DNA from: Alphaproteobacteria bacterium
GTDB lineage: Bacteria; Pseudomonadota; Alphaproteobacteria; Rhodobacterales; Rhodobacteraceae
Assembly: GCA_003331935.1 (NCBI GenBank)
Contig: QOQE01000003.1
Coordinates: 1 to 64,000, forward strand
Direction of reading: 5' to 3'
DNA length: 64,000 nt
The notes below the pieces were generated by a model, which worked only from the letters and a program-made list of their open reading frames with translations, was not told where the DNA came from and did no database searches. Within the stretch, counting starts at the first letter, position 1. Each line of letters begins with the position of its first letter. This document shows positions 1 through 64,000 of the stretch, in pieces. A program made the position numbers and the translations under genes.

Positions 1-722
1 ATTTCTCTCGCTTTCGCATCACTCAATTCACTCGGCTTGCCGTCAAATACTATCTCTCCAGACCGCATTCCAATAATCCTGTCGCAATATGTTCTTGCTG
101 TATCTAAAGTGTGCAAATTACATATCACTTTGATTTTTTCGTTCGAATTAATTGATTGCAGTGCTTCCATTACTAGCCGTGCGTTTAAAGGATCCAAGGA
201 TGCAATTGGCTCATCTGCTAAAATTATTTTTGGATTTTGCATCATCGCTCTACAAATCGCTACCCTCTGTTGCTGACCTCCAGATAAAGTTTCTGCTCTT
301 TGCAAAGCTGTAGGGGCGACACCGAAACGGTTCATCAAATCAAGGGCATCCGAACGCTCCTCTTTAGTAAAAAATCTGAGTGTTGACCGCAAGGTAGACT
401 GGTAGAACAATCGACCCAATATGACGTTTGTGATCACGTCCAAGCGAGGCACTAAATTAAATTGCTGGAAAATCATTGCGCATTGAGACTGCCATTGCCT
501 TTTCTGTGAACCCTTGAGCTCCAGAATATCTATGCTTCCGGCAAACACTTTCCCTTCAGTTTCAGTAGTCAGTCTATTTAAAACCCGGAGGAGCGTTGAC
601 TTTCCCGCACCAGAACGACCGATGATACCTATGAACTCGTTGTCAGTGGATTCAAAAGAAACGCTATTTAGCGCGACTGTCGAACCAAATTCTTTTTTTA
701 GTTTTGATACTTGTAGGTGCAT
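1..722 (-). CDS. phnC: Phosphonate/phosphate-type ABC transporter ATP-binding protein, C-terminus cut by window edge
   Basis: This is the ATPase subunit that powers import of phosphonates or related phosphorus compounds with a PhnD binding protein and PhnE permease. Reading down from the ATG at 722, the frame stays open to base 1, giving about 240 residues. It contains a Walker A motif (GRSGAGKST, residues 35-43), a Q-loop region, the ABC signature LSGGQQQR (146-153), the Walker B/D-loop ADEPIASLD and the PhnC-typical NLHTLDTARTYCDRIIG stretch near the end. Only the last few tens of residues are missing. A Pho box lies just upstream at 748-765, which fits PhoB control. The phnD and phnE partners should lie to the left, outside the window. 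A close alternative is a phosphite or methylphosphonate importer ATPase of the same family. Confidence 0.9.
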   Translation of the reverse strand, partial: MHLQVSKLKKEFGSTVALNSVSFESTDNEFIGIIGRSGAGKSTLLRVLNRLTTETEGKVFAGSIDILELKGSQKRQWQSQCAMIFQQFNLVPRLDVITNVILGRLFYQSTLRSTLRFFTKEERSDALDLMNRFGVAPTALQRAETLSGGQQQRVAICRAMMQNPKIILADEPIASLDPLNARLVMEALQSINSNEKIKVICNLHTLDTARTYCDRIIGMRSGEIVFDGKPSELSDAKARE

Positions 723-747
723 GTTTTCTCTTTCTGAACGTAGAAAT

Positions 748-765
748 AGATCAGCAAAATGACAG
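748..765 (-). promoter_or_regulatory. Putative Pho box upstream of phnC
   Basis: On the minus strand two 7-mers, CTGTCAT (759-765) and CTGATCT (748-754), stand exactly 11 bases apart. The first matches the classical PhoB half-site perfectly; the second is weaker (4 of 7). The pair ends 25 bases before the phnC start codon, where PhoB would replace the -35 contact. Spacing and position support the call; binding is inferred. Confidence 0.6.
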
Positions 766-770
766 AATAA

Positions 771-786
771 TTTCACATTTGTGAAA
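771..786. promoter_or_regulatory. 16-base inverted repeat behind the phnC Pho box
   Basis: TTTCACA and TGTGAAA form a perfect 7-base inverted repeat around a two-base centre. It lies between the stop codon of the alcohol dehydrogenase gene (817) and the phnC Pho box. It could be an operator for a dimeric regulator, or a short hairpin at the 3' end of the dehydrogenase transcript; no T-run follows on the minus strand, so an intrinsic terminator is unlikely. Confidence 0.35.
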
Positions 787-816
787 GAAAAATAACAGAT
801 TAAAAATATGAAGTTG

Positions 817-1992
817 TTAACTAATAATCGAAGCGTTTATTAATTTTTCAATGTCGGCAACGGTCACTTTAACGGGATTTGTTGACGTAGCTGTGTCAAA
901 CATAGCTTTTTTTGCAATCCTTTTGGCACAGTTGTCAGGGACCCCAATTTCTGAGAGTGATTCCGGAATTTCTAATTGTGTTAATAATTGTTTAATACAT
1001 GAAGTTAAATGATGCTGGGTATCTTCCTTTAAACCAAATACTTTGGTTATTCTTTTTGTCTTTTCACCCATATTCACCAAGTTGAAATCTAAGACCGTCG
1101 GCAAAATAATGGCATTGGTCAAGCCGTGATGAGTGTTAAACTCCGCACCAATCATGTGAGATATTGCATGAACCAATCCCAGACCCTTTAAAAATGACAC
1201 ACCGGCCATACATGACCCTATAAGCATTCCCGATCTTGCGTTCAAGTCATTAAGATTATCACATGCTCTCGGCAAATATTTCCATATGAGGTGTAATGAC
1301 TCCAATGCCAGTGCATCATAGATTGGATTAAAGTCTGGAACCAAATACGCTTCAATTGCATGCGTAAGAGCATCTAATCCAGTCCATGCGGTTAAATTAA
1401 AAGGGAGATCCAGTGTGACCATTGGATCTAATATTGTTTGGCAGGGCTTGTACATCGGATGCCAAACACAGAACTTCATTAGTTTTTTTGAATGCGTTAC
1501 CATCGCGGTACTTTCGGTTTCCGCTCCAGTACCTGCTGTTGTCGGAATGGTAATAAGCTTTGGGAACACACTATTACTGTCTATTTTGGGAGGATTTTTC
1601 TCATAGTCAAATCTCCAGAGATCTTTACCGCTGTTAACAGTCAAGCCAATGGCTTTACCTCCATCCAAAGCGCTGCCTCCACCAATTGCTATTATCCCGT
1701 CATGTTTGTCTTTTGAGAACTGGTCGCACCCCATTTTCAAATCTTTATCATTTGGGTTAGGCGCTATACCGCTGTAAAAACCAAAGGAAACATTTTTCTT
1801 TTTCAAAGCCTTTTTTAAAATATCTATAAATGATAGGTTTTTGCTTCCTTTATCAGTAACAATTAAAGGATTTGAAATGCCATATTTTGTACAATAATCA
1901 CCTACCTCCCAAATGCGTCCAGGTCCATAAGCTATTGGTATTGGGAAAACCCAATCCTTTGGAGTTAAAATTTTTTCATCCTCTATAATCAT
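817..1992 (-). CDS. Iron-containing (group III) alcohol dehydrogenase
   Basis: This 391-residue protein should interconvert an alcohol and an aldehyde with NAD(P)H at a mononuclear iron site in the cytoplasm. It has the dinucleotide motif GGGSALDGGK (104-113) and the segment TTAGTGAETE (151-160). By spacing against the family, Asp207, His211, His275 and His289 are the expected metal ligands, so all appear present. The length is normal. It lies upstream of phnC on the same strand, 94 bases apart, and near an aldehyde dehydrogenase gene, which suggests a two-step alcohol-aldehyde-acid oxidation or the reverse. Group III enzymes include phosphonoacetaldehyde reductases, 1,3-propanediol and 4-hydroxybutyrate dehydrogenases; the sequence alone does not decide the substrate. 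Confidence 0.87.
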   Translation of the reverse strand: MIIEDEKILTPKDWVFPIPIAYGPGRIWEVGDYCTKYGISNPLIVTDKGSKNLSFIDILKKALKKKNVSFGFYSGIAPNPNDKDLKMGCDQFSKDKHDGIIAIGGGSALDGGKAIGLTVNSGKDLWRFDYEKNPPKIDSNSVFPKLITIPTTAGTGAETESTAMVTHSKKLMKFCVWHPMYKPCQTILDPMVTLDLPFNLTAWTGLDALTHAIEAYLVPDFNPIYDALALESLHLIWKYLPRACDNLNDLNARSGMLIGSCMAGVSFLKGLGLVHAISHMIGAEFNTHHGLTNAIILPTVLDFNLVNMGEKTKRITKVFGLKEDTQHHLTSCIKQLLTQLEIPESLSEIGVPDNCAKRIAKKAMFDTATSTNPVKVTVADIEKLINASIIS

Positions 1993-2097
1993 TTTTCTCG
2001 ATTTACTGTTTTCTTTTTACAGAATAGATTGTTTCCGGAAAGGTTTGTAAAAAACTTTTAAGTGGCTATGGAACACTAAAACATTGAGTAGTTGTTA

Positions 2098-3024
2098 ATG
2101 ATACATGAAAAAATCACATTAGAGCCAATATACTCAGATACATCTTTAAGCTTAGCGCTTTTTATTAGCGGAGGGTTATGGGGCTTATATTGGATACCAT
2201 TAAGGGCTCTGTCATTGGCAGGGGTGGATAGCTATTGGAGTATTTTTTTTATAAATGCTTGCCCACTTCTAGTTCTATCCCCAATAGCACTTTTCAAAAT
2301 CAATCAATTTAAATTTACTGATTGGCCTACTCTATTTTCTAGTCTAACTATAGGACTTGCTTTCACGCTTTACGCAGGAGCGATTTTAGAGACTACCGTT
2401 GTCCGAGCAACCCTATTGTTTTATCTTAGCCCTATCTGGGGAACTATTTTCGGCACTATTTTTTTATCAGAGAGGTTTACCGTCAGACGGGCAAGTGCAA
2501 TCATTTTTTCTTTATTCGGGCTTTTTTTTCTTCTGTCTAATAAAGATACTTTAAATCTTTCATTGAACATAGGTGACTTTTTCGGTTTTTTATCTGGCCT
2601 TCTTTTTGCTATTGGATCGGGATTGTTGAAACGCTCCCCAACAATAAAAATATTTCCTCTAACGTTCTTCGTTTATGCATTCACCAGTGCGGGCGCATTA
2701 ACCTTGGTATTTTTTTTCGTAGGCCAGACTGAAATACCCAAAAAGACTGTAATTGATTTTTTCCCTTATGTTTTTCTATGGTCTACAATTATATTTATGC
2801 CAAGCTTTATGGTTGTCTTTAAAGTCTCACAGACTTTATTTCCTGGACGCGTAGCCATTCTCCTTATGTCAGAGATCATAGTTGCTGTGGTTACAGCTAG
2901 TATTTTACTTCCCGAGGAAAGAATGACATTAATTCAATGGCTTGGAGCACTTACAATTGTGACAGCCGGCTTTATTGATATACTATTTAGCAAGTCGAGA
3001 GGAAACATATCAAAGCCCATGTAA
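2098..3024 (+). CDS. EamA/DMT-family permease
   Basis: This hydrophobic protein of about 308 residues belongs to the drug/metabolite transporter superfamily, whose members export or exchange small metabolites across the inner membrane. About ten membrane segments can be read, arranged as two EamA repeats (roughly residues 15-140 and 155-300). The second half ends with the typical pattern in which a proline-bearing segment after SEIIVAVV precedes a last helix. An in-frame TTG at 2092 would add two residues; the ATG at 2098 is preferred. It is divergent from the iron alcohol dehydrogenase gene and overlaps the aldehyde dehydrogenase gene tail to tail by 15 bases. The substrate is unknown; a link to the flanking dehydrogenases is only suggested by position. 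Confidence 0.85.
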   Translation: MIHEKITLEPIYSDTSLSLALFISGGLWGLYWIPLRALSLAGVDSYWSIFFINACPLLVLSPIALFKINQFKFTDWPTLFSSLTIGLAFTLYAGAILETTVVRATLLFYLSPIWGTIFGTIFLSERFTVRRASAIIFSLFGLFFLLSNKDTLNLSLNIGDFFGFLSGLLFAIGSGLLKRSPTIKIFPLTFFVYAFTSAGALTLVFFFVGQTEIPKKTVIDFFPYVFLWSTIIFMPSFMVVFKVSQTLFPGRVAILLMSEIIVAVVTASILLPEERMTLIQWLGALTIVTAGFIDILFSKSRGNISKPM

Positions 3025-4473
3025 CGATTTAGTTTCCAAATAATCCTCCAAACCCATTAAACCACCCTCTCTGCCATTGCCAGATTGTTTGTATCCACCA
3101 AAAGGGGTTCCATAATTGTATCCACCACCATTTATGTGAACTGCTCCGACTCTCAATTGTGAACTCACACGCTCTGCTTTTTTAATGTCAGACGTTTGCA
3201 CGTAGGCCGCTAAGCCATAAGGAGAGTCATTTGCTATAGAAATCGCTTCCTCTTCGTTGTTGAATGGTATTATTACTAAAACTGGTCCGAAAATTTCCTC
3301 TCTAGCGATCCTCATAGTATTGCTAACATTATAGAAAATTGTTGGTTTAACAAACCAACCCTTTTCTAAACCGTGAGGCTTACCTAAACCCCCTGTTAAG
3401 ACGGAGGCTCCTTCTTTTATTCCCACATCAATCATATTTTGAACTCGGTCAAATTGTATTTTATCAAACAAGGGGCCTATGTGGTCTCCCTCTTTAGTTG
3501 GATCTCCGATTAAAATTTCTTCTGCTGACTTCTTTGCTATTTTTAAAACCTTTTCATAACAAGAGCTTTCAACTAGTAACCTCGTCGGTGCGTCACAAGA
3601 TTGACCCGTATTGAACATGCACTCATTAATCGAATATCTTATATCCCTTTCTAGATTTGCATCCGAAAAAACAATATTAGGTGATTTTCCACCAAGTTCT
3701 AAAGTAACTCTTTTAATGGTCTCAGAAGAATCTTTGGTTACCATGATCCCAGCTCTTGTCGATCCAGTGAAAGACATCATATCTATTTCTGAATGCTTTG
3801 ACATTGCCCTTCCCACCGTATCTCCGACACCGTTAACCAAATTAAAAACACCAGCTGGATAGCCAGCCTCTTCAATGATTTCGGTATAAACCATCGCAGA
3901 TAAGGGTGTGTACTCTGACGGTTTCAAGATACAGGTACAGCCAGTTGCTAAGGCTGGTATAACCTTCAGTGCGATTTGATTTACAGGCCAGTTCCAAGGT
4001 GTTATCAGTCCGCAAATCCCTACCGGTTCTTTTAAAAGAACATCCCCACTATCCAAAACTGCTCTCTCCTTAAGCTCTGCCAGCGCACCAATAAATGACT
4101 CCAAGTGCCCAAGAGCTGCATCTGCTTGGGCAGATCTTGCCATTGATATAGGTGCACCCATCTCTTCGCGCATGGCCTGGGCTAAATCTTCAAACCTTCT
4201 CTCTGTTATTCTCTTGAGACCCTTCAAAAGATCCATTCTTTCTTTCTTTTTCGTTTTGGAAAAGCTTGTAAATGCTTTTTTCGCTGACTGAACTGCATCA
4301 TTGACATCCTGTTCATTTCCTAGTGACACAGTCCCGATTTGTCTTAAATCTGATGGGCTTATCACAGCCATTGTTTCGTCTGATCTTGGGTTTACCCATG
4401 TCCCATTAATAAAAAATTTTTTTAACTTTTCCATTTTTGTAATCCGTGATTTTTTATCCTCAACTATAGACAA
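3010..4473 (-). CDS. NAD(P)-dependent aldehyde dehydrogenase
   Basis: This 487-residue enzyme of the classical ALDH superfamily oxidises an aldehyde to a carboxylic acid. The oxyanion-hole Asn161 lies in PWNWP (159-163). The general base Glu259 lies in LELGGKSPN, and the catalytic Cys293 in NTGQSCDAPTR. The C-terminal EEIFGPV and PFGGYKQSGNGREGG motifs are present, so the enzyme looks complete. An internal Met14 is a possible alternative start and would give a more usual N-terminus. It is divergent from the arsenate-detoxification genes, with only 63 bases between the start codons, so the two may share regulatory DNA. The substrate cannot be told; the nearby iron alcohol dehydrogenase suggests a shared pathway. 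Confidence 0.9.
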   Translation of the reverse strand: MSIVEDKKSRITKMEKLKKFFINGTWVNPRSDETMAVISPSDLRQIGTVSLGNEQDVNDAVQSAKKAFTSFSKTKKKERMDLLKGLKRITERRFEDLAQAMREEMGAPISMARSAQADAALGHLESFIGALAELKERAVLDSGDVLLKEPVGICGLITPWNWPVNQIALKVIPALATGCTCILKPSEYTPLSAMVYTEIIEEAGYPAGVFNLVNGVGDTVGRAMSKHSEIDMMSFTGSTRAGIMVTKDSSETIKRVTLELGGKSPNIVFSDANLERDIRYSINECMFNTGQSCDAPTRLLVESSCYEKVLKIAKKSAEEILIGDPTKEGDHIGPLFDKIQFDRVQNMIDVGIKEGASVLTGGLGKPHGLEKGWFVKPTIFYNVSNTMRIAREEIFGPVLVIIPFNNEEEAISIANDSPYGLAAYVQTSDIKKAERVSSQLRVGAVHINGGGYNYGTPFGGYKQSGNGREGGLMGLEDYLETKSLHGL

Positions 4474-4486
4474 TTAATTGTATTTT

Positions 4487-4504
4487 CTTACATATTTTTG
4501 TCAT
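4487..4504 (+). promoter_or_regulatory. Putative Pho box upstream of the gap-arsJ operon
   Basis: CTTACAT (4487-4493) and TTGTCAT (4498-4504) lie in direct repeat with an 11-base period and identical ATTT spacers, as in PhoB boxes (consensus CTGTCAT). The second unit differs from consensus only at the first base. The site ends 32 bases before the GAPDH ATG, so PhoB could activate the arsenate genes. The same DNA lies between divergent start codons and could also affect the aldehyde dehydrogenase gene. Confidence 0.6.
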
Positions 4505-4536
4505 ATTTTTTTTGTAAGGTCTTTTCGAGGTCTATT

Positions 4537-5541
4537 ATGAAAATAATAATTAACGGGTTAGGAAGAATTGGTAAGCTTGTCTTTAGAAGACTATGCGATG
4601 AAAATCTCCATGAAAATATTGCATTGGTAAATGAGAAAGCGGGGTCTACTTCTGACCAAGAATATTTTTTAAGATATGACACGGTTCATGGGACTTGGGG
4701 TGATGACCTTTGTTTTAAAAATGGTTGTCTTAATTACAAAGATCATTCTATAGATGTGATGACAGAGGGGTCTATAGAGAATATTAGTTTTCCTAAATCT
4801 GAAAAGTTTCTGGTAGTAGATTGTACTGGGGTCAATAAATCAGAAAAGTTACTTGAGCCATATTTCAAAAAAAAGGCATCATACGTATTAATTTCTGCCC
4901 CTATAGAGTCATCCGGAGTCCAGAATATTGTTTATGGGATAAATCATCAATCCATAGACACTAGTGCTTATAAAATATTCACAGCCGCAAGCTGTACAAC
5001 TAATTGTCTTGCGCCTATTGTAAAAGTTCTCGAAGAAAATATTGGAATAGAGCATGGGTCCATTACAACTATCCATAATATTACAAACTCTCAAACTATT
5101 GTTGATGCTCCGAAAAATAATTTAAGGCGATCGAGATCAGGTATTAACTCATTAATCCCTACAACCACGGGCTCAGCTAGAGCGATTTCATTAATTTATC
5201 CAGAGCTTAAAGGAAGGCTGAATGGACATGCTGTAAGAGTTCCTCTCTTAAACGCATCATTGACCGATTGTGTTTTCGAGATGAAACAGACTGTAGAAGT
5301 TGATAAGATTAATCAACTTTTTAACGAGGCTTCAAACACCTATTTGAAAGACATTCTGTCTTATGAAGAAAAACCCCTGGTGTCATCTGATTATGTTAAT
5401 AATCCCCACTCAGCAATTATCGACTCTCTTTCAACTATGGTCGTAAATAAAACTCAGCTTAAGATTTATGCGTGGTATGATAATGAATGGGGATACGCCT
5501 GTAGAATGGTTGACATCTTATCTAAATTAATACGAGACTAG
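4537..5541 (+). CDS. gap: ArsJ-associated glyceraldehyde-3-phosphate dehydrogenase
   Basis: This 334-residue phosphorylating GAPDH is of the type found next to arsJ. In that system it uses arsenate in place of phosphate and makes the unstable 1-arseno-3-phosphoglycerate, which ArsJ exports. The ATG at 4537 starts the protein at MKIIINGLGRIG; an upstream in-frame start at 4498 would add 13 residues inside the Pho box and is rejected. The catalytic cysteine lies in AASCTTNCLAP (Cys153), with its histidine in TIHNITNSQ (His180). The long identity-rich blocks TTGSARAISLIYPELKGRLN and YAWYDNEWGYACRMV match ArsJ-associated enzymes as I know them better than glycolytic GapA. arsJ follows after nine bases. 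Confidence 0.9.
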   Translation: MKIIINGLGRIGKLVFRRLCDENLHENIALVNEKAGSTSDQEYFLRYDTVHGTWGDDLCFKNGCLNYKDHSIDVMTEGSIENISFPKSEKFLVVDCTGVNKSEKLLEPYFKKKASYVLISAPIESSGVQNIVYGINHQSIDTSAYKIFTAASCTTNCLAPIVKVLEENIGIEHGSITTIHNITNSQTIVDAPKNNLRRSRSGINSLIPTTTGSARAISLIYPELKGRLNGHAVRVPLLNASLTDCVFEMKQTVEVDKINQLFNEASNTYLKDILSYEEKPLVSSDYVNNPHSAIIDSLSTMVVNKTQLKIYAWYDNEWGYACRMVDILSKLIRD

Positions 5542-5550
5542 GCTCTCCTC

Positions 5551-6804
5551 TTGTTGATATTCAATCCATTTTTAAATGTATCGATTATTTATTGGTTTTT
5601 GATGCTGACCGATGGTGCTTTACGAATGCTAGTGCTAATGCATTTTCATGATAAAGGCTATTCTCCTTTTACTCTCGCTTATATATTTCTACTCTACGAA
5701 TTTATGGGTGTTATTACAAATTTTATGGCTGGCATTTTTGGTCGTCGCTTTGGGCTATCCACCCTCTTGATAGCTGGCACTAGCCTGCAGATATTAAGCC
5801 TAACATCGCTTGGCCTTCTTTCGGTTAATAGCCCAGAATGGTTTATGATTTTTTGCCTTATCTTTTTTCAAGGTCTCTGTGGTGTCGCTAAAGATTTGAC
5901 GAAAATAGGGAGCAAGACAGCCGTTAAGTTTCTAAGCAATGAAAATATTAAAGGAAAACTTTTTAGGAACGTCAGTTGGCTCACAGGATCTAAAAATACT
6001 GTTAAAGGTATAGGTTTTTTTGTTGGTGCTTTTTTGATTACCATTTACCCCTTCTCAATCTCTTTATATATTCTTGCCTTCATTTTGTTTATAGCCCTAA
6101 TGATTGCGTTGAACCCAGTATTAAAAACGCCTGAATTAAATACAAAATCAAATAGAGTACGATCAGATGGAAAGGTTTTTTCTGACATTTCCAGTATAAA
6201 TTATCTTTCTTTGTCGAGAATTTTCTTGTTTGGTGCTCGAGATATTTGGTTCGTAATTGGAATTCCTTTGTTTTTATTGGAAGTGTTTTCAACTATGTTT
6301 GTTACGGGATCAAACGGTAAAGTTGTTTTCCTTTTGGTAGGTAGCTTCATGGCGCTATGGGTCATTTTTTATGGCTTCGTACAATCTCAAGTGCCAGCAA
6401 TTATTCAAAGAAGAACTGATTTTAATATAGAATCTAGTGCTTTTCGCTGGTCCATTATTGTAATTTTTCCAACCTTATTTTTAACTTTGTTAACTTTTGT
6501 TTTTGATAACACTCTGTCAGTTACGCTGATTGTAATAATAATCACTTTACTTTTTATATTTGGAGGTTTTTTTGCAATTAATTCAAGCATCCATTCTTAT
6601 TTGATATTAAAGTTAACAAGTCAAAAAAAGGCGTCCGAAGATGTTGGTTTTTACTATTCAGCTAACGCAGTGGGTCGCTTTGTTGGAACACTATTATCTG
6701 GAGTTAGCTATCAGTTGGGAGGGCTAAGCCTTTGCTTATTCTTTACGACGGTCTTTTTAGTTTGTTCCAGTTATTTTATGGCAATTCTGGCAAAAAAGAC
6801 TTGA
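5551..6804 (+). CDS. arsJ: Organoarsenical efflux MFS transporter ArsJ
   Basis: This 417-residue inner-membrane transporter has about twelve hydrophobic segments. The family exports 1-arseno-3-phosphoglycerate, which decays outside the cell to arsenate and 3-phosphoglycerate. The N-terminal block LTDGALRMLVLMHFHDKGYS, the loop LLYEFMGVITN and the segment GVAKDLTKIGSKTAVK are characteristic of ArsJ. There is no ATG near the start. TTG at 5551, or the next codon TTG at 5554, is the likely initiation site, with no clear Shine-Dalgarno sequence, so translation may be coupled to the gap gene nine bases upstream. The pair lies directly before phoR and the pst operon, so phosphate uptake and arsenate export are encoded side by side. 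Confidence 0.92.
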   Translation: MLIFNPFLNVSIIYWFLMLTDGALRMLVLMHFHDKGYSPFTLAYIFLLYEFMGVITNFMAGIFGRRFGLSTLLIAGTSLQILSLTSLGLLSVNSPEWFMIFCLIFFQGLCGVAKDLTKIGSKTAVKFLSNENIKGKLFRNVSWLTGSKNTVKGIGFFVGAFLITIYPFSISLYILAFILFIALMIALNPVLKTPELNTKSNRVRSDGKVFSDISSINYLSLSRIFLFGARDIWFVIGIPLFLLEVFSTMFVTGSNGKVVFLLVGSFMALWVIFYGFVQSQVPAIIQRRTDFNIESSAFRWSIIVIFPTLFLTLLTFVFDNTLSVTLIVIIITLLFIFGGFFAINSSIHSYLILKLTSQKKASEDVGFYYSANAVGRFVGTLLSGVSYQLGGLSLCLFFTTVFLVCSSYFMAILAKKT

Positions 6805-6864
6805 TAACTAGATTTAACAATGAATCACTGTAAGATAAAATGAACATTCTGAGTTGGTTTTAAG

Positions 6865-8160
6865 ATGAGAGACAATCTTACAGATTACATCGGTTTTTCG
6901 GCTATTCTAATTGGTTTAACAGTGGTTTTTGCGATCTTAGAGTATCCAACCTGGGCTTTCCCTGCAACGGTTTTCATGGGCTCTGTTATATTTTTTATGT
7001 ATTTAAAGTCTAACAAAATAGGCGAAAAGCACCATGTTAGTGACTTTAAGCAGGAAGCTATCAAGGAGGAGATTCAAGAAACGTATAACGCCAAGATCAC
7101 TTACAGGGTAATTAAAGGATTATTGAACATTCTTCCCTCACCCTATATTTTGATTGACAGAAATGGTAGGATAACATTTATAAATACAGAGGCTAAAGGG
7201 ATCGTTCCTGATTTTCATTCTGGCTCCCATATTTCGAACGTTTTCAGGTCGCCAATTTTTTTGGCCGCTATTGAAAATGCAATAAAAAAAGATAAGCAGG
7301 CAAAGCTGTCTTTTGAAATTCAAAGTCCGCAATTTCGTCAATTTAGTGCAAATATTTTTTTCATATCGTCAAATAAAATATCAAACAATTTCAACGACAT
7401 TTTTATCCAACTAACGGATGAGTCAACTCATATAAGAGCCGAAAAAATGCGGACGGATTTTGTTGCTAATGCTAGTCATGAGCTTAGAACTCCATTAGCG
7501 TCGATCACGGGCTTCATCGAAACATTACAAGGGCACGCCAAAAATGATCCGAAGGCAAAGGATCTTTTCCTGAATCTTATGGCCAAACAAGCTGGGAAAA
7601 TGGAACTTTTAATTAAAGATTTGATGTCTCTTTCCAAATTGGAAATACTGGAGACCAAACCTATTACGTCTGTCTGCTCATTAAGTGAACTCATTAGTGA
7701 TTTAACGCAGAGCTTACAACAATACGCACAAGACAATAATGTTAAGCTAGTTAATAATATTTCTAAAAAAATGATGCCAATAATGGGGGAAGTTGATCAA
7801 TTGCGACAACTATTCTCAAACTTAATAGAGAATGCTATTAAATACTCAGGATCTGAATGTGAAGTAAGAATTTTTCTGTCCAAAGAAAAACACAAAGGTA
7901 TGGTTGGCATAGTGATTGAGGATAACGGGGTTGGAATTTCTGCGGAACATTTACCTAGACTTACGGAGAGATTTTATAGAGCTAACACAAATTCTGAAGC
8001 TGAAAAAGATGGTACTGGTTTAGGATTGGCGATAGTGAAGCATATTTTAATTAGACACCGCGGAAAACTCCAGATTGACTCCAAGCTTGGTAAAGGCAGT
8101 CAATTTACTGCTTGGCTACCTAAAGGGAAATTAGGTAAACAGAATAAAAAAGAAAAATAA
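6865..8160 (+). CDS. phoR: Phosphate regulon sensor histidine kinase PhoR
   Basis: This 431-residue membrane kinase senses phosphate status through the Pst complex and PhoU, and phosphorylates PhoB. Two hydrophobic segments (about residues 8-50) anchor it. A PAS-like region follows (about 70-180), then the HisKA domain with the phospho-acceptor His205 in NASHELRTPLASITG. A HATPase domain carries the N-box NLIENAIKYS and the G-boxes DNGVGIS and GTGLGLAIVKHIL. The 'FIETLQG' segment after the H-box is usual for PhoR. It begins the run phoR-pstSCAB-phoU-phoB, an order common in alphaproteobacteria. The 60 bases after arsJ contain no convincing Pho box, so it may be read through from the arsenic genes or have its own weak promoter. 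Confidence 0.95.
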   Translation: MRDNLTDYIGFSAILIGLTVVFAILEYPTWAFPATVFMGSVIFFMYLKSNKIGEKHHVSDFKQEAIKEEIQETYNAKITYRVIKGLLNILPSPYILIDRNGRITFINTEAKGIVPDFHSGSHISNVFRSPIFLAAIENAIKKDKQAKLSFEIQSPQFRQFSANIFFISSNKISNNFNDIFIQLTDESTHIRAEKMRTDFVANASHELRTPLASITGFIETLQGHAKNDPKAKDLFLNLMAKQAGKMELLIKDLMSLSKLEILETKPITSVCSLSELISDLTQSLQQYAQDNNVKLVNNISKKMMPIMGEVDQLRQLFSNLIENAIKYSGSECEVRIFLSKEKHKGMVGIVIEDNGVGISAEHLPRLTERFYRANTNSEAEKDGTGLGLAIVKHILIRHRGKLQIDSKLGKGSQFTAWLPKGKLGKQNKKEK

Positions 8161-8200
8161 ATTGGATATTGTTAAAAAAATCATATTTTCAATATCTTAT

Positions 8201-8249
8201 TTGTTCATAAAGTTTTCATATTTTTGACATATTTAAGTGAGGATAGAAT
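8201..8249 (+). promoter_or_regulatory. pstS promoter region with three Pho-box units and a -10 element
   Basis: TTGTTCAT (8201-8208), GTTTTCAT (8212-8219) and TTTGACAT (8223-8230) repeat at exactly 11-base intervals, each with an AT-rich spacer. This is the direct-repeat design of PhoB sites, here with three units rather than two. A -10-like TAGAAT lies at 8244-8249, 13 bases after the last unit, the distance expected when PhoB replaces the -35 contact. The start codon of pstS is at 8301. Confidence 0.65.
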
Positions 8250-8300
8250 GAGAAGGTGCGCGTAAATCAGACGTTCTAGTTAACAAAGGAGTTGTCAATA

Positions 8301-9257
8301 ATGAACAATTTATTAAAATTTTTTACTGCTGCAATTGCAGCGACAGTTTTAAGTACGGGCTCGTTGATAGCCAGGGAAGGCGATCAAATATCTATCGTTG
8401 GATCTTCAACTGTTTTCCCATTCTCAACAATCGTTGCAGAGCGATTTGCGAAAAATACTGACTTTAAAGCCCCAGTTATAGAATCAACTGGAACGGGTGG
8501 TGGTGCAAAACTATTTTGTGCGGGCATCGGTCTTGATCATCCAGATGTAACCAACGCAAGTAGAGCAATGAAATCAAGCGAAAAAGAAACTTGTACTGCA
8601 AACGGTATAACGCCGGTTGAGTATATGATCGGCTTTGATGGAATAACCTTCTCAAACAGCAATAAAGCACAACAGTATTCTTTAACTAAGGAAGAAATTT
8701 TCAAAGCAGTGTCAGCTAAAATAATGTCTAATGGAAAAATGGTAGACAATGGCTACAAGAGATGGAGCGACATTAATCCGTCCTTGCCGAGCGTAAAGAT
8801 AGATGTGTTGGCTCCTCCACCATCTTCTGGTACACGAGACGCTTTTGTGGAGTTGGTCATGCACGACACCTGTAAGAAAGTTTACAAGATGAGTAAGGAT
8901 GATTACAAAGCCTCTTGTTCAGCTTTGAGAGAAGACGGTGCTGTTACCGAGGCAGGAGAAAATGACAACCTTATCATAGAAAAGCTTGCCGCTAATCAGG
9001 GCCGATTTGGTATTTTCGGATATTCATTTCTTGACCAAAATAAAGATAAGGTTCAAGGTTCCATAGTAAACGGCGTAGCACCATCAATGGAAACAATTGC
9101 TGATAGTTCGTACAAAGTTTCCCGGCCACTATTCTTTTACGTCAAAAAAGAGCACGTTGGGGTAGTGCCAGGACTTCAAGAGTTTGCTGACTACTTTATG
9201 AGCTTAACAGTCAGTGGTAGTCCCTTAGAAGCTGCTGGCCTTATTCCAAAGCCATAG
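8301..9257 (+). CDS. pstS: Periplasmic phosphate-binding protein PstS
   Basis: This 318-residue protein captures phosphate in the periplasm and delivers it to PstCA. The N-terminus is a signal peptide with a lysine, a hydrophobic core and a likely cut after LIA (residue 24). The mature protein starts with the typical ISIVGSSTVFPFS. The phosphate-contacting segments GTGGGAKLFC and PPPSSGTRDAFVELV are present. ATG 8301 is chosen because the Shine-Dalgarno AGGAG (8287-8291) lies nine bases upstream; an in-frame TTG at 8292 overlaps that site. It is the best-expressed gene expected in the operon, and a strong stem-loop follows it. The variant belongs to the PstS type common in marine alphaproteobacteria rather than the E. 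coli type. Confidence 0.95.
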   Translation: MNNLLKFFTAAIAATVLSTGSLIAREGDQISIVGSSTVFPFSTIVAERFAKNTDFKAPVIESTGTGGGAKLFCAGIGLDHPDVTNASRAMKSSEKETCTANGITPVEYMIGFDGITFSNSNKAQQYSLTKEEIFKAVSAKIMSNGKMVDNGYKRWSDINPSLPSVKIDVLAPPPSSGTRDAFVELVMHDTCKKVYKMSKDDYKASCSALREDGAVTEAGENDNLIIEKLAANQGRFGIFGYSFLDQNKDKVQGSIVNGVAPSMETIADSSYKVSRPLFFYVKKEHVGVVPGLQEFADYFMSLTVSGSPLEAAGLIPKP

Positions 9258-9280
9258 TGTACTAACCTATTTACTTAGAC

Positions 9281-9310
9281 CATAAAGCCGATTACCATAT
9301 CGGCTTTATG
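9281..9310 (+). other. Stem-loop between pstS and pstC
   Basis: CATAAAGCCGAT and ATCGGCTTTATG form a perfect 12-base-pair stem around a six-base loop. No T-run follows, so it is unlikely to be a simple terminator. In binding-protein operons such hairpins protect the upstream mRNA from 3' decay, letting the binding protein be made in excess over the permease; that role is inferred here. Confidence 0.7.
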
Positions 9311-9343
9311 GCACATTAAATTACAGACAGGATTTTCACTTCA

Positions 9344-10726
9344 ATGACCCTTCCTATAAGTTTCGTTTTTTTTGTGCTTCTGGGGTTATCTGTATATTTT
9401 TATTATCACGCAAAAAGCAGTATTGTGAGAAAGGCGGCATTTCTTGGAAAGCGTTCAAAGGCACTTCCGTCTCACTATGGACAACAATCCTTTCTCTGGG
9501 CTTTCATACCCTCTTTCCTAATATTATTGGTTCTAACAATCGGTGGGCCAAACTATATAGATCAAATTTTCTACAATAAAATTCAAGAATTAAATCCCAC
9601 GTTTAATGAATCTTTTGTAAGCCTTATCTTGGCAAAAGTTATTAATGTTTCAAATGGTAAGATTTCCACTGATGAAGAAACAATAATAATTCTTGCAAAG
9701 GACTATAAAATTGCTTTCGAGCAACTGCACTTTTATCGTGGATTAGTGGTCATTTTATGCGCTGCGTTATTGGGAATGATTATTTCCTATAGACAGAAAC
9801 CTGGCTCAAACGCAAGGGAACAGGTTGAAAAATTTATAGTTAATATTTTCTTCGCTTCAGCAGTTATTGCTATTTTTACAACAGTAGCCATTATATTAAG
9901 TCTATTTTTTGAAGCGTTGAGATTTTTTAATTTATATAATTTTTTTGATTTTATATTTGGACTTCATTGGGCGCCAAATGTAGCTATAAGAACGGATCAA
10001 GTGGCTGCTGAGGGCTCATTTGGGATGATACCTGTGCTGTTGGGTACATTACTAATTTCTTTCATAGCGATGTGTGTGGCTATCCCAATCGGCCTTTTCT
10101 CTGCAATATATCTTGCAGAGTTTGCTACGCCTAAAATTCGAGATTTCGTAAAACCAACTCTTGAGATTTTAGCTGGTATTCCAACTGTAGTTTACGGATA
10201 TTTTGCCGCTTTGACTGCTGCTCCATTTTTCAGAGATATTGGTTTTTCACTGGGTTTAGACGTTTCATCTGAGTCAGCTATAGCAGCCGGTGCTGTAATG
10301 GGTATAATGATTATTCCTTTTATTTCCTCTTTATCCGACGACGTTATTAGAGCTGTTCCGCAAAGCTTGCGAGACGGTTCAATGGGGCTTGGTGCCACAA
10401 AAGCTGAAACAATTTACATAGTGATACTGCCCGCTGCTATTCCTGGTTTGGTTGGCGCTGTTCTCTTGGCAGTTAGTCGTGCTATCGGAGAGACAATGAT
10501 TGTTGTTATGGCCGCGGGATTAAGCGCAAATTTGACAGTCAATCCATTAGACTCCGTAACCACCGTCACAGTTCAAATTGTTTCACTCCTTACTGGAGAT
10601 ACAGAGTTTGACGACATCAAAACCTTGTCAGCCTTTGGCCTAGGGCTGGCACTTTTCTTTTTCACTTTGTTGCTTAATATTTTTGCACTCTCTATATCGC
10701 GGAGGTTAGCTGAAAGATATGACTAA
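9344..10726 (+). CDS. pstC: Phosphate ABC transporter permease PstC
   Basis: This 460-residue inner-membrane subunit forms the phosphate channel with PstA. It is longer than E. coli PstC (about 320) because it has an N-terminal extension with two hydrophobic segments (about residues 5-75) and a soluble insert, a form common in alphaproteobacteria. The C-terminal half carries the usual six helices and the cytoplasmic EAA-type loop, seen as SLRDGSMGLGATKAETIYIV, which docks to PstB. The [13 protein letters not shown]-like tail ends at a TAA that overlaps the pstA ATG by eight bases, so translation is probably coupled. Confidence 0.95.
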   Translation: MTLPISFVFFVLLGLSVYFYYHAKSSIVRKAAFLGKRSKALPSHYGQQSFLWAFIPSFLILLVLTIGGPNYIDQIFYNKIQELNPTFNESFVSLILAKVINVSNGKISTDEETIIILAKDYKIAFEQLHFYRGLVVILCAALLGMIISYRQKPGSNAREQVEKFIVNIFFASAVIAIFTTVAIILSLFFEALRFFNLYNFFDFIFGLHWAPNVAIRTDQVAAEGSFGMIPVLLGTLLISFIAMCVAIPIGLFSAIYLAEFATPKIRDFVKPTLEILAGIPTVVYGYFAALTAAPFFRDIGFSLGLDVSSESAIAAGAVMGIMIIPFISSLSDDVIRAVPQSLRDGSMGLGATKAETIYIVILPAAIPGLVGAVLLAVSRAIGETMIVVMAAGLSANLTVNPLDSVTTVTVQIVSLLTGDTEFDDIKTLSAFGLGLALFFFTLLLNIFALSISRRLAERYD

Positions 10727-11984
10727 AACTAGTATTAAATCGAGAAGAGCCCGCGAGACCAGATTAAAAGCTTATGGAATTGCCTCTATCAGCTTCGCAC
10801 TAATTATGCTAGCAACCCTACTTATTTCAATAGGACTTAATGGCTACAGTGCTCTGCAACAGGCTTATTTTAAGGTCGAGGTTTCCATCGATGTTGAAAA
10901 GTTCATTGACGAAAGTGGAGCTCTTAACAACAAAAAGATGAATCTGTTTAACTGGGATAGTTTGGTGCAAAGCGCACTAATAGAAATGTTTCCTGCGGTA
11001 AAAGATAGAGATGAAAAAAAGGAACTGTTTGCTATCATTTCCGCTAATTCTGGATACGATCTAAAGGAAACTGTTAAAAGTAATCCGTTGCGTAATGGTT
11101 CTCAAAATCTCGCAGTTTGGCTTCATTTATCTGATGATGCAGATCAATATTTGAAAGGTAGATTAAGTATTGAAATTCCAGAGGAAGATAGAAGAATTAG
11201 TGATAAGCAAATAGCGTGGGTTGATAGCTTGGTAGAGAGAGATATTGCAAAACTTAAATTCAATAAAACATTTTTCACATCTGCTGACTCCAGAGAGCCA
11301 GAGAGCGCTGGAATTCTGGGGTCAGTTATTGGTTCAGCTTTAACCCTTTTTGTTACAATAATATTTGCACTTCCACTGGCTGTTATGGCCGCGATATATC
11401 TCGAGTATTTTGCAAAACCTGGAAGGATTACAGACTTTATTGAAGTAAATGTTAACAATTTAGCAGCAGTCCCTTCTATAGTATTTGGATTGCTGGGTTT
11501 ATCAGTTTTTCTTTCCACATTTGGTCTTCCAAGATCAGCACCTCTTGTCGGTGGTCTTGTGTTAGGTTTGATGACCCTTCCTACGATAATTATCGCCTCA
11601 AGAGCATCTATACGCTCAATCCCTCCATCTATTAGAGAAGCCGCTCTGGGACTGGGTGCTTCAAAAATGCAAGCTGCACTTCATCATGTTTTGCCTTTAG
11701 CTGCACCTGGAATTTTAACAGGAACAATAATTGGTATGGCACAAGCATTGGGTGAGACAGCACCTCTTTTAATGATTGGTATGGTAGCGTTTATAATTGA
11801 TATTCCAACTACCTTTACGTCTAGTGCCACAGCCATGCCAGTTCAAATATATATGTGGTCTGACAGCGCAGAAAGAGCGTTTTATGAAAGGAGTTCTTTA
11901 GCTATACTATTCTTGGTAGCGTTTTTGATCTCAATGAATCTGTTAGCTGTTGTATTGAGGAAAAAATTTGAGAAGAAATGGTGA
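10719..11984 (+). CDS. pstA: Phosphate ABC transporter permease PstA
   Basis: This 421-residue membrane protein is the partner of PstC. One N-terminal membrane segment (about residues 20-45) is followed by a periplasmic domain of about 130 residues absent in E. coli PstA but usual for the alphaproteobacterial form. Five further helices follow, with the docking loop [20 protein letters not shown]. The start overlaps the end of pstC and the gene stops five bases before pstB, which shows tight operon packing. It is complete, with no unusual residues. Confidence 0.95.
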
Positions 11985-11988
11985 AATA

Positions 11989-12747
11989 ATGACTAGCAAA
12001 TTTAGAACAAAGAATGTTGAGGTTTATTACAGCGACAAAAAAGCGATAAGAGATATAAGCCTCAATATAGAGAAAAATATAGTTACGGCGCTTATAGGTC
12101 CTTCGGGGTGTGGAAAATCAACTTTTTTGCGTTGTCTAAATAGAATGAACGATGTCATTGAAAATTGTTCAATAAAAGGGAGTATTCATCTTGATGAGCA
12201 AGATATTTATGGGCCAGATATAGATCCTGTCGAACTCAGAGCACGCGTTGGAATGGTTTTTCAAAAACCAAATCCGTTTCCGAAGTCTATTTTTGACAAC
12301 ATTGCCTACGGTCCAAGAATTCATGGCTTGGCTAGCAGTGACAATGAGTTGAAAGATATAGTTTACAACAGTTTAGAAAAAGCAGGACTTATAGATGAAG
12401 TCAAAGATAGGTTAAATGATCAAGCGACTGGGCTTTCAGGGGGTCAGCAACAGAGAATTTGTATTGCCAGAGCAATCGCCGTAAGCCCTGAAGTAATCTT
12501 GATGGACGAACCCTGCTCGGCCCTCGACCCTATAGCTACCGCAAAAATTGAGGAGCTTATGAATGAACTATGTGAGTCTTATACCATAATTATTGTAACC
12601 CATTCAATGCAACAAGCAGCACGGGTATCAAAGAAAACAGCCTTTTTTCATTTAGGAGACTTAATTGAATATAACGACACAGATAAAATTTTTACTCAAC
12701 CCGAAAATGAAAAAACACAAGACTACATTACCGGAAGATTTGGATGA
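11989..12747 (+). CDS. pstB: Phosphate ABC transporter ATP-binding protein PstB
   Basis: This 252-residue ATPase drives PstCA. Walker A is GPSGCGKST (37-45). The signature is LSGGQQQR, and Walker B with D-loop is [12 protein letters not shown], followed by the His-switch [11 protein letters not shown]. The phosphate-family feature [20 protein letters not shown] is also present. The ATG at 11989 is preferred to an upstream in-frame TTG at 11968 inside pstA because it gives the standard N-terminus and lies five bases after the pstA stop. It also relays transporter state to PhoR through PhoU. Confidence 0.96.
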
Positions 12748-12759
12748 AAAGGATAAAGA

Positions 12760-13443
12760 ATGACTTTACATATTTCATCAGCATATAACGAAGACTTAAT
12801 TCACATTAACAGCAAAATCGTGGAGATGGGTGGCTTGTGCGAGCAGATTATAGATAACACTAACCTTTCGATAAAGGATAATAACGTTCAACTTGCTGAA
12901 AAGGCTATTCTTTTAGACGAGAAGCTTGATTTTCTAGAAAATGAAATCAACGAGTCCGTGATAAAGGCAATTGCTTTGAGACAACCTGTTGCCGATGATT
13001 TACGGGTTTTATTCTCTGCAATAAAGATTTCTGGAGCTTTTGAAAGGGTCGGTGATCTTTGCAAAAATATAGCAAAGCGCACCCAACTTCTAACCGATGA
13101 AAACCAGATAGAAATAAGAAGAGAAATATTCGAGCTAGGTGAAAAGGTAAAAAAACAGCTCACTCGATCCATTAACTCATATACCGATAAAGATACTAAG
13201 TTAGCTACAAAAGTGTGGAAAAATGATTATAAAGTTGATCAGATGTATACCGATCTTTTTAATAATCTTCTCGTATATTTAAAAAAGAAAAAACGAGTAG
13301 CCTCTGGCTCCCACCTTATGATTATAGCAAAAAATTATGAGAGAATTGGAGATCATGCTACTCATATTGGAGAAATGACACACTTTGCGATAACAGGTGA
13401 GAATTTAGTTGCTGTTCGACCAAAAGTTAATCTACCCGTATAG
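12760..13443 (+). CDS. phoU: Phosphate transport regulator PhoU
   Basis: This 227-residue, all-helical protein has two PhoU repeats (about residues 15-105 and 118-212). It links the Pst transporter to PhoR and keeps the Pho regulon off when phosphate is plentiful. The metal-binding E/DxxxD-type motifs of each repeat can be seen in GAFERVGDLCKNIAKR and YERIGDHATHIGEM. It starts 12 bases after pstB and ends 14 bases before phoB. The length and the order pstB-phoU-phoB are typical. Confidence 0.95.
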   Translation: MTLHISSAYNEDLIHINSKIVEMGGLCEQIIDNTNLSIKDNNVQLAEKAILLDEKLDFLENEINESVIKAIALRQPVADDLRVLFSAIKISGAFERVGDLCKNIAKRTQLLTDENQIEIRREIFELGEKVKKQLTRSINSYTDKDTKLATKVWKNDYKVDQMYTDLFNNLLVYLKKKKRVASGSHLMIIAKNYERIGDHATHIGEMTHFAITGENLVAVRPKVNLPV

Positions 13444-13457
13444 AGGTTATTTTAATT

Positions 13458-14153
13458 ATGAAACAAAAAGTTTTGGTTGTTGAAGATGATAAGGACATTC
13501 AAGAAATTATAGAATATAATTTTACTAGCGAAGGCTACGAAGTAATTACATGCTCAGATGGCGAAGATGCCGTCGACCTTATTAGGCATGAGACACCAGA
13601 TCTTGTTATTTTGGATTGGATGCTCCCAAATCTATCTGGCTCGGAAATACTTAGGCAAGTACGTTCAAGCAAGAAAATAAGAAAAACACCTATCATAATG
13701 CTCACAGCGCGCACTGAAGAAATTGATAAATTGAAAGCTTTTGACACTGGAGCAGATGATTATATAACCAAGCCTTTTTCTAATGCAGAGTTAATAGCGA
13801 GAACAAAGGCATTACTTAGGCGAAGTATTGACAACAATGATTCTGACACTTTAGTCTTTCATGATATTGAACTAAATCGCGATAAAAAAAGAGTGTTTAG
13901 AGGTACAAAGGAAATAAAATTAGGGCCAGTGGAATTTAAGTTACTTGAAGTTTTTCTAATGAGGCCAGGACAGGTATTTAACAGGGAACAGTTGTTAGAT
14001 AAAGTCTGGGGCAATGATATATACGTCGAGGAAAGAACTGTAGATGTCCATGTGGGACGTTTACGGAGAGCGCTCAACAGGGGTAAATTGAAAAAGGATC
14101 CGATACGAACGGTAAGAAGTGCCGGTTATTCACTTAATGAGAACTATAGTTAG
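13458..14153 (+). CDS. phoB: Phosphate regulon response regulator PhoB
   Basis: This 231-residue OmpR-family regulator binds Pho boxes when phosphorylated by PhoR. The receiver domain (1-120) has the acidic pair ED at 9-10, the phospho-acceptor Asp53 in VILDWMLPN, and the switch lysine in YITKPFS. The C-terminal winged helix (about 130-230) includes VEERTVDVHVGRLRRAL, the recognition-helix region. Its three likely targets in this window are the 11-base repeat sites before phnC, gap-arsJ and pstS. It ends seven bases before the convergent glycosyltransferase gene. Confidence 0.96.
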   Translation: MKQKVLVVEDDKDIQEIIEYNFTSEGYEVITCSDGEDAVDLIRHETPDLVILDWMLPNLSGSEILRQVRSSKKIRKTPIIMLTARTEEIDKLKAFDTGADDYITKPFSNAELIARTKALLRRSIDNNDSDTLVFHDIELNRDKKRVFRGTKEIKLGPVEFKLLEVFLMRPGQVFNREQLLDKVWGNDIYVEERTVDVHVGRLRRALNRGKLKKDPIRTVRSAGYSLNENYS

Positions 14154-14160
14154 TGGCGTC

Positions 14161-15153
14161 TCATCGGATATGAAGGTAGGAGAAAAATTTTTCTGATGCT
14201 TTTTCCCAAGAAAAATTCTTTGCATGTTTTATAGCAGTTGATGCACTAAGAGATTCTAATCCTCGTACTGCTTCAGCCAAATCTTCTCTCAAGATTCCTG
14301 CTTTCGATTTGCCGATAACATCTTTCGGACCAGAAACATTATATGCCGCCACAGGTAGCCCACATGCCATTGCTTCGAGTAATACCAGTCCAAAGGTATC
14401 GGTTTTTGATGGAAAGACAAAATAATCACACTCTTGATAAATATTTGCTATTTCCTCATGACTTTTATTTCCAAAGAAATTGACGTCTGGGTATTTTTCT
14501 CTAAGTCTTTTTTCTTCAGGGCCATCGCCTATCATCCATTTTTCTCCATCGATTTTTAGACTTAGGAACGCATCTAAATTTTTCTCTATCGCTAGTCGAC
14601 TTGTGCACACATATACCTTTTTCTTTCTAGCAATTCTTTTCTTAGGTTGAAATGTTGAAAGATCGACTCCTAAAGACCATACTTCAGGTTTCCCCACATT
14701 CCATTTGATAAGATCTTCTTGAACTGATTTAGAAGGAACAAGCACTCTCTTTGAATGTTTATGAAACCATCTTAGAAAAGCGTATGTCCAAGACAACGGG
14801 ATTCCTGTTCGTGCCTTTATGTATTCAGGGAAACGTGTTTGAAAAGCGGTTGTATAACATATTTTGTTTTTATATGCGTACGATCGAGCAGCTATTCCCA
14901 GAGGACCTTCTGTATTAATATGGAGTGCATCTGGTTTCAAATCATCAAGGATAGAAAATACTTTTTTTCTTACGAAAAGAGCTAATCTTATTTCTGGATA
15001 AGTTGGGCAAGGAATATTTTTAAAACGGTCGGGGCCTATAACAAAAACATCGTGTCCCATTTCTCTCAGATGTTTGACTGTCTGCTGTATGCAAACGACG
15101 ACGCCATTGACTTGGGGTGTCCACGCATCTGTTGTAATCACTATTTTCGACAA
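14161..15153 (-). CDS. GT4-family glycosyltransferase, probable phosphate-starvation glycolipid synthase (Agt type)
   Basis: This 330-residue GT-B fold enzyme probably transfers a sugar to diacylglycerol at the membrane. The N-terminus MSKIVITTDAWTPQVNGVV is typical of the GT4 subgroup that includes bacterial mannosyl- and glucosyl-diacylglycerol synthases. The C-terminal donor site contains PSKTDTFGLVLLEAMACGLP, the E-x7-E-type motif (near residue 250). It lies seven bases downstream of the PlcP-type gene, and this pairing is known in marine bacteria that replace phospholipids by glycolipids under phosphorus limitation. Its position beside phoB supports that role. The exact sugar (glucose, glucuronate or other) cannot be told. 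Confidence 0.82.
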   Translation of the reverse strand: MSKIVITTDAWTPQVNGVVVCIQQTVKHLREMGHDVFVIGPDRFKNIPCPTYPEIRLALFVRKKVFSILDDLKPDALHINTEGPLGIAARSYAYKNKICYTTAFQTRFPEYIKARTGIPLSWTYAFLRWFHKHSKRVLVPSKSVQEDLIKWNVGKPEVWSLGVDLSTFQPKKRIARKKKVYVCTSRLAIEKNLDAFLSLKIDGEKWMIGDGPEEKRLREKYPDVNFFGNKSHEEIANIYQECDYFVFPSKTDTFGLVLLEAMACGLPVAAYNVSGPKDVIGKSKAGILREDLAEAVRGLESLSASTAIKHAKNFSWEKASEKFFSYLHIR

Positions 15154-15160
15154 TTTAGCC

Positions 15161-15949
15161 CTACTTAGCGCTTTCGACCGGTGCCAATCTGCCTTTTGTT
15201 TTAGCCCACTCGATTATTTCAAGTTTACCATCAAGATTCTCAACTAAAGCAGTCATTGATTCTACCCAATCTCCGTCATTAGCATAGATTATATCTTCAA
15301 CAGTTTTCATCTCAGCCTTATGAATATGACCACAAATCACGCCATCACAACCTCTTCGCCTAGTCTCTGTCGCGATGGACTTTTCAAAAGCAGACATAAA
15401 CGAAACAGCTAACTTCACTTTTGATTTTAAATATTGTGAAAGAGACCAATAAGGGAGTTTAAAGAGACGTCTAATAGCATTAAAAACAGCATTTATTTTC
15501 AATAAAAATACATACGCCCAATCACCAATATAGGCGAGCCACCTTGCGTGCTGAATAACGTTGTCAAACAAATCTCCGTGAACGACCCAGAATTTTTTGC
15601 CATCAGCTGTGTGATGTATGTCATCATCCTTAACCTTTATGCCTCCCATTGTAAGGCCCACAAAGTCTCTAGCAACCTCGTCATGATTCCCTGGGATAAA
15701 TATGATTTCCGTGCCTCTTTTTGCTTTCTCTAAAATTTTCTGCACAACATCATTATGGGTCTGTGGCCAGTACCATCTTTTGGATAATTGCCAACCGTCC
15801 ACTATGTCACCAACAAGATAAATTTTTTCACATTCAATGGTCTTTAGAAACTCTAGAAATTCCTTAGCTCTTGACCCCTTTGTTCCCAAATGCACGTCAG
15901 AAACCCACACCGTCTTAAAAACCTTTGCTCTGTAACTAAGATCATTCAT
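15161..15949 (-). CDS. plcP: PlcP-type metallophosphoesterase (phospholipase C for lipid remodelling)
   Basis: This 262-residue calcineurin-like phosphoesterase should cut phospholipid head groups to give diacylglycerol, which the neighbouring glycosyltransferase then glycosylates. Metal-binding motifs are all present: SDVHLG (17-22), GDIVDGW (47-53), GNHDE (87-91), VVHGD (122-126) and GHIH (207-210). A hydrophobic and basic middle section (about 130-185) may contact the membrane. Similar proteins are often annotated UDP-2,3-diacylglucosamine diphosphatase (LpxH), but length, the SDVHLGTKGSRA motif and the gene pair point to PlcP. I found no clear Pho box in the 271 bases upstream. Confidence 0.82.
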   Translation of the reverse strand: MNDLSYRAKVFKTVWVSDVHLGTKGSRAKEFLEFLKTIECEKIYLVGDIVDGWQLSKRWYWPQTHNDVVQKILEKAKRGTEIIFIPGNHDEVARDFVGLTMGGIKVKDDDIHHTADGKKFWVVHGDLFDNVIQHARWLAYIGDWAYVFLLKINAVFNAIRRLFKLPYWSLSQYLKSKVKLAVSFMSAFEKSIATETRRRGCDGVICGHIHKAEMKTVEDIIYANDGDWVESMTALVENLDGKLEIIEWAKTKGRLAPVESAK

Positions 15950-16220
15950 TATTTATTCCAAAAACGCGTGTTGATTAAACTGACTTGTAAAACTCAAAGA
16001 TTGGTTTGTTTTTTTGTCTTAATTTGACTGCTTGGACAATTTAATATAGATCCTTACCATATTATTTAAATACTCGTTTTGAAAGAAAAATGTGAAAAAA
16101 GGCACAGAACCCATTTTTGGTTCATGAGTACGCTAAATAGATTGCTTTTAATTCTGGTCTACGAGAGGAATAAGAGGTCTTGAATAAAAAAGTACAACAT
16201 ATGCGGAAGGTAGCGGACAC
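15950..16220. other. 271-base gap between divergent plcP and ketopantoate-reductase-like genes
   Basis: I searched this gap for a tRNA, Pho boxes and small genes and found none that convinced me. A possible vegetative promoter for the rightward gene is TTGACT (16024-16029) with TATAGA (16045-16050), but its 15-base spacer is short. GAACC and GGTTC near 16107-16123 could form a weak hairpin. A GGAAGG-like ribosome site precedes the ATG at 16221. Confidence 0.4.
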
Positions 16221-17135
16221 ATGAAACTTCTTGTTTTAGGTGCGGGAGCTGTTGGTGGTTATTTCGGCGGAAGAATGGCTGAAGTGGGTATGGATGTTAC
16301 TTTTCTAGTAAGAGACAAAAGAAAGCAAAAATTAGAAAAAACAGGTCTAATAATAAAGAGCCCAAAAGGCGACTTTTCAATGAAGCCCAATCTAGTAACA
16401 TTGGATAAGGTGGACAGTATCTTTGATGTAATAGTGCTTACTAATAAGGCGTATGATTTAGACACAATTCTACAGTCAAATTTTCCTGTAAAGGACGGAT
16501 CGATAATTATCCCTTTGCTTAATGGATATACACACATAGAAAAATTAATGAGTAAATTTCCAAACGCTCGCTTATTTGGGGGTATTGCGCACATATTTTC
16601 TACGTTGAGCCAAGAGGGTGAGATTCACCATTTTAATGATATTCACTCCCTCACTTTTGGTCACTTGAATAACGCTGATGAAACAGACGGAAGAAAATTT
16701 TTTGACGCCTGTAGTTCAGCAAACTTCTCCATTAAGTACTCCGATAATATCACTGTAGACCTTTGGCATAAGTGGATACTGATCGCAACAGTAGCTGGAG
16801 CCACTACTCTATTTAACGCAACTGTAGGAGAAATTGCTTCAACTGAGCATGGGCGATCATTCATAAAGGGCCTTCATGAAGAGTGTGTCAATATCGCAAA
16901 GTCTGAAAAAATTCAGGTGAATGCCGAAGATTTAGCACAACAGCGCCAATTTCTTTCCGACAAAAAATCTACGTGGAACTCCTCTATGCGGAGAGATATG
17001 CTCAATAATTCAAAGATTGAAAGCGCGCATATATTTTTAGAGCTTATTAAGATTTCGGACAAAAACAATGTATTATGTCCCTCCTTAAAAACCGTAATGA
17101 TAAACGGTGAGATTTATATGCGGACGATCCTCTAA
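16221..17135 (+). CDS. 2-dehydropantoate 2-reductase family protein (PanE/ApbA-like)
   Basis: This 304-residue NADPH-dependent reductase family enzyme carries a Rossmann motif GAGAVGGYFGG near residues 7-17. A C-terminal helical domain contains the catalytic-lysine region around DLWHKWILIATVAGAT. Family members reduce ketopantoate to pantoate for coenzyme A synthesis, but many paralogues act on other 2-keto acids, so panE is not certain. The length is normal. It converges with, and overlaps by four bases, a PNPOx-like gene on the other strand. Confidence 0.85.
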   Translation: MKLLVLGAGAVGGYFGGRMAEVGMDVTFLVRDKRKQKLEKTGLIIKSPKGDFSMKPNLVTLDKVDSIFDVIVLTNKAYDLDTILQSNFPVKDGSIIIPLLNGYTHIEKLMSKFPNARLFGGIAHIFSTLSQEGEIHHFNDIHSLTFGHLNNADETDGRKFFDACSSANFSIKYSDNITVDLWHKWILIATVAGATTLFNATVGEIASTEHGRSFIKGLHEECVNIAKSEKIQVNAEDLAQQRQFLSDKKSTWNSSMRRDMLNNSKIESAHIFLELIKISDKNNVLCPSLKTVMINGEIYMRTIL

Positions 17136-17716
17136 GGTGCCATCCAGCTAAATTTATTGCCATTAAAGTCTAGTCGCATCCTTTCATGGCCAGATGATTT
17201 GAGATAAAGATAATCCATTTCCAATATTTTATTGTCGACAACACAAAAATTCTTTTTTCCCTCTTCACTCTGTTGCAAAGAAGGTGTCTTACCCTTTAAT
17301 TCAAGTGGGAGCCCATCATCTTTTTCATCAATATTGCATGAAGGATCGTACTTAGTTAAATAACATTTTCTCGATGAAAGGCCCGTGCTATCCCAAGCCG
17401 CATTCCATATAGAATCTTCGTAATGGATACTAGAGTGTGTCTTTATTCTTAACTGAGTTTTCAGCTTGTAGCTATATACTAAGCACACTGTGTTTGGGTT
17501 ATTTCTAATATCATTTAGTTTTGGGCTTCTGTAGTCAGTATGAAAGCGAATAATATTTTTTCCTTTATTAAAATTTCTTAATACAACACTTCTTGCTTCC
17601 ACTCCTAACTTTCCAATGGTACAAAACGTCATAATGTGAAAATCATGGTCTCTCTCATTTGCGCCATTTTCCAGTAGCTCACAAACTGTTGTAAAAATTT
17701 TGTTATTCATTTCCAA
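17132..17716 (-). CDS. Pyridoxamine 5'-phosphate oxidase-like FMN-binding protein
   Basis: This 194-residue protein has the split-barrel fold of PNPOx-type flavoproteins. The N-terminal block ARSVVLRNFNKGKNIIRFHTD and the following RSPKLNDIRNNPNTVCLVY are the FMN-binding pattern seen in the family. The C-terminal segment LEMDYLYLKSSGHERMRLDF fits the Alr4036-like subgroup better than PdxH, whose substrate-binding arginine/histidine tail (RLHDR type) is not evident. A true pyridoxal phosphate role is therefore doubtful. The start codon is ten bases from the divergent MFS gene, so the two promoters must overlap. Confidence 0.78.
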   Translation of the reverse strand: MEMNNKIFTTVCELLENGANERDHDFHIMTFCTIGKLGVEARSVVLRNFNKGKNIIRFHTDYRSPKLNDIRNNPNTVCLVYSYKLKTQLRIKTHSSIHYEDSIWNAAWDSTGLSSRKCYLTKYDPSCNIDEKDDGLPLELKGKTPSLQQSEEGKKNFCVVDNKILEMDYLYLKSSGHERMRLDFNGNKFSWMAP

Positions 17717-17725
17717 ATCCCATCA

Positions 17726-18925
17726 ATGCTTAATATCTCATATATATTAAAAAAAACAGTTTTTTCAAAAGAGCCTTTTGGATTACTAATTTTACTCGCT
17801 ATGGCTATGCCCATTGCATTTTCAACTTGGGTAGCTTTGCTGAATAACTTTGTAATAGAGGTATCAGATTTTTCTGGGATCGAAATAGGTTGGCTTCAAA
17901 GTGTTAGAGAGATACCAGGCTTTCTTGCTGTCTGCGTGATTTTCATTTTGTTCTATGTTAGCGAACAAATACTTGCCTATATATCGCTGGCTCTTTTGGC
18001 GGTAGCGGTAGCCGTTACTGCTCTTTTCCCAAGCTTTCAAGGATTGATCCTCACAACATTAATTAGCTCAATTGGTTTTCATTATTACGAAACAGTAAAT
18101 CAATCTCTTCAACTGCAATGGCTTAAGAAAGAAACGGCACCATCATCAATAGGCTGGATTGTAGCTGCTGGATCGGGGTCGGCATTTTTTGTTTATATCG
18201 CTATTATAATTCTTTGGCTTAATCTCAACTTCAATTATTTTTTCATCTACTTCTGTGCAGGTACATTATGTTTATCAATAGTTGTCTTTTGCTTTTTTTA
18301 TTATCCAAAGTTTCACATTGGCAAAAAGCAACGTCTCAGTATCGTACTCAAGCGCAGATATTGGGTGTATTACACCTTGCAGTTTTTTTCAGGGGCTAGA
18401 CGTCAGATATTCGTTGTTTTTGCAAGTTTCATGATGGTCGAAAAATATGGTTTCGACGTTCACCAGATTACTCTTCTCCTTCTAACAAACTTTCTAATCA
18501 ATATATTTATGGCCCCTTTAATAGGACGCTTAATAGAAAATTTTGGGGAAAGGCTGTCTTTAATTGTTGAGTATTTTGGCCTTATGATAATTTTTCTTCT
18601 TTATGCCGGTCTTTACTATTTCGAGTGGTCTTACCTTGTCGCATCTGTTCTTTTTATAGCGGACCATATGTTTTTTGGGCTCGCTTTCGCAATGAAAACA
18701 TATTTTCAAAAAATTGCAGATCCTGAAGACTTTGCACCGACTGCAGCTGTAGCTTTTACAATAAACCATATATCTGCGGTATTTCTTCCAGTCCTACTAG
18801 GCTATATTTGGATTTATAACAATAGCGCCGTATTTTATTTGGCTGCAATACTATCTTTTATTTCTTTGATAGTAGCACTGCTCATACCAAGATCCCCATC
18901 TAAAGGAAATGAGAGTATTCTATAA
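17726..18925 (+). CDS. MFS transporter of unknown substrate
   Basis: This 399-residue inner-membrane protein has about twelve hydrophobic segments and the major-facilitator layout, with a cytoplasmic centre around PKFHIGKKQRLSIVLKRRY. The segment VREIPGFLAV and the C-terminal NHISAVFLPVLLGY are helpful landmarks for homology searches. It is not similar to ArsJ in the recognisable N-terminal motif. Its start is ten bases from a divergent PNPOx-like gene and its stop abuts a convergent gene. I cannot assign a substrate. Confidence 0.82.
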   Translation: MLNISYILKKTVFSKEPFGLLILLAMAMPIAFSTWVALLNNFVIEVSDFSGIEIGWLQSVREIPGFLAVCVIFILFYVSEQILAYISLALLAVAVAVTALFPSFQGLILTTLISSIGFHYYETVNQSLQLQWLKKETAPSSIGWIVAAGSGSAFFVYIAIIILWLNLNFNYFFIYFCAGTLCLSIVVFCFFYYPKFHIGKKQRLSIVLKRRYWVYYTLQFFSGARRQIFVVFASFMMVEKYGFDVHQITLLLLTNFLINIFMAPLIGRLIENFGERLSLIVEYFGLMIIFLLYAGLYYFEWSYLVASVLFIADHMFFGLAFAMKTYFQKIADPEDFAPTAAVAFTINHISAVFLPVLLGYIWIYNNSAVFYLAAILSFISLIVALLIPRSPSKGNESIL

Positions 18926-19420
18926 CTAGGTATCTTGTTGGTGCAGATCTAAGCCGCTACCCTGTTCATGCAATTCTTCTGGTTGTGGAGGATTAGGGAT
19001 TCTCACGATTTCAATCCAGCCACTTAAAAAGTCAAACCTCAGACCAACTTCTCTCATACCGGTTTTAAGAACTATTCTTTCTAAGCCGTTTGTATTTTTT
19101 ATTGCTCTGTTTATAGATTTGCACATAATTTTATGGAGAAACTCTCTTTTTAATTTAGCCCTGGGTTTGAATGTTTTTTTTATTTCAAAATATTCAAGAT
19201 CTAAACACCGAACATTTACACTGTTTTTCTCAGATAAAAGGCTTATCACTACGATAGGTTTAGTGTCTCCAACTCGAGGGATTGCCCAAAAGGACTCAAA
19301 TTCCCAATTAGGACGCACTAAACTACTTATTTCAGCATTTAAAGCCGTCATCTGAGAAAATGCTGCTTTCACCAAAACGGCCAGAGTTACGAAGTTAATC
19401 AAGAAAATTTTTATAAGCAA
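18926..19420 (-). CDS. Hypothetical exported protein, 164 residues
   Basis: I do not recognise this protein. The first 22 residues look like a signal peptide (MLIKIFLINFVTLAVLVKAA followed by FSQ). The mature part has a basic middle (FKPRAKLKREFLHKIMCKS) with two cysteines, and an acidic, glutamine-rich tail. The frame is closed tightly against the MFS gene on one side, and its codon use is like its neighbours, which supports a real gene. It lies 43 bases downstream of the HemY-like gene on the same strand and may be the last member of that operon. Confidence 0.6.
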   Translation of the reverse strand: MLIKIFLINFVTLAVLVKAAFSQMTALNAEISSLVRPNWEFESFWAIPRVGDTKPIVVISLLSEKNSVNVRCLDLEYFEIKKTFKPRAKLKREFLHKIMCKSINRAIKNTNGLERIVLKTGMREVGLRFDFLSGWIEIVRIPNPPQPEELHEQGSGLDLHQQDT

Positions 19421-19463
19421 AACGCGACCTTTTTAAAAAATTATATCAAATTGTACAAGGAGA

Positions 19464-20891
19464 TTATTTAACATCTAATTCAGCTTTGTCTACTTGTATA
19501 TCAGGCATACTAGCATTCTCTCCAATTATAAGGGGGAGTATTTCGCTTTGGTCATTACTTTCTAGATTTTCATATCTTTCTTCTCTCCACTCTAGTGACG
19601 AAAACTCTCCACACTTTTTGCAAATTGGTTCCCATTCACTTTGACTTTCGCAGTTTGAGCAAATCCACCTCTTCGAGCGCTTTGCGGTGACGGCTTTTGC
19701 AAGCCAACCTTTTACAACAGCGTCTGATGATCCAACCCCCTTTTCGATAGCTGCCATAAGAGTATAGACCTTAGCATTAGCTTTATCTGTTTCTATCAAA
19801 TCACTGATAGCTCTTCTCGCTTCAGGAAAATTTTCAGAAAGAATATTTAACTCGGCATTTAATATTTTCGTTTCGGTATCCGTCTTTTTAACATTTAAGA
19901 TCTTTTTAAAACGCTCTATGCGCGCTTCTACACTTTCATCGCTTTCAATTTCTGCAAATTTTTTGGCTATATCAGGATGAGGGATAGCTTTCCATGAACT
20001 CAGTAATACTGCCTCAGCCTTCTTTTTTTGTCCTTCCAGTAATTCTAGTTCGGACAAAAGAATTGAATTTGGAACCAAGCCAGCAAATCTTTTTAAAGCC
20101 TGCCTGGAAACTTTTAGCGCGTCTAGCGTCTTTCCTGCAGACCGAAGTTCCTTGGCTTTTTGAAATAAAAGGATACTTTCTCCTTTGCTGTAGGCTTCTT
20201 TGTCTACTTTTTTGATCTTATTAATTTTTTTATACGTCGTCAGTGCCCCATCCCAATCTTCCTCAGTGAGTTGCAGATTAAAAAAAGTTTGATTAAACGA
20301 TAGGTTTTGAGGTTTTAATTTGATTAACCGATCCGTAAGTTTAAGCGCCAAGCTAGTATTACCTTCGGATAATTTCATTTTTATAAGGCCAAACAAACCC
20401 ATGCTACGGGTCGTTTTGTCTCTGACTAATTCCTGAAAAATTTCTTCTTGCTTAGATAAGTTTCCTCTCGCCTCATATGAACTCAGAGACAATATATTGG
20501 GCAAAGAGTTTGACTTTAGATATTTTTTGCTGCGCTTAAGTTCCAATAAAGCTCTTTCATGATCCCCCTCAAAGCTCGCTGTATATGCGCTGATTAGAAA
20601 GCTCTGTCCTTTTCTCTCTGATCTTCTTTCAAAGAACCTTTTAAGCGCTGTATCATCTCCTTTTAGAAATCCAATCAGAGACCATAAAAACTTTACGACT
20701 ATATTTATCAATAAAATTGTAAATAAAAGCGCTAAAGTAAGCGCAAAGAAAGACAAAAAAGTTAATTGGTATTCTCTACTGAGAAAATCAATGGTTAGCG
20801 TTCCATCGGTATCCTTTAAAAGATTAAATCCAACTGCTAGCGCCATTGCAATGCTAAAGAAAAATATTGCCTTTATAAACACCCAAATCAC
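19464..20891 (-). CDS. HemY-like TPR membrane protein with C-terminal zinc ribbon
   Basis: This 475-residue protein has two N-terminal membrane segments (about 1-22 and 42-68) followed by a long tetratricopeptide-type helical region. Its end carries four cysteines (411, 414, 424, 427) in a rubredoxin-like zinc ribbon. This is the alphaproteobacterial HemY form, found after hemC, hemD and a mitofilin-like gene; in Gammaproteobacteria HemY sits in the hemCDXY operon and its role in haem synthesis is still unclear. It overlaps the upstream Mic60-like gene by four bases, so the two are translated together. It is unrelated to the protoporphyrinogen oxidase also called HemY in Bacillus. Confidence 0.85.
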   Translation of the reverse strand: MIWVFIKAIFFFSIAMALAVGFNLLKDTDGTLTIDFLSREYQLTFLSFFALTLALLFTILLINIVVKFLWSLIGFLKGDDTALKRFFERRSERKGQSFLISAYTASFEGDHERALLELKRSKKYLKSNSLPNILSLSSYEARGNLSKQEEIFQELVRDKTTRSMGLFGLIKMKLSEGNTSLALKLTDRLIKLKPQNLSFNQTFFNLQLTEEDWDGALTTYKKINKIKKVDKEAYSKGESILLFQKAKELRSAGKTLDALKVSRQALKRFAGLVPNSILLSELELLEGQKKKAEAVLLSSWKAIPHPDIAKKFAEIESDESVEARIERFKKILNVKKTDTETKILNAELNILSENFPEARRAISDLIETDKANAKVYTLMAAIEKGVGSSDAVVKGWLAKAVTAKRSKRWICSNCESQSEWEPICKKCGEFSSLEWREERYENLESNDQSEILPLIIGENASMPDIQVDKAELDVK

Positions 20892-21811
20892 TGATTTATC
20901 TTATCTTCCATTTCAATAAGTTTTTCCAGCTTTTGAATCCAATCTTTCATCAAATCTCTGGTCTCTATTGATAAATTACTTATTTCTCTTTTGGCAGCAT
21001 CTAACTTTCCGTTTTTTAGGGCATGGTCAATCCTAGATAGTATCGCGTCAGTGTGATCACCATCAATAGGCTTAGTAGATCTGGAAATAAAAACAGTGTT
21101 AAGATAACTCGTTATCCAATCCTTCCAGTCCTGTTTCTCATCAGTTTTTATTTCATTTTTCAAGGCATAATAAGAAATCTCTTTGAATTCTTCTATTAAC
21201 ATTAAGAGTTCTTGACCTATTTCTAATGTCTTCTTTTTGTCAATGTTCTGATAAGAGCTTCTTAAAATAGATAAACTCTTTTTGTTCTTTTCAATAAACT
21301 CTTCGTTCTGAGATATGCGTTTCTGCAACAAATCTAAATCGTTTTTATATGTTAATTGAAAATCCTCCAGCTTATCTGTTTGGTCTCTTGGCATACTCTT
21401 ATCAATTCTATCACTTTTGCTTTTGGTCTCATTTTTTTCTTTGAATTTTATATTTTTAGAATTGACGGCAGTTATTTTTCTCTCTAACTCTTCAGAATTA
21501 GTTTTGACCAAATCATTTACGTTACTTATTTTTGAAAGCAGAAATTCCTTTTCTAATTTTAAAACTTCAATTTGTGAACTCTCAATTTTCACTTTTTCCG
21601 AAAGGAAGGCGTTTTTGCTCAACTTGGAGTTCAACTCAGCTTTTAGATCTTTAATTTCAACAAAGAGAATAAAATATAGAATGCCAAAGGCTATTGCTAA
21701 TAGCGCTAAACTGACCACCGCTAAAAGAAGAGCATAGTTGAAGGTATAGCCAGCTTTGTTTCGCTCATCTTGTTTTTTTTTCAAATTATTTTTTATGCTT
21801 GTTTCTGTCAC
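20888..21811 (-). CDS. Mic60/mitofilin-like inner membrane coiled-coil protein
   Basis: This 307-residue protein has a short cytoplasmic N-terminus, one membrane segment (about 25-50), a long charged coiled coil (about 50-190) and a helical C-terminal domain. The final block ILSRIDHALKNGKLDAAK and its continuation up to residue 300 resemble the mitofilin signature of alphaproteobacterial Mic60. Those proteins shape inner-membrane invaginations and contact outer-membrane proteins. Gene order hemC-hemD-Mic60-HemY is the established neighbourhood and is the main support, since coiled coils diverge fast. It is a shorter protein than most relatives. Confidence 0.78.
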   Translation of the reverse strand: MTETSIKNNLKKKQDERNKAGYTFNYALLLAVVSLALLAIAFGILYFILFVEIKDLKAELNSKLSKNAFLSEKVKIESSQIEVLKLEKEFLLSKISNVNDLVKTNSEELERKITAVNSKNIKFKEKNETKSKSDRIDKSMPRDQTDKLEDFQLTYKNDLDLLQKRISQNEEFIEKNKKSLSILRSSYQNIDKKKTLEIGQELLMLIEEFKEISYYALKNEIKTDEKQDWKDWITSYLNTVFISRSTKPIDGDHTDAILSRIDHALKNGKLDAAKREISNLSIETRDLMKDWIQKLEKLIEMEDKINQ

Positions 21812-21834
21812 TTTTAAGCTTTTTAATTTTAGTC

Positions 21835-22554
21835 TTAATAATGTGAATACTCTTTAACTATCATATTAACCATATTAGAAATTAAAGGCTCTTGAATTGT
21901 CTTACATTTAATATTTTTATTCAAAACTGATCTTAATCTATTTTCAATTTTTTTGCTAAAACAGAAAAATGTTTTATCTAGATTTTTGCGTGGCGCGGAA
22001 TTTATCAAACTATCTACAGATTTTTCTGAGAATAATGCAATACCCTTCAAATTTTCCCCAGATAAGATCTTTCCTAGGTCTTTTTTCTGAATGTTTCTTT
22101 TCTGCTTATAAACTACATGCTCTTCACAATTAAAATCGTGCTTCAAAAGATCTGCCTTCAAGTCGTAAGATATTTCGTCGCCTCGCAAGTAAACCACAAG
22201 TGGGCGCTTGTTCCTGAAGTGGTTTTTAAAGCCACTAAGCAAGTGTTTAACATTAGAGTAAATGAATATATTAGTCGCCCCTATTTTTTTTAGCAATCCA
22301 TCACATCTTTGCCCAACTGCAAAAATGGGTTTTTCAAAATTCTGCAATTCAATTTTTTGTTTTTCTAAGGCATAAACAGACGTAACAACTAAAACATCGG
22401 CTTCTTTTAAGTTTATACTTGTTTTCAAGAAGTCTATTTCTAAGAGGGGGAATATCAAAACCCTTCCATTAAATTTTTCTTGTTCTAACATTTCTTTAAA
22501 GCGGCAACTGTCTTTATAAGTCCGAGTTAGAAGAATTTCTTTACTGGAAGAAAT
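21835..22554 (-). CDS. hemD: Uroporphyrinogen-III synthase, apparent ATT start
   Basis: This enzyme closes and rearranges hydroxymethylbilane to uroporphyrinogen III. From the first ATG (22489-22491) only 218 residues are read, which omits the first beta strand. The frame upstream of that ATG encodes SSSKEILLTRTYKDSCRFKE, the canonical HemD N-terminus (ILLTR...). No ATG, GTG or TTG occurs between the upstream stop and the ATG. ATT at 22552-22554 stands five bases after a perfect AGGAGG, so I start there, giving 239 residues, near the usual 240-250. It overlaps the hemC end by 14 bases. The family is divergent, but operon context is clear. An assembly error is less likely since no single indel supplies a well-placed ATG. 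Confidence 0.85.
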   Translation of the reverse strand: MSSSKEILLTRTYKDSCRFKEMLEQEKFNGRVLIFPLLEIDFLKTSINLKEADVLVVTSVYALEKQKIELQNFEKPIFAVGQRCDGLLKKIGATNIFIYSNVKHLLSGFKNHFRNKRPLVVYLRGDEISYDLKADLLKHDFNCEEHVVYKQKRNIQKKDLGKILSGENLKGIALFSEKSVDSLINSAPRKNLDKTFFCFSKKIENRLRSVLNKNIKCKTIQEPLISNMVNMIVKEYSHY

Positions 22555-23467
22555 TTTTTCCTCCTCTAGACTTTATCTCTCTTCCCGCCTCGCGCCCAAT
22601 TTCCTCCGACATTGCCCAGTCTCCTTGCCAGACGTCGTGTATCTTTTCTTTACCGTCAGCGCTTATTATTTCTCCCATGAATTTAAACTCTTCATTATTT
22701 TTTTGTGCCAAGCCACCTATTGGTGTCCTACAGGAACCGTCTAGCTCTCTCAAAAATGCTCTTTCCGCCTCGACTCGTTTCTTTGATACACTGTCATTTA
22801 GCGGTGCCAGAATTTCTTCGATTTTATCGCTATATAAATGTTCAATTCCGATCGCTCCTTGAGCTACAGCCGGCAGCATTTCATCTGTTGATATAGGATT
22901 AATGAGCTTTTCTAACCCCAGCCTGTTTAACCCAGCAGTAGCTAAAAAAGTCGCAACGGCAACGTTTTTATCTAGCTTTTCAAGTCTTTTTTGGACATTA
23001 CCCCTAAACTCAACCACCTCTAAGTCATTTCGCTTATTTAGTAACTGTGCCTTCCTTCGAAGAGAAGAAGTTCCCACAACAGACCCCATTGGTAACTCTG
23101 CAATTGAAGAGTATTTTCTGGATATAAACGAATCTCTTACATCTTCGCGTTCAAGTATAGTTGAAATAACTAATTTTTCTGGTAGCTCCGTTTCAACATC
23201 TTTCATGGAGTGAACAGCTATATCTATTCTCTTGTCGATGAGTGCTTGCTGGATCTCTTTCGTAAAGAGACCCTTTCCTCCAATTTTTGAAAGAGACGTA
23301 TTTAAAAACTTGTCACCACTCGTTTTTATAACCTCTATCTCTACTTGATCAGGATCCAAATCATTTGATGATAATATTTTATTTCTAACTTCATTAGCTT
23401 GTGCCAATGCAAGAGGCGATCCTCTTGTACCGATGACTAATTTTTCTAGAGGGGTACCGTTACTCAT
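22541..23467 (-). CDS. hemC: Porphobilinogen deaminase (hydroxymethylbilane synthase)
   Basis: This 308-residue enzyme joins four porphobilinogens into hydroxymethylbilane, the substrate of the next gene product HemD. The N-terminus VIGTRGSPLALAQANEVR is the family signature. The active-site blocks HSMKDVETELP and GTSSLRRKAQL are intact. The cysteine that carries the dipyrromethane cofactor is in LDGSCRTPIGG. The length is normal. It starts 49 bases from the divergent tsaD gene and heads the hemC-hemD-Mic60-HemY run. Confidence 0.97.
   Translation of the reverse strand: MSNGTPLEKLVIGTRGSPLALAQANEVRNKILSSNDLDPDQVEIEVIKTSGDKFLNTSLSKIGGKGLFTKEIQQALIDKRIDIAVHSMKDVETELPEKLVISTILEREDVRDSFISRKYSSIAELPMGSVVGTSSLRRKAQLLNKRNDLEVVEFRGNVQKRLEKLDKNVAVATFLATAGLNRLGLEKLINPISTDEMLPAVAQGAIGIEHLYSDKIEEILAPLNDSVSKKRVEAERAFLRELDGSCRTPIGGLAQKNNEEFKFMGEIISADGKEKIHDVWQGDWAMSEEIGREAGREIKSRGGKNFFQ
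22560..22565 (-). promoter_or_regulatory. Shine-Dalgarno sequence that sets the hemD start
   Basis: AGGAGG on the minus strand lies inside the last codons of hemC. Five A residues separate it from ATT (22552-22554). The spacing is optimal for initiation at that ATT, and about 68 bases too far from the first ATG of hemD. Confidence 0.7.
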
Positions 23468-23516
23468 TTTCTCAATTTTCTAATTTATAAATTATCAATT
23501 AATGTAATATATAACT

Positions 23517-24641
23517 ATGCACAAGTCTATCATAGCCCTAGGAATCGAAAGTAGCTGCGATGACACATCTATAGGAATTATAAAAATAGATCTTAAAGAT
23601 GAGTTATTTACAGCAGAAGGTCTAACATTAGAACAAATGGGTCTTGTGACAGAGTCGCAGGATAAACTCCATAAAGACTATGGCGGCGTAGTACCAGAAA
23701 TCGCTGCCCGTGCGCACTCTGAAAGAATAGATGTATGCTTTAAAGAAGTTCTAGAACAATGTAACCTCGAACTTGATTGTATCGATATTATTTGTGTCAC
23801 AGCAGGTCCTGGTTTAATTGGAGGTCTTTTATCTGGTATCAATTTTGCGAAAGGATTGGCTTTTTCGACAGGAAAACCTTTAATCGGTGTTAATCACCTT
23901 ATTGGTCATGCGCTAACCCCTCAAATGACAGATAGTCTTAGCTATCCTTATCTAATACTTTTGGCTTCTGGTGGACATTGTCAGTATTTGGCTGTTTCGG
24001 GAGTAAACAAGATAGAAAGACTTGGAACCACTATTGATGATGCGCCAGGTGAGGTTTTTGATAAAGTAGCCAAAATGTTGGGCCTTCCTATCTTTTCAGG
24101 ATCGGAAGTAGAAAAATATGCAACAAAAGGGAATAAAAATAGGTTTTCATTTCCCCTACCTCTTATTAATAAAAATGACTGTGATCTTTCATTTTCAGGT
24201 CTTAAATCTTCTGTAAGAAGACAGGTAGATCGCCTGGTTGAAAAGCAGTCTGGCTTATATCTTCATGATCAAAGAGATATTTGCGCATCGTTTCAAGAGG
24301 CTATGAAACTGATTTTTGAGAATAAAACAAAAAAAGCCCTAGAGCTATTCTCAAAGATTTCTTCCGACAAAGAAATGTCCTTTTCTTTAGCTGGTGGCGT
24401 TGCAGCAAATAAAACTATAAGAGACTCACTGAAGGGGCTGTGTAAGGAGCTAAATGTACATTTCTCTGCACCGCCAATTGCCCTTTGTACAGACAACGGT
24501 TTAATGATTGCATATGCTGGAGCTCAAATATATCTCGGTGGTAGCGAAGATAATATGAGCTTATCCCCACGACCACGGTGGCCTATTGACATGGACAATC
24601 AAAAGTCGCATGGCTTTGGAAAGCGGGGACGCAAGGTATAA
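23517..24641 (+). CDS. tsaD: tRNA threonylcarbamoyladenosine transferase TsaD
   Basis: This 374-residue ASKHA-fold protein transfers threonylcarbamoyl to A37 of ANN-reading tRNAs, together with TsaB and TsaE. The N-terminal GIESSCDDTSIGI and the metal-binding HLIGH (His127, His131) are intact. The glycine-rich segment LLASGGHCQYL and the later SLAGGVAANK are the nucleotide-binding loops. It is somewhat longer than E. coli TsaD (337), with added residues around 22-50. The divergent arrangement with hemC is common in alphaproteobacteria. It ends one base before the convergent ahcY stop. Confidence 0.96.
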   Translation: MHKSIIALGIESSCDDTSIGIIKIDLKDELFTAEGLTLEQMGLVTESQDKLHKDYGGVVPEIAARAHSERIDVCFKEVLEQCNLELDCIDIICVTAGPGLIGGLLSGINFAKGLAFSTGKPLIGVNHLIGHALTPQMTDSLSYPYLILLASGGHCQYLAVSGVNKIERLGTTIDDAPGEVFDKVAKMLGLPIFSGSEVEKYATKGNKNRFSFPLPLINKNDCDLSFSGLKSSVRRQVDRLVEKQSGLYLHDQRDICASFQEAMKLIFENKTKKALELFSKISSDKEMSFSLAGGVAANKTIRDSLKGLCKELNVHFSAPPIALCTDNGLMIAYAGAQIYLGGSEDNMSLSPRPRWPIDMDNQKSHGFGKRGRKV

Positions 24642-24642
24642 T

Positions 24643-26037
24643 TTAATAGCGATAACTGTCGCTTTTGAATGGTCCCGCCGCGCTTACACCGATGTAATCT
24701 GCCTGATCTTTCTCAAGTTTTGTAAGTTTCACTCCAATTTTCTCAAGGTGCAGCGTCGCAACTTTCTCATCCAGATGTTTTGGTAGAGTGTATACGCTAT
24801 TAGAGTAGTTCTTCCCATTTTTCCATAGCTCTATCTGGGCAAGAACTTGATTGCTAAAACTTGCGGACATAACAAAAGAGGGATGGCCTGTTGCGTTTCC
24901 AAGATTAAGCAATCTTCCTTCAGACAATAAAATTATATTTCTACCTGATGCCATTTCTATCATGTCAACCTGGTCTTTTATACTCGTCCATTTTTGATTT
25001 TTAAGAGCTGCTACCTCAATCTCATTATCGAAATGACCTATGTTTCCTACAATAGCCATATTTTTCATTTGCCGCATGTGGTCTAATTTTATAACATCTT
25101 TATTCCCCGTAGCTGTTATGAACACATCTGCTGTTTCAACGGTATCTTCTAGTGTTACGACTTCAAAACCATCCATCGCGGCCTGCAATGCACATATTGG
25201 GTCCACCTCTGTAACTTTCACTCGTGCTCCCGCACCTCGCAATGATGCCGCAGAGCCCTTTCCAACATCACCGTAACCACACACAACAGCTACTTTACCG
25301 GCCATCATTGTATCTGTTGCTCTTCTTATTCCGTCTACTAATGACTCTTTGCAGCCATATTTATTATCAAACTTTGATTTTGTGACACTGTCATTTACGT
25401 TGATAGCTGGAAAGGGTAGCTTTCCTTCGCGTTCCAATTGATAGAGTCGATTAACGCCTGTGGTTGTTTCTTCTGAAACGCCAAGAATTGAATCTTTTTG
25501 CTTGGAAAACCAGCCTTTGCTCAATTGCAATCTTTTTTTAATTTGTTTAAAAAGGGATTCCTCTTCCTCAGACGCCGGATTTTCCAAAAAGTCTGTGTCA
25601 CCGCCTTCTGCCCTTGCTCCCAACAATATGTACATTGTAGCATCGCCACCATCATCTAAAATAAGATTGGCTGTTTCTTCCTTAAATAGAAAAATTTTAT
25701 CAGCATAATCCCAGTATTCGTCCAGGGTCTCTCCTTTATACGCAAAAACTGGCACTCCGCTCTCTGCGATAGCTGCAGCAGCATGATCTTGTGTCGAAAA
25801 GATATTACAGCTAGCCCATCGTACATCTGCACCCAAGTCAACTAGAGTCTCTATTAATACCGCGGTCTGGATTGTCATGTGAAGGCTTCCTGCAATCCTT
25901 GCTCCTGCTAGTGGCTTTTTACCTTCAAACTCTTTTCTGATGGCCATTAACCCAGGCATCTCTGTTTCAGCAATAGCAATTTCTTTTCTTCCAAAAGAAG
26001 CTAAACCGATATCTTTGACGATAAAATCTTTACTCAT
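24643..26037 (-). CDS. ahcY: S-adenosylhomocysteine hydrolase
   Basis: This 464-residue NAD-dependent enzyme splits S-adenosylhomocysteine into adenosine and homocysteine, which keeps methyltransferases running. The N-terminal substrate domain holds [18 protein letters not shown]. The NAD-binding Rossmann loop is [19 protein letters not shown]. The C-terminus [21 protein letters not shown] and final KSDSYRY include the tail that reaches the neighbouring subunit. Length includes the insert typical of proteobacterial forms. The 62-base gap to the divergent HD gene is too short for a known SAH riboswitch, and none was seen. Confidence 0.97.
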
Positions 26038-26099
26038 TTTATTTTCCCTGCAATTTTTGTATAAGTAATAGGAGTTATTATGATTTTTGCAACTTCAAA

Positions 26100-26729
26100 A
26101 TGAAACGGGCTTGGCAACGAATGCTTTCAGGCAGACGGCTTGAAATATTAAACCCTAGCCCTTTGGACATAGAAATTGAAGATATCGCCCATGGCTTATC
26201 ATTTTTGGCAAGATGGAATGGCCAAACTATTGGTGATTATCCTTTTTCAGTAGCTCAGCACAGCTTGTTAGTTGAAAATATTTTTTCAACCCAATTTCCA
26301 AAAATGGATAATCAGTCAAAATTATTTGCCTTACTTCACGACTCTGCCGAATACGTGATAAGCGACATGATATCCCCTCTTAAAACGCACCTCGGTATGA
26401 CTTATGAGACATTAGACGAGAAGTTAACAATGGCGATTTGCATACGATTTAATATCCCCACAACCAAAATAAAAATAATTAAGAAACAGGTAAAGTTAGC
26501 CGATAAAATGGCTGCTTGGTTGGAGGCCATACAGTTAGCTGGGTTTTCCAAAAAAGAAGCTGACAAATTATTTGGAAAACAGGTGAGTGTTAAGGGGTTT
26601 GAAAATTATTTGTCGCCAGCCACGCCATTTTTTGTGAGAAAAAAGTTTGTTAATAGATTTAATGAATTATATAAACTGAAATACGGAGGAATAAAATCTG
26701 ATGACAACAGAAACGATAAAAAGTGTTAG
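26100..26729 (+). CDS. HD-domain nucleotidase-like hydrolase
   Basis: This 209-residue protein has the HD metal-phosphohydrolase pattern: the first histidine in SVAQHSLLV, the HD pair in ALLHDSAEYVISDM and a later Asp in LADKMAAWLEA. It resembles the YfbR/YfdR-like group of 5'-deoxynucleotidases, so a nucleotide phosphate-removing role is plausible. The MKRAWQRMLSGRRLEILNP start is typical of alphaproteobacterial members. It overlaps the next gene by 29 bases, which is unusual between unrelated products and suggests strict co-translation. Confidence 0.8.
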   Translation: MKRAWQRMLSGRRLEILNPSPLDIEIEDIAHGLSFLARWNGQTIGDYPFSVAQHSLLVENIFSTQFPKMDNQSKLFALLHDSAEYVISDMISPLKTHLGMTYETLDEKLTMAICIRFNIPTTKIKIIKKQVKLADKMAAWLEAIQLAGFSKKEADKLFGKQVSVKGFENYLSPATPFFVRKKFVNRFNELYKLKYGGIKSDDNRNDKKC

Positions 26730-27570
26730 TGAGGCTACTTTTGTTTCCGATGTGATAGAAAAGTCCAAAGAAAAGATCATGATAGTAGACTTTTGGGCGC
26801 CTTGGTGTGGACCTTGCAAAGCTCTAACGCCCGTCTTAGAACGTCAAGCTTTTAAGAGAAAAGAACAGCTGGAAGTAGTAAAGGTAAACATCGACGAGAA
26901 CCAAGCTATAGCTTCTCAGCTTAGAATACAGTCTATACCTGCCGTGTTTGCTTTTTCAGACGGACAACCTGTTGATGGCTTTATGGGAGCAAAAAGTGAA
27001 CCTGAGGTAGAAAAATTTTTTGAGACTCTTATAAAGAAGTTTTCAAAAAAGGTTGTCGATGAAACAGAGGAAATAAATAATTTGCTCCTTGAAGAACGAT
27101 TTGAAGATGCAAAAATAGTTTTAGAACAACTGATTAGGTCCAACCCATCACCCGAAAACTTCTCTTTATTAATTAAATCGCTTATTGGATTGAAGAATTT
27201 TGATGAAATCGAACAGATAATAAAAGGTTTATCACCAGATATAATTAAAGATAGCATGGTTCAAGTTGCTATTTCATCTTACGAGCTTTTAAAAAATAGT
27301 CATGTCGAGAGCAGTAAGAGCGAAATCTTAGATAAAATTAACAAGAACCCCTCTGACCTGGACGCTAAGATGAATTACTCCAAAATACTCTTGCAGGAGA
27401 ATAATTTTTCCGAGTGTATAGACGTACTTTTGGAAATGTTTAAAGAAGACAGAGAGTGGAGAGAGGGTCTTGCAAAAAAACAGCTATTATCAATCTTTGA
27501 ACACCTCGGCAGCGATGATGCGCTTTCAAAAAAAGGTCGAAGATCCCTTACATCTCTAATTTTTGTTTAA
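26701..27570 (+). CDS. CnoX-like thioredoxin with C-terminal TPR region
   Basis: This 289-residue protein joins a thioredoxin domain (1-110) to a helical TPR-type tail. The active site is WCGPC (35-39), both cysteines present, unlike E. coli CnoX/YbbN, which has lost the redox pair. Alphaproteobacterial CnoX proteins keep it and act as holdase plus reductant under oxidative stress, passing clients to GroEL or DnaK. The length is close to E. coli CnoX (284). The following LON-domain and Trm112-like genes are in the same order in many alphaproteobacteria. Confidence 0.87.
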   Translation: MTTETIKSVSEATFVSDVIEKSKEKIMIVDFWAPWCGPCKALTPVLERQAFKRKEQLEVVKVNIDENQAIASQLRIQSIPAVFAFSDGQPVDGFMGAKSEPEVEKFFETLIKKFSKKVVDETEEINNLLLEERFEDAKIVLEQLIRSNPSPENFSLLIKSLIGLKNFDEIEQIIKGLSPDIIKDSMVQVAISSYELLKNSHVESSKSEILDKINKNPSDLDAKMNYSKILLQENNFSECIDVLLEMFKEDREWREGLAKKQLLSIFEHLGSDDALSKKGRRSLTSLIFV

Positions 27571-27576
27571 GAAAAC

Positions 27577-28224
27577 ATGAAAGAATTACCAGAAAATATA
27601 CCCTTATTTCCGTTGCCTGGAGCATTGTTACTACCTAACAGCAGGCTCCCACTTAATATATTTGAACCAAGATACATTAATATGGTTGAAGATACAATTG
27701 CAACGAAGCATAGACTAATAGGAATGATACAGCCGATTAAAATTAATAAAGGAAAATTTCAAAGTGATAGTAACAAGTACCAAAGGGTTGGTTGTGCCGG
27801 TAGAATTGTATCTTTTACCGAAACCGGAGACGGAAGGTACCTAATTACTCTGGAAGGTGTTTCGAGATTTAATTTTAAAAATGAAGTTGAACATGAAAAG
27901 CCTTATATTCTTTCTCACATCGATTGGGGTTTTTACAAAAATGACCTAGTACCTTTTGAAGATATAAATGGTTTCGACCGAAACGGCTTTTTGGAAATTT
28001 TGAAGAAATATCTGGATAGCGCACAAATAGCTTCTGACTGGGAAGTTCTTAAAAAGGCCAAAGAAGAGGTTCTTGTAAATTCTTTGTCAATGCTCTGCCC
28101 CTTTGAACCAGAGGAGAAACAGGTATTGTTAGAAGCAGACACAATAAAAAAGAGACTAGACGTTTTAGTAACTTTAATGAAATTATCGTCGGAAAATGAT
28201 CTTGAAAGCCAATACATCCAATAA
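27577..28224 (+). CDS. LON substrate-binding domain protein
   Basis: This 215-residue protein consists of a stand-alone Lon N-terminal domain. It shows the usual opening IPLFPLPGALLLPNSRLPLN followed by FEPRYINMVEDT. There is no AAA or protease domain, so it is not Lon itself. Such proteins are widespread in alphaproteobacteria and are thought to bind peptides, but their task is unknown. It starts six bases after the CnoX-like gene and overlaps the following small gene by 29 bases. Confidence 0.88.
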   Translation: MKELPENIPLFPLPGALLLPNSRLPLNIFEPRYINMVEDTIATKHRLIGMIQPIKINKGKFQSDSNKYQRVGCAGRIVSFTETGDGRYLITLEGVSRFNFKNEVEHEKPYILSHIDWGFYKNDLVPFEDINGFDRNGFLEILKKYLDSAQIASDWEVLKKAKEEVLVNSLSMLCPFEPEEKQVLLEADTIKKRLDVLVTLMKLSSENDLESQYIQ

Positions 28225-28408
28225 CATTGAGACCGATTTCAACACTAATCTTACAAGATTACTGGTCTGCCCTATTAGTGGTGGCAATTTATACTACGAT
28301 GAGAAAGAAAATTGTCTTATATCCAAAGTTGCCAAAATAAAATTTCCAGTGAGAGACGGTGTTCCCATACTTTTAGCTGCAGAGTCCAAGCCCATATTCA
28401 GTGACTGA
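28196..28408 (+). CDS. Trm112-family small zinc-ribbon-like protein
   Basis: This 70-residue protein has the Trm112 core: LTRLLVCPISGGNLYYD, then ISKVAKIKFPVRDGVPILL. The bacterial Trm112 family (YcaR type) accompanies methyltransferases or serves as a small folding unit; only one of the usual cysteines is obvious, so zinc may not be bound. The N-terminal 18 residues before the core are longer than usual, and the ATG at 28196 inside the previous gene is the only standard start. It overlaps purH tail to tail by 11 bases. Confidence 0.8.
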   Translation: MILKANTSNNIETDFNTNLTRLLVCPISGGNLYYDEKENCLISKVAKIKFPVRDGVPILLAAESKPIFSD

Positions 28409-29987
28409 ACAGTCGTCTCTTTGTAAAAACCATAGCTATATTTAGCTTATTCGCAGCACTTACGACATCTGAATCGTTAATTGATCCGCCAGGCTGGATA
28501 ATACAAGATATTCCATTTCTAGAAGCCATTTTAATTGAATCTGGGAATGGAAAGAAAGCGTCGGAGGCCATACCATTGAAAACAACCCTATGATTTTTTT
28601 TATCCGTCTTTTCTATCTTTTTTAAATTATTGATCGCGAGTTTGACACTTCCAACTCTATTAGTCTGCCCAGCTCCAATTCCCGTTACGGAGAAATTATT
28701 TCCGACAACTATAGCATTTGATTTTACATGTTTAACTATCTTCCATAAAAAAATTAAATTGTTTAATTCTCCCTTGCTTGGTTTCCTTTTCGTAACCACC
28801 TCAAGTTCCTCGTGATTAGCCTTACTGAAGGATGTTTCTTGAACGAGATATCCACCCATAACAGATCTTATCTCTTCTTCATCTAACAAAGTACCATCAA
28901 ATCTCCTTATCTCGACAATTTTTATGTTTTTTTTCAAACTCAGTATTTTATGTGCCTTGGGAGAAAAGCTTTTAGCAATTATTACTTCTGTAAATATACT
29001 TGATATTTTTTTTGCCAGTTTCTCATCAACCTGTTTATTTATCCCAACAATTCCACCAAAAGCAGAAACAGGGTCTGTTTCAAGAGCTTTTTTATAAGCG
29101 GCTGATAAATTATTATCTATTGCTACTCCACACGGATTACCGTGTTTTATAATTACACAGGACGCCTTTTTATAAACTTCCATCTCACATAATATTTTGT
29201 AAGCGGCGGTCGCGTCTATTAGGTTGTTGTAGGACAAAGTACCCTTTGAAATATTCAAGATGTTATTTGTTTTTCTCTCTTGATCGGGAATGTGTAAATA
29301 TAACGCTTTTTGATGGGGATTCTCACCATATCTCAAAGCTTTTTTTGCTGTTCCACCAAAAACGCGGCTGTTAATCGATCCGAGCTGCTTTTTAGATAGA
29401 AACCATCCAGTAATTAATTGATCGTAATAAGAAGTTTGAGAGAATGCTTTACCGGCAAAAAACTTTCTTGTTTTTTGTCTGGTACAACCTTTGAAATTGG
29501 TTAGCTCATTCTTTAATTCGACATAATCACCTGGATCCGAAATGACCATTACATGCTCAAAGTTCTTGGCTGCAGCTCTCATTAGAGCTACTCCCCCTAT
29601 ATCGATATTTTCAATTATGTCTTTTCTTGGCGCTTTACTTTTTAAGATACTTTCGAACGGATAGAGGTTGACAACTATCAAGTCTATAGCTTTAGAGCCC
29701 ATTTTTTTTAATTCTTGAACGCTTACAGGATCGTCTCTATCAAAGAGTATTGGAGCATGAACTTTCGGATGTAATGTTTTAACTCTCCCATTTAAAATCT
29801 CAGGAAACCCTGTCAAATCACTCACCTCTTTAACTTTCAAACCCTCTTTTTTTAGATAGCTTGCCGTTCCCCCAGTTGAGACGATTTCAACGCCCCTTCC
29901 TTCTAAAAAGCTTGCTAAATCTTTCAAATTACTCTTTTCACTAACACTAATAAGCGCTCGTCGGATCGGTAGTATTCCTGGCTTCAA
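28398..29987 (-). CDS. purH: Bifunctional AICAR transformylase/IMP cyclohydrolase
   Basis: This 529-residue enzyme carries out the last two steps of IMP synthesis. The N-terminal MGS-like cyclohydrolase domain (about 1-150) starts with PIRRALISVSEKSNLKDL and has ILNGRVKTLHPKVHAPIL. The transformylase domain contains RYGENPHQKALY and the active-site IKHGNPCGVA. The C-terminus SNAIVVGNNFSVTGIGAGQT and DAFFPFPDSI are intact. It overlaps the heparinase-family gene by four bases, forming an operon rsmB-heparinase-purH typical of alphaproteobacteria. Confidence 0.97.
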   Translation of the reverse strand: MKPGILPIRRALISVSEKSNLKDLASFLEGRGVEIVSTGGTASYLKKEGLKVKEVSDLTGFPEILNGRVKTLHPKVHAPILFDRDDPVSVQELKKMGSKAIDLIVVNLYPFESILKSKAPRKDIIENIDIGGVALMRAAAKNFEHVMVISDPGDYVELKNELTNFKGCTRQKTRKFFAGKAFSQTSYYDQLITGWFLSKKQLGSINSRVFGGTAKKALRYGENPHQKALYLHIPDQERKTNNILNISKGTLSYNNLIDATAAYKILCEMEVYKKASCVIIKHGNPCGVAIDNNLSAAYKKALETDPVSAFGGIVGINKQVDEKLAKKISSIFTEVIIAKSFSPKAHKILSLKKNIKIVEIRRFDGTLLDEEEIRSVMGGYLVQETSFSKANHEELEVVTKRKPSKGELNNLIFLWKIVKHVKSNAIVVGNNFSVTGIGAGQTNRVGSVKLAINNLKKIEKTDKKNHRVVFNGMASDAFFPFPDSIKMASRNGISCIIQPGGSINDSDVVSAANKLNIAMVFTKRRLFSH

Positions 29988-31648
29988 TCAATAATCTCCT
30001 CTATTTTCCAACTTATTTTACTCTCACTTTTTTCGACATTATTTCTAATAACCAACTTTGTAATTTCCTGAGGTTCAAAAAAGTCGCCTACGTAAGTTGA
30101 TTTTTCCATAGTCAAATCTCCCCCTTTATGTGTAAAAAACATTTTTTTATCACCTGGAATTTCTATCAAAACTCCACTTTTCTTTTTTCTACAAACTATT
30201 GAAGGGTGGACATGAAAATAGAGACAAACAGCTGTATCTCTCAATTTTTCTCTTGGCTCACCATCAGGGTTTACCATGTCTTGTCCCATCACACGATTTT
30301 TCAGAAGATCCACAGAAATTCTTCTATGAACCGATATTCCATAATCTTTTTTATATGCATCATGGGATAGTTCAACAATTTTTTCTGTAATAGAATTTAT
30401 ACAGTTTATCTTAGTATTCCTAGGACCATCTTTTATATAATAATATGGGGTGCTTTTCGAAAAGAATCTTTTTCCAAAAGAGCATTGTGATTTTTCATTG
30501 AATAACAGCACATTATGCGCTTTTGAACTTTGACAGTACTTCCTGTATTCATGACCAAACCTGCTTCCACCCCCACAGTTAACAAAGATTGCCTTGGACC
30601 CATAATATAACTCAAACGAGGAAAAGCTTGCATGAGCAATTCGATCCCTCTTTCCATAAAGAGGGGGGCTTGCATCAACAATCATTGACATTCTAGCTCC
30701 ATCAAGTCGCTTGAAACCCAAGTCACAGATTTTATCACCTCTTTTATAGTTTGTTACTTCTCCAAGAAATTTTACGTACCTATTGTAATTTCCTAAACAA
30801 CCACCATGAGCGCTAACTAAGCTACCATTACCAAACTGGAGATATCGGATAGAGGAACCAAAAAAACCCGATAATTTTCTTAATTTTTCTACTTCAATGA
30901 ACGGCTTATCATTTTCTAAGATTTTTGCTATTTCAAATATTTCCAACAAATAGAAAAATATTTCTGACAACTCTTCTGGATTTCTCACTTCGCCCATTTT
31001 TGCTTTAGCTTTGTAAATGAGTAGCAGTTTTGTCATCGAACTAATCATTTTCTTCTGCTTTTTTTTTGTAAAATTAAAGACATAGCCAGACAAAATCAGG
31101 CTGTGGTAGATAGCTAGTTTTTCTAAAATGTTAAATGAAAAACTTTTATATAAATTTAGGAAGAAATAATCGTTTCTAATTATCGTTTTTAGTTTATTTA
31201 ATGTTGTTTTTTCGCACGTAATTTTTAAATAGGAAAAATTCATAAGTATTGCTATCAGCCTCGAGGAACTTGAATATGTGTTCACATTTAACCGACCTAA
31301 CGGAAACAAATTTATCCAAGCTTCTGATAAGTCTCTAGAATTACGGTTGTTTATGATGGCAAGATCATGAAGCCATGAAAAACCGTCAATGCCAACCTCC
31401 ACCTCTTCAGAAAACGGAAAAATACGCCACGGATTGTCAGTTTTCACATCTAGTAGAACATAACCAAACAAATTTGCTTTTTTTAGCAGTTTCTGGCCAA
31501 TTTCAATATTTCCTCTACTAGAAACTGGTAGTTCTTTAGAGAAAACTAATTTTTGGTGACTAGAAAATATTTTTGTGAATTGCTTTATTATGTTTAGAAA
31601 ACATTTCTCGGCACAAAAGAACAATAACTCCGTAATAAAAAACCGCAT
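29984..31648 (-). CDS. Heparinase II/III family protein
   Basis: This 554-residue protein belongs to the family of heparinase II/III-like proteins that always stand between rsmB and purH in alphaproteobacteria. The helical N-terminal domain contains FSWLHDLAIINNR and the conserved arginine-rich middle region. The C-terminal beta domain holds LQFGNGSLVSAHGG and SSFELYYGSKAIFVNCGGG. The protein has no obvious signal peptide, though the first 20 residues are hydrophobic. Its substrate is unknown; a role in cell-envelope polysaccharide turnover is only suggested by the family name. Confidence 0.87.
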   Translation of the reverse strand: MRFFITELLFFCAEKCFLNIIKQFTKIFSSHQKLVFSKELPVSSRGNIEIGQKLLKKANLFGYVLLDVKTDNPWRIFPFSEEVEVGIDGFSWLHDLAIINNRNSRDLSEAWINLFPLGRLNVNTYSSSSRLIAILMNFSYLKITCEKTTLNKLKTIIRNDYFFLNLYKSFSFNILEKLAIYHSLILSGYVFNFTKKKQKKMISSMTKLLLIYKAKAKMGEVRNPEELSEIFFYLLEIFEIAKILENDKPFIEVEKLRKLSGFFGSSIRYLQFGNGSLVSAHGGCLGNYNRYVKFLGEVTNYKRGDKICDLGFKRLDGARMSMIVDASPPLYGKRDRIAHASFSSFELYYGSKAIFVNCGGGSRFGHEYRKYCQSSKAHNVLLFNEKSQCSFGKRFFSKSTPYYYIKDGPRNTKINCINSITEKIVELSHDAYKKDYGISVHRRISVDLLKNRVMGQDMVNPDGEPREKLRDTAVCLYFHVHPSIVCRKKKSGVLIEIPGDKKMFFTHKGGDLTMEKSTYVGDFFEPQEITKLVIRNNVEKSESKISWKIEEIID

Positions 31649-32959
31649 TTATTTACTTCCTTTTACCTGCAAATATGCAAAATAAAAACCTTCGGTCCCT
31701 CCTATATTTTCTTCATAAAATGGCATTATTCTCATTCCTCGATCTTTCTGAATTTCTAAACCATCTTTCTTTAGTTGATATTTTTCTACTGAGTGAACAG
31801 CACTAAACATTTTATTGTTTCTCAGAAATTTTTCTATCTGGTTCTCTCCCTCCTCTTTCAGGAGAGAGCAGACAGAATAAATTAAAAATCCATTATCGGT
31901 CAGCCAGTGGGAACAGCGTTCTAACATTTTTTGTTGAACTTTTATTAACTCATCTAATTTTTCAACTGGGTCAAGAAATTGAAGATCAGGGTTTTTACCG
32001 ATAGTTCCGGTTGCCGTGCACGGCGGATCTAAAAGGATTATATCAAACATTTTTTTCGGCTCGTAGTCAAAAACGTCTATGTTAATTAAATCGAAATCAT
32101 AATTCAATCGGAACAAACTTTCCCTCATAATCTCCAACCTTTTCTCGGACTTATCAATTGATGTCAAAATAGCTCCCATATCAACCAATTGAAATGACTT
32201 TCCTCCAGGGGCACAGCATACGTCTAAAACAGTTTTTCCTTTAAAAGTCATTGGTGCCATTTTAATAGGTAAGGACGCAGCTAAGCTCTGTACCCACCAG
32301 TCCCCTTCTAGATAACCTTTTGTTTCCATTAGGCTTATGTTTTGTGACAACCTGAAATGAGAAAGACCAACAGATGACCCTTTAAGCTGTTTCAGATAAT
32401 TGTCATTTAAAACTCTTTTTTTGAAATAAAGGTCGATTGAAGGTGGCTTGGAAAAAATCTTTTCCACTTTTTCAACTTTCTCCAAACAATATTGCTTAAG
32501 CAAAATTTTGCGTAACTTTTCCTCAAAAAAAAATATTGGTGTCAAGGCTTTGTTTTCCAATTGCAAATAAGCCAAATGTATTAAGTACCTTAATTGATTT
32601 TTGCTATACTTTGTTCTTTCATTTGAATCTGCTAGGTCTGAATATTTTTTCAACACCGTTTCTTGTCTTACATTTCTGATTAAAATATCAATTAACGCTA
32701 GTCGAACGAGGCAGAGCAGTTCTATTCTTAGCCTTCCTTTTTTATTTTTATTAATCCAAGGATCTAGATAAATTGTAAATCTAAGTACGTTTTGTACCAG
32801 ATCGTTACACTTTGCCTTATCTGAACTTTTAAGACTACTATATCTTAACGTCTTCGTTTTTCTTGTGGAAATTTTTTTTTTAAAAACGCCCAGGATTATT
32901 GAATGTGCTACAGTTAAAATTTTATCCTGTGAGGCTTTTCTATTGATTTTTTTTACCAT
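31649..32959 (-). CDS. rsmB: 16S rRNA (cytosine-967-C5) methyltransferase RsmB
   Basis: This 436-residue enzyme methylates C967 of 16S rRNA. An N-terminal NusB-like RNA-binding domain (about 1-150) precedes the methyltransferase. The SAM motif is DVCCAPGGKSFQL. The two catalytic cysteines are in DPPCTATG and SVCSLLKEEGENQI. The length equals that of E. coli RsmB (429). It is divergent from the SDHAF4-like gene, 78 bases away, and one base lies between its stop and the start of the heparinase-family gene. Confidence 0.95.
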   Translation of the reverse strand: MVKKINRKASQDKILTVAHSIILGVFKKKISTRKTKTLRYSSLKSSDKAKCNDLVQNVLRFTIYLDPWINKNKKGRLRIELLCLVRLALIDILIRNVRQETVLKKYSDLADSNERTKYSKNQLRYLIHLAYLQLENKALTPIFFFEEKLRKILLKQYCLEKVEKVEKIFSKPPSIDLYFKKRVLNDNYLKQLKGSSVGLSHFRLSQNISLMETKGYLEGDWWVQSLAASLPIKMAPMTFKGKTVLDVCCAPGGKSFQLVDMGAILTSIDKSEKRLEIMRESLFRLNYDFDLINIDVFDYEPKKMFDIILLDPPCTATGTIGKNPDLQFLDPVEKLDELIKVQQKMLERCSHWLTDNGFLIYSVCSLLKEEGENQIEKFLRNNKMFSAVHSVEKYQLKKDGLEIQKDRGMRIMPFYEENIGGTEGFYFAYLQVKGSK

Positions 32960-33037
32960 TTCAGCAAATTTTTTGATTAGTGCATTAAACTATTATACTA
33001 TAATGCTTGGAAATGATTACTAGTTATCACAAAAAAA

Positions 33038-33217
33038 ATGATTGAAACCGAAAAAAAAATAATTCAGGCGCAACAAGCTTTAGAAGAGGCTAAGAAAAGA
33101 CGAGAAGAAGAAAAAGCCAAAATTCACAAAAGACCTGTTGAATTAAAAGGGCGTGGCGGTCTAGAACCTACCAGATTTGGTGATTGGGAGGTTAAGGGTA
33201 TAACTTCAGACTTTTAG
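33038..33217 (+). CDS. SDHAF4/DUF1674-like succinate dehydrogenase assembly factor (59 residues)
   Basis: This small gene runs from ATG 33038 to TAG 33217. The first half is a charged helix rich in Glu and Lys (about 5-30). The second half is the DUF1674 signature: KRPVELKGRGGLEPTRFGDW followed by EVKGITSDF. In mitochondria the homologue SDHAF4 helps the flavinated succinate dehydrogenase subunit reach the complex and prevents oxidative side reactions; bacterial members are assumed to act likewise. Its position next to rsmB is the usual alphaproteobacterial location. No paired sdh genes are in the window. Confidence 0.9.
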   Translation: MIETEKKIIQAQQALEEAKKRREEEKAKIHKRPVELKGRGGLEPTRFGDWEVKGITSDF

Positions 33218-33287
33218 ACTATAACTTTATTGTTGTCTTAAAACAAAAATTCTAGTATAACTCGGCCATTATTAGGTTTCAATTATT

Positions 33288-33310
33288 GGGCTTTTCGGCC
33301 CTTTTTTTTT
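33288..33310 (+). terminator. Short GC hairpin with nine-T run before rimP
   Basis: GGGC (33288-33291) and GCCC (33298-33301) can pair around a six-base loop TTTTCG, followed by nine T residues (33302-33310). It looks like a weak intrinsic terminator. The rimP ribosome site GGAG starts on the next base, so it may serve as an attenuator of the rimP-nusA-infB operon or end the SDHAF4 transcript. The four-pair stem is short for full termination. Confidence 0.5.
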
Positions 33311-33321
33311 GGAGTTATCTA

Positions 33322-33816
33322 TTGTTAAATTTAATTGCAAATACTGACATCGAAAAAGCAGTATATGAACTATTAAATCCCATTATTTCAGATAAGGGTT
33401 TAAAAATAGTAAAAATACAGTTTCAGAACAGTAAAAAGTCCAAATTATTAATATTTCTCGATAAGAATGATGGAAAACTTACAGTCGATGAATGTGGTGA
33501 TATTTCGATGGAGATAAGCTCACTTTTAGATATCGAAAGTATAATAAAAGATCCCTTTAGGCTTGAGGTTTCTTCTGCTGGAATAGACAGATACTTAACT
33601 TCGCTTGAGGATTTAATCAAATACAAAAACTGTAACGTGAAGGTAAAAAGTGAAAACTACACGGAAAGGGGAAAATTAATTAGACATGGGCCCAGTTATC
33701 TAACGTTATCAAATAAGGATGGAGAGAAAAGCATAGACTTTTCTAGTGTTTTAGACGTTAAAATAGACCTAGAAGGGATGTCTTTAGAAACTATAAAAGA
33801 AATGGAGTTTAAATGA
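33322..33816 (+). CDS. rimP: Ribosome maturation factor RimP
   Basis: This 164-residue protein assists assembly of the 30S subunit. The start is set at TTG 33322 because GGAG (33311-33314) lies seven bases upstream and the protein then begins LNLIANTDIEKAVYELLNPI, in line with the family. A further upstream in-frame start at 33286 falls within the terminator hairpin. The N-terminal alpha-beta domain carries LLIFLDKNDGKLTVDECGD and PFRLEVSSAGIDRYL; the C-terminal SH3-like domain follows. It overlaps nusA by four bases. This is the standard first gene of the nusA-infB operon. Confidence 0.92.
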   Translation: MLNLIANTDIEKAVYELLNPIISDKGLKIVKIQFQNSKKSKLLIFLDKNDGKLTVDECGDISMEISSLLDIESIIKDPFRLEVSSAGIDRYLTSLEDLIKYKNCNVKVKSENYTERGKLIRHGPSYLTLSNKDGEKSIDFSSVLDVKIDLEGMSLETIKEMEFK

Positions 33817-35399
33817 TTATGTCATCAGGAAGTAGTAATGAGCTTATTCAAATAGCTGATGCAGTAGCTAAAGAAAAATTAATTGATCCAAAGTTAGTAA
33901 TTGAAGCGATGGAAGAAAGTTTAGCCAAAGCAGCCAAATCAAAATATGGGCAGGAATATGACATAAGGGCTGATATAGATTCAAAATCAGGCACGGTATC
34001 AATGGCAAGATGGCGAAAAGTTGTAGAAAGCGTTGAAAACCATTTCACTGAGATAAACGAAGTCGACGCTCGCAAAATCAACCCTGAAGTAACACTAGAA
34101 GGTTTTGTTGAAGAACAATTACCACCAATGGATTTTGGTAGAATTGCTGCACAGGCGGCAAAACAAATTATTGTGCAAAAAGTACGGGAAGCTGATAGAG
34201 CAAGGCAGTATGAGGAGTATAAAGACAAGGTTGGTCAAGTTATAAATGGTCAGGTCAAAAGAGTTGAGTACGGTAACGTAATAGTAGACTTAGGAAGAGC
34301 TGAGGCAATATTGAAAAGAGATCAACTAATTAGAAGAGAAGTTCTACGAGTTGGCGATAGAGTAAGAGCTTACATAAAAGAAGTAAAAGAAGACACAAGG
34401 GGTCCACAAATTTTCCTTTCTAGGACCAATTCAGAGTTTCTTGTGGAGCTATTTAAAATGGAGGTCCCTGAAATTTATGATGGAATAATAGATATAAAAA
34501 CTGTTTGCCGTGATCCTGGAAGTCGAGCAAAAATTGGTGTTTTATCACATGATAATTCTATAGATCCTGTAGGTGCCTGTGTTGGAATGAGGGGCAGCAG
34601 GGTTCAAGCGGTGGTAAATGAACTTCAAGGAGAGAAAATTGATATCATTCCTTGGAACGAAGATGCACCTACCTTTCTTGTTAATGCTCTTCAACCGGCA
34701 GAGGTTAGCAAAGTAGTTCTGGATGAGGATGCGAAAAGAATCGAAGTGGTAGTTCCCACTGATCAACTGTCATTAGCGATAGGTCGTAGAGGACAAAATG
34801 TTAGACTTGCAAGTCAATTAACTGAGTATGACATTGATATCTTGACTGAAGAAGATGAGTCTCAAAGACGACAGGAAGAGTTCAGTGAAAGATCAAACCT
34901 TTTCATGGAGCATCTGGATGTTGATGAGATGGTTGCTCAGCTCCTTGTATCTGAGGGGTTTTCTACCATGGAAGAAGTTGCATATGTGGACTCTGGTGAA
35001 ATTAGTTCAATAGACGGTTTTGATAAAGAAACCACAACAGAACTTCAGGAAAGAGCAAAAGATTATCTAGAAAACCTTAACAAGCAATCTTTAGATTTTG
35101 TAAAATCAAATGGGATTGAAGATGATCTCCTGAACTTTGAGGGTTTAAACCCACAAATGCTAGAGGTACTTATTAAAGATGGAATAAAATCTCTAAAAGA
35201 TTTCGCTACGTGTGCGGATTGGGAGTTGGCTGGTGGCTACACAACCGTTGATGGTAAAAGGGTGAGAGACGAGGGCCTACTGGAACATTTTGATCTCTCA
35301 CTTTCTGATGCTCAACAACTTATAATGAAAGCTAGAGAAATGTTAGGTTGGGTTACAAAAGAGGAATCTGATGAGATCATAAAGTCTCTTGATAAATAG
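33813..35399 (+). CDS. nusA: Transcription termination/antitermination protein NusA
   Basis: This 528-residue RNA polymerase partner tunes pausing, termination and antitermination. The N-terminal polymerase-binding domain (about 1-130) is followed by an S1 domain (about 135-205), two KH domains (about 230-345, with GACVGMRGSRVQAVVNEL and LAIGRRGQNVRLASQL), and two acidic helical repeats (about 365-425 and 430-525). ATG 33813 overlaps rimP; an ATG six bases on is an alternative. The protein is of usual alphaproteobacterial length. The operon continues through ylxR to infB. Confidence 0.97.
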   Translation: MIMSSGSSNELIQIADAVAKEKLIDPKLVIEAMEESLAKAAKSKYGQEYDIRADIDSKSGTVSMARWRKVVESVENHFTEINEVDARKINPEVTLEGFVEEQLPPMDFGRIAAQAAKQIIVQKVREADRARQYEEYKDKVGQVINGQVKRVEYGNVIVDLGRAEAILKRDQLIRREVLRVGDRVRAYIKEVKEDTRGPQIFLSRTNSEFLVELFKMEVPEIYDGIIDIKTVCRDPGSRAKIGVLSHDNSIDPVGACVGMRGSRVQAVVNELQGEKIDIIPWNEDAPTFLVNALQPAEVSKVVLDEDAKRIEVVVPTDQLSLAIGRRGQNVRLASQLTEYDIDILTEEDESQRRQEEFSERSNLFMEHLDVDEMVAQLLVSEGFSTMEEVAYVDSGEISSIDGFDKETTTELQERAKDYLENLNKQSLDFVKSNGIEDDLLNFEGLNPQMLEVLIKDGIKSLKDFATCADWELAGGYTTVDGKRVRDEGLLEHFDLSLSDAQQLIMKAREMLGWVTKEESDEIIKSLDK

Positions 35400-35416
35400 A
35401 GAAATACTTAATAATT

Positions 35417-35986
35417 TTGTTGGTTTTAGATAAAAAAAGTTTTTTGGAAAATGCCGATATCGATGAAAATGATTTTATCAAGTTTTCTCTTTCTCCAGAT
35501 AACAAGCTGGTTCCAGATTTACATAATGACCTCCCTGGAAAATCTATTTGGGTTCCACCTAATAGAAAGCTGATAAAATGTATTCAAGAGAGAGACGATG
35601 TAAAAGCGCATTTTGGGGTGTCACATCTTTTTAGTAGTGACCTGGTCCATTTAGTTAAAAAAATTCTTAGAAATAAAATTCTTAATAGTATATCTTTGAC
35701 AAAAAAATCCGGCTATTTAGCAATAGGTCTAGATACAATTAAAACTCAGTTGATTGAAAAAAAACACTGCCTGATTGTTGTAGCTAAAGGCGCTAAAAGC
35801 TTGCAGAGATACTCTGTTTTTTCGTCAAAAAATGTCTCTTGTTTTGAAAACTTACTTTATCAGAAAGATTTAGAGAAGAGTACGGGTAAAAATAATGTCA
35901 AATATATTGGTATTTTGTCCAAAAATTTTAAAAAAACTATTCAAGTGGACTTAAATAAACTAAAAGGTTTTATGAGAAACGATTAA
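35417..35986 (+). CDS. YlxR-L7Ae fusion-type nucleic-acid-binding protein, N-terminal motif missing
   Basis: This 189-residue protein stands in the normal ylxR slot between nusA and infB. The first part retains FIKFSLSPDNKLVPDLHNDL and PGKSIWVPPNR, which is the YlxR (DUF448) core. The second part (about 85-180) has KKSGYLAIGLDTIKTQLIEK, the L7Ae/YbxF-like fold expected in alphaproteobacteria. The usual start block around RRCIVTGE, a likely nucleic-acid-binding site, is absent. Only 17 bases separate nusA from the TTG start, so there is no room for it. Either the family member has lost this motif or it starts at an unusual codon; the rest appears intact. Confidence 0.8.
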   Translation: MLVLDKKSFLENADIDENDFIKFSLSPDNKLVPDLHNDLPGKSIWVPPNRKLIKCIQERDDVKAHFGVSHLFSSDLVHLVKKILRNKILNSISLTKKSGYLAIGLDTIKTQLIEKKHCLIVVAKGAKSLQRYSVFSSKNVSCFENLLYQKDLEKSTGKNNVKYIGILSKNFKKTIQVDLNKLKGFMRND

Positions 35987-36001
35987 CTAATAGTGATTGC
36001 A

Positions 36002-38401
36002 ATGAACGATAGTGAAAACAGAGATAACAAACCCAAAGTGTTAGGGCTTAAAAGTGGGACTAATACAGTTCGACAAAGCTTTTCGCACGGAAGATCGAAA
36101 TCGGTTGTCGTAGAAACAAGAAGGAAAAAGCTTCTTTTCTCAAAAAAAGGTCCTTTAGCTGAAGAAAGTGCAAAACCTTTGGCATCAGATAATGAACCCA
36201 GAGAAGATGATGAGATATTAAGACGAAAGAAAGCTATAGAAGCCTCAAAAGCAGAAGAAAAAAAATTAAAAGCACAAAATGAACACGAAAAAGCGGAACA
36301 ACAAAAAGAGCCGAAACAGAAAGATTTAACAGATAAAATCAATAGTGCTGATGCTTTAAATTTAGAAACACCAGATACTAGCACTTCAAAAAAAAGAACG
36401 AAGAATGAAAATAATCAAAAGACATCTCATGAAAGCAAAACAAGAGAAAATTCGGATAAGCCAACCTCTAAGGCAACGAAGTTAAACGAAAACAAAAGAA
36501 GATCTGGAAAAATCACCATAACACAGGCATTAGGCGAGGACGTAGGGCGACAGCGATCTATAGCGTCTCTAAGAAGACGACAGGAAAAAGAAAAGCGTCA
36601 GATGCTTGAAAGTTCTTTGGAACGAGAGAAGATTATAAGAGATGTTCCAATTCCAGATACGCCTCTTACTGTGCAGGAGCTAGCAAACAGAATGGCAGAA
36701 CGATCTGCTGACTTAGTGAAAAAACTGATGACGAATGGTATAATGGTAACAAAAAATCAAGCTATTGATATAGACACAGCTACCTTATTAGTTGAGGAGT
36801 TCGGGCACAAAGCTATCAGGGTTTCGGACTCTGACGTTGAAGATATCATAATTAATATTGATGATACAGATGAAGAAATTAAATCACCAAGGCCTGCAGT
36901 CGTTACGATAATGGGCCATGTTGATCATGGTAAAACCACTTTGCTGGATACCCTTAGAGAAACGAACGTCGTTTCCGGTGAAGCCGGAGGAATTACTCAA
37001 CATATTGGTGCATATCAAATTACTCTAGAGAAGAATCAAAAGCTAACATTTCTAGATACACCAGGGCATGCTGCATTTAGCAACATGAGATCGAGAGGCG
37101 CAACCATCACAGATATTGTTGTACTAGTTGTCGCTGCAGACGATAGTGTAAAGCCACAAACTATTGAAGCTATAAATCATGCTAAGGAAGCAAAGGTTCC
37201 AATGATTGTAGCAATAAATAAAATAGATAAACAAGGGGCTGATCCAAACAAAGTTAGGACGGAACTTTTACAACATGGGATAGTTGTTGAAAGCATGTCT
37301 GGTGATGTTCTGGAGGCAGAAATATCTGCAACGAATGGAACTGGCTTAGAAAAATTACTTGAAAATATAATCTTACAGGCTGAGCTTTTAGAGCTTAAAT
37401 CCAATGAAAAACGGCCTGCGGAGGGTACAGTTGTAGAGGCAAAACTAGATATGGGACGAGGTCCTGTGGCGACCGTTTTAGTTCAGAAAGGTACTTTGAA
37501 AAAGGGTGATATTTTTGTTGTAGGTCAACAATGGGGTAAGGTGAGAGCACTTTTCAACGATAAAAAAGAAACGATTGATTTTGCCATACCTTCAACACCT
37601 GTAGAAGTTCTAGGGTTAAACGGAACTCCTGAAGCTGGAGACATACTAAACGTTCTGCCGAGTGAGGCAAAGGCACGGGAGATTTCCCTATACAGAGAGA
37701 AAAATTTAAAAAATAAAAAAAATACTATCGGAATGGGTTCATCACTCGATCAGTTATTAGCTAAAGCTAAAGAAGATGAAAAATTATCTTTTCTACCAAT
37801 TATTGTTAAAGCTGATGTTAGGGGATCTGGAGAAGCGATTGTTCAAGCGATGGAAAAAATAAAAAGCGACGAGGTTGAGGTCAGAGTGGTGCATTCAGGT
37901 GTTGGCGCTATAACAGAAAGTGATATTACTCTCGCGCTGTCTTCTAATTCTATAATTATAGGGTTTAATGTGAGAGCTAATACTGCGGCTAGAGAGAGTG
38001 CGTCTCAAAAAAACATCGATATAAGGTATTATTCTGTAATATACGATCTTGTAGACGACATAACCAAAGCGGCAGAAGGGCTGCTTTCTCCAGAGATAAG
38101 AGAAACATTTATAGGCTATGCAAAAATACAAGAAGTTTTCAAAATAACTGGGGTTGGGAAAATAGCTGGATGTTTGGTAACAGAGGGACACGCAAAAAGA
38201 GATGTTGGTGTTCGCCTTTTAAGAGAAGATGTTGTAATACATACAGGGAAATTGAAGACACTTAAGAGATTTAAAGATGAAGTAAAAGAGGTACAGTCTG
38301 GCCAAGAATGTGGTATGGCTTTCGAGGCATATGAAGATATAAGAAAAGACGATGTTATAGAAATTTTTACAACCCAGGAAGTGGCAAGAACTTTAAACTG
38401 A
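36002..38401 (+). CDS. infB: Translation initiation factor IF-2
   Basis: This 799-residue GTPase brings initiator tRNA to the 30S subunit. The start is taken at ATG 36002; GTG 35993 would add three residues. The N-terminal region is lysine/glutamate-rich and low in structure (about 1-180), shorter than in many alphaproteobacteria. The GTP-binding loops are intact: GHVDHGKTT (305-313), DTPGHAAF and NKIDK. The C-terminal domains end with [19 protein letters not shown]. The normal next gene rbfA is not here; hslV starts nine bases later. Confidence 0.97.
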
Positions 38402-38409
38402 CTTTTAAA

Positions 38410-38955
38410 ATGAACAATATGCACGGAACCACTATAGTTGGAGTTAGAAAAGGTGGAAGCGTCACAATCGCCGGTGACGGTCAAGTGAGTTTGGGAAACA
38501 CAATAATCAAAGGAACAGCGGAGAAAATAAGGTCTATAAAAAATGAAGAGTATGAAGTTATAGCCGGTTTTGCTGGTTCTACAGCTGACGCTTTTACTCT
38601 TATTGAAAGACTCGAAGAGAAACTTGAGAAGTATCCTGGTCAATTATCCAAAGCATCTGTGGAACTCGCTAAAAATTGGAGAACTGACAAATATTTGAGA
38701 AACTTAGAAGCTATGATGATAGTTTCAGATGGTATCGAATTATTAATAATTACTGGGTCGGGTGACGTATTAGAGCCAGAAAACCATATAGCATCTGTCG
38801 GCTCCGGCGGCAACTTTGCTTTAGCAGCGGCAAGAGCCTTATATGAAGGGAAAAAAAGTTCGGAGGAGATCGCTATCAAAGCTATTAATATTGCATCGGA
38901 AATATGTGTTTTCACCAACAACAAGATAAGACATTTAACTTTGAACTCGACATAA
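38410..38955 (+). CDS. hslV: HslV proteasome-like peptidase subunit
   Basis: This 181-residue threonine protease forms the core of the HslUV heat-shock protease. The mature enzyme is expected to begin at a threonine in [11 protein letters not shown] (Thr7) after removal of the leader MNNMHG; an in-frame ATG at 38419 would give the shorter MHG leader common in alphaproteobacteria. The family blocks [15 protein letters not shown] and [16 protein letters not shown] are present. It ends one base before the hslU start and follows infB by nine bases. Confidence 0.96.
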
Positions 38956-38956
38956 T

Positions 38957-40267
38957 ATGCTCAACGATTTAACCCCAAAGCAAATAGTAAAAGAACTAGA
39001 TAGGTTCATAATAGGTCAAGAAGATGCTAAAAAGTCTGTTGCAATAGCATTGAGAAATCGGTGGAGACATCAGCAACTAACTGGTGAGATAAAAGATGAA
39101 ATTTATCCCAAAAACTTGCTTATGATTGGGCCTACAGGCGTTGGGAAAACAGAGATTTCTAGGCGCCTATCTAAGTTAGCAAAAGCACCGTTTATAAAAG
39201 TTGAAGCAACAAAATTTACAGAGGTTGGTTATGTTGGAAGAGATGTAGAACAAATAGTAAGAGACCTTCTAGAAAATGCGATATCTCTGGTAAAGGAAGA
39301 AATGAGCAAGTCTATTTATGAAAAAGCAAAAAGCGAAGCTGAAAATGTTGTTTTGAAACATATTGCTGGCGATGATGCAAGAGAGGCAACTAAAGATACT
39401 TTTAGAAAGAAGTTAAGAAATGGCCTACTGGATGAAAAGGAAATCGAAATAGAAGTATCTGAAAAAAGTAATCCTCTGCCACTTCTAGACATACCCGGCT
39501 CTTCCGGAGGATCGATGGGTGTAATGAACTTAACAGATATTTTGGGAAAAAATTTTGGTTCTCTGAAAAAAAAGAAAAAAGTTAAAATTAAAGAGAGCTA
39601 TAAAATACTTATTGAGCAAGAAATGGAAAAGCTTTTAGATAATGAAATTATACAAAAAGAGGCTAAAGCTAGAGTAGAGCAGAGTGGTATTGTTTTTATA
39701 GATGAAATAGATAAAGTGTGCACGAACACTACATCGAAATCTGCTGAAGTCAGTCGTGAAGGGGTCCAGCGTGATTTGCTCCCTCTCATCGAAGGTACTA
39801 CAGTATCTACTAAACATGGATCAATTAAAACTGATCAAATTCTCTTTATTTGCTCTGGAGCTTTCCACTTATCAAAACCTTCAGATCTTCTTCCGGAGTT
39901 ACAAGGTCGTCTTCCGATACGAGTACAACTGAACCCACTAAAAAAGGAGCAATTTAAGAAAATATTAATTGATACCGATAATAGCCTCACCAAGCAGTAT
40001 ACTGCATTAATAAAAACAGAAGGTGTAGAGCTTGTTTTTAGTAATGACGGTATTGAGAAAATATGCCTCTTAGCAGAAGAGGTTAATTTCAACGTCGAAA
40101 ATATAGGAGCGAGAAGACTTCATACCATTTTGGAAAAGGTTCTTGAAAACGTGAGTTTTAATGCACCTGATTTAAAGGGAAAAAAAGTTATAGTTGACGC
40201 TAAACTGGTTGAAAAATATATAGGAACTCTGTCCAAGACCGCTGATTTAAGAAAGTATGTTCTTTGA
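38957..40267 (+). CDS. hslU: HslU ATPase subunit of the HslUV protease
   Basis: This 436-residue AAA+ unfoldase feeds proteins into HslV. Walker A is GPTGVGKTE (58-66), Walker B is IVFIDEIDK, and the sensor region is [14 protein letters not shown]. The C-terminal tail TADLRKYVL, which inserts between HslV subunits to activate it, is intact. The I-domain (about 110-240) is complete. It overlaps the convergent Smr-domain gene by 21 bases. Confidence 0.97.
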
Positions 40268-40834
40268 TTTCTTAAGAAAGAAATAATAAGCGCCTTCTCC
40301 GCCATGCCGGTCTAATGCTTTTGATATATATTGTACTTTATCACTATAAAAACTGTCTGAAAGCCAGTTTTTTAACTCGCTTTTTATAGTTAGCGTTTTT
40401 CCATGTATGTTAGGCTTTGAGTTTGACCCTTTCCCTGTAATGATCAATAACAACCTTTTTTTTTGCCGCAAACCATCTCCGACATAAAGCCTTAGCATAC
40501 TCTCGGCCTCTTTAAGAGATAATCCGTGAAGATCTAACGTTCCTTCTATAATGATTTTTCCATTTTTTATTCTTCTAAGTTTACTCCTCTCTATATCTAT
40601 GTCTGTCTTGGGGGCGATTAAACTTAGAATAGATTTTCCAAAATAGTTTTTTCTTTCTAATGGCTGCGTTTTTATATCGGCCTTAGGGTGAGATCTAAAT
40701 TCCTCTACGACATCAGGAGCCCTATGGTCTACAACATTAAAGCTTATACTTCCGCCACGAGAATAATTTTTCTTTATTTTATTTTGAGAAACGAATTCTT
40801 CCCATATAACTTGGTTATTATCTTTTTTCGTCAT
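40247..40834 (-). CDS. Smr-domain protein
   Basis: This 195-residue protein has a disordered basic N-terminus and a C-terminal Smr domain (about 95-190). The landmarks are [19 protein letters not shown] and [13 protein letters not shown]. Smr domains bind or cut nucleic acids, notably at collided ribosomes or branched DNA; the alphaproteobacterial version is uncharacterised. It starts 12 bases after the TimA-like gene on the same strand, the usual order near dnaQ and secB. Confidence 0.87.
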
Positions 40835-40846
40835 CCGTTTCTTCTC

Positions 40847-41500
40847 TTATAACGTTGACTTTAAAAGCCAAATTGGAGACTTTTTGGAAAGGTCTTTAGT
40901 AAAAACCCAAGTATCTTTTTGTTTTTTTATTTCATCCGGGTGACCCTCTACCACAGATCCTTCTGCATCTTTTACTACAGTGGAAATCTCGGATTTAAAT
41001 GATAGTGTGATATCTGCTATCTTAGTTTTTTCACTGAATGAAGCATCTATTATTCTAATATCCCTCATTCCAATAAACTTTGCTTCTATTACAAGCCCGT
41101 CTTTTTTTCTCTTTTCTATAACTGACTTAAAACTTTTTAATACTTTTTGTTCTAATAGACCACCTAGCTTTTCGGTGTCCCCGTTTTCAAAGGCCATTAT
41201 AATGATCTCGTATGCCATTTTAGCGCCTGACACAAATTTGTTTACACTAAAGTCACTGTCAAATTCTTTCATTTTTTTAAAGACATCAGCACTTCTGCTA
41301 TTCTCTTCAACATAATCAAAAATATCATCGTCAGGGTCAGCTTTAGATGGTTCTTCTATAATATTCGGCGATTTAATTAACTTTTTAGAGGTCTTAACAT
41401 TTTTAATATTTTTTTCAAAACCATCTCTAGAACCAAGAACAGCTCTCAACCGCCAAAAGAGAAATATAGCTACAGCTGCCAATATAAAAATTTGTAACAT
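40847..41500 (-). CDS. Tim44-domain membrane-associated protein (TimA)
   Basis: This 217-residue protein has one N-terminal membrane segment (about 1-18) and a charged linker. The C-terminal Tim44-like domain (about 80-215) includes LGGLLEQKVLKSFKSVIEK and ends DTWVFTKDLSKKSPIWLL. It is the bacterial relative of mitochondrial Tim44, found next to secB across alphaproteobacteria; the mitochondrial import link is evolutionary, and its bacterial function is not known. It is divergent from secB, with 122 bases in between. Confidence 0.9.
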   Translation of the reverse strand: MLQIFILAAVAIFLFWRLRAVLGSRDGFEKNIKNVKTSKKLIKSPNIIEEPSKADPDDDIFDYVEENSRSADVFKKMKEFDSDFSVNKFVSGAKMAYEIIIMAFENGDTEKLGGLLEQKVLKSFKSVIEKRKKDGLVIEAKFIGMRDIRIIDASFSEKTKIADITLSFKSEISTVVKDAEGSVVEGHPDEIKKQKDTWVFTKDLSKKSPIWLLKSTL

Positions 41501-41622
41501 ACGTTATAATCCATTTCTTATTTATATCACCATATTAGGGAATACATGTTTTCAGTGAGGTATATAAGATTTTATTTTATTGTGTCCACTAGTAAGATGG
41601 AGTATATAGTCCTGAAAAATAA

Positions 41623-42120
41623 ATGAAAGTTAAAACTTTTATGTCTATCAAGCAAAAAAACTCAGACGACTTTCGTTACTATGTCGATAATTTACTTTTC
41701 AATCACGACATAGAACTACTATCTCAGTTTGTTAAAGATATGTCTTTTGAAAAAAGGAAAGATTTCGCCCTTTTTACGGAAGAAGATTTCAAGGGGAAAA
41801 CAGATTTTTCTCTCAATATTGACGTGGAAAATGAGAAACAAAATGAAGGTCAAATAGTTACTTCTCTTAACGTGAATTTAGAAGCTAAAATTAATAAGAA
41901 AACAGCTTTTATATTGGAAATGACTTATTGCGGCTTGTTTAAATTACCAGACGTACCAGAAATGATACTAGTAAAGCAAGTTCAAGTGGAGTGCCCTAGA
42001 ATGCTCTTTCCCTATATTAGAAGAATAATAAGTCAAACAATGATCGAGAGTGGAATGCCTAATGTTGATATCAAAAACATCAATTTTTTTGATTTATATA
42101 AGTCTAATATCAAAAATTAA
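41623..42120 (+). CDS. secB: Protein-export chaperone SecB
   Basis: This 165-residue tetrameric chaperone keeps secretory proteins unfolded and hands them to SecA. The recognisable blocks are INKKTAFILEMTYCGLFKL and VECPRMLFPYIRRIIS. The ATG at 41623 gives six residues before a second ATG at 41641, and neither has a strong ribosome site. Length and position opposite TimA and dnaQ are normal. It overlaps dnaQ tail to tail by four bases. Confidence 0.94.
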   Translation: MKVKTFMSIKQKNSDDFRYYVDNLLFNHDIELLSQFVKDMSFEKRKDFALFTEEDFKGKTDFSLNIDVENEKQNEGQIVTSLNVNLEAKINKKTAFILEMTYCGLFKLPDVPEMILVKQVQVECPRMLFPYIRRIISQTMIESGMPNVDIKNINFFDLYKSNIKN

Positions 42121-42842
42121 GTCCAATAATTTTTTTTCATCTTTGAGATATATTCTGAATGTAGGCTAATTTCTTCTTTGGATAATCTGTTTTCTGTTAG
42201 AAGGTTTTTCCTTGTAAACTTCTTTCTTTCCTTACTATCTTCAAAAAAATATTTGGTTTTGAGACCGATATTTGAAAACTCGAAGCCTGGCTGCTGTCCT
42301 CCTGATAATTCTAAATAGACTTCAGCAAGTATTTCGCTATCTATAAGTGCTCCGTGTTTTCCCTTTCTTTTATTACTGATACCAAACTTTACACATAACG
42401 AGTCTAGAGAGACTGACTTTCCAGGGTATAAGTTTTTAGCTATATCTAAGGTATCTATGATAATTTCTTTTCTGATCTCTTTGTATGGTAATTTTTTATA
42501 AACCTGCTGATTACTGTTCTCAAGAAGTTGAAGTTCATAATTTATAAATCCGATGTCAAACTTCGCATTGTGTATAATAAGATTTGATTCTCCTAGAAAA
42601 GAGAGAAAACTTTCTACTACTTCTGAGAACAATGGTTTGTTTGATAAAAACTCTGTAGTCAATCCGTGAACGTTAAAAGCCTCTTGTGGCATTTCTCTAT
42701 CCATTACTGGATTTAAATAGCTGTGAAACGTTTTTCCTGTTGGTATATGGTTAATAAGCTCTATAGCGCCTATTTCAACAAGTCGGTCTCCTTTATTATA
42801 ATCTAAGCCAGTGGTTTCGGTATCTAAGACTATTTCTCTCAT
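42117..42842 (-). CDS. dnaQ: DNA polymerase III epsilon subunit (proofreading exonuclease)
   Basis: This 241-residue DEDDh exonuclease proofreads newly made DNA. Exo I is DTETTGLD with Asp7 and Glu9. Exo II is IIHNAKFDIGF and Exo III is KHGALIDSEILAEVY with the catalytic His and Asp. The C-terminal tail would bind the polymerase alpha subunit. It overlaps coaE by four bases, forming the operon aroE-coaE-dnaQ that points away from the putative origin. Confidence 0.96.
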   Translation of the reverse strand: MREIVLDTETTGLDYNKGDRLVEIGAIELINHIPTGKTFHSYLNPVMDREMPQEAFNVHGLTTEFLSNKPLFSEVVESFLSFLGESNLIIHNAKFDIGFINYELQLLENSNQQVYKKLPYKEIRKEIIIDTLDIAKNLYPGKSVSLDSLCVKFGISNKRKGKHGALIDSEILAEVYLELSGGQQPGFEFSNIGLKTKYFFEDSKERKKFTRKNLLTENRLSKEEISLHSEYISKMKKNYWT

Positions 42843-43450
42843 TTCAGTAGCGTCTCATTCTTTAGTTTGCGGTAAAGGTCGATAACATCCTTCTGTGTCT
42901 CTGATAGCGATTTGTCAGTGTTTATAATAAAGTCAGCTCTTTTTAACTTGTCTTCTTCACTCAATTGATTTCGCTTTATGAGTTTATAGTCTTTCTCAGT
43001 CATATTTTTTCTTCTTAGAACTCGAGTTTGTTGAGTTATCTCTGAAGCCGTTACCAAAACAATGGCATCAAAATTTTTCTCTTGGTTCTTTTCAAAAAGG
43101 AGGGGAATGTCATAAATAATTATGGGGTCGTTTTTATATAGTTCCGCAAAAGAGTTTCTCGACTTACGTAAAAGGGGGTGTACTATCTCCTCTATTTTTT
43201 TCAATATGGAGTTGTCTTTGTGAATTAAATTTCTTAGTTTTTTTTTATCGACACCTGTTTTTGTTAAAACGCTCGGGAAATCTTTTATAAATATTTTCGT
43301 AGCCGCTCCATTTTTTGAGTAAAGCGAATTGACCTCGTTATCAGCACACCATACAGGGACACCAAATTTTCGAAACATGTTTGATACTGTTGTTTTTCCC
43401 ATGGCTATTGAACCAGTTAAGCCAAGAATAAGTCTAGGGTTTTTATTCAA
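42839..43450 (-). CDS. coaE: Dephospho-CoA kinase
   Basis: This 203-residue P-loop kinase adds the 3'-phosphate in the last step of coenzyme A synthesis. The N-terminus LILGLTGSIAMGKTTVSNMF carries the P-loop (about 9-20). WCADNEVNSLY and the lid region VLRRKNMTEKDYK are typical. The length is normal. It overlaps both neighbours by a few bases (aroE by eight, dnaQ by four). Confidence 0.95.
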   Translation of the reverse strand: MNKNPRLILGLTGSIAMGKTTVSNMFRKFGVPVWCADNEVNSLYSKNGAATKIFIKDFPSVLTKTGVDKKKLRNLIHKDNSILKKIEEIVHPLLRKSRNSFAELYKNDPIIIYDIPLLFEKNQEKNFDAIVLVTASEITQQTRVLRRKNMTEKDYKLIKRNQLSEEDKLKRADFIINTDKSLSETQKDVIDLYRKLKNETLLK

Positions 43451-44288
43451 TTATAAACTTTCTGATATGATCGTCTATAACAGGTGTTTTTTGGAACCAG
43501 TGTTCAAAACCGGGAACTGCTTGGTTTATTAACATACCTATACCACCGACTGTTTTTAAATTAAGTTTCTTGGCTTCTTTTAAAAGGTCTGTGACCAATG
43601 GGTTGTACACGATGTCGACCACCAGTGTCGTCTTTTTCGCTCTCGATATAGGTTGAGAAAAGTCTGGCTGTCCGACCATACCCATAGATGTTGCATTAAT
43701 TATTATATCTACTTCCCCTACCATTTCTGGAGCATTTCGCCAATCCACCACCGACACTTTAGCGCCTAGGTTTTCAGATATTATTTGAGCCTTAGATCGA
43801 GTTCTATTCGATATTCCTACTTCCTTTATACCGTTTGATATTAGCGCTGATGCTATAGCTCTAGAGGAACCACCCGCTCCATAAATTATCGCTCTCTTAT
43901 CATAGAAATCAAAATCTGGTATCTCATCCATTATATTTTGAATAAAGCCATATCCATCTGTATTATCAGCATGAATCTTTCCACTTTTACTAAAGTATAG
44001 TGTGTTTGCAGCCCCAATTAGCGATGCTCTGTCAGTTACAGAATCTGCATAAGTCAAAACGTTTGTCTTATGGGGAATAGTTACATTAACTCCTTTAAAA
44101 CCAAGGTCAATTAACCCTTCTATAGAGCTTTTGAGCTTTTCAGTAGTTACAGAGAAAGGAACATAGAAACCGTTTATTTTGTATTTTGTTAACCAATAGT
44201 TGTGTAACTTAGGTGATTTACTATGAGATATCGGATGCCCAATTACTCCAGCAAGATATGGGGCATTGTCGATTGTTATTTTATCCAT
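43443..44288 (-). CDS. aroE: Shikimate dehydrogenase
   Basis: This 281-residue NADPH enzyme reduces dehydroshikimate in the aromatic amino acid pathway. The substrate site contains GHPISHSKSPKLHNYW and NVTIPHK with the catalytic lysine, and ANTDGYGF with the catalytic aspartate. The Rossmann motif is IYGAGGSSRAI. The C-terminal VGGIGMLINQAVPGFEHWF is canonical. It is the first gene left of the putative origin; its first codons (TTATCCATA on the plus strand) differ from a DnaA box by a single base. Confidence 0.96.
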   Translation of the reverse strand: MDKITIDNAPYLAGVIGHPISHSKSPKLHNYWLTKYKINGFYVPFSVTTEKLKSSIEGLIDLGFKGVNVTIPHKTNVLTYADSVTDRASLIGAANTLYFSKSGKIHADNTDGYGFIQNIMDEIPDFDFYDKRAIIYGAGGSSRAIASALISNGIKEVGISNRTRSKAQIISENLGAKVSVVDWRNAPEMVGEVDIIINATSMGMVGQPDFSQPISRAKKTTLVVDIVYNPLVTDLLKEAKKLNLKTVGGIGMLINQAVPGFEHWFQKTPVIDDHIRKFIIE

Positions 44289-44373
44289 AGCACTATGTTA
44301 ATCAAAGTAGAGTTCTGTTAATAACCATTAATAATGTAATTATATATAAATAGTTATTATAAACAGCAATATT

Positions 44374-44382
44374 TTTTCCACA
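44374..44382 (+). promoter_or_regulatory. DnaA box TTTTCCACA
   Basis: The nine bases fit the relaxed DnaA consensus TTWTNCACA. It lies directly right of the AT-rich run in the aroE-hemE gap. Confidence 0.6.
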
Positions 44383-44490
44383 AACTAACTCACATTTACA
44401 TAGTTATATAAAAAACTCTCTATGATGTTGAAAAACTATAAATTATTAAGTTAAATTAGAGGCTTACATATTAACTTTTAATAAAAAGTG

Positions 44491-44499
44491 TGTGGATAA
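44491..44499 (-). promoter_or_regulatory. DnaA box TTATCCACA (perfect)
   Basis: The plus strand reads TGTGGATAA, the exact complement of the highest-affinity DnaA box. It is 68 bases before the hemE start codon. Confidence 0.75.
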
Positions 44500-44566
44500 G
44501 TATTCTATTTACATTAAACCCACATTTTTTAGTGTATATACTACAAACAACATATATATATATATT

Positions 44567-45598
44567 ATGAATCTGTTTTTAGACTGTGTAAAAGGGTTAC
44601 CTGTAAAAAGACCGCCCGTCTGGTTTATGCGTCAAGCTGGCAGATACTTATCTGAATATAGAGATACAAGAAAAAAGGCCGGTTCCTTTTTAAACCTCTG
44701 CTATAATTCTAATCTAGCTACAGAAGTCACACTCCAACCCATAGATAAATTTGGGTTTGATGCTGCCATCCTATTTGCTGACATTTTATTAATATTGGAT
44801 GCTCTTGGAGTGAACGTGCAATTTGTTGAGGGCCAAGGACCGTTATTAGACCCTGTAAAAAGTAAGAAAGATATAAACCTTCTTAAAACTACAGAGAAAA
44901 TACATGACAAGTTATCTCCAGTCTATGACACTGTGAAAAAACTAAAACAGCATTTACCAAAAGGAGTTCCTTTAATAGGTTTTGCTGGAGCACCTTGGAC
45001 CCTAGCAACATATCTTATAAATGGAAGAGGCGAGCAGGGATCGTTAACAGCAAAAAAGTTTATTATTGCGAACAATCCGGAGTTCGAAGAGATTATAAAA
45101 TTGCTTACTGAAGCCACAGTAGAATATATCTTAATGCAAATTAAGTCGGGAGCCGATGTAATAAAGATTTTTGACAGCTGGGCTGGAGCGTTAAACGCGG
45201 ATATGGTCCGAAGTTATTCTTTAAATCCAATAAAAACAATTGTAACTGAAGTAAAAAAACAGTTTCCAGAAATACCATTTATAGTATTTCCTAGATCTGT
45301 AAATACTATATATAGTGATTTTTCCGAAGTAAAAGAGTTTGATGTTCTGGCGGTTGATCAATTTTTGGATCGTAAATGGATAGCTGAAAATATACAACCA
45401 AAAAAAGTAATTCAGGGGAATTTGGATCCTCTATTTCTAACTCAAGATAAAGAGAATCTTCTTAGTGAGCTTAAAAGGGTTACTGAAGATTTTAAAAAAT
45501 ATCCTTATGTCTTTAATCTAGGACATGGAATTACCCCAGATGCTAGAGTAGAAAATGTTACTCTAGTGGTTGATTATATAAAAGAGTTAAAATTATAG
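44567..45598 (+). CDS. hemE: Uroporphyrinogen decarboxylase
   Basis: This 343-residue enzyme removes four carboxyl groups from uroporphyrinogen III to give coproporphyrinogen III. The start is placed at ATG 44567, which gives MNLFLDCVKGLPVKRPPVWF and the active-site MRQAGRYL. An upstream in-frame ATG at 44492 would add 25 unusual residues that overlap the DnaA box and TA tract. Active-site segments FADILLILDALG and FAGAPWTLATYLI are intact, and the end VENVTLVVDYIKEL is normal. It begins the rightward gene run from the putative origin. Confidence 0.96.
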   Translation: MNLFLDCVKGLPVKRPPVWFMRQAGRYLSEYRDTRKKAGSFLNLCYNSNLATEVTLQPIDKFGFDAAILFADILLILDALGVNVQFVEGQGPLLDPVKSKKDINLLKTTEKIHDKLSPVYDTVKKLKQHLPKGVPLIGFAGAPWTLATYLINGRGEQGSLTAKKFIIANNPEFEEIIKLLTEATVEYILMQIKSGADVIKIFDSWAGALNADMVRSYSLNPIKTIVTEVKKQFPEIPFIVFPRSVNTIYSDFSEVKEFDVLAVDQFLDRKWIAENIQPKKVIQGNLDPLFLTQDKENLLSELKRVTEDFKKYPYVFNLGHGITPDARVENVTLVVDYIKELKL

Positions 45599-45695
45599 TA
45601 TCAAGCGCTCCTCTTTAGATAAAATATTGACACACATAAAAAAATCACTTAACGTCCATTCATCACAATCCCCTCGTTAAAAAATCCTCAAATAT

Positions 45696-46979
45696 ATGTT
45701 TGATATAGATAATACGAAGCAACTGTCATTAGCAGAGTTAAAAACTCAAAGTCCTAGTGATCTATTAAAGCTAGCAGAAAAGCTTGAGATAGAGAATGCA
45801 TCGTCTATGAGAAAAGGCGATATGATGTTCTCAATATTGAAGGACATGGCGGAAGATGGAGTAGAAATATCAGGTGATGGTGTTTTAGAGGTTTTACAAG
45901 ATGGTTTTGGCTTTCTCAGATCAACTGATGCCAATTATCTACCTGGACCAGACGATATTTACGTAAGTCCCAGTAAAATAAAAAAGTTCTCATTAAGGAC
46001 CGGAGATACAGTTGAAGGTGTAATTAGAGCACCCAAGGAAGGTGAAAGATATTTCGGATTAGTAAAAGTAACAAAAATAAATTTTCTCGAAATGGAAAAG
46101 GCGAAGCATAAAATACATTTTGATAATCTTACCCCACTATATCCAGATGAAAGAATAGGATTGGAGTTAAATGATCCAACAATTAAGGATAAATCAGCAA
46201 GAGTAATTGATCTAGTCGCACCAATAGGGAAAGGTCAAAGATCGTTAATAGTAGCACCCCCTAGAACAGGGAAAACAGTGATATTACAGAATATCGCGCA
46301 CTCGATCGAGAAAAATCATCCAGAGTGTTTTCTAATAGTCCTTTTAGTAGATGAAAGGCCAGAGGAAGTCACAGATATGCAGAGATCAGTAAAAGGCGAA
46401 GTTATTTCTTCAACTTTTGATGAACCAGCGACTAGACACGTTGCTGTTGCTGAGATGGTGATTGAAAAAGCAAAAAGATTAGTTGAGCATAAAAGGGATG
46501 TGGTGATACTTCTTGATTCTATCACTAGACTGGGTAGGGCTTATAATACTGTCGTCCCATCCTCAGGCAAGGTGCTAACAGGGGGTGTTGATGCAAACGC
46601 TTTACAAAGACCCAAGAGATTCTTCGGTGCCGCTAGAAATATAGAAGAGGGCGGATCTTTAACTATAATTGCAACTGCCTTGATTGATACAGGTAGTAGA
46701 ATGGATGAGGTTATTTTTGAAGAGTTTAAAGGTACTGGTAATTCGGAACTTATCTTAGACAGAAAAGTGGCTGATAAGAGAGTTTTTCCAGCGATAGACA
46801 TACTGAAATCTGGCACACGGAAGGAAGACTTACTAATAGACAAAAAAGAGTTAACAAAGATTTTTGTTCTTAGAAGGATTCTTAATCCTATGGGAACAAC
46901 AGATGCTGTAGAGTTCCTCCTAGAGAAGCTTAAACAAACAAAAACAAACAGTGATTTTTTCGATTCTATGAACACCTGA
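45696..46979 (+). CDS. rho: Transcription termination factor Rho
   Basis: This 427-residue hexameric helicase ends transcription at rut sites. The N-terminal RNA-binding domain includes [13 protein letters not shown] and [19 protein letters not shown]. The ATPase loop is APPRTGKT (about 187-194). The Q-loop [11 protein letters not shown] and the R-loop [20 protein letters not shown] are intact. There are 97 bases between hemE and rho with no clear feature. Other alphaproteobacteria often have hemJ or hemH in this gap. Confidence 0.97.
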
Positions 46980-46987
46980 GATAGCTA

Positions 46988-48286
46988 ATGACAGAAACGA
47001 TCTTCGCGCTTTCGACTGTTCCTGGCCTATCAGCTATTTCAATAATTAGAATATCCGGACCTAGTGCTTTTTCAGTTATAAGGAAAATTACAAAAGGTAA
47101 AATCCCAAAAAGTCGTTATGCTTCTTTAAAAAAGATCCGTTGGAAGGGCGAAGTTATCGATCAATGTATTGTTCTCACCTTTAAAAGAAATGAAAGCTAT
47201 ACGGGAGAACAAACTGTAGAAATCCATTGCCATGGTAGCATTGCTGTTATTGAAAAGTTAGTTTCAGTATTAGTTGAATGTGGATCAGTATTAAAGTTAA
47301 GGCCTGCAGAGGAGGGAGAGTTTACTCGGCAAGCTTTCTATAACGGGAAGATGGACCTCATACAGGTGGAAGGACTTTCTGACTTGTTAAGAGCTGAGAC
47401 AGAGGCTCAGAGAAGGTTGTCCCTTGACCAATTAGAAGGGGGATTTTCAAAAAAAATACATACATGGAAGGATAAAATTACCACTATTTTAGCATTTTTA
47501 GAGGCTGGAATAGATTTCTCTGATCAAGATTTGGGGCAAATCCAGGTTTTAGACAGTATTTCAGACCTTCTCGATTCACTTAAAAGAGAACTAAATGTCT
47601 ACCAGGATATCAAATCGATAAAAAATGGGCTAGATATTGCTATAATTGGGCCACCAAATGTCGGTAAATCAACGTTTATAAATTATTTGGCAAAACGCGA
47701 GGTTTCATTGACTTCAAGGATAGCTGGTACCACACGAGACATCATTGAGTCCAAGATTCAATTAAAGGGTGTATTTGTTACCTTTTTAGACACGGCAGGG
47801 CTAAGGGAAACAAAGGATACAATAGAAAAAAAAGGAATAGCAAAGTTAAAGAAGAGGTTAAAAACCACAATTTTCAATATTTTCCTAATTAATAACGAGT
47901 CTGATCTTAAAAAGATAGGGGTAAAGGTAGGTCGTGATGATATTGTATTTAAAGCCAAAGCTGATAAAGGTAACCCAACATCTTTCAGGGGCATATCAGG
48001 TAAGACAGGTTTTGGAGTTAAGGAGGCAATTGATTTAATTGAAACAAGAATCCCAAAATTCAACATCAGCGACGGGTTGATAAGCACCCATCGCCAGAAA
48101 ATGAAAGTAAATGAGTTAATCATATTACTATCGGACTTAAGAGATGATGTAGAAACTGGTTTAGAGATTGAACTTTTGGCTGAAAAAACAAGACATGCCC
48201 AAAAATTACTTGAGGAGTTAATAGGAAAAATAGACACAGAGGAAGTTTTGGGTATTATATTTAAAAATTTCTGTATAGGGAAGTAG
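46988..48286 (+). CDS. mnmE: tRNA modification GTPase MnmE
   Basis: This 432-residue GTPase works with MnmG to put carboxymethylaminomethyl-type groups on wobble uridines. The tetrahydrofolate-binding N-terminal domain (1-118) contains [20 protein letters not shown]. The G domain has GPPNVGKST (221-229) and [10 protein letters not shown]. The C-terminal motif FCIGK with the functional cysteine is present. It starts eight bases after rho and its stop abuts the first parS site. Confidence 0.96.
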
Positions 48287-48301
48287 GTTTCACGTGAAAC
48301 A
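48286..48301 (+). promoter_or_regulatory. parS: parS centromere site at the mnmG start
   Basis: GGTTTCACGTGAAACA matches the 16-base parS consensus TGTTTCACGTGAAACA at 15 of 16 positions, with only the outermost base different. It covers the stop-to-start junction of mnmE and mnmG, and its GTG (48294-48296) is the mnmG start codon. ParB encoded 3 kb away is the expected ligand. Confidence 0.9.
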
Positions 48302-50153
48302 TTTTTTTGATGTTATAGTTATTGGTGGTGGCCATGCTGGCTCAGAGGCGGCCTATGCGGTAGCAAGAGCGGGTGGAAGTGTGGGGCTTATAACAAAGAA
48401 AAAAGATCAAGTAGGAGTAATGTCATGTAATCCAGCAATAGGTGGGCTAGGAAAGGGTCATTTGGTGCGGGAAGTAGACGCTCTAGGTGGCTTAATGGGA
48501 GTAGCTGCTGATATATCAGGGATTCAATTTCGATTATTAAATAAGTCTAAGGGTCCGGCTGTTCAAGGACCAAGAACCCAGTCTGATAGAATTCTTTATA
48601 AGAATGCTGTGCAAAACATTTTATTTTTCAATCAGAACATCAAAATTATTGAGAGTGAAGCCACTGATTTGTATATCCAGAATGGTGCTGTTAGTGGAAT
48701 AGAGCTTGAAGATGGAACCAATATTAGCGGGGGTAGCGTTGTTTTGACAACAGGGACGTTTCTTAATGGCCTAATAAGAATTGGAGAGGAAAAAGTTAAT
48801 GCAGGTCGGGTAGGAGATTTTTCATCCACGAGGTTGGCAAAAAGAATAAAGGATATGGGTTTAAATATTGGAAGACTAAAAACGGGAACACCTGCAAGGC
48901 TATCTTCAAAAACCATAAACTGGGATATCTTAGAAACTCAGAAGGCGGATAAACAACCAACTCTTTTCTCCTTTCTTCATAAAAAACCTTTTCAGAGACA
49001 AATTACTTGTGGGATAACGTACACAAACAGGATTACCCATAACATTATACGCGACAACATTGAAAAGTCAGCTGTATTTAACGGGTCCATAACGTCGAAT
49101 GGGCCAAGATACTGTCCATCTATTGAGGATAAGGTTGTAAGGTTCTCAGATAAAGATGAGCATCAAGTTTTTTTGGAACCTGAAGGGTTAAGCGACGACA
49201 CGGTTTACCCAAACGGTATTTCAACATCGTTACCTAGAGGCATTCAGGAGAAGTATATTAAGTCTATTAAAGGATTGGAAAAGGTAAAAATCTTGAACTA
49301 CGGGTATGCTGTCGAATATGATTACGTTAACCCTAAAAGTTTAAAATCTTCTTTAGAGTTAAAAAACACAAGAGGACTTTTCCTCGCTGGTCAAATAAAC
49401 GGAACCACTGGTTATGAGGAGGCGGCCGCTCAGGGACTGCTTGCTGGAATAAATGCCTATCAATATGTAAAAAAAGAAGATCCTTTTATTTTAGATAGGT
49501 CTGAGGCCTACATGGGTGTGATGATAGATGATTTAGTAACAAGAGGGGTCATAGAGCCCTACAGAATGTTTACTTCTCGAGCGGAGTTTAGACTGAGTTT
49601 ACGGTGTGATAACGCGGATATTAGACTTACAAGGAAAGGCAATAAAGTAAGACTTGTGTCTAAAGCCAGGATCAATCTACTAGAGAAAAAGAGTAGCTCC
49701 ATAGAAAGGCTTACAGAGGCAACGATCTCACGGAAGTTTTCTAATATCGAGTTGAGCGATGTTGGAATAAACCAAAAAAAAGACGGAAAAAAAAGAACTT
49801 TTCGGGACGTGTTAGCGTTAAGCGGGATAAAAGATGAGCTTTTAAGAAAATTATGGAAAGGTTTTTATGATTTTGATTTAGACGTCCGTGAGTTTGTAAG
49901 AGCAGATGCGAAGTATAATTATTATATTGAAAGACAAAAAAGTGATGTCGATAGAATAAAGAAAAATATCAATACTTTAATTCCCGACGGAATTGATTTT
50001 AAAAATATAGAAGGGTTATCGGCAGAGTTAAAGTCCAAGTTGAGCAATTTAAACCCCCAACATATTCATGAAGCAAGTAAAATCGATGGGATGACACCCA
50101 GTGGGTTAATGTTACTAATATCAAAAATTAATTCTTATAAGAATATCGCTTGA
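48294..50153 (+). CDS. mnmG: tRNA uridine-5-carboxymethylaminomethyl modification enzyme MnmG
   Basis: This 619-residue FAD enzyme forms a complex with MnmE. The FAD-binding motif [12 protein letters not shown] is near the N-terminus (about 11-22). The NAD/cysteine region [14 protein letters not shown] and the domain with [16 protein letters not shown] are present. Start GTG 48294 sits inside a parS site, so ParB binding and mnmG initiation use the same bases. The order rho-mnmE-mnmG-rsmG-parA-parB is the classic near-origin set. The stop overlaps the rsmG start by four bases. Confidence 0.97.
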
Positions 50154-50770
50154 AAAAAACAGATGTTATTGAAAGCCTCAATGTTTCACGTGAAACAATT
50201 AACAGCTTTAGCGAGTATGAGACGATATTGTCTAAATGGAACCAGAAAATAAATCTTGTTTCACCAAAGACATTAGCTGATTTATGGGTTCGGCATTTTT
50301 TAGATTCTGGTCAAATAATTAACCACGTAGATGCATCAGGAAAAAAGTGGGTAGATGTAGGTGCGGGAGCCGGCTTTCCTGGGTTAGTAGTTGCGTTGTT
50401 GCTGAGGGATAGAAAAATAGACTGTGATATCGTTTTAGTTGAAAAAAACACGAGAAAAGTTTTTTTTCTTAATGAGGTTATTCGAAAGCTCAATTTAAAT
50501 GTAAAAGTTGTTAATAATAATGTCGATACAATTGAACCCTTAAACGCTGATATATTAACAGCAAGAGCGTTTTCTGAATTGAAAAATCTCATTGAATTAT
50601 CTGTCCGCCATCGAAAAGAGAGAGGTGTTAGTTTGTTTTTAAAGGGAGAAAATTATAGATTAGAGCTAGATAAAACTTTAAATTATTGGTTTTTTGATTA
50701 TGATATCTTTGATAGCCTAAGCAATTCCTCTGGGAAGATTATCAGAGTAAAAAAAATTTTTAAACGATAA
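50150..50770 (+). CDS. rsmG: 16S rRNA (guanine-527-N7) methyltransferase RsmG
   Basis: This 206-residue enzyme methylates G527 of 16S rRNA. The start is TTG 50150, overlapping the mnmG stop, and gives [20 protein letters not shown]-binding [16 protein letters not shown] and later [14 protein letters not shown] are typical. A parS site is embedded in codons for NVSRET, as in many bacteria. An AGGAGG at 50770-50775 at its end serves the next gene, parA. Confidence 0.95.
50182..50197 (+). promoter_or_regulatory. parS: parS centromere site inside rsmG
   Basis: TGTTTCACGTGAAACA is a perfect 16-base parS palindrome. It is read in frame within rsmG as V-S-R-E-T. It lies 1.9 kb from the first parS and about 0.6 kb before parA, matching origin-proximal parS placement. 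Confidence 0.97.
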
Positions 50771-50775
50771 GGAGG
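50770..50775 (+). promoter_or_regulatory. Shine-Dalgarno sequence that sets the parA start
   Basis: AGGAGG begins on the last base of the rsmG stop codon. ATC 50782 is six bases downstream, an ideal spacing. The in-frame GTG at 50827 is 51 bases away. Confidence 0.7.
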
Positions 50776-50781
50776 AATGAA

Positions 50782-51585
50782 ATCTCTAGTCCTTCAATTA
50801 TATCTATTGCCAACCAAAAGGGAGGGGTGGGTAAAACTACAACTGCAATAAATCTATCTACAGCTTTGGCTGCCGTGAATAACAAAGTTTTGATAATGGA
50901 TTTAGACGCTCAAGGAAACGCTTCAACTGGTTTAGGGGTCCCAAAAGACGACCGGGAAAAATCTACTTATGACTTGCTGACCGGCAAGGCAGGTTTAAAG
51001 GACGTGATCAAGGATACCAAAATTCCATCACTCTTCATTGCTCCAGCATCAACAGATTTATCATCTATTGACGTTGATCTTTATGAGGAGAAAGGAAGGG
51101 TCGTTAAACTCCGTGATTGGTTTGCAAAAGAAAAATTGGATTTTGATTATATTTTGATTGATTGTCCACCGTCACTCAATCTTCTCACGATAAATTCAAT
51201 GGTAGCATCAAATTCTGTTTTAGTGCCTTTACAGGCCGAATTTTTTGCGCTTGAGGGATTAAGTCAATTGTTACTAACAGTTAGAGATATCAGATCAAAA
51301 ATTAACCAAGACTTGAAAATCCACGGTATAGTTTTGACTATGTTCGATAAACGAAACAATTTATCAGAACAAATTGAAGAAGATGTAAGAGGAAATCTTG
51401 GAGAGTTGGTCTATGACACTGTTATACCTAGAAACGTTAGAATAAGTGAAGCACCTTCTTTTTCTATGCCAGCTTTAATTTATGATCATAAGTGTTCTGG
51501 CGCCATCGCTTATCAAAAGTTGGCAGCAGAATTTCTAAAAAGAGAGGACCACTTTGAGAGAAGGAAAAATGAGTTCAAAAAATGA
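50782..51585 (+). CDS. parA: Chromosome-partitioning ATPase ParA, apparent ATC start
   Basis: ParA drives origin segregation with ParB and parS. The first standard start in this frame is GTG 50827, but that would begin inside the ATPase P-loop and lose SIISIANQKGG. The frame is open upstream to a stop with no ATG, GTG or TTG. AGGAGG (50770-50775) is followed six bases later by ATC (50782-50784), giving a natural N-terminus of 14 residues before KGGVGKT (13-19, the deviant Walker A). The resulting 267 residues are typical. ILIDCPPSLNLL and PRNVRISEAPSF complete the family pattern. An ATG at 50777 is out of frame and only one base from the Shine-Dalgarno. A one-base assembly deletion is the main alternative. 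Confidence 0.9.
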   Translation: MSSPSIISIANQKGGVGKTTTAINLSTALAAVNNKVLIMDLDAQGNASTGLGVPKDDREKSTYDLLTGKAGLKDVIKDTKIPSLFIAPASTDLSSIDVDLYEEKGRVVKLRDWFAKEKLDFDYILIDCPPSLNLLTINSMVASNSVLVPLQAEFFALEGLSQLLLTVRDIRSKINQDLKIHGIVLTMFDKRNNLSEQIEEDVRGNLGELVYDTVIPRNVRISEAPSFSMPALIYDHKCSGAIAYQKLAAEFLKREDHFERRKNEFKK

Positions 51586-52474
51586 ACGTAAAAAAGGTTT
51601 AGGTAGAGGTCTGTCATCCTTTTTAGACGTTGACAGCTTTGGGGAGATTGTTGACAAAAAAAGAGATGAAAAAAAAATTACTAGTGAACCTAATAGCCCT
51701 ACCAATCTCCCAATAGAACATATCATCCCAAACCAAAATCAACCAAGAAAAGACTTTGCACAAGATGAATTAAGTAGCCTTGCCTCATCAATAAGAGAAA
51801 CAGGAATAATACAACCTATACTTGTAAGAAAAAATGATGATTCATATGAGATAGTAGCTGGGGAAAGGCGCTGGAGGGCTGCACAAATAGCAAATATACA
51901 TGAAGTTCCAGTGGTAATTAAAGAGTTAACGAACGAAGAGGTGGTAAAGATTTCCATCATTGAAAATATTCAGCGGGTAGACCTAAATCCTATAGAAGAA
52001 GCTAACTCATATAATCAGCTAATTAAAGAGTTCGGTTACACCCAAGAAAAAGTTGCTACATCTCTGGGAAAATCGAGAAGTTATATCACCAACGCGTTAA
52101 GACTCCTTTCGCTTCCAAAGAGCATAATTAAGCATTTACAAGAAGGCAAACTATCAAGTGGGCACGCGAGAGCTCTCGTTGGAGTAGCAAACTCGGAAAA
52201 TTTGGCAAGAAAAATAATGGATGAGAATCTATCGGTGAGAGATATAGAAAATATCGTTAAAAAGGGAATTACACAAAGTGATGATAGAATTAAAAAAGGA
52301 ACATCAACTAAAAAAGACGTGGACACTATAAATTTAGAGCAAGACATAAAAGCTGCCTTAGGATTAAAAACCATTATTGATCATAACGAAAATTCAGGGG
52401 GAGGTTGTATAATAGTTAAATACAAAGACTTAGAACAATTGGACATGTTCTGCTCAAAGATTATGAAAATGTGA
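51569..52474 (+). CDS. parB: Chromosome-partitioning protein ParB
   Basis: This 301-residue CTP-dependent clamp loads on parS and spreads. The N-terminus KKGLGRGLSSFL binds ParA. The CTP site contains GERRWRAAQIA and ENIQRVDLNPIEEA. The helix-turn-helix YTQEKVATSLGKSRSYITNALRL recognises parS, and a C-terminal dimer domain ends the protein. ATG 51569 is chosen: AAGGA is about five bases upstream, while an in-frame TTG at 51554 lacks a ribosome site. It overlaps parA by 17 bases. Confidence 0.96.
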   Translation: MSSKNERKKGLGRGLSSFLDVDSFGEIVDKKRDEKKITSEPNSPTNLPIEHIIPNQNQPRKDFAQDELSSLASSIRETGIIQPILVRKNDDSYEIVAGERRWRAAQIANIHEVPVVIKELTNEEVVKISIIENIQRVDLNPIEEANSYNQLIKEFGYTQEKVATSLGKSRSYITNALRLLSLPKSIIKHLQEGKLSSGHARALVGVANSENLARKIMDENLSVRDIENIVKKGITQSDDRIKKGTSTKKDVDTINLEQDIKAALGLKTIIDHNENSGGGCIIVKYKDLEQLDMFCSKIMKM

Positions 52475-52477
52475 CGC

Positions 52478-53617
52478 TTAAAAGCATTCCATTAAAGATC
52501 TAGTTATGTAATCCAGCATCTTGGCACCCCTTTTTCTCATAATAATTCTATTATCTTTAAGTTTTATAAGCTTGTTTTCCTTTAAATTCTTCACTACTGG
52601 TTGAAGTTTTTCATAGTCAAACATGGATATGGGTATTTTTTTATAGATTCTGAGGTTCATTATCAGTTTTTCTTCAAAAACAACTCTATTGTCCAAAGGG
52701 ATTATTTTTGGTGTACTTGAGGTAGAAGCAACAGTTTTTTTTAACCAAATATCAGGATTTTTTTCTTCTTCCGTTGCATATATTTTTCCTGATATTTTTA
52801 TTCGCCCGTGCGCTCCTGGACCTACTCCTATATAATCATTATAATCCCAATAGGAAAGGTTATGTTTGCATCTAAATCCCTTTCTGGCAAAGTTAGATGT
52901 TTCGTATTGTTTATAAGCACCATCTTCGCAAACTCGTTTTGTAATATCATACATTTCAGCCGCAATTTTTGTGGCTGGCAAACCTTTAAGCAATTCTCTT
53001 TTGAATAGTTTATAAAAACTTGTGTTTTCCTCTATGGTAAGTTGATAAAGAGATAAATGAGGCGCTTCCAAAGACATTATTTGTGAAAGCTCATCTTCCC
53101 ACATGCTTGTGTTTTGATATTGCCGGCCGTATATAAAGTCGAGGTTAAAATTCTTAAACCATTTTCGCACAATTTCCACAGCCTTCAACGCTTGATCTTT
53201 GTTATGATCCCGCCCTAGAAGTTTAAGATCTCTATTATTAAGAGATTGCATACCAACTGATACCCTATTTATACCAATTTCCTTAAACCTTTTAAATTTC
53301 AATTCTGAAACACTATTAGGGTTGGCCTCTATACTTATCTCGCAATCATTATTAATACCCCAGACTTTATTGATTTTTTGTAGTAAAAGTTCAACAGATT
53401 TTGGATCCAAAAGACTTGGTGTTCCTCCGCCAAAAAAAATAGAGCCAACTATCCTTTGGTCCAACCTAGAAAACCACAATTCTAACGCTCTTAGATAGGC
53501 CTCCATCCATTGAGTTTGATCAACAGACTCTCTCTTGTAGGAATTAAAATCGCAATAGGGGCATTTTATTTTACAAAATGGCCAATGAATATAAATGGAT
53601 AGAGAGGCTCTTGGCAT
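52478..53617 (-). CDS. hemW: Radical SAM protein HemW (haem chaperone)
   Basis: This 379-residue radical SAM protein handles haem and is often misannotated coproporphyrinogen III oxidase. The cluster cysteines are Cys15, Cys19 and Cys22 in HWPFCKIKCPYCDF. FFGGGTPSLLDP and the SIEANPNS segment are typical; the extra cysteine of true HemN is absent, giving CDF rather than the HemN pattern. ATG 53617 starts two bases after the rdgB stop; the longer frame to 53686 overlaps rdgB. It is convergent with parB. Confidence 0.94.
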   Translation of the reverse strand: MPRASLSIYIHWPFCKIKCPYCDFNSYKRESVDQTQWMEAYLRALELWFSRLDQRIVGSIFFGGGTPSLLDPKSVELLLQKINKVWGINNDCEISIEANPNSVSELKFKRFKEIGINRVSVGMQSLNNRDLKLLGRDHNKDQALKAVEIVRKWFKNFNLDFIYGRQYQNTSMWEDELSQIMSLEAPHLSLYQLTIEENTSFYKLFKRELLKGLPATKIAAEMYDITKRVCEDGAYKQYETSNFARKGFRCKHNLSYWDYNDYIGVGPGAHGRIKISGKIYATEEEKNPDIWLKKTVASTSSTPKIIPLDNRVVFEEKLIMNLRIYKKIPISMFDYEKLQPVVKNLKENKLIKLKDNRIIMRKRGAKMLDYITRSLMECF

Positions 53618-53619
53618 AT

Positions 53620-54231
53620 TCAAAAACAAGTTGCTATTAGATTTTTCATAGCCAAACCTCTGTGACTTATCTTGTTTTTGTCCCATCTATCCATCTGTCC
53701 AAATGTCTCTTTATACCCGTAAGGTAAGAAAACTGGATCATACCCGTGACCGTTTGCCCCTCTACCTGGCCAAACTATCTCACCCTCAATTTTCTCTTCG
53801 AATTTTTCAAAATGACCGTCAGGCCAATATAAAATCAAGGAACAAACAAAATTAGCCGTGTAAGGCTTATGTGAATCACTTCTTTGAATCTCCTTTATAA
53901 GCTTGGCCGTTGCAATGTCAAAATCTCTTGACCCATCAGCCATGATAGCCCAATCAGCCGAGTAAATGCCGGGAGCACCTTTCAATATGTCAACGCAGAG
54001 TCCGCTGTCATCGGCCAAACTCACCATTCCAGTCGATTTTGTTGCTTCTCTGGCTTTAATTAAAGAATTCTCCCAAAAGGACTGCCCAATTTCTTCGGGC
54101 GGAACCCAAGAATATTGACCTATATCAGTTATGTCAAAACCAACATCACCAAATAAATGTTTGAACTCTTCGATTTTTCCTAAATTGTGAGTTGCAAGTA
54201 CTAAAACTGTTTCCTTGAATTTTCTACTCAT
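53620..54231 (-). CDS. rdgB: XTP/dITP diphosphatase (non-canonical purine NTP pyrophosphatase)
   Basis: This 203-residue enzyme hydrolyses dITP and XTP so that they do not enter [17 protein letters not shown] and the metal site [11 protein letters not shown] are present, with the C-terminal [13 protein letters not shown]. The length is normal. It overlaps rph by eight bases, in the order rph-rdgB-hemW found in most alphaproteobacteria. Confidence 0.95.
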
Positions 54232-54931
54232 TTACAGCTGACTTCTGTATTTCTATTATTTTTTGAATCCCCTTTGATGCCAATGAGTACATTATTTCGA
54301 ATTCTTTCTTTGAAAACGGTTGCTTTTCAGCAGAGCATTGAATTTCAATTAACTCACTTTTGTCGTCCATTACAAAATTAGCGTCTGTCCCAGCTGAACT
54401 ATCTTCTTCATAATTAAGGTCCAGTTTTGGTTCACCATTGACAATTCCACAGGATACTGCTGCTACGTGCCGAACAATTGGATCAAATTTTATTTGCCCA
54501 GATTTCATCAAGGTATTGGTTGCAAGTTTTAAAGCAACCCAACCCCCACAAATTGAGGCGCATCTTGTGCCCCCATCAGCTTGAATAACATCACAATCGA
54601 TTATTATCTGTCGTTCACCTAGTGCAACCCTATCAACTGCCACCCTTAAACTTCTTCCAATCAATCTTTGAATTTCCTGAGTTCTACCGCTTTGGCTTAT
54701 CTGCTTCGCTTCCCTTCTCATCCTTTCATTAGTAGAGCCCGGTAACATCCCATATTCGGCAGTTACCCATCCCATCCCGCTCTTACGTAAGAAAGGAGGA
54801 ACTGTTTCTTCGATAGTTGCTTTGCAAATAACGATTGTATTGCCAAATTTTATGACACAAGAATTTTGTACGTTGCTTAATAAATCAAAAGATATTGCAA
54901 CGTCTCTCATCTCTTCACTAAAGGTATTCAT
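54224..54931 (-). CDS. rph: Ribonuclease PH
   Basis: This 235-residue phosphorolytic exoribonuclease trims tRNA 3' ends. [16 protein letters not shown], the [21 protein letters not shown]-like segment, and [18 protein letters not shown] are intact. Its length is normal. It is divergent from grpE; relatives usually have hrcA between rph and grpE, and here there is none. Confidence 0.95.
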
Positions 54932-55046
54932 TTTTTTACCAATAAACTGTTAATTAATGCATACATAAAAAATTATTCGCTGAAATAAAGCAAGTTTTAA
55001 ATTAGTAACTAATGTGAAGAATTTTACATTTTTTCCATGCAAAAAG

Positions 55047-55076
55047 CTTTAAACTCTTTAAGTTAATACCTATATC
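55047..55076 (+). promoter_or_regulatory. Possible RpoH (sigma-32) promoter for grpE
   Basis: CTTT (55047-55050) is followed after 18 bases by CCTATATC (55069-55076), close to the alphaproteobacterial heat-shock pattern CTTG-N17/18-CYTATNT. The -35 has one mismatch. The 261-base gap before the grpE ATG holds no CIRCE inverted repeat. Confidence 0.4.
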
Positions 55077-55192
55077 TAATGTATAGAAGCGCAGCTTTAA
55101 TAGTTGATAATAGTGAGACTTAAGAGATACGAATAGGGTCATTCTTAATAATGCTTTTTGAAAAGTATGCTGTTAAGGGAAAGGTTTTTAAA

Positions 55193-55816
55193 ATGAGCAA
55201 AGAAAATATAGAGGCGGATCAAGAGCATCATGAGGAAAAGCGTGTAGAGGAACAAACTACCTCAATTAACAATGAGGTCGAAGAAGTGGAAATCTCGGAG
55301 GTAGAAGGCGAAGAACAGGAAAAAACGTTTGATGAGCTTAAAGAAGAAAATAAGGACCTTTCGGATAAAATGATGAGAGCGCTTGCTGAAACGGAGAATA
55401 TTAGGAAAAGATTCTTTAAGGAAAAAAAAGACGCAGAAGTATATGGTGGTACAAAGTTAGCAAGGGATTTATTATCGGTTCTCGATAATCTTAATAGAGC
55501 TTTGGAGAGTGTAGATGATCAAATGAAAGAAAAACAAAATGCTTTTCTTGAAGGAATAGAGCTTACAAAAAAAGAACTGCTAAACACCTTTTCGAACCAT
55601 GAAATTAATGAACTTGCTCCAATGGAAGGAGAAAAGTTCGACCCTAAATTTCATCAAGCTATGTTCGAAGGACCCCATCCCAATATTGAAAAGGGAAATA
55701 TTATTCAAGTAATGGCAAACGGCTTTACAATAGGCGACAGGCTCTTAAGAGCAGCACAGGTAGGGGTATCATCGGGAGTAATACAAAATAAAGAAGAAGA
55801 CGAAAAAGAGAACTAG
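55193..55816 (+). CDS. grpE: Nucleotide exchange factor GrpE
   Basis: This 208-residue protein releases ADP from DnaK. Start ATG 55193 follows AAAGG by eight bases and gives MSKENIEADQEHHEEKR, the acidic N-terminus usual in GrpE. A longer frame to ATG 55151 adds 14 residues. The long helix (about 60-110) with MMRALAETENIRKRF and the beta domain with NPLAPMEGEKFDPKFHQAM-like sequence are canonical. It converges with mutS, two bases between stops. dnaK and dnaJ are 3-6 kb away on the other strand. Confidence 0.94.
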   Translation: MSKENIEADQEHHEEKRVEEQTTSINNEVEEVEISEVEGEEQEKTFDELKEENKDLSDKMMRALAETENIRKRFFKEKKDAEVYGGTKLARDLLSVLDNLNRALESVDDQMKEKQNAFLEGIELTKKELLNTFSNHEINELAPMEGEKFDPKFHQAMFEGPHPNIEKGNIIQVMANGFTIGDRLLRAAQVGVSSGVIQNKEEDEKEN

Positions 55817-55818
55817 TC

Positions 55819-58383
55819 TTAATTATCATTTTTCAACCTATCTAGTATGTTAAGAGCCTCTAGTGGGGTTATGGTGTTCAAATCAATACTATCTATAACC
55901 TCTCTTACTTTGAGAAGCCTTTGTTTTTCAGAATGTTCTTCACCTAAAGCAGAACCTTTTTCAATGACTTCACCCTTTTGAAGTTTTTCAAGTAAAGCAT
56001 TAGCCTCCAAAATTACATCATTTGGGAAGCCGGCCAGCTCGGCAACCTTTATCCCTAAAGAGCCTTTTGATTTTCCATTAATTACTTTATATGAGTAAAT
56101 AATCTCATTGTTCCACTCTTTAATTTCACATGATACGTTTCTAACTTTGGTGTTTTTATTTTCAATATCTGTAAGTTCATGATAGTGCGTTGCAAAAAGA
56201 GTTCTGGACTGGTTGCTCCGCAAAATTTTTTCAATAATGGCCCATGCTATAGCTAAGCCATCAAAGGTAGCTGTACCTCTACCGATTTCATCTAAGATAA
56301 CAAAAGACCTACTGTCTGCATTTTTGATGATATTACTAGTCTCTAGCATTTCCACCATAAATGTAGATTGGCCCTTAGAAATATTATCTGATGCACCTAT
56401 TCTGCTAAACAGCTTGTTTGCGATCCCTATCTTTGCTTCTCTGGCAGGAACATAAGAACCGATTTGTGCTAGAATTATCATATGAGCATTTTGCCTTAGA
56501 AATGTTGATTTACCTGCCATATTTGGGCCAGTTATTAACCATAGGTTTTGATCTGCACTTAGTGAACAATCATTTGGAACAAAGCTATTAAGGCCTTTCT
56601 GAAGAATTGTTTTTTCTACTACAGAATGACGTCCATCCTTAATGATGAAATCCTTACTATTATCTAATTTCGGACAACACCAATTATACGTTTTGGCTAT
56701 ATAGCCAAGAGTTGAGTAAACGTCCAATGAGGATACTTTTTTTGATAAACCTATAATACCTTTTGTTTCTCCGAGAACTTTTCTATGTAATTCTTCCAGT
56801 ATCTTTATTTCCAGTTCTAAAGCATCGTTTCTTGCATTAAGAGCAGTTTTCTCTGTTTGATCTAAAATTACGCTTTTAATACGAATAGTATTGACTGTTG
56901 TTTGTCTATGAAAAAACTCATCGTTCTCTAACAACCTATCTTTATAAGAGATAGGGGCTTCAAAAAAGTAACCTAAAACGTTGTTATATTTTAATTTCAA
57001 TGATTTTATTCCAGTTTCTAGAGAGTATTTTCTTTGTAACTCTAGAAGATCAGTGGTGGCCTCCTTTTCCACTAATTTTATTTTTTGTAATTCTTTGTTG
57101 AAGGTTTCTTTAATGAAACCACCTTCTTTTATTGTGAGTGGTGGCTCTTCTTTAATAGCCGACTCGAGCTCATTAAGAATGTTTTTAAGACCACCTTCAA
57201 TATTCTTCTCTAAGCTTATGTTGTTTTTTTCTAGAAACTCAACTTTTTCCTTCAAGAGAAAAAAAAGGTTCATGCCTGCTTTCAATGCGTAAAGGTCTCT
57301 GGGAGATGGACCAAGTCTTATTAGCCGAGACAAAGCTCGTTCCGTATCAGGAAACTTCCTGATCAAAGCCCTGACTTCCTCAGTAATATCGCGATTATTA
57401 TAAAATTCGCTAATCTTCTCTTGCCATTTAACAATCTGATCTGTTTGCGTGGAGGGACCATTTAAACGTCTTTTTAGTAGTCTTGATCCAAGTAAACAGC
57501 AGGTTTTATCAACTACACCTAAAAGAGAAAGATTTTTTTCTCCATCCAGCGAAGTATTGATTTCAAGGTTCTTTCGAGTGGAAGGATCTATAGTCATTAT
57601 GTTTGACAGCTCAATTTGTTCTGGCATTTCATAGTGTTCTAGAAACAAGTTTTTATTTCTCTGAAGATATTCCACTATAAGCCCAATTGAGCCTAGCTGG
57701 CTTGTATTTAATTCTTTAAGATGATTTGGATCAAAAAATGGCGATAATAAGTCAAAAAGCTCATCGTTGGAAAAACTATTCTTAGTTTCTAGCCAGGTTA
57801 TTTTTAATGAATGAGCTACTTTTAGGACGCTTAATTCTTTGTTTTTTTCATGTGCGATAATTTCATTCGGAGATATTTGACCGATCATTGATAGTAATAG
57901 GGACTCCTCAGTGGTAGTTGATTTGAACAAACCAGTTGAAATATCTATCCAGCAAGAGGTCCAAACGTTATCAAAAAAAAATAACGCCATTAATATATTA
58001 TTTTCTTTTTGAACCAAAAAAGATTCTTCTAACTTTGTCCCTGGTGTAATTATTCTAACCACTTCCCTTTTTACAATTTCCTTATAACCCCTTTTTTTAG
58101 CCTCTTTAGGAGTCTCGAGTTGCTCACAAATCGCGACCTTCATATTGTTATCTAGGAGTTTCTTTATATAGCCTTCTGCTGAATGGAAAGGCACTCCGCA
58201 CATAGGGATATCCTTTCCCATGTGCTGCCCTCTTTTTGTAAGTATAATATCTAGTTCTTTTGATGCTATCTCAGCATCAGAAAAAAAAAGTTCATAAAAG
58301 TCGCCCATCCTGAAAAACAGGAGTGAGTCTTGATTATTAGATTTAATATCCAAGTATTGCTGGATTACCGGAGTTGTTTGCAA
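55819..58383 (-). CDS. mutS: DNA mismatch repair protein MutS
   Basis: This 854-residue protein recognises mismatches. The mismatch-binding N-terminus contains DSLLFFRMGDFYELFFSDA with the Phe-x-Glu motif. The ATPase loop is ITGPNMAGKSTFLRQ (near 610), and the signature region DEIGRGTATFDGLAIAWA follows. The C-terminal HTH-like part has EALNILDRLK. Length matches E. coli MutS (853). It shares the minus strand with dnaK-dnaJ and lies 72 bases downstream of the dnaJ stop, so it may be read with the chaperone operon. Confidence 0.97.
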   Translation of the reverse strand: MQTTPVIQQYLDIKSNNQDSLLFFRMGDFYELFFSDAEIASKELDIILTKRGQHMGKDIPMCGVPFHSAEGYIKKLLDNNMKVAICEQLETPKEAKKRGYKEIVKREVVRIITPGTKLEESFLVQKENNILMALFFFDNVWTSCWIDISTGLFKSTTTEESLLLSMIGQISPNEIIAHEKNKELSVLKVAHSLKITWLETKNSFSNDELFDLLSPFFDPNHLKELNTSQLGSIGLIVEYLQRNKNLFLEHYEMPEQIELSNIMTIDPSTRKNLEINTSLDGEKNLSLLGVVDKTCCLLGSRLLKRRLNGPSTQTDQIVKWQEKISEFYNNRDITEEVRALIRKFPDTERALSRLIRLGPSPRDLYALKAGMNLFFLLKEKVEFLEKNNISLEKNIEGGLKNILNELESAIKEEPPLTIKEGGFIKETFNKELQKIKLVEKEATTDLLELQRKYSLETGIKSLKLKYNNVLGYFFEAPISYKDRLLENDEFFHRQTTVNTIRIKSVILDQTEKTALNARNDALELEIKILEELHRKVLGETKGIIGLSKKVSSLDVYSTLGYIAKTYNWCCPKLDNSKDFIIKDGRHSVVEKTILQKGLNSFVPNDCSLSADQNLWLITGPNMAGKSTFLRQNAHMIILAQIGSYVPAREAKIGIANKLFSRIGASDNISKGQSTFMVEMLETSNIIKNADSRSFVILDEIGRGTATFDGLAIAWAIIEKILRSNQSRTLFATHYHELTDIENKNTKVRNVSCEIKEWNNEIIYSYKVINGKSKGSLGIKVAELAGFPNDVILEANALLEKLQKGEVIEKGSALGEEHSEKQRLLKVREVIDSIDLNTITPLEALNILDRLKNDN

Positions 58384-58455
58384 CGCAAATAGTCTCGTGT
58401 TTATGTATTTCTATAGACTTTAATAGTGTACAATTTGGTACAGGTAAGCAATATT

Positions 58456-59595
58456 TTAGTTGCGGTTTGTTTCCCAGAAGTTTTTCACTTTTGAAAAAAA
58501 GCTGGAGTATTTTGGGTTATTATCGCTTGCCTTAAGAGATTTCTCAAACTCTCTTAGTAGGTCTTTTTGTTTTTCATTCAGGTTGACAGGAGTCTCAATG
58601 TTTAACTCTATGTATAAATCGCCGTACGAATTACCCCTAATATTGGGCATGCCTTTTCCCCGTAATCGTAACTGCTTTCCACTCTGAATTCCGGCAGGCA
58701 CTTTTACCCTCGTCTTTCCGCCATCAAGAGTTGGAGACTCAATGTCTCCACCAAGCGTTGCCGATATGATAGAGACTGGTATTTGACAAAAAAGGTTAGC
58801 CCCATCTCTCTGAAAAATTGAGTGATCCATGACCTCAGTGAAAATATATAGGTCTCCTGATGGGCCATTTTGCATTCCCGCCTCTCCTTCACCGGTCAAC
58901 CTAATCCTAGTACCCGTCTCGACTCCGGGCGGGATGTTAACACTTAAATTTTTATTCTTTTGAGTCGTTCCTGAACCTGAGCAAAAGCGACAAGGGTTCT
59001 TGTTCATTTGACCTCTACCAGAGCACGTTGGACATGTTCTTTCCACTGTAAAGAAACCCTGCTGTGCCCTTACTTTTCCCAACCCGCTACACGTTGGACA
59101 TGAAGAAGGCTGAGTTCCGTCTTTACCTCCTGTGCCACTACATTGTTCGCATTTGACAGAAGATGGAACTGTTATGGTTGTTGCTTTGCCTCGATAAGCT
59201 TCCTCCAGTGATATAGTCATGTTATATCTGAGATCCGATCCTCTTGCAGAAGACGAGCCGGGCCCTCTCCTCGAACTGCCTCCCATAAAATCGCCAAAAA
59301 GATCCTCAAATACATCTGAAAACGCTGATGAAAAATCTCCGCTACCGCTCGCGTTACCAAAGCCGCCATTTTCAAATGCAGCATGGCCATATTGATCATA
59401 TGCCGCCTTTTTATTTGGATCTTTCAGAACGTCATACGCTTCGTTCACTGCTTTAAAATTTTCCTCTGCTTTGGAGCTTCCTGCATTTTTATCTGGATGA
59501 TGTTCTTTGGCTTTAGATCTAAATGCCTTTTTTATATCAGCTTCAGAGGCACCTCTGGAAACACCAAGTGTCTCATAATAGTCTTTTTTTGCCAT
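58456..59595 (-). CDS. dnaJ: Chaperone DnaJ
   Basis: This 379-residue co-chaperone stimulates DnaK ATPase. The J-domain has HPDK (33-36). A glycine/phenylalanine-rich linker follows (about 75-125). Four CxxCxGxG zinc repeats appear in order (CEQCSGTG, CPTCSGLG, CPTCSGRG, CRFCSGSG). The C-terminal substrate domain is complete. It lies 38 bases after dnaK in the usual dnaK-dnaJ operon. Confidence 0.97.
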   Translation of the reverse strand: MAKKDYYETLGVSRGASEADIKKAFRSKAKEHHPDKNAGSSKAEENFKAVNEAYDVLKDPNKKAAYDQYGHAAFENGGFGNASGSGDFSSAFSDVFEDLFGDFMGGSSRRGPGSSSARGSDLRYNMTISLEEAYRGKATTITVPSSVKCEQCSGTGGKDGTQPSSCPTCSGLGKVRAQQGFFTVERTCPTCSGRGQMNKNPCRFCSGSGTTQKNKNLSVNIPPGVETGTRIRLTGEGEAGMQNGPSGDLYIFTEVMDHSIFQRDGANLFCQIPVSIISATLGGDIESPTLDGGKTRVKVPAGIQSGKQLRLRGKGMPNIRGNSYGDLYIELNIETPVNLNEKQKDLLREFEKSLKASDNNPKYSSFFSKVKNFWETNRN

Positions 59596-59633
59596 TTACG
59601 CTTCCAATTCAATAGGAAAAGAAAAATTTAAAC

Positions 59634-61547
59634 TTATTTCTTTTGGTCGTCCAAGTCTTCGAAGTCTGCGTCTACAATGTCACCATCATTTTGATCTACA
59701 TTATCATCTGAAGTACTGGGATCAGTAGGATTTTTCTCTGCTTCAGACTTATATATAGCTTCTCCTAGTTTCATGGATGCTTCAGTCAAATCCTGACTCC
59801 TCGCATTAATTTTTTCTGCATCATCACTTTCTAAAACTTCTTTTAAAGCCTTGATAGAGAGCTCCATAGCCTCAATGGTAGAGGCATCGACTTTATCACC
59901 ATGCTCTTCAATGGATTTTTCAGTGCTATGGATAAGGCTCTCAGCTTGGTTTTTCGCTTCAACTAGATCTTTTTTGGCTTTATCGGATTCAGCGTTTTCT
60001 TCTGCGTCTTGAACCATTTTATCTATTTCTTCTTCTGAAAGTCCACCTGATGCTTGTATAGTTATTTTCTGCTCTTTACCCGTGCCTTTGTCCTTAGCGG
60101 ATACGGAAACAATACCGTTCGCGTCTATGTCGAAAGTCACCTCAATCTGCGGCATACCTCTGGGTGCCGGGGGTATGTCTTCTAAATTAAATTTCCCAAG
60201 CTCTTTATTATCTGTAGCCATTTCACGCTCACCCTGAAAGACCCTTATGGTAACAGCACCCTGATTATCTTCAGCGGTGGAAAATACCTGACTTTTTTTG
60301 GTCGGAATAGTTGTATTTCGGTCTATCAATCTTGTAAAAACACCACCTAAAGTTTCTATTCCTAAACTTAAGGGTGTTACGTCTAAAAGAACAACATCTT
60401 TAACGTCTCCTTGCAAAACCCCTGCTTGAATAGCAGCGCCCATAGCAACTACTTCATCAGGATTGACCCCTTTGTGAGGCTCTTTCCCAAAGAAAGACGT
60501 TACTTCTTCAATGACTTTTGGCATTCTCGTCATGCCACCCACAAGAACCACCTCATCGATATCACCCTTTTTCACATCCGCATCCCCAATAGCAGCTTGA
60601 CATGGTTTCAAAGATCTAGCTATAAGATCTGCAACTAAGCTTTCGAGCTTTGCCCTTGTGAGCTTCATTACTAAATGCAATGGTTGGCTCGTTTTTGGGT
60701 CCATAGATATGAAAGGTTGGTTTATTTCCGTTTGGCTTGAAGACGATAACTCTATTTTCGCTTTTTCAGCAGCTTCCTTAAGTCTCTGAAGAGCCATTTT
60801 GTCTGCCTTTAAGTCAACACCATTTTCCTTCTTGAACTCCTCGGCCAAATGATCGACTATCCGTAGATCAAAGTCTTCCCCTCCCAAGAAAGTATCTCCA
60901 TTAGTAGACTTGACCTCAAAAAGACCATCATCAATTTCTAAGATAGAAATGTCGAAAGTGCCCCCTCCTAAATCATAAACGGCAATGGTTTTACTACCTT
61001 TTTTTTCTAATCCATATGCAAGTGCGGCAGCGGTGGGCTCATTTATAATGCGAAGAACTTCTAATCCAGCAATCTTCCCAGCGTCTTTTGTGGCTTGTCT
61101 TTGGGCATCATTGAAGTACGCTGGGACGGTTATAACAGCTTGAGTTACTTCATCCCCTAAATTGCTTTCCGCGGTCTCCTTCATCTTCTGCAATATGAAG
61201 GCTGAAATCTGACTTGGAGAGTATTTCTCGCCTTTAGCCTCCACCCAAGCGTCTTTATTGCTTCCCTCCACGATGTTGTAAGGAACCATTTTTTTATCCT
61301 TGGTCACCATAGGATCGTTATATTGCCTACCAATTAGTCTCTTAACTGCGAAAAGGGTATCCGAAGGATTCGTAACAGCTTGTCTTTTAGCTGGCTGACC
61401 CACTAATCGTTCATCATCAGTAAACCCTACAATTGATGGGGTTGTTCTAGCACCTTCCGAATTTTCAACGACCTTGGCGTTAGCGCCTTCCATTATTGCA
61501 ACACATGAATTTGTTGTTCCCAAGTCTATACCAATGACCTTACCCAT
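59634..61547 (-). CDS. dnaK: Chaperone DnaK (Hsp70)
   Basis: This 637-residue ATP-driven chaperone has the N-terminal [11 protein letters not shown] (5-15) and the ATPase motifs [14 protein letters not shown] and [14 protein letters not shown]. The substrate domain has [19 protein letters not shown], and the lid ends with the acidic [18 protein letters not shown] tail that binds partner proteins. It is complete and close to E. coli length. A heat-shock-like promoter is upstream at 61588-61616. Confidence 0.98.
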
Positions 61548-61587
61548 AATTTGACCTTTCGAATAAATAAATATCGTTAACTTATGG

Positions 61588-61616
61588 TATATAGGTAATT
61601 AATTTTGTCGTGCAAG
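61588..61616 (-). promoter_or_regulatory. Probable RpoH (sigma-32) promoter for dnaK-dnaJ
   Basis: On the minus strand CTTG (61613-61616) is followed after exactly 17 bases by CCTATATA (61588-61595), which fits the alphaproteobacterial heat-shock consensus CTTG-N17-CYTATNT. It is about 40 bases upstream of the dnaK start codon. Confidence 0.65.
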
Positions 61617-61677
61617 ATTAGATCGTGCTAAAAATAAATTTTTGTTGTAAGAATTTGGGTAGATGTAGGTTTCAGGT

Positions 61678-62472
61678 ATGATTGATACACTTATTGAATT
61701 GGCAACAGAAGCAGGGGTCGTTATTCGTAAAATTTATGAAAGTGGCAACTTTAACACATCTTTAAAAAGTGACAACTCACCGGTAACAAGTGCTGACGAA
61801 GAAGCAAATGAATTAATTTTGGGAGTGTTAAGACAAAAGTATCCAGAAATTCCGGCTGTGTCAGAGGAATCAGAAAACAGAGTTTTAGACCAGGGAAAGT
61901 TTTTTATGATTGATCCCTTAGATGGGACCAAAGGATTTTTGAATAAGACTAATAACTTTACTGTAAATATTGCTCTTATCGAAAACTGCAAGCCTACAAT
62001 AGGGGTAATTTACAGTCCAATAAGCGGTGAGCTTTTTTACACATCAACAAGTCTGGAAAGCTTTAAATACAATTTTTTAACAAAAAATAGGAAAGTAAAA
62101 TTATCGGGTCAGCTAAGACATAGAAACAAGATAATGCTCATCACGTCAGAAAACAACTTTACTGAAAGAGAAAGTAAAGTCTTCAAAGATAAGTTGAAAC
62201 ACGATGTTTTAAAAATCGGTTCGTCAATTAAGTTTTGCAAGCTTGCAGAGGGTACAGCAGATGTTTATCCAAGATTTGGCAGAACGATGGAGTGGGATAC
62301 TGCAGCGGGCCATGCAATACTAAAATATGCTGGAGGCACACTTGTAGATTTAAAAACAAAAAAGGAACTTACTTATGGAAAAAAAAACTACGAAAATAGT
62401 AGTTTTTTAGCACTAAGAGAGTCAAAAGACATTGAAAAAATAAATTGGGAAAAATTATCAGATTACAGTTGA
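61678..62472 (+). CDS. cysQ: 3'(2'),5'-bisphosphate nucleotidase CysQ
   Basis: This 264-residue magnesium-dependent phosphatase turns 3'-phosphoadenosine 5'-phosphate into AMP, a by-product of sulfate assimilation. The metal site MIDPLDGTKGF starts at about residue 77 with Asp79 and Asp82. The first acidic cluster is AVSEESENRV, and the C-terminal MEWDTAAGHAILKYAGG gives the last ligand. It belongs to the inositol monophosphatase fold. It starts 130 bases from the divergent dnaK. Confidence 0.93.
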   Translation: MIDTLIELATEAGVVIRKIYESGNFNTSLKSDNSPVTSADEEANELILGVLRQKYPEIPAVSEESENRVLDQGKFFMIDPLDGTKGFLNKTNNFTVNIALIENCKPTIGVIYSPISGELFYTSTSLESFKYNFLTKNRKVKLSGQLRHRNKIMLITSENNFTERESKVFKDKLKHDVLKIGSSIKFCKLAEGTADVYPRFGRTMEWDTAAGHAILKYAGGTLVDLKTKKELTYGKKNYENSSFLALRESKDIEKINWEKLSDYS

Positions 62473-62599
62473 TTTCATAGTGAAGGCTAAAAGACTTTAA
62501 TTTTAACAAAAATACCCCTTTAAAGGCAGGAATTTTAATATAATAATTTTAAAAAACTTATTTTAGTTTTAATATTGGTACGGTGGTTAAATTCAAAGA

Positions 62600-63067
62600 T
62601 CAGGCAGCTTTCGAGTCTTCATTGCTTGTTAATATGGCAAATAGCGACTCCACGTTTTCTGACGACCTCAGTTTAGAGCGAATATCTTTGTCGCTGAAAA
62701 ATCTTGAAACCATTGCCAGAGCTTTTAAATGGTCAGTTCCGTCGTTGATCTCTGGGGCTAATATAGTAAATATTAGGTCTACTGGCTGTTTGTCAGCAGA
62801 CTCAAAATCAATAGGTTGTTCTAAACTTAGAAAAAACCCATGTATTTTGTCTAGTTTTCTCAATTTTATATGCGGTATTGCCACTCCATTACCGATTCCA
62901 GTAGGTCCAAGAAATTCACGTTGCTGCAGAGACTTTGCGATGTTCATGGTTGGTACACCTACATGCTCCGAGGCCATATTAGCAATATGCTGCAAAAGCT
63001 GTTTTTTATTTTTCGCTTTTGTTTTTGTGCTTATACCGGTTTTTTTTAGTATGTCGTACATTTTCAT
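62600..63067 (-). CDS. ptsN: PTS IIA-like nitrogen-regulatory protein PtsN
   Basis: This 155-residue EIIA-Ntr protein takes phosphate from the nitrogen PTS chain. The phospho-acceptor is His66 in NGVAIPHIKLRKLDK, and SLEQPIDFESADKQPVDLIF is typical. The usual order is lptB-rpoN-hpf-ptsN; here it follows lptB directly after 70 bases, so rpoN and hpf are not at this place. Without a sigma-54 gene nearby, its role may be in potassium or carbon control rather than nitrogen. The tail-to-tail gap to cysQ (127 bases) holds only a CCTTTAAAGG palindrome. Confidence 0.92.
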   Translation of the reverse strand: MKMYDILKKTGISTKTKAKNKKQLLQHIANMASEHVGVPTMNIAKSLQQREFLGPTGIGNGVAIPHIKLRKLDKIHGFFLSLEQPIDFESADKQPVDLIFTILAPEINDGTDHLKALAMVSRFFSDKDIRSKLRSSENVESLFAILTSNEDSKAA

Positions 63068-63137
63068 ATGAAACCCCCCTGAGTTTTGACAGAACTTACA
63101 TTAAAAAAATTTTTTTTTCTATAGTTTTATAACATTT

Positions 63138-63902
63138 TTACAAAGCAAACTTGTCACCTAAATAAACACGTCTTACGTTCTGGTCATTGATAACATAATC
63201 AGGGGTACCAGACATAATAATTTTTCCATCATTAATAATGTAAGCTCGATCTACTATTTTAAGTGTCTCTCTAACATTATGATCGGTAATTAAAATTCCT
63301 ATTTTTCTATTTTTTAGTTCGCGAACTAACTCTCTTATCTCGTCAATAGCTATTGGGTCAACCCCGGCAAATGGCTCATCTAGTAAAATGTACTTTGGTT
63401 GACTTGCTAGACACCGCGCAATTTCAACTCTTCTTCTTTCTCCTCCTGAAAGATTGAGTGCTTTCGCATTTCGTAGATGCGTTATTGCAAACTCACCCAA
63501 TAACTCCTCGAGTTTCTTGCGCCGCTCTTTAGGACTTCTTATATTGAGTTCCAATATTGCATCAATATTTTTCTCCACAGTCAGACCTCTAAAAATCGAC
63601 GATTCTTGTGGTAGATACCCTAACCCGGCTTTAGATCTTCTATAGGTTGGTAAACTGGATATTTCATTTCCGTCCAACTTGATAGATCCACCGTCCGATC
63701 TATGCATTCCCGCAATAATATTAAATGCTGTTGTTTTTCCTGCACCATTTGGGCCAAGTAAACTTACTACCTCCCCCCTCGTAACAAAAATGCTGAAATC
63801 CATTAAAGCTAGTCTGGATTTGTAAACCTTCCTAAGGCCTTGAACATTTAATCCAACATCTTCGTTTATGAGGTTATCCACAGTTAAGTAAGGTTTAGTC
63901 AA
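63138..63902 (-). CDS. lptB: Lipopolysaccharide export ATPase LptB
   Basis: This 254-residue ATPase powers LPS extraction from the inner membrane with LptF and LptG. Walker A is GPNGAGKTT, the signature LNLSGGERRRVEIAR, and Walker B LLDEPFAGVDP. The LptB-typical GYLPQESSIFRGLTVEKN is present. The start is TTG 63902, eight bases after AAAGG, and the N-terminus is slightly longer than in E. coli (241). It follows the OstA-like gene by 12 bases. Confidence 0.95.
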   Translation of the reverse strand: MTKPYLTVDNLINEDVGLNVQGLRKVYKSRLALMDFSIFVTRGEVVSLLGPNGAGKTTAFNIIAGMHRSDGGSIKLDGNEISSLPTYRRSKAGLGYLPQESSIFRGLTVEKNIDAILELNIRSPKERRKKLEELLGEFAITHLRNAKALNLSGGERRRVEIARCLASQPKYILLDEPFAGVDPIAIDEIRELVRELKNRKIGILITDHNVRETLKIVDRAYIINDGKIIMSGTPDYVINDQNVRRVYLGDKFAL

Positions 63903-63914
63903 TTCTTATGCCTT

Positions 63915-64000
63915 TATTCCTTAATAAGCGAGTCTTTAATTCCTTCAAAATCTACTGTTTCGGTTTCTAAATCAACATTTATTTTATTAGCTCTTATGAT
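63915..64000 (-). CDS. OstA-like LPS export protein (LptA or LptC), C-terminal end only
   Basis: The minus-strand frame from the window edge ends at TAA 63915-63917 and reads IIRANKINVDLETETVDFEG, then IKDSLIKE. The RANKINVDLETETVDFEG pattern is the repeated beta strand of the OstA/LptA/LptC fold. Position immediately upstream of lptB makes lptA the most likely identity. Only about 28 residues are visible. Confidence 0.6.

Follow-up and report, generated by a model that had tools for sequence, protein, structure and literature searches.

Where does replication of this alphaproteobacterial chromosome begin, and does the short spacer between aroE and hemE serve as its origin? Origins lying in a hemE cluster are described among Alphaproteobacteria for Caulobacter (Cori), Rickettsia prowazekii and Wolbachia (PMC1914354), and the original prediction placed oriC of the present genome in the aroE-hemE gap. 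We analysed a window of 64,000 bases, comprising bases 1-64000 of contig C22 (84,567 bases), from a genome of 1.56 Mb in 28 contigs that is 90% complete. The prediction is supported by DnaA boxes shared within the genus and found at the same slot in eight other genera, by a GC-skew origin placed ~4-5 kb from the slot in two relatives, by the proximity of parS and parAB, and by a dnaA region free of boxes. We put the probability that the gap is the chromosomal replication origin at about 90%.

The genes on both sides point outward, as had been predicted, and diverge from a gap of 278 bases (Table 1). To the right, hemE is followed by rho, mnmE, mnmG, rsmG, parA, parB and hemW; to the left, beyond aroE, lie coaE, dnaQ, secB, timA, a Smr-domain gene, hslUV and the rimP-nusA-infB genes. 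Mechanical calling of open reading frames takes as the hemE start a GTG that falls, at 44492, within the perfect DnaA box; same-genus gaps, once aligned, favour the ATG at 44567 instead. The two parS sites and parAB are all located within 8 kb of the gap, again in agreement with the prediction. With up to three mismatches allowed, the window contains these 2 parS sites against 0.45 expected, a number reached by 9 of 100 shuffled sequences. A parS pair spaced by ~1.9 kb occurs beside parAB in all 13 relatives scanned, five from the genus and eight from other genera. The parB match crosses one in-frame TAA in two genomes of the comparison (G008:C7:79890-80792 and G021:C21:19070-19966). An Rfam scan and a tRNA scan of the 64-kb window returned no matches.

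Table 1. Features of the proposed origin and its surroundings, in window coordinates
Feature	Position	Strand	Remark
Proposed oriC, aroE-hemE intergenic gap, 278 bases	44289..44566		20.9% GC
aroE (shikimate dehydrogenase)	43443..44288	-	
hemE (uroporphyrinogen decarboxylase)	44567..45598	+	
rho, mnmE, mnmG, rsmG	45696..50770	+	
parA	50827..51585	+	
parB	51554..52474	+	
parS, 1 mismatch	48286..48301		
parS, perfect	50182..50197		
DnaA box TTATCCATA, 1 mismatch	44281..44289	+	overlaps aroE start codon
DnaA box TTTTCCACA, 1 mismatch	44374..44382	+	
DnaA box TTATCCACA, perfect	44491..44499	-	
Least stable 50 bases of 84 kb	44327..44376		candidate unwinding region
TATATACTAC and AT repeat	44535..44565		directly 5' of hemE
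ACCCACATTTTT	44518..44529	+	aligns with TATCCCCATTTTT of relatives
Two TGTTAAT elements	44296-44302 and 44316-44322		conserved blocks
GTTATTATAAAC	44353..44364	-	conserved block; TATAAT on - strand

The AT-richness claimed for the gap is confirmed: it holds the least stable sequence of the 84 kb at lengths of 250 and 50 bases, and ranks second at a length of 100 bases. Among the DnaA boxes proposed earlier, three stand, one perfect and two with a single mismatch. The fourth, the 9-mer TTATAAACA at 44357-44365, has two mismatches and does not rise above background; since the 84 kb holds 364 sites with up to two mismatches, we give it no weight. The three boxes with up to one mismatch fall within 300 bases and form the densest cluster of the 84 kb, where no other place reaches more than two. 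Taken over its full length, the window shows no enrichment in DnaA boxes (22 against 17.8 expected, with 16 of 100 shuffled sequences reaching 22), and perfect boxes number 17 genome-wide against 30 for a reversed control pattern. Among these 17, the one in the gap is alone in having two further boxes (up to one mismatch) within 300 bases; 15 of the other 16 were covered by fourteen stretches, and the last, at 63874, lies inside the window.

Conservation of the gap was followed in 22 genomes of the genus, 18 of which gave a hemE match and 16 the sequence upstream of it. In all 16 species with readable sequence aroE adjoins hemE across the gap, and the gaps can be aligned, spanning 286-301 bases when counted from the first box. 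Two of the genus loci come from the single-cell assemblies AG-897-D05 and AG-911-I18. Together the 16 gaps contain 30 DnaA boxes with up to one mismatch, against a mean of 1.8 and a maximum of 7 in 200 shuffles; the species are related, and G003 and G016 are nearly identical at the gap, so that the 16 gaps are not independent cases. The perfect box TTATCCACA is found in 10 of the 16 gaps, eight times at the aligned position and twice elsewhere (G008 and G021), and is absent from the other six. The TTATCCATA box is exact in 11 of 16 gaps, and coding constraint may account for its conservation. At 44374 this species alone in the alignment reads TTTTCCACA, where most relatives read TTTTCAACA.

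Several blocks of the alignment are steadier than TTATCCACA: TATCCAT, which spans the aroE start codon, TGTTRAT, TTATTATAAAC, the ACA and CACA elements and CCCCATTTTT. Some of these may reflect promoter or coding constraint. At the first TGTTAAT element three relatives read TGTTGATAA, a DnaA box with one mismatch on the - strand. The hexamer TCCCCA, described in Caulobacter as the W-box, a weak DnaA site (PMC4285127), is present in 14 of 16 same-genus gaps against 0.5 in shuffles, and is missing from this species. The GTTATTATAAAC block is a possible candidate for the -10 element of an aroE promoter, although our promoter scan did not detect its TATAAT. The AT-rich stretch directly before hemE could be a second unwinding region or the hemE promoter. 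No site with up to one mismatch to WATCAANNNNTTR, which we take to be the IHF consensus, was found in the gap.

If the boxes mark an origin, are they tied to hemE? We read the locus in eight other genera of the family (G022, G023, G024, G025, G028, G031, G034 and G036), and in all of them the cluster aroE ... rho-mnmE-mnmG-rsmG-parA-parB is unchanged. The interval between aroE and rho contains maf (PF02545) in all eight and ppsR in three (G022, G025 and G036). There follows a largely noncoding gap of 264-412 bases, the limits of which we set from open frames, and past it, in seven of the eight (in G023 it was not found), a UPF0093 gene (PF03653) that we take to be hemJ. These slot gaps contain 21 DnaA boxes against 0.86 in shuffles (maximum 5). 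The 300 bases upstream of hemE in 11 genomes where this gene has moved, a control DNA richer in GC (49-70%) than the slot gaps, contain one box in total. The boxes therefore belong to the slot and not to hemE.

The gene hemE itself is at the slot in only one of these eight genera, G025. Among 15 family genomes from other genera, parB was found in 14, and in the 14 genera having both genes the distance between hemE and parB is at most 10 kb in one, hemE being away from parB in the other 13. The rule that the alphaproteobacterial origin lies next to hemE, on which the prediction had leaned, therefore fails in this family. Several genomes of more distant families (e.g. G037, G045, G048 and G050) have ppsR next to hemE in the vicinity of parB, so a slot containing hemE is probably the ancestral state, from which the gene was moved away in most of the family. 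In the present genus the slot is too short to accommodate maf, ppsR or hemJ; ppsR (COG1806, PF03618) was found in none of the 22 genus genomes, and nine of the 22, this genome not among them, gave a Maf-family gene. The family is a clean natural experiment, with a fixed slot and shifting neighbours. The slot persists as hemE, ppsR, maf and hemJ are gained or lost around it, so hemE is not a reliable origin marker in this family, and a position next to hemE should not by itself be used to call alphaproteobacterial origins.

Compared with the hemE-cluster origins of Caulobacter, Rickettsia and Wolbachia, the gap is similar in being an AT-rich sequence beside hemE with few DnaA boxes, in having parAB and parS close by, and in the W-box hexamer of its same-genus counterparts. 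It differs in its other neighbour, which is aroE and not ppsR. The perfect box is of the E. coli type, in place of the G-boxes of Caulobacter.

GC skew gives a less precise answer. A cumulative minimum had been expected at the gap; within the window the raw minimum lies not at 44 kb but at ~33 kb, at the start of the rimP-nusA-infB-hslVU block. Raw skew is confounded by gene strand, and we therefore estimated the effects of strand and side jointly at four-fold sites. Two relatives, G024 and G034, have a complete or near-complete main contig, from which 20-kb stretches were sampled (28 and 26, respectively); the skew at four-fold sites of long open frames was fitted on gene strand and replichore with free origin and terminus. 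The best origin is at 3,472,600 in G024, with the gap at 3,477,600, and at 1,176,300 in G034, with the gap at 1,181,300. Placing the origin at the gap costs 2.9 log units in G024 and 9.9 in G034, against 100 and 86.5 at the moved hemE. On a finer scan the optimum falls 4-5 kb to the rho side of the gap in G024 and 4 kb to the aroE side in G034; in the latter genome the penalty is 11.0 units at the gap and 7.8 at -10 kb. The gap lies between the two optima and coincides with neither. Swapping origin and terminus yields mirror solutions (e.g. an origin at 1.46 or 1.62 Mb in G024) that by construction fit nearly equally well; these were set aside by assuming a G-rich leading strand.

The genus is represented by draft genomes, and its skew was pooled over six species and 844 genes. 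After strand correction the pooled skew shifts across the gap with a coefficient of 0.094 (bootstrap 0.074-0.123), and none of 500 circular shifts gave a change as large. The best breakpoint is at -10 kb, upstream on the aroE side, with a gain of 40.8 against 31.8 at the gap, and breakpoints at -24 and from -15 to -8 kb are within two units of the best. When this genome is left out, the best breakpoint is at -24 kb (37.8 against 30.9 at the gap); taken alone, this genome is nearly uninformative, its gain being 1.3 for a breakpoint at the gap and 3.8 for one at -11 kb. The genes between -4.2 and 0 kb do not show left-arm skew. The skew check proposed with the prediction is not borne out in the window; the two relatives place the origin ~4-5 kb from the slot, and in the genus the gap fits less well than the point upstream. 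Among our results, this offset speaks most strongly against an origin located exactly in the gap. GC skew backs the neighbourhood, does not resolve the gap and within the genus favours a point upstream.

An origin displaced upstream by anything from a few to 25 kb, such as one between rsmB and rimP (32960-33285), with the aroE-hemE gap merely near it, would account for the pooled breakpoint and for the raw window minimum, which coincides with the divergence of rsmB and rimP. In G034, too, the gap is not a better fit than positions from -10 to -12 kb (penalty of 11.0 against 7.8-9.0). However, the region from 24.6 to 38.6 kb, including the rsmB-rimP gap, is free of DnaA boxes at up to one mismatch. 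The block of rsmB and rimP-nusA-infB is at that place in the four other same-genus species searched, but in G024 and G034 the searched stretches next to the slot gave no match to rsmB, rimP, nusA or infB, and these two genomes still put the origin ~4-5 kb from the aroE-rho slot. In G024, moreover, origins placed at -5 kb or farther out on the aroE side cost 16-41 log units. A shift of this kind can stem from one long co-directional operon, and the offset could be explained by such a block together with poor resolution near the origin; a skew shift can span a large region (PMC1914354). We consider an upstream origin unlikely.

It is less likely still that the gap is merely a two-way promoter region for aroE and hemE, in which the DnaA boxes regulate transcription. 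The genes are divergent, the - strand TATAAT and TATATACTAC before hemE are conserved, and DnaA has a role in transcription in Caulobacter as well (PMC4468827). The boxes, however, remain with the aroE-maf ... rho-parAB slot after hemE has left, and the moved hemE genes of 11 genomes have a single box upstream. The promoter scan gave 5 hits against 4.1 in shuffles (sd 1.4), which is not a clear excess, and both the skew and parS indicate the neighbourhood of the slot. Promoter and origin roles can coexist in the gap.

In many bacteria the origin lies at dnaA. Here a canonical dnaA is present on contig C15 (PF00308, E 1.2e-68), and the C-terminal region of its product carries GGRDHTTV, presumably the DnaA signature. 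An origin at this gene would follow the general pattern of other bacteria, but is hardly credible here: the region C15:3324-7809, which comprises dnaA with 2.1 kb of preceding sequence and the beginning of dnaN, lacks DnaA boxes at up to one mismatch, and the skew of two relatives indicates the slot. In two alphaproteobacterial orders, to which this genome may or may not belong, dnaA is reported not to be kept near ori (PMC8116508). A better box cluster at another site, which would have spoken against the prediction, was thus found neither in the 84 kb nor around dnaA.

In agreement with the prediction, and unlike Cori of Caulobacter, the gap contains no TTAA-N7-TTAA motif, the CtrA site; one such motif occurs in 2 of 16 same-genus gaps. 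A TTAA-N6-TTAA at 44318 was rejected as a CtrA site: it is unconserved in the genus, and CtrA was not found. The CtrA model (NF045991) is matched at cut-off in none of the 22 genus genomes and in 12 of 15 family members from other genera (counts from per-genome rows and tallies). The remaining three comprise G027, with a partial match of 207.8 bits, and two genomes without a match near the cut-off, G029 and G035. ChpT (PF10090) follows the same pattern, with 0 of 22 against 14 of 15. Completeness of the genus genomes is 58-91% (mean 75%), which makes chance gaps a very unlikely cause of both absences. The sole regulator found in this genome with an OmpR-type DNA-binding domain, at 13458-14153, is PhoB and not CtrA: it reaches 305.7 bits with TIGR02154 (cut-off 296.2) and 160 of 350 with the CtrA model.

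Of the 22 genus genomes, 15 gave a match to GcrA and 14 to a RAMA domain of the kind present in CcrM, about what is expected of a universal gene at the mean completeness; the RAMA proteins are putative CcrM. Since neither CtrA nor ChpT was found in the genus, CtrA does not appear to gate this origin, and the corresponding suggestion of the original prediction is strengthened. Loss of ctrA is not new in kind. Granulibacter and Pelagibacter, with which the comparison concerns the missing ctrA gene, are reported to have no ctrA ortholog, and CcrM and GcrA are present in group D of the same study (PMC2877005). According to PMC4468827, origins outside Caulobacter, Rickettsia possibly excepted, do not show CtrA sites. 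Among the titles listed by literature searches on CtrA loss, none dealt with this genus. The locus is very probably an origin of the ordinary alphaproteobacterial kind, in which one neighbour has changed and CtrA is missing.

At an oriC, DnaA binds strong boxes, fills weak ones and melts AT-rich DNA. Laid over the observed boxes, AT-richness, conservation, position, parS sites and nearby skew change, this established biology suggests that DnaA would bind the strong box at 44491 and the weaker sites at 44281, at 44374 and near 44296 and 44518. It would then oligomerise and melt the AT-rich DNA at 44327-44376 or 44535-44565, the helicase would be loaded in both directions, and ParB on the two parS sites would segregate the new origins. 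By analogy, the strong box could play the part of a G-box, the help of which the weak W-boxes of Caulobacter need (PMC4468827). Tentatively, this whole genus of small genomes may have dropped the CtrA-ChpT relay, retained by most of the family, and kept GcrA and CcrM, leaving a stripped origin in which one strong DnaA box, movable or replaceable between species, acts with nearly fixed weak W-box-like sites and DnaA alone, free of competition from CtrA, sets the timing; we regard this fuller scenario as possible but rather doubtful.

A likely origin fixed for a genus of draft genomes would allow growth to be estimated from metagenome coverage (peak-to-trough). The genus-wide absence of CtrA and ChpT beside relatives having both offers a route to what replication control by CtrA is for. 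As a separate observation, the phoB gene closes a single run at 6865-14153 of the window, comprising a histidine kinase, a PBP-like gene of the phosphate-binding type, two permease genes, phoU and phoB, and this run is situated ~30 kb from the proposed origin.
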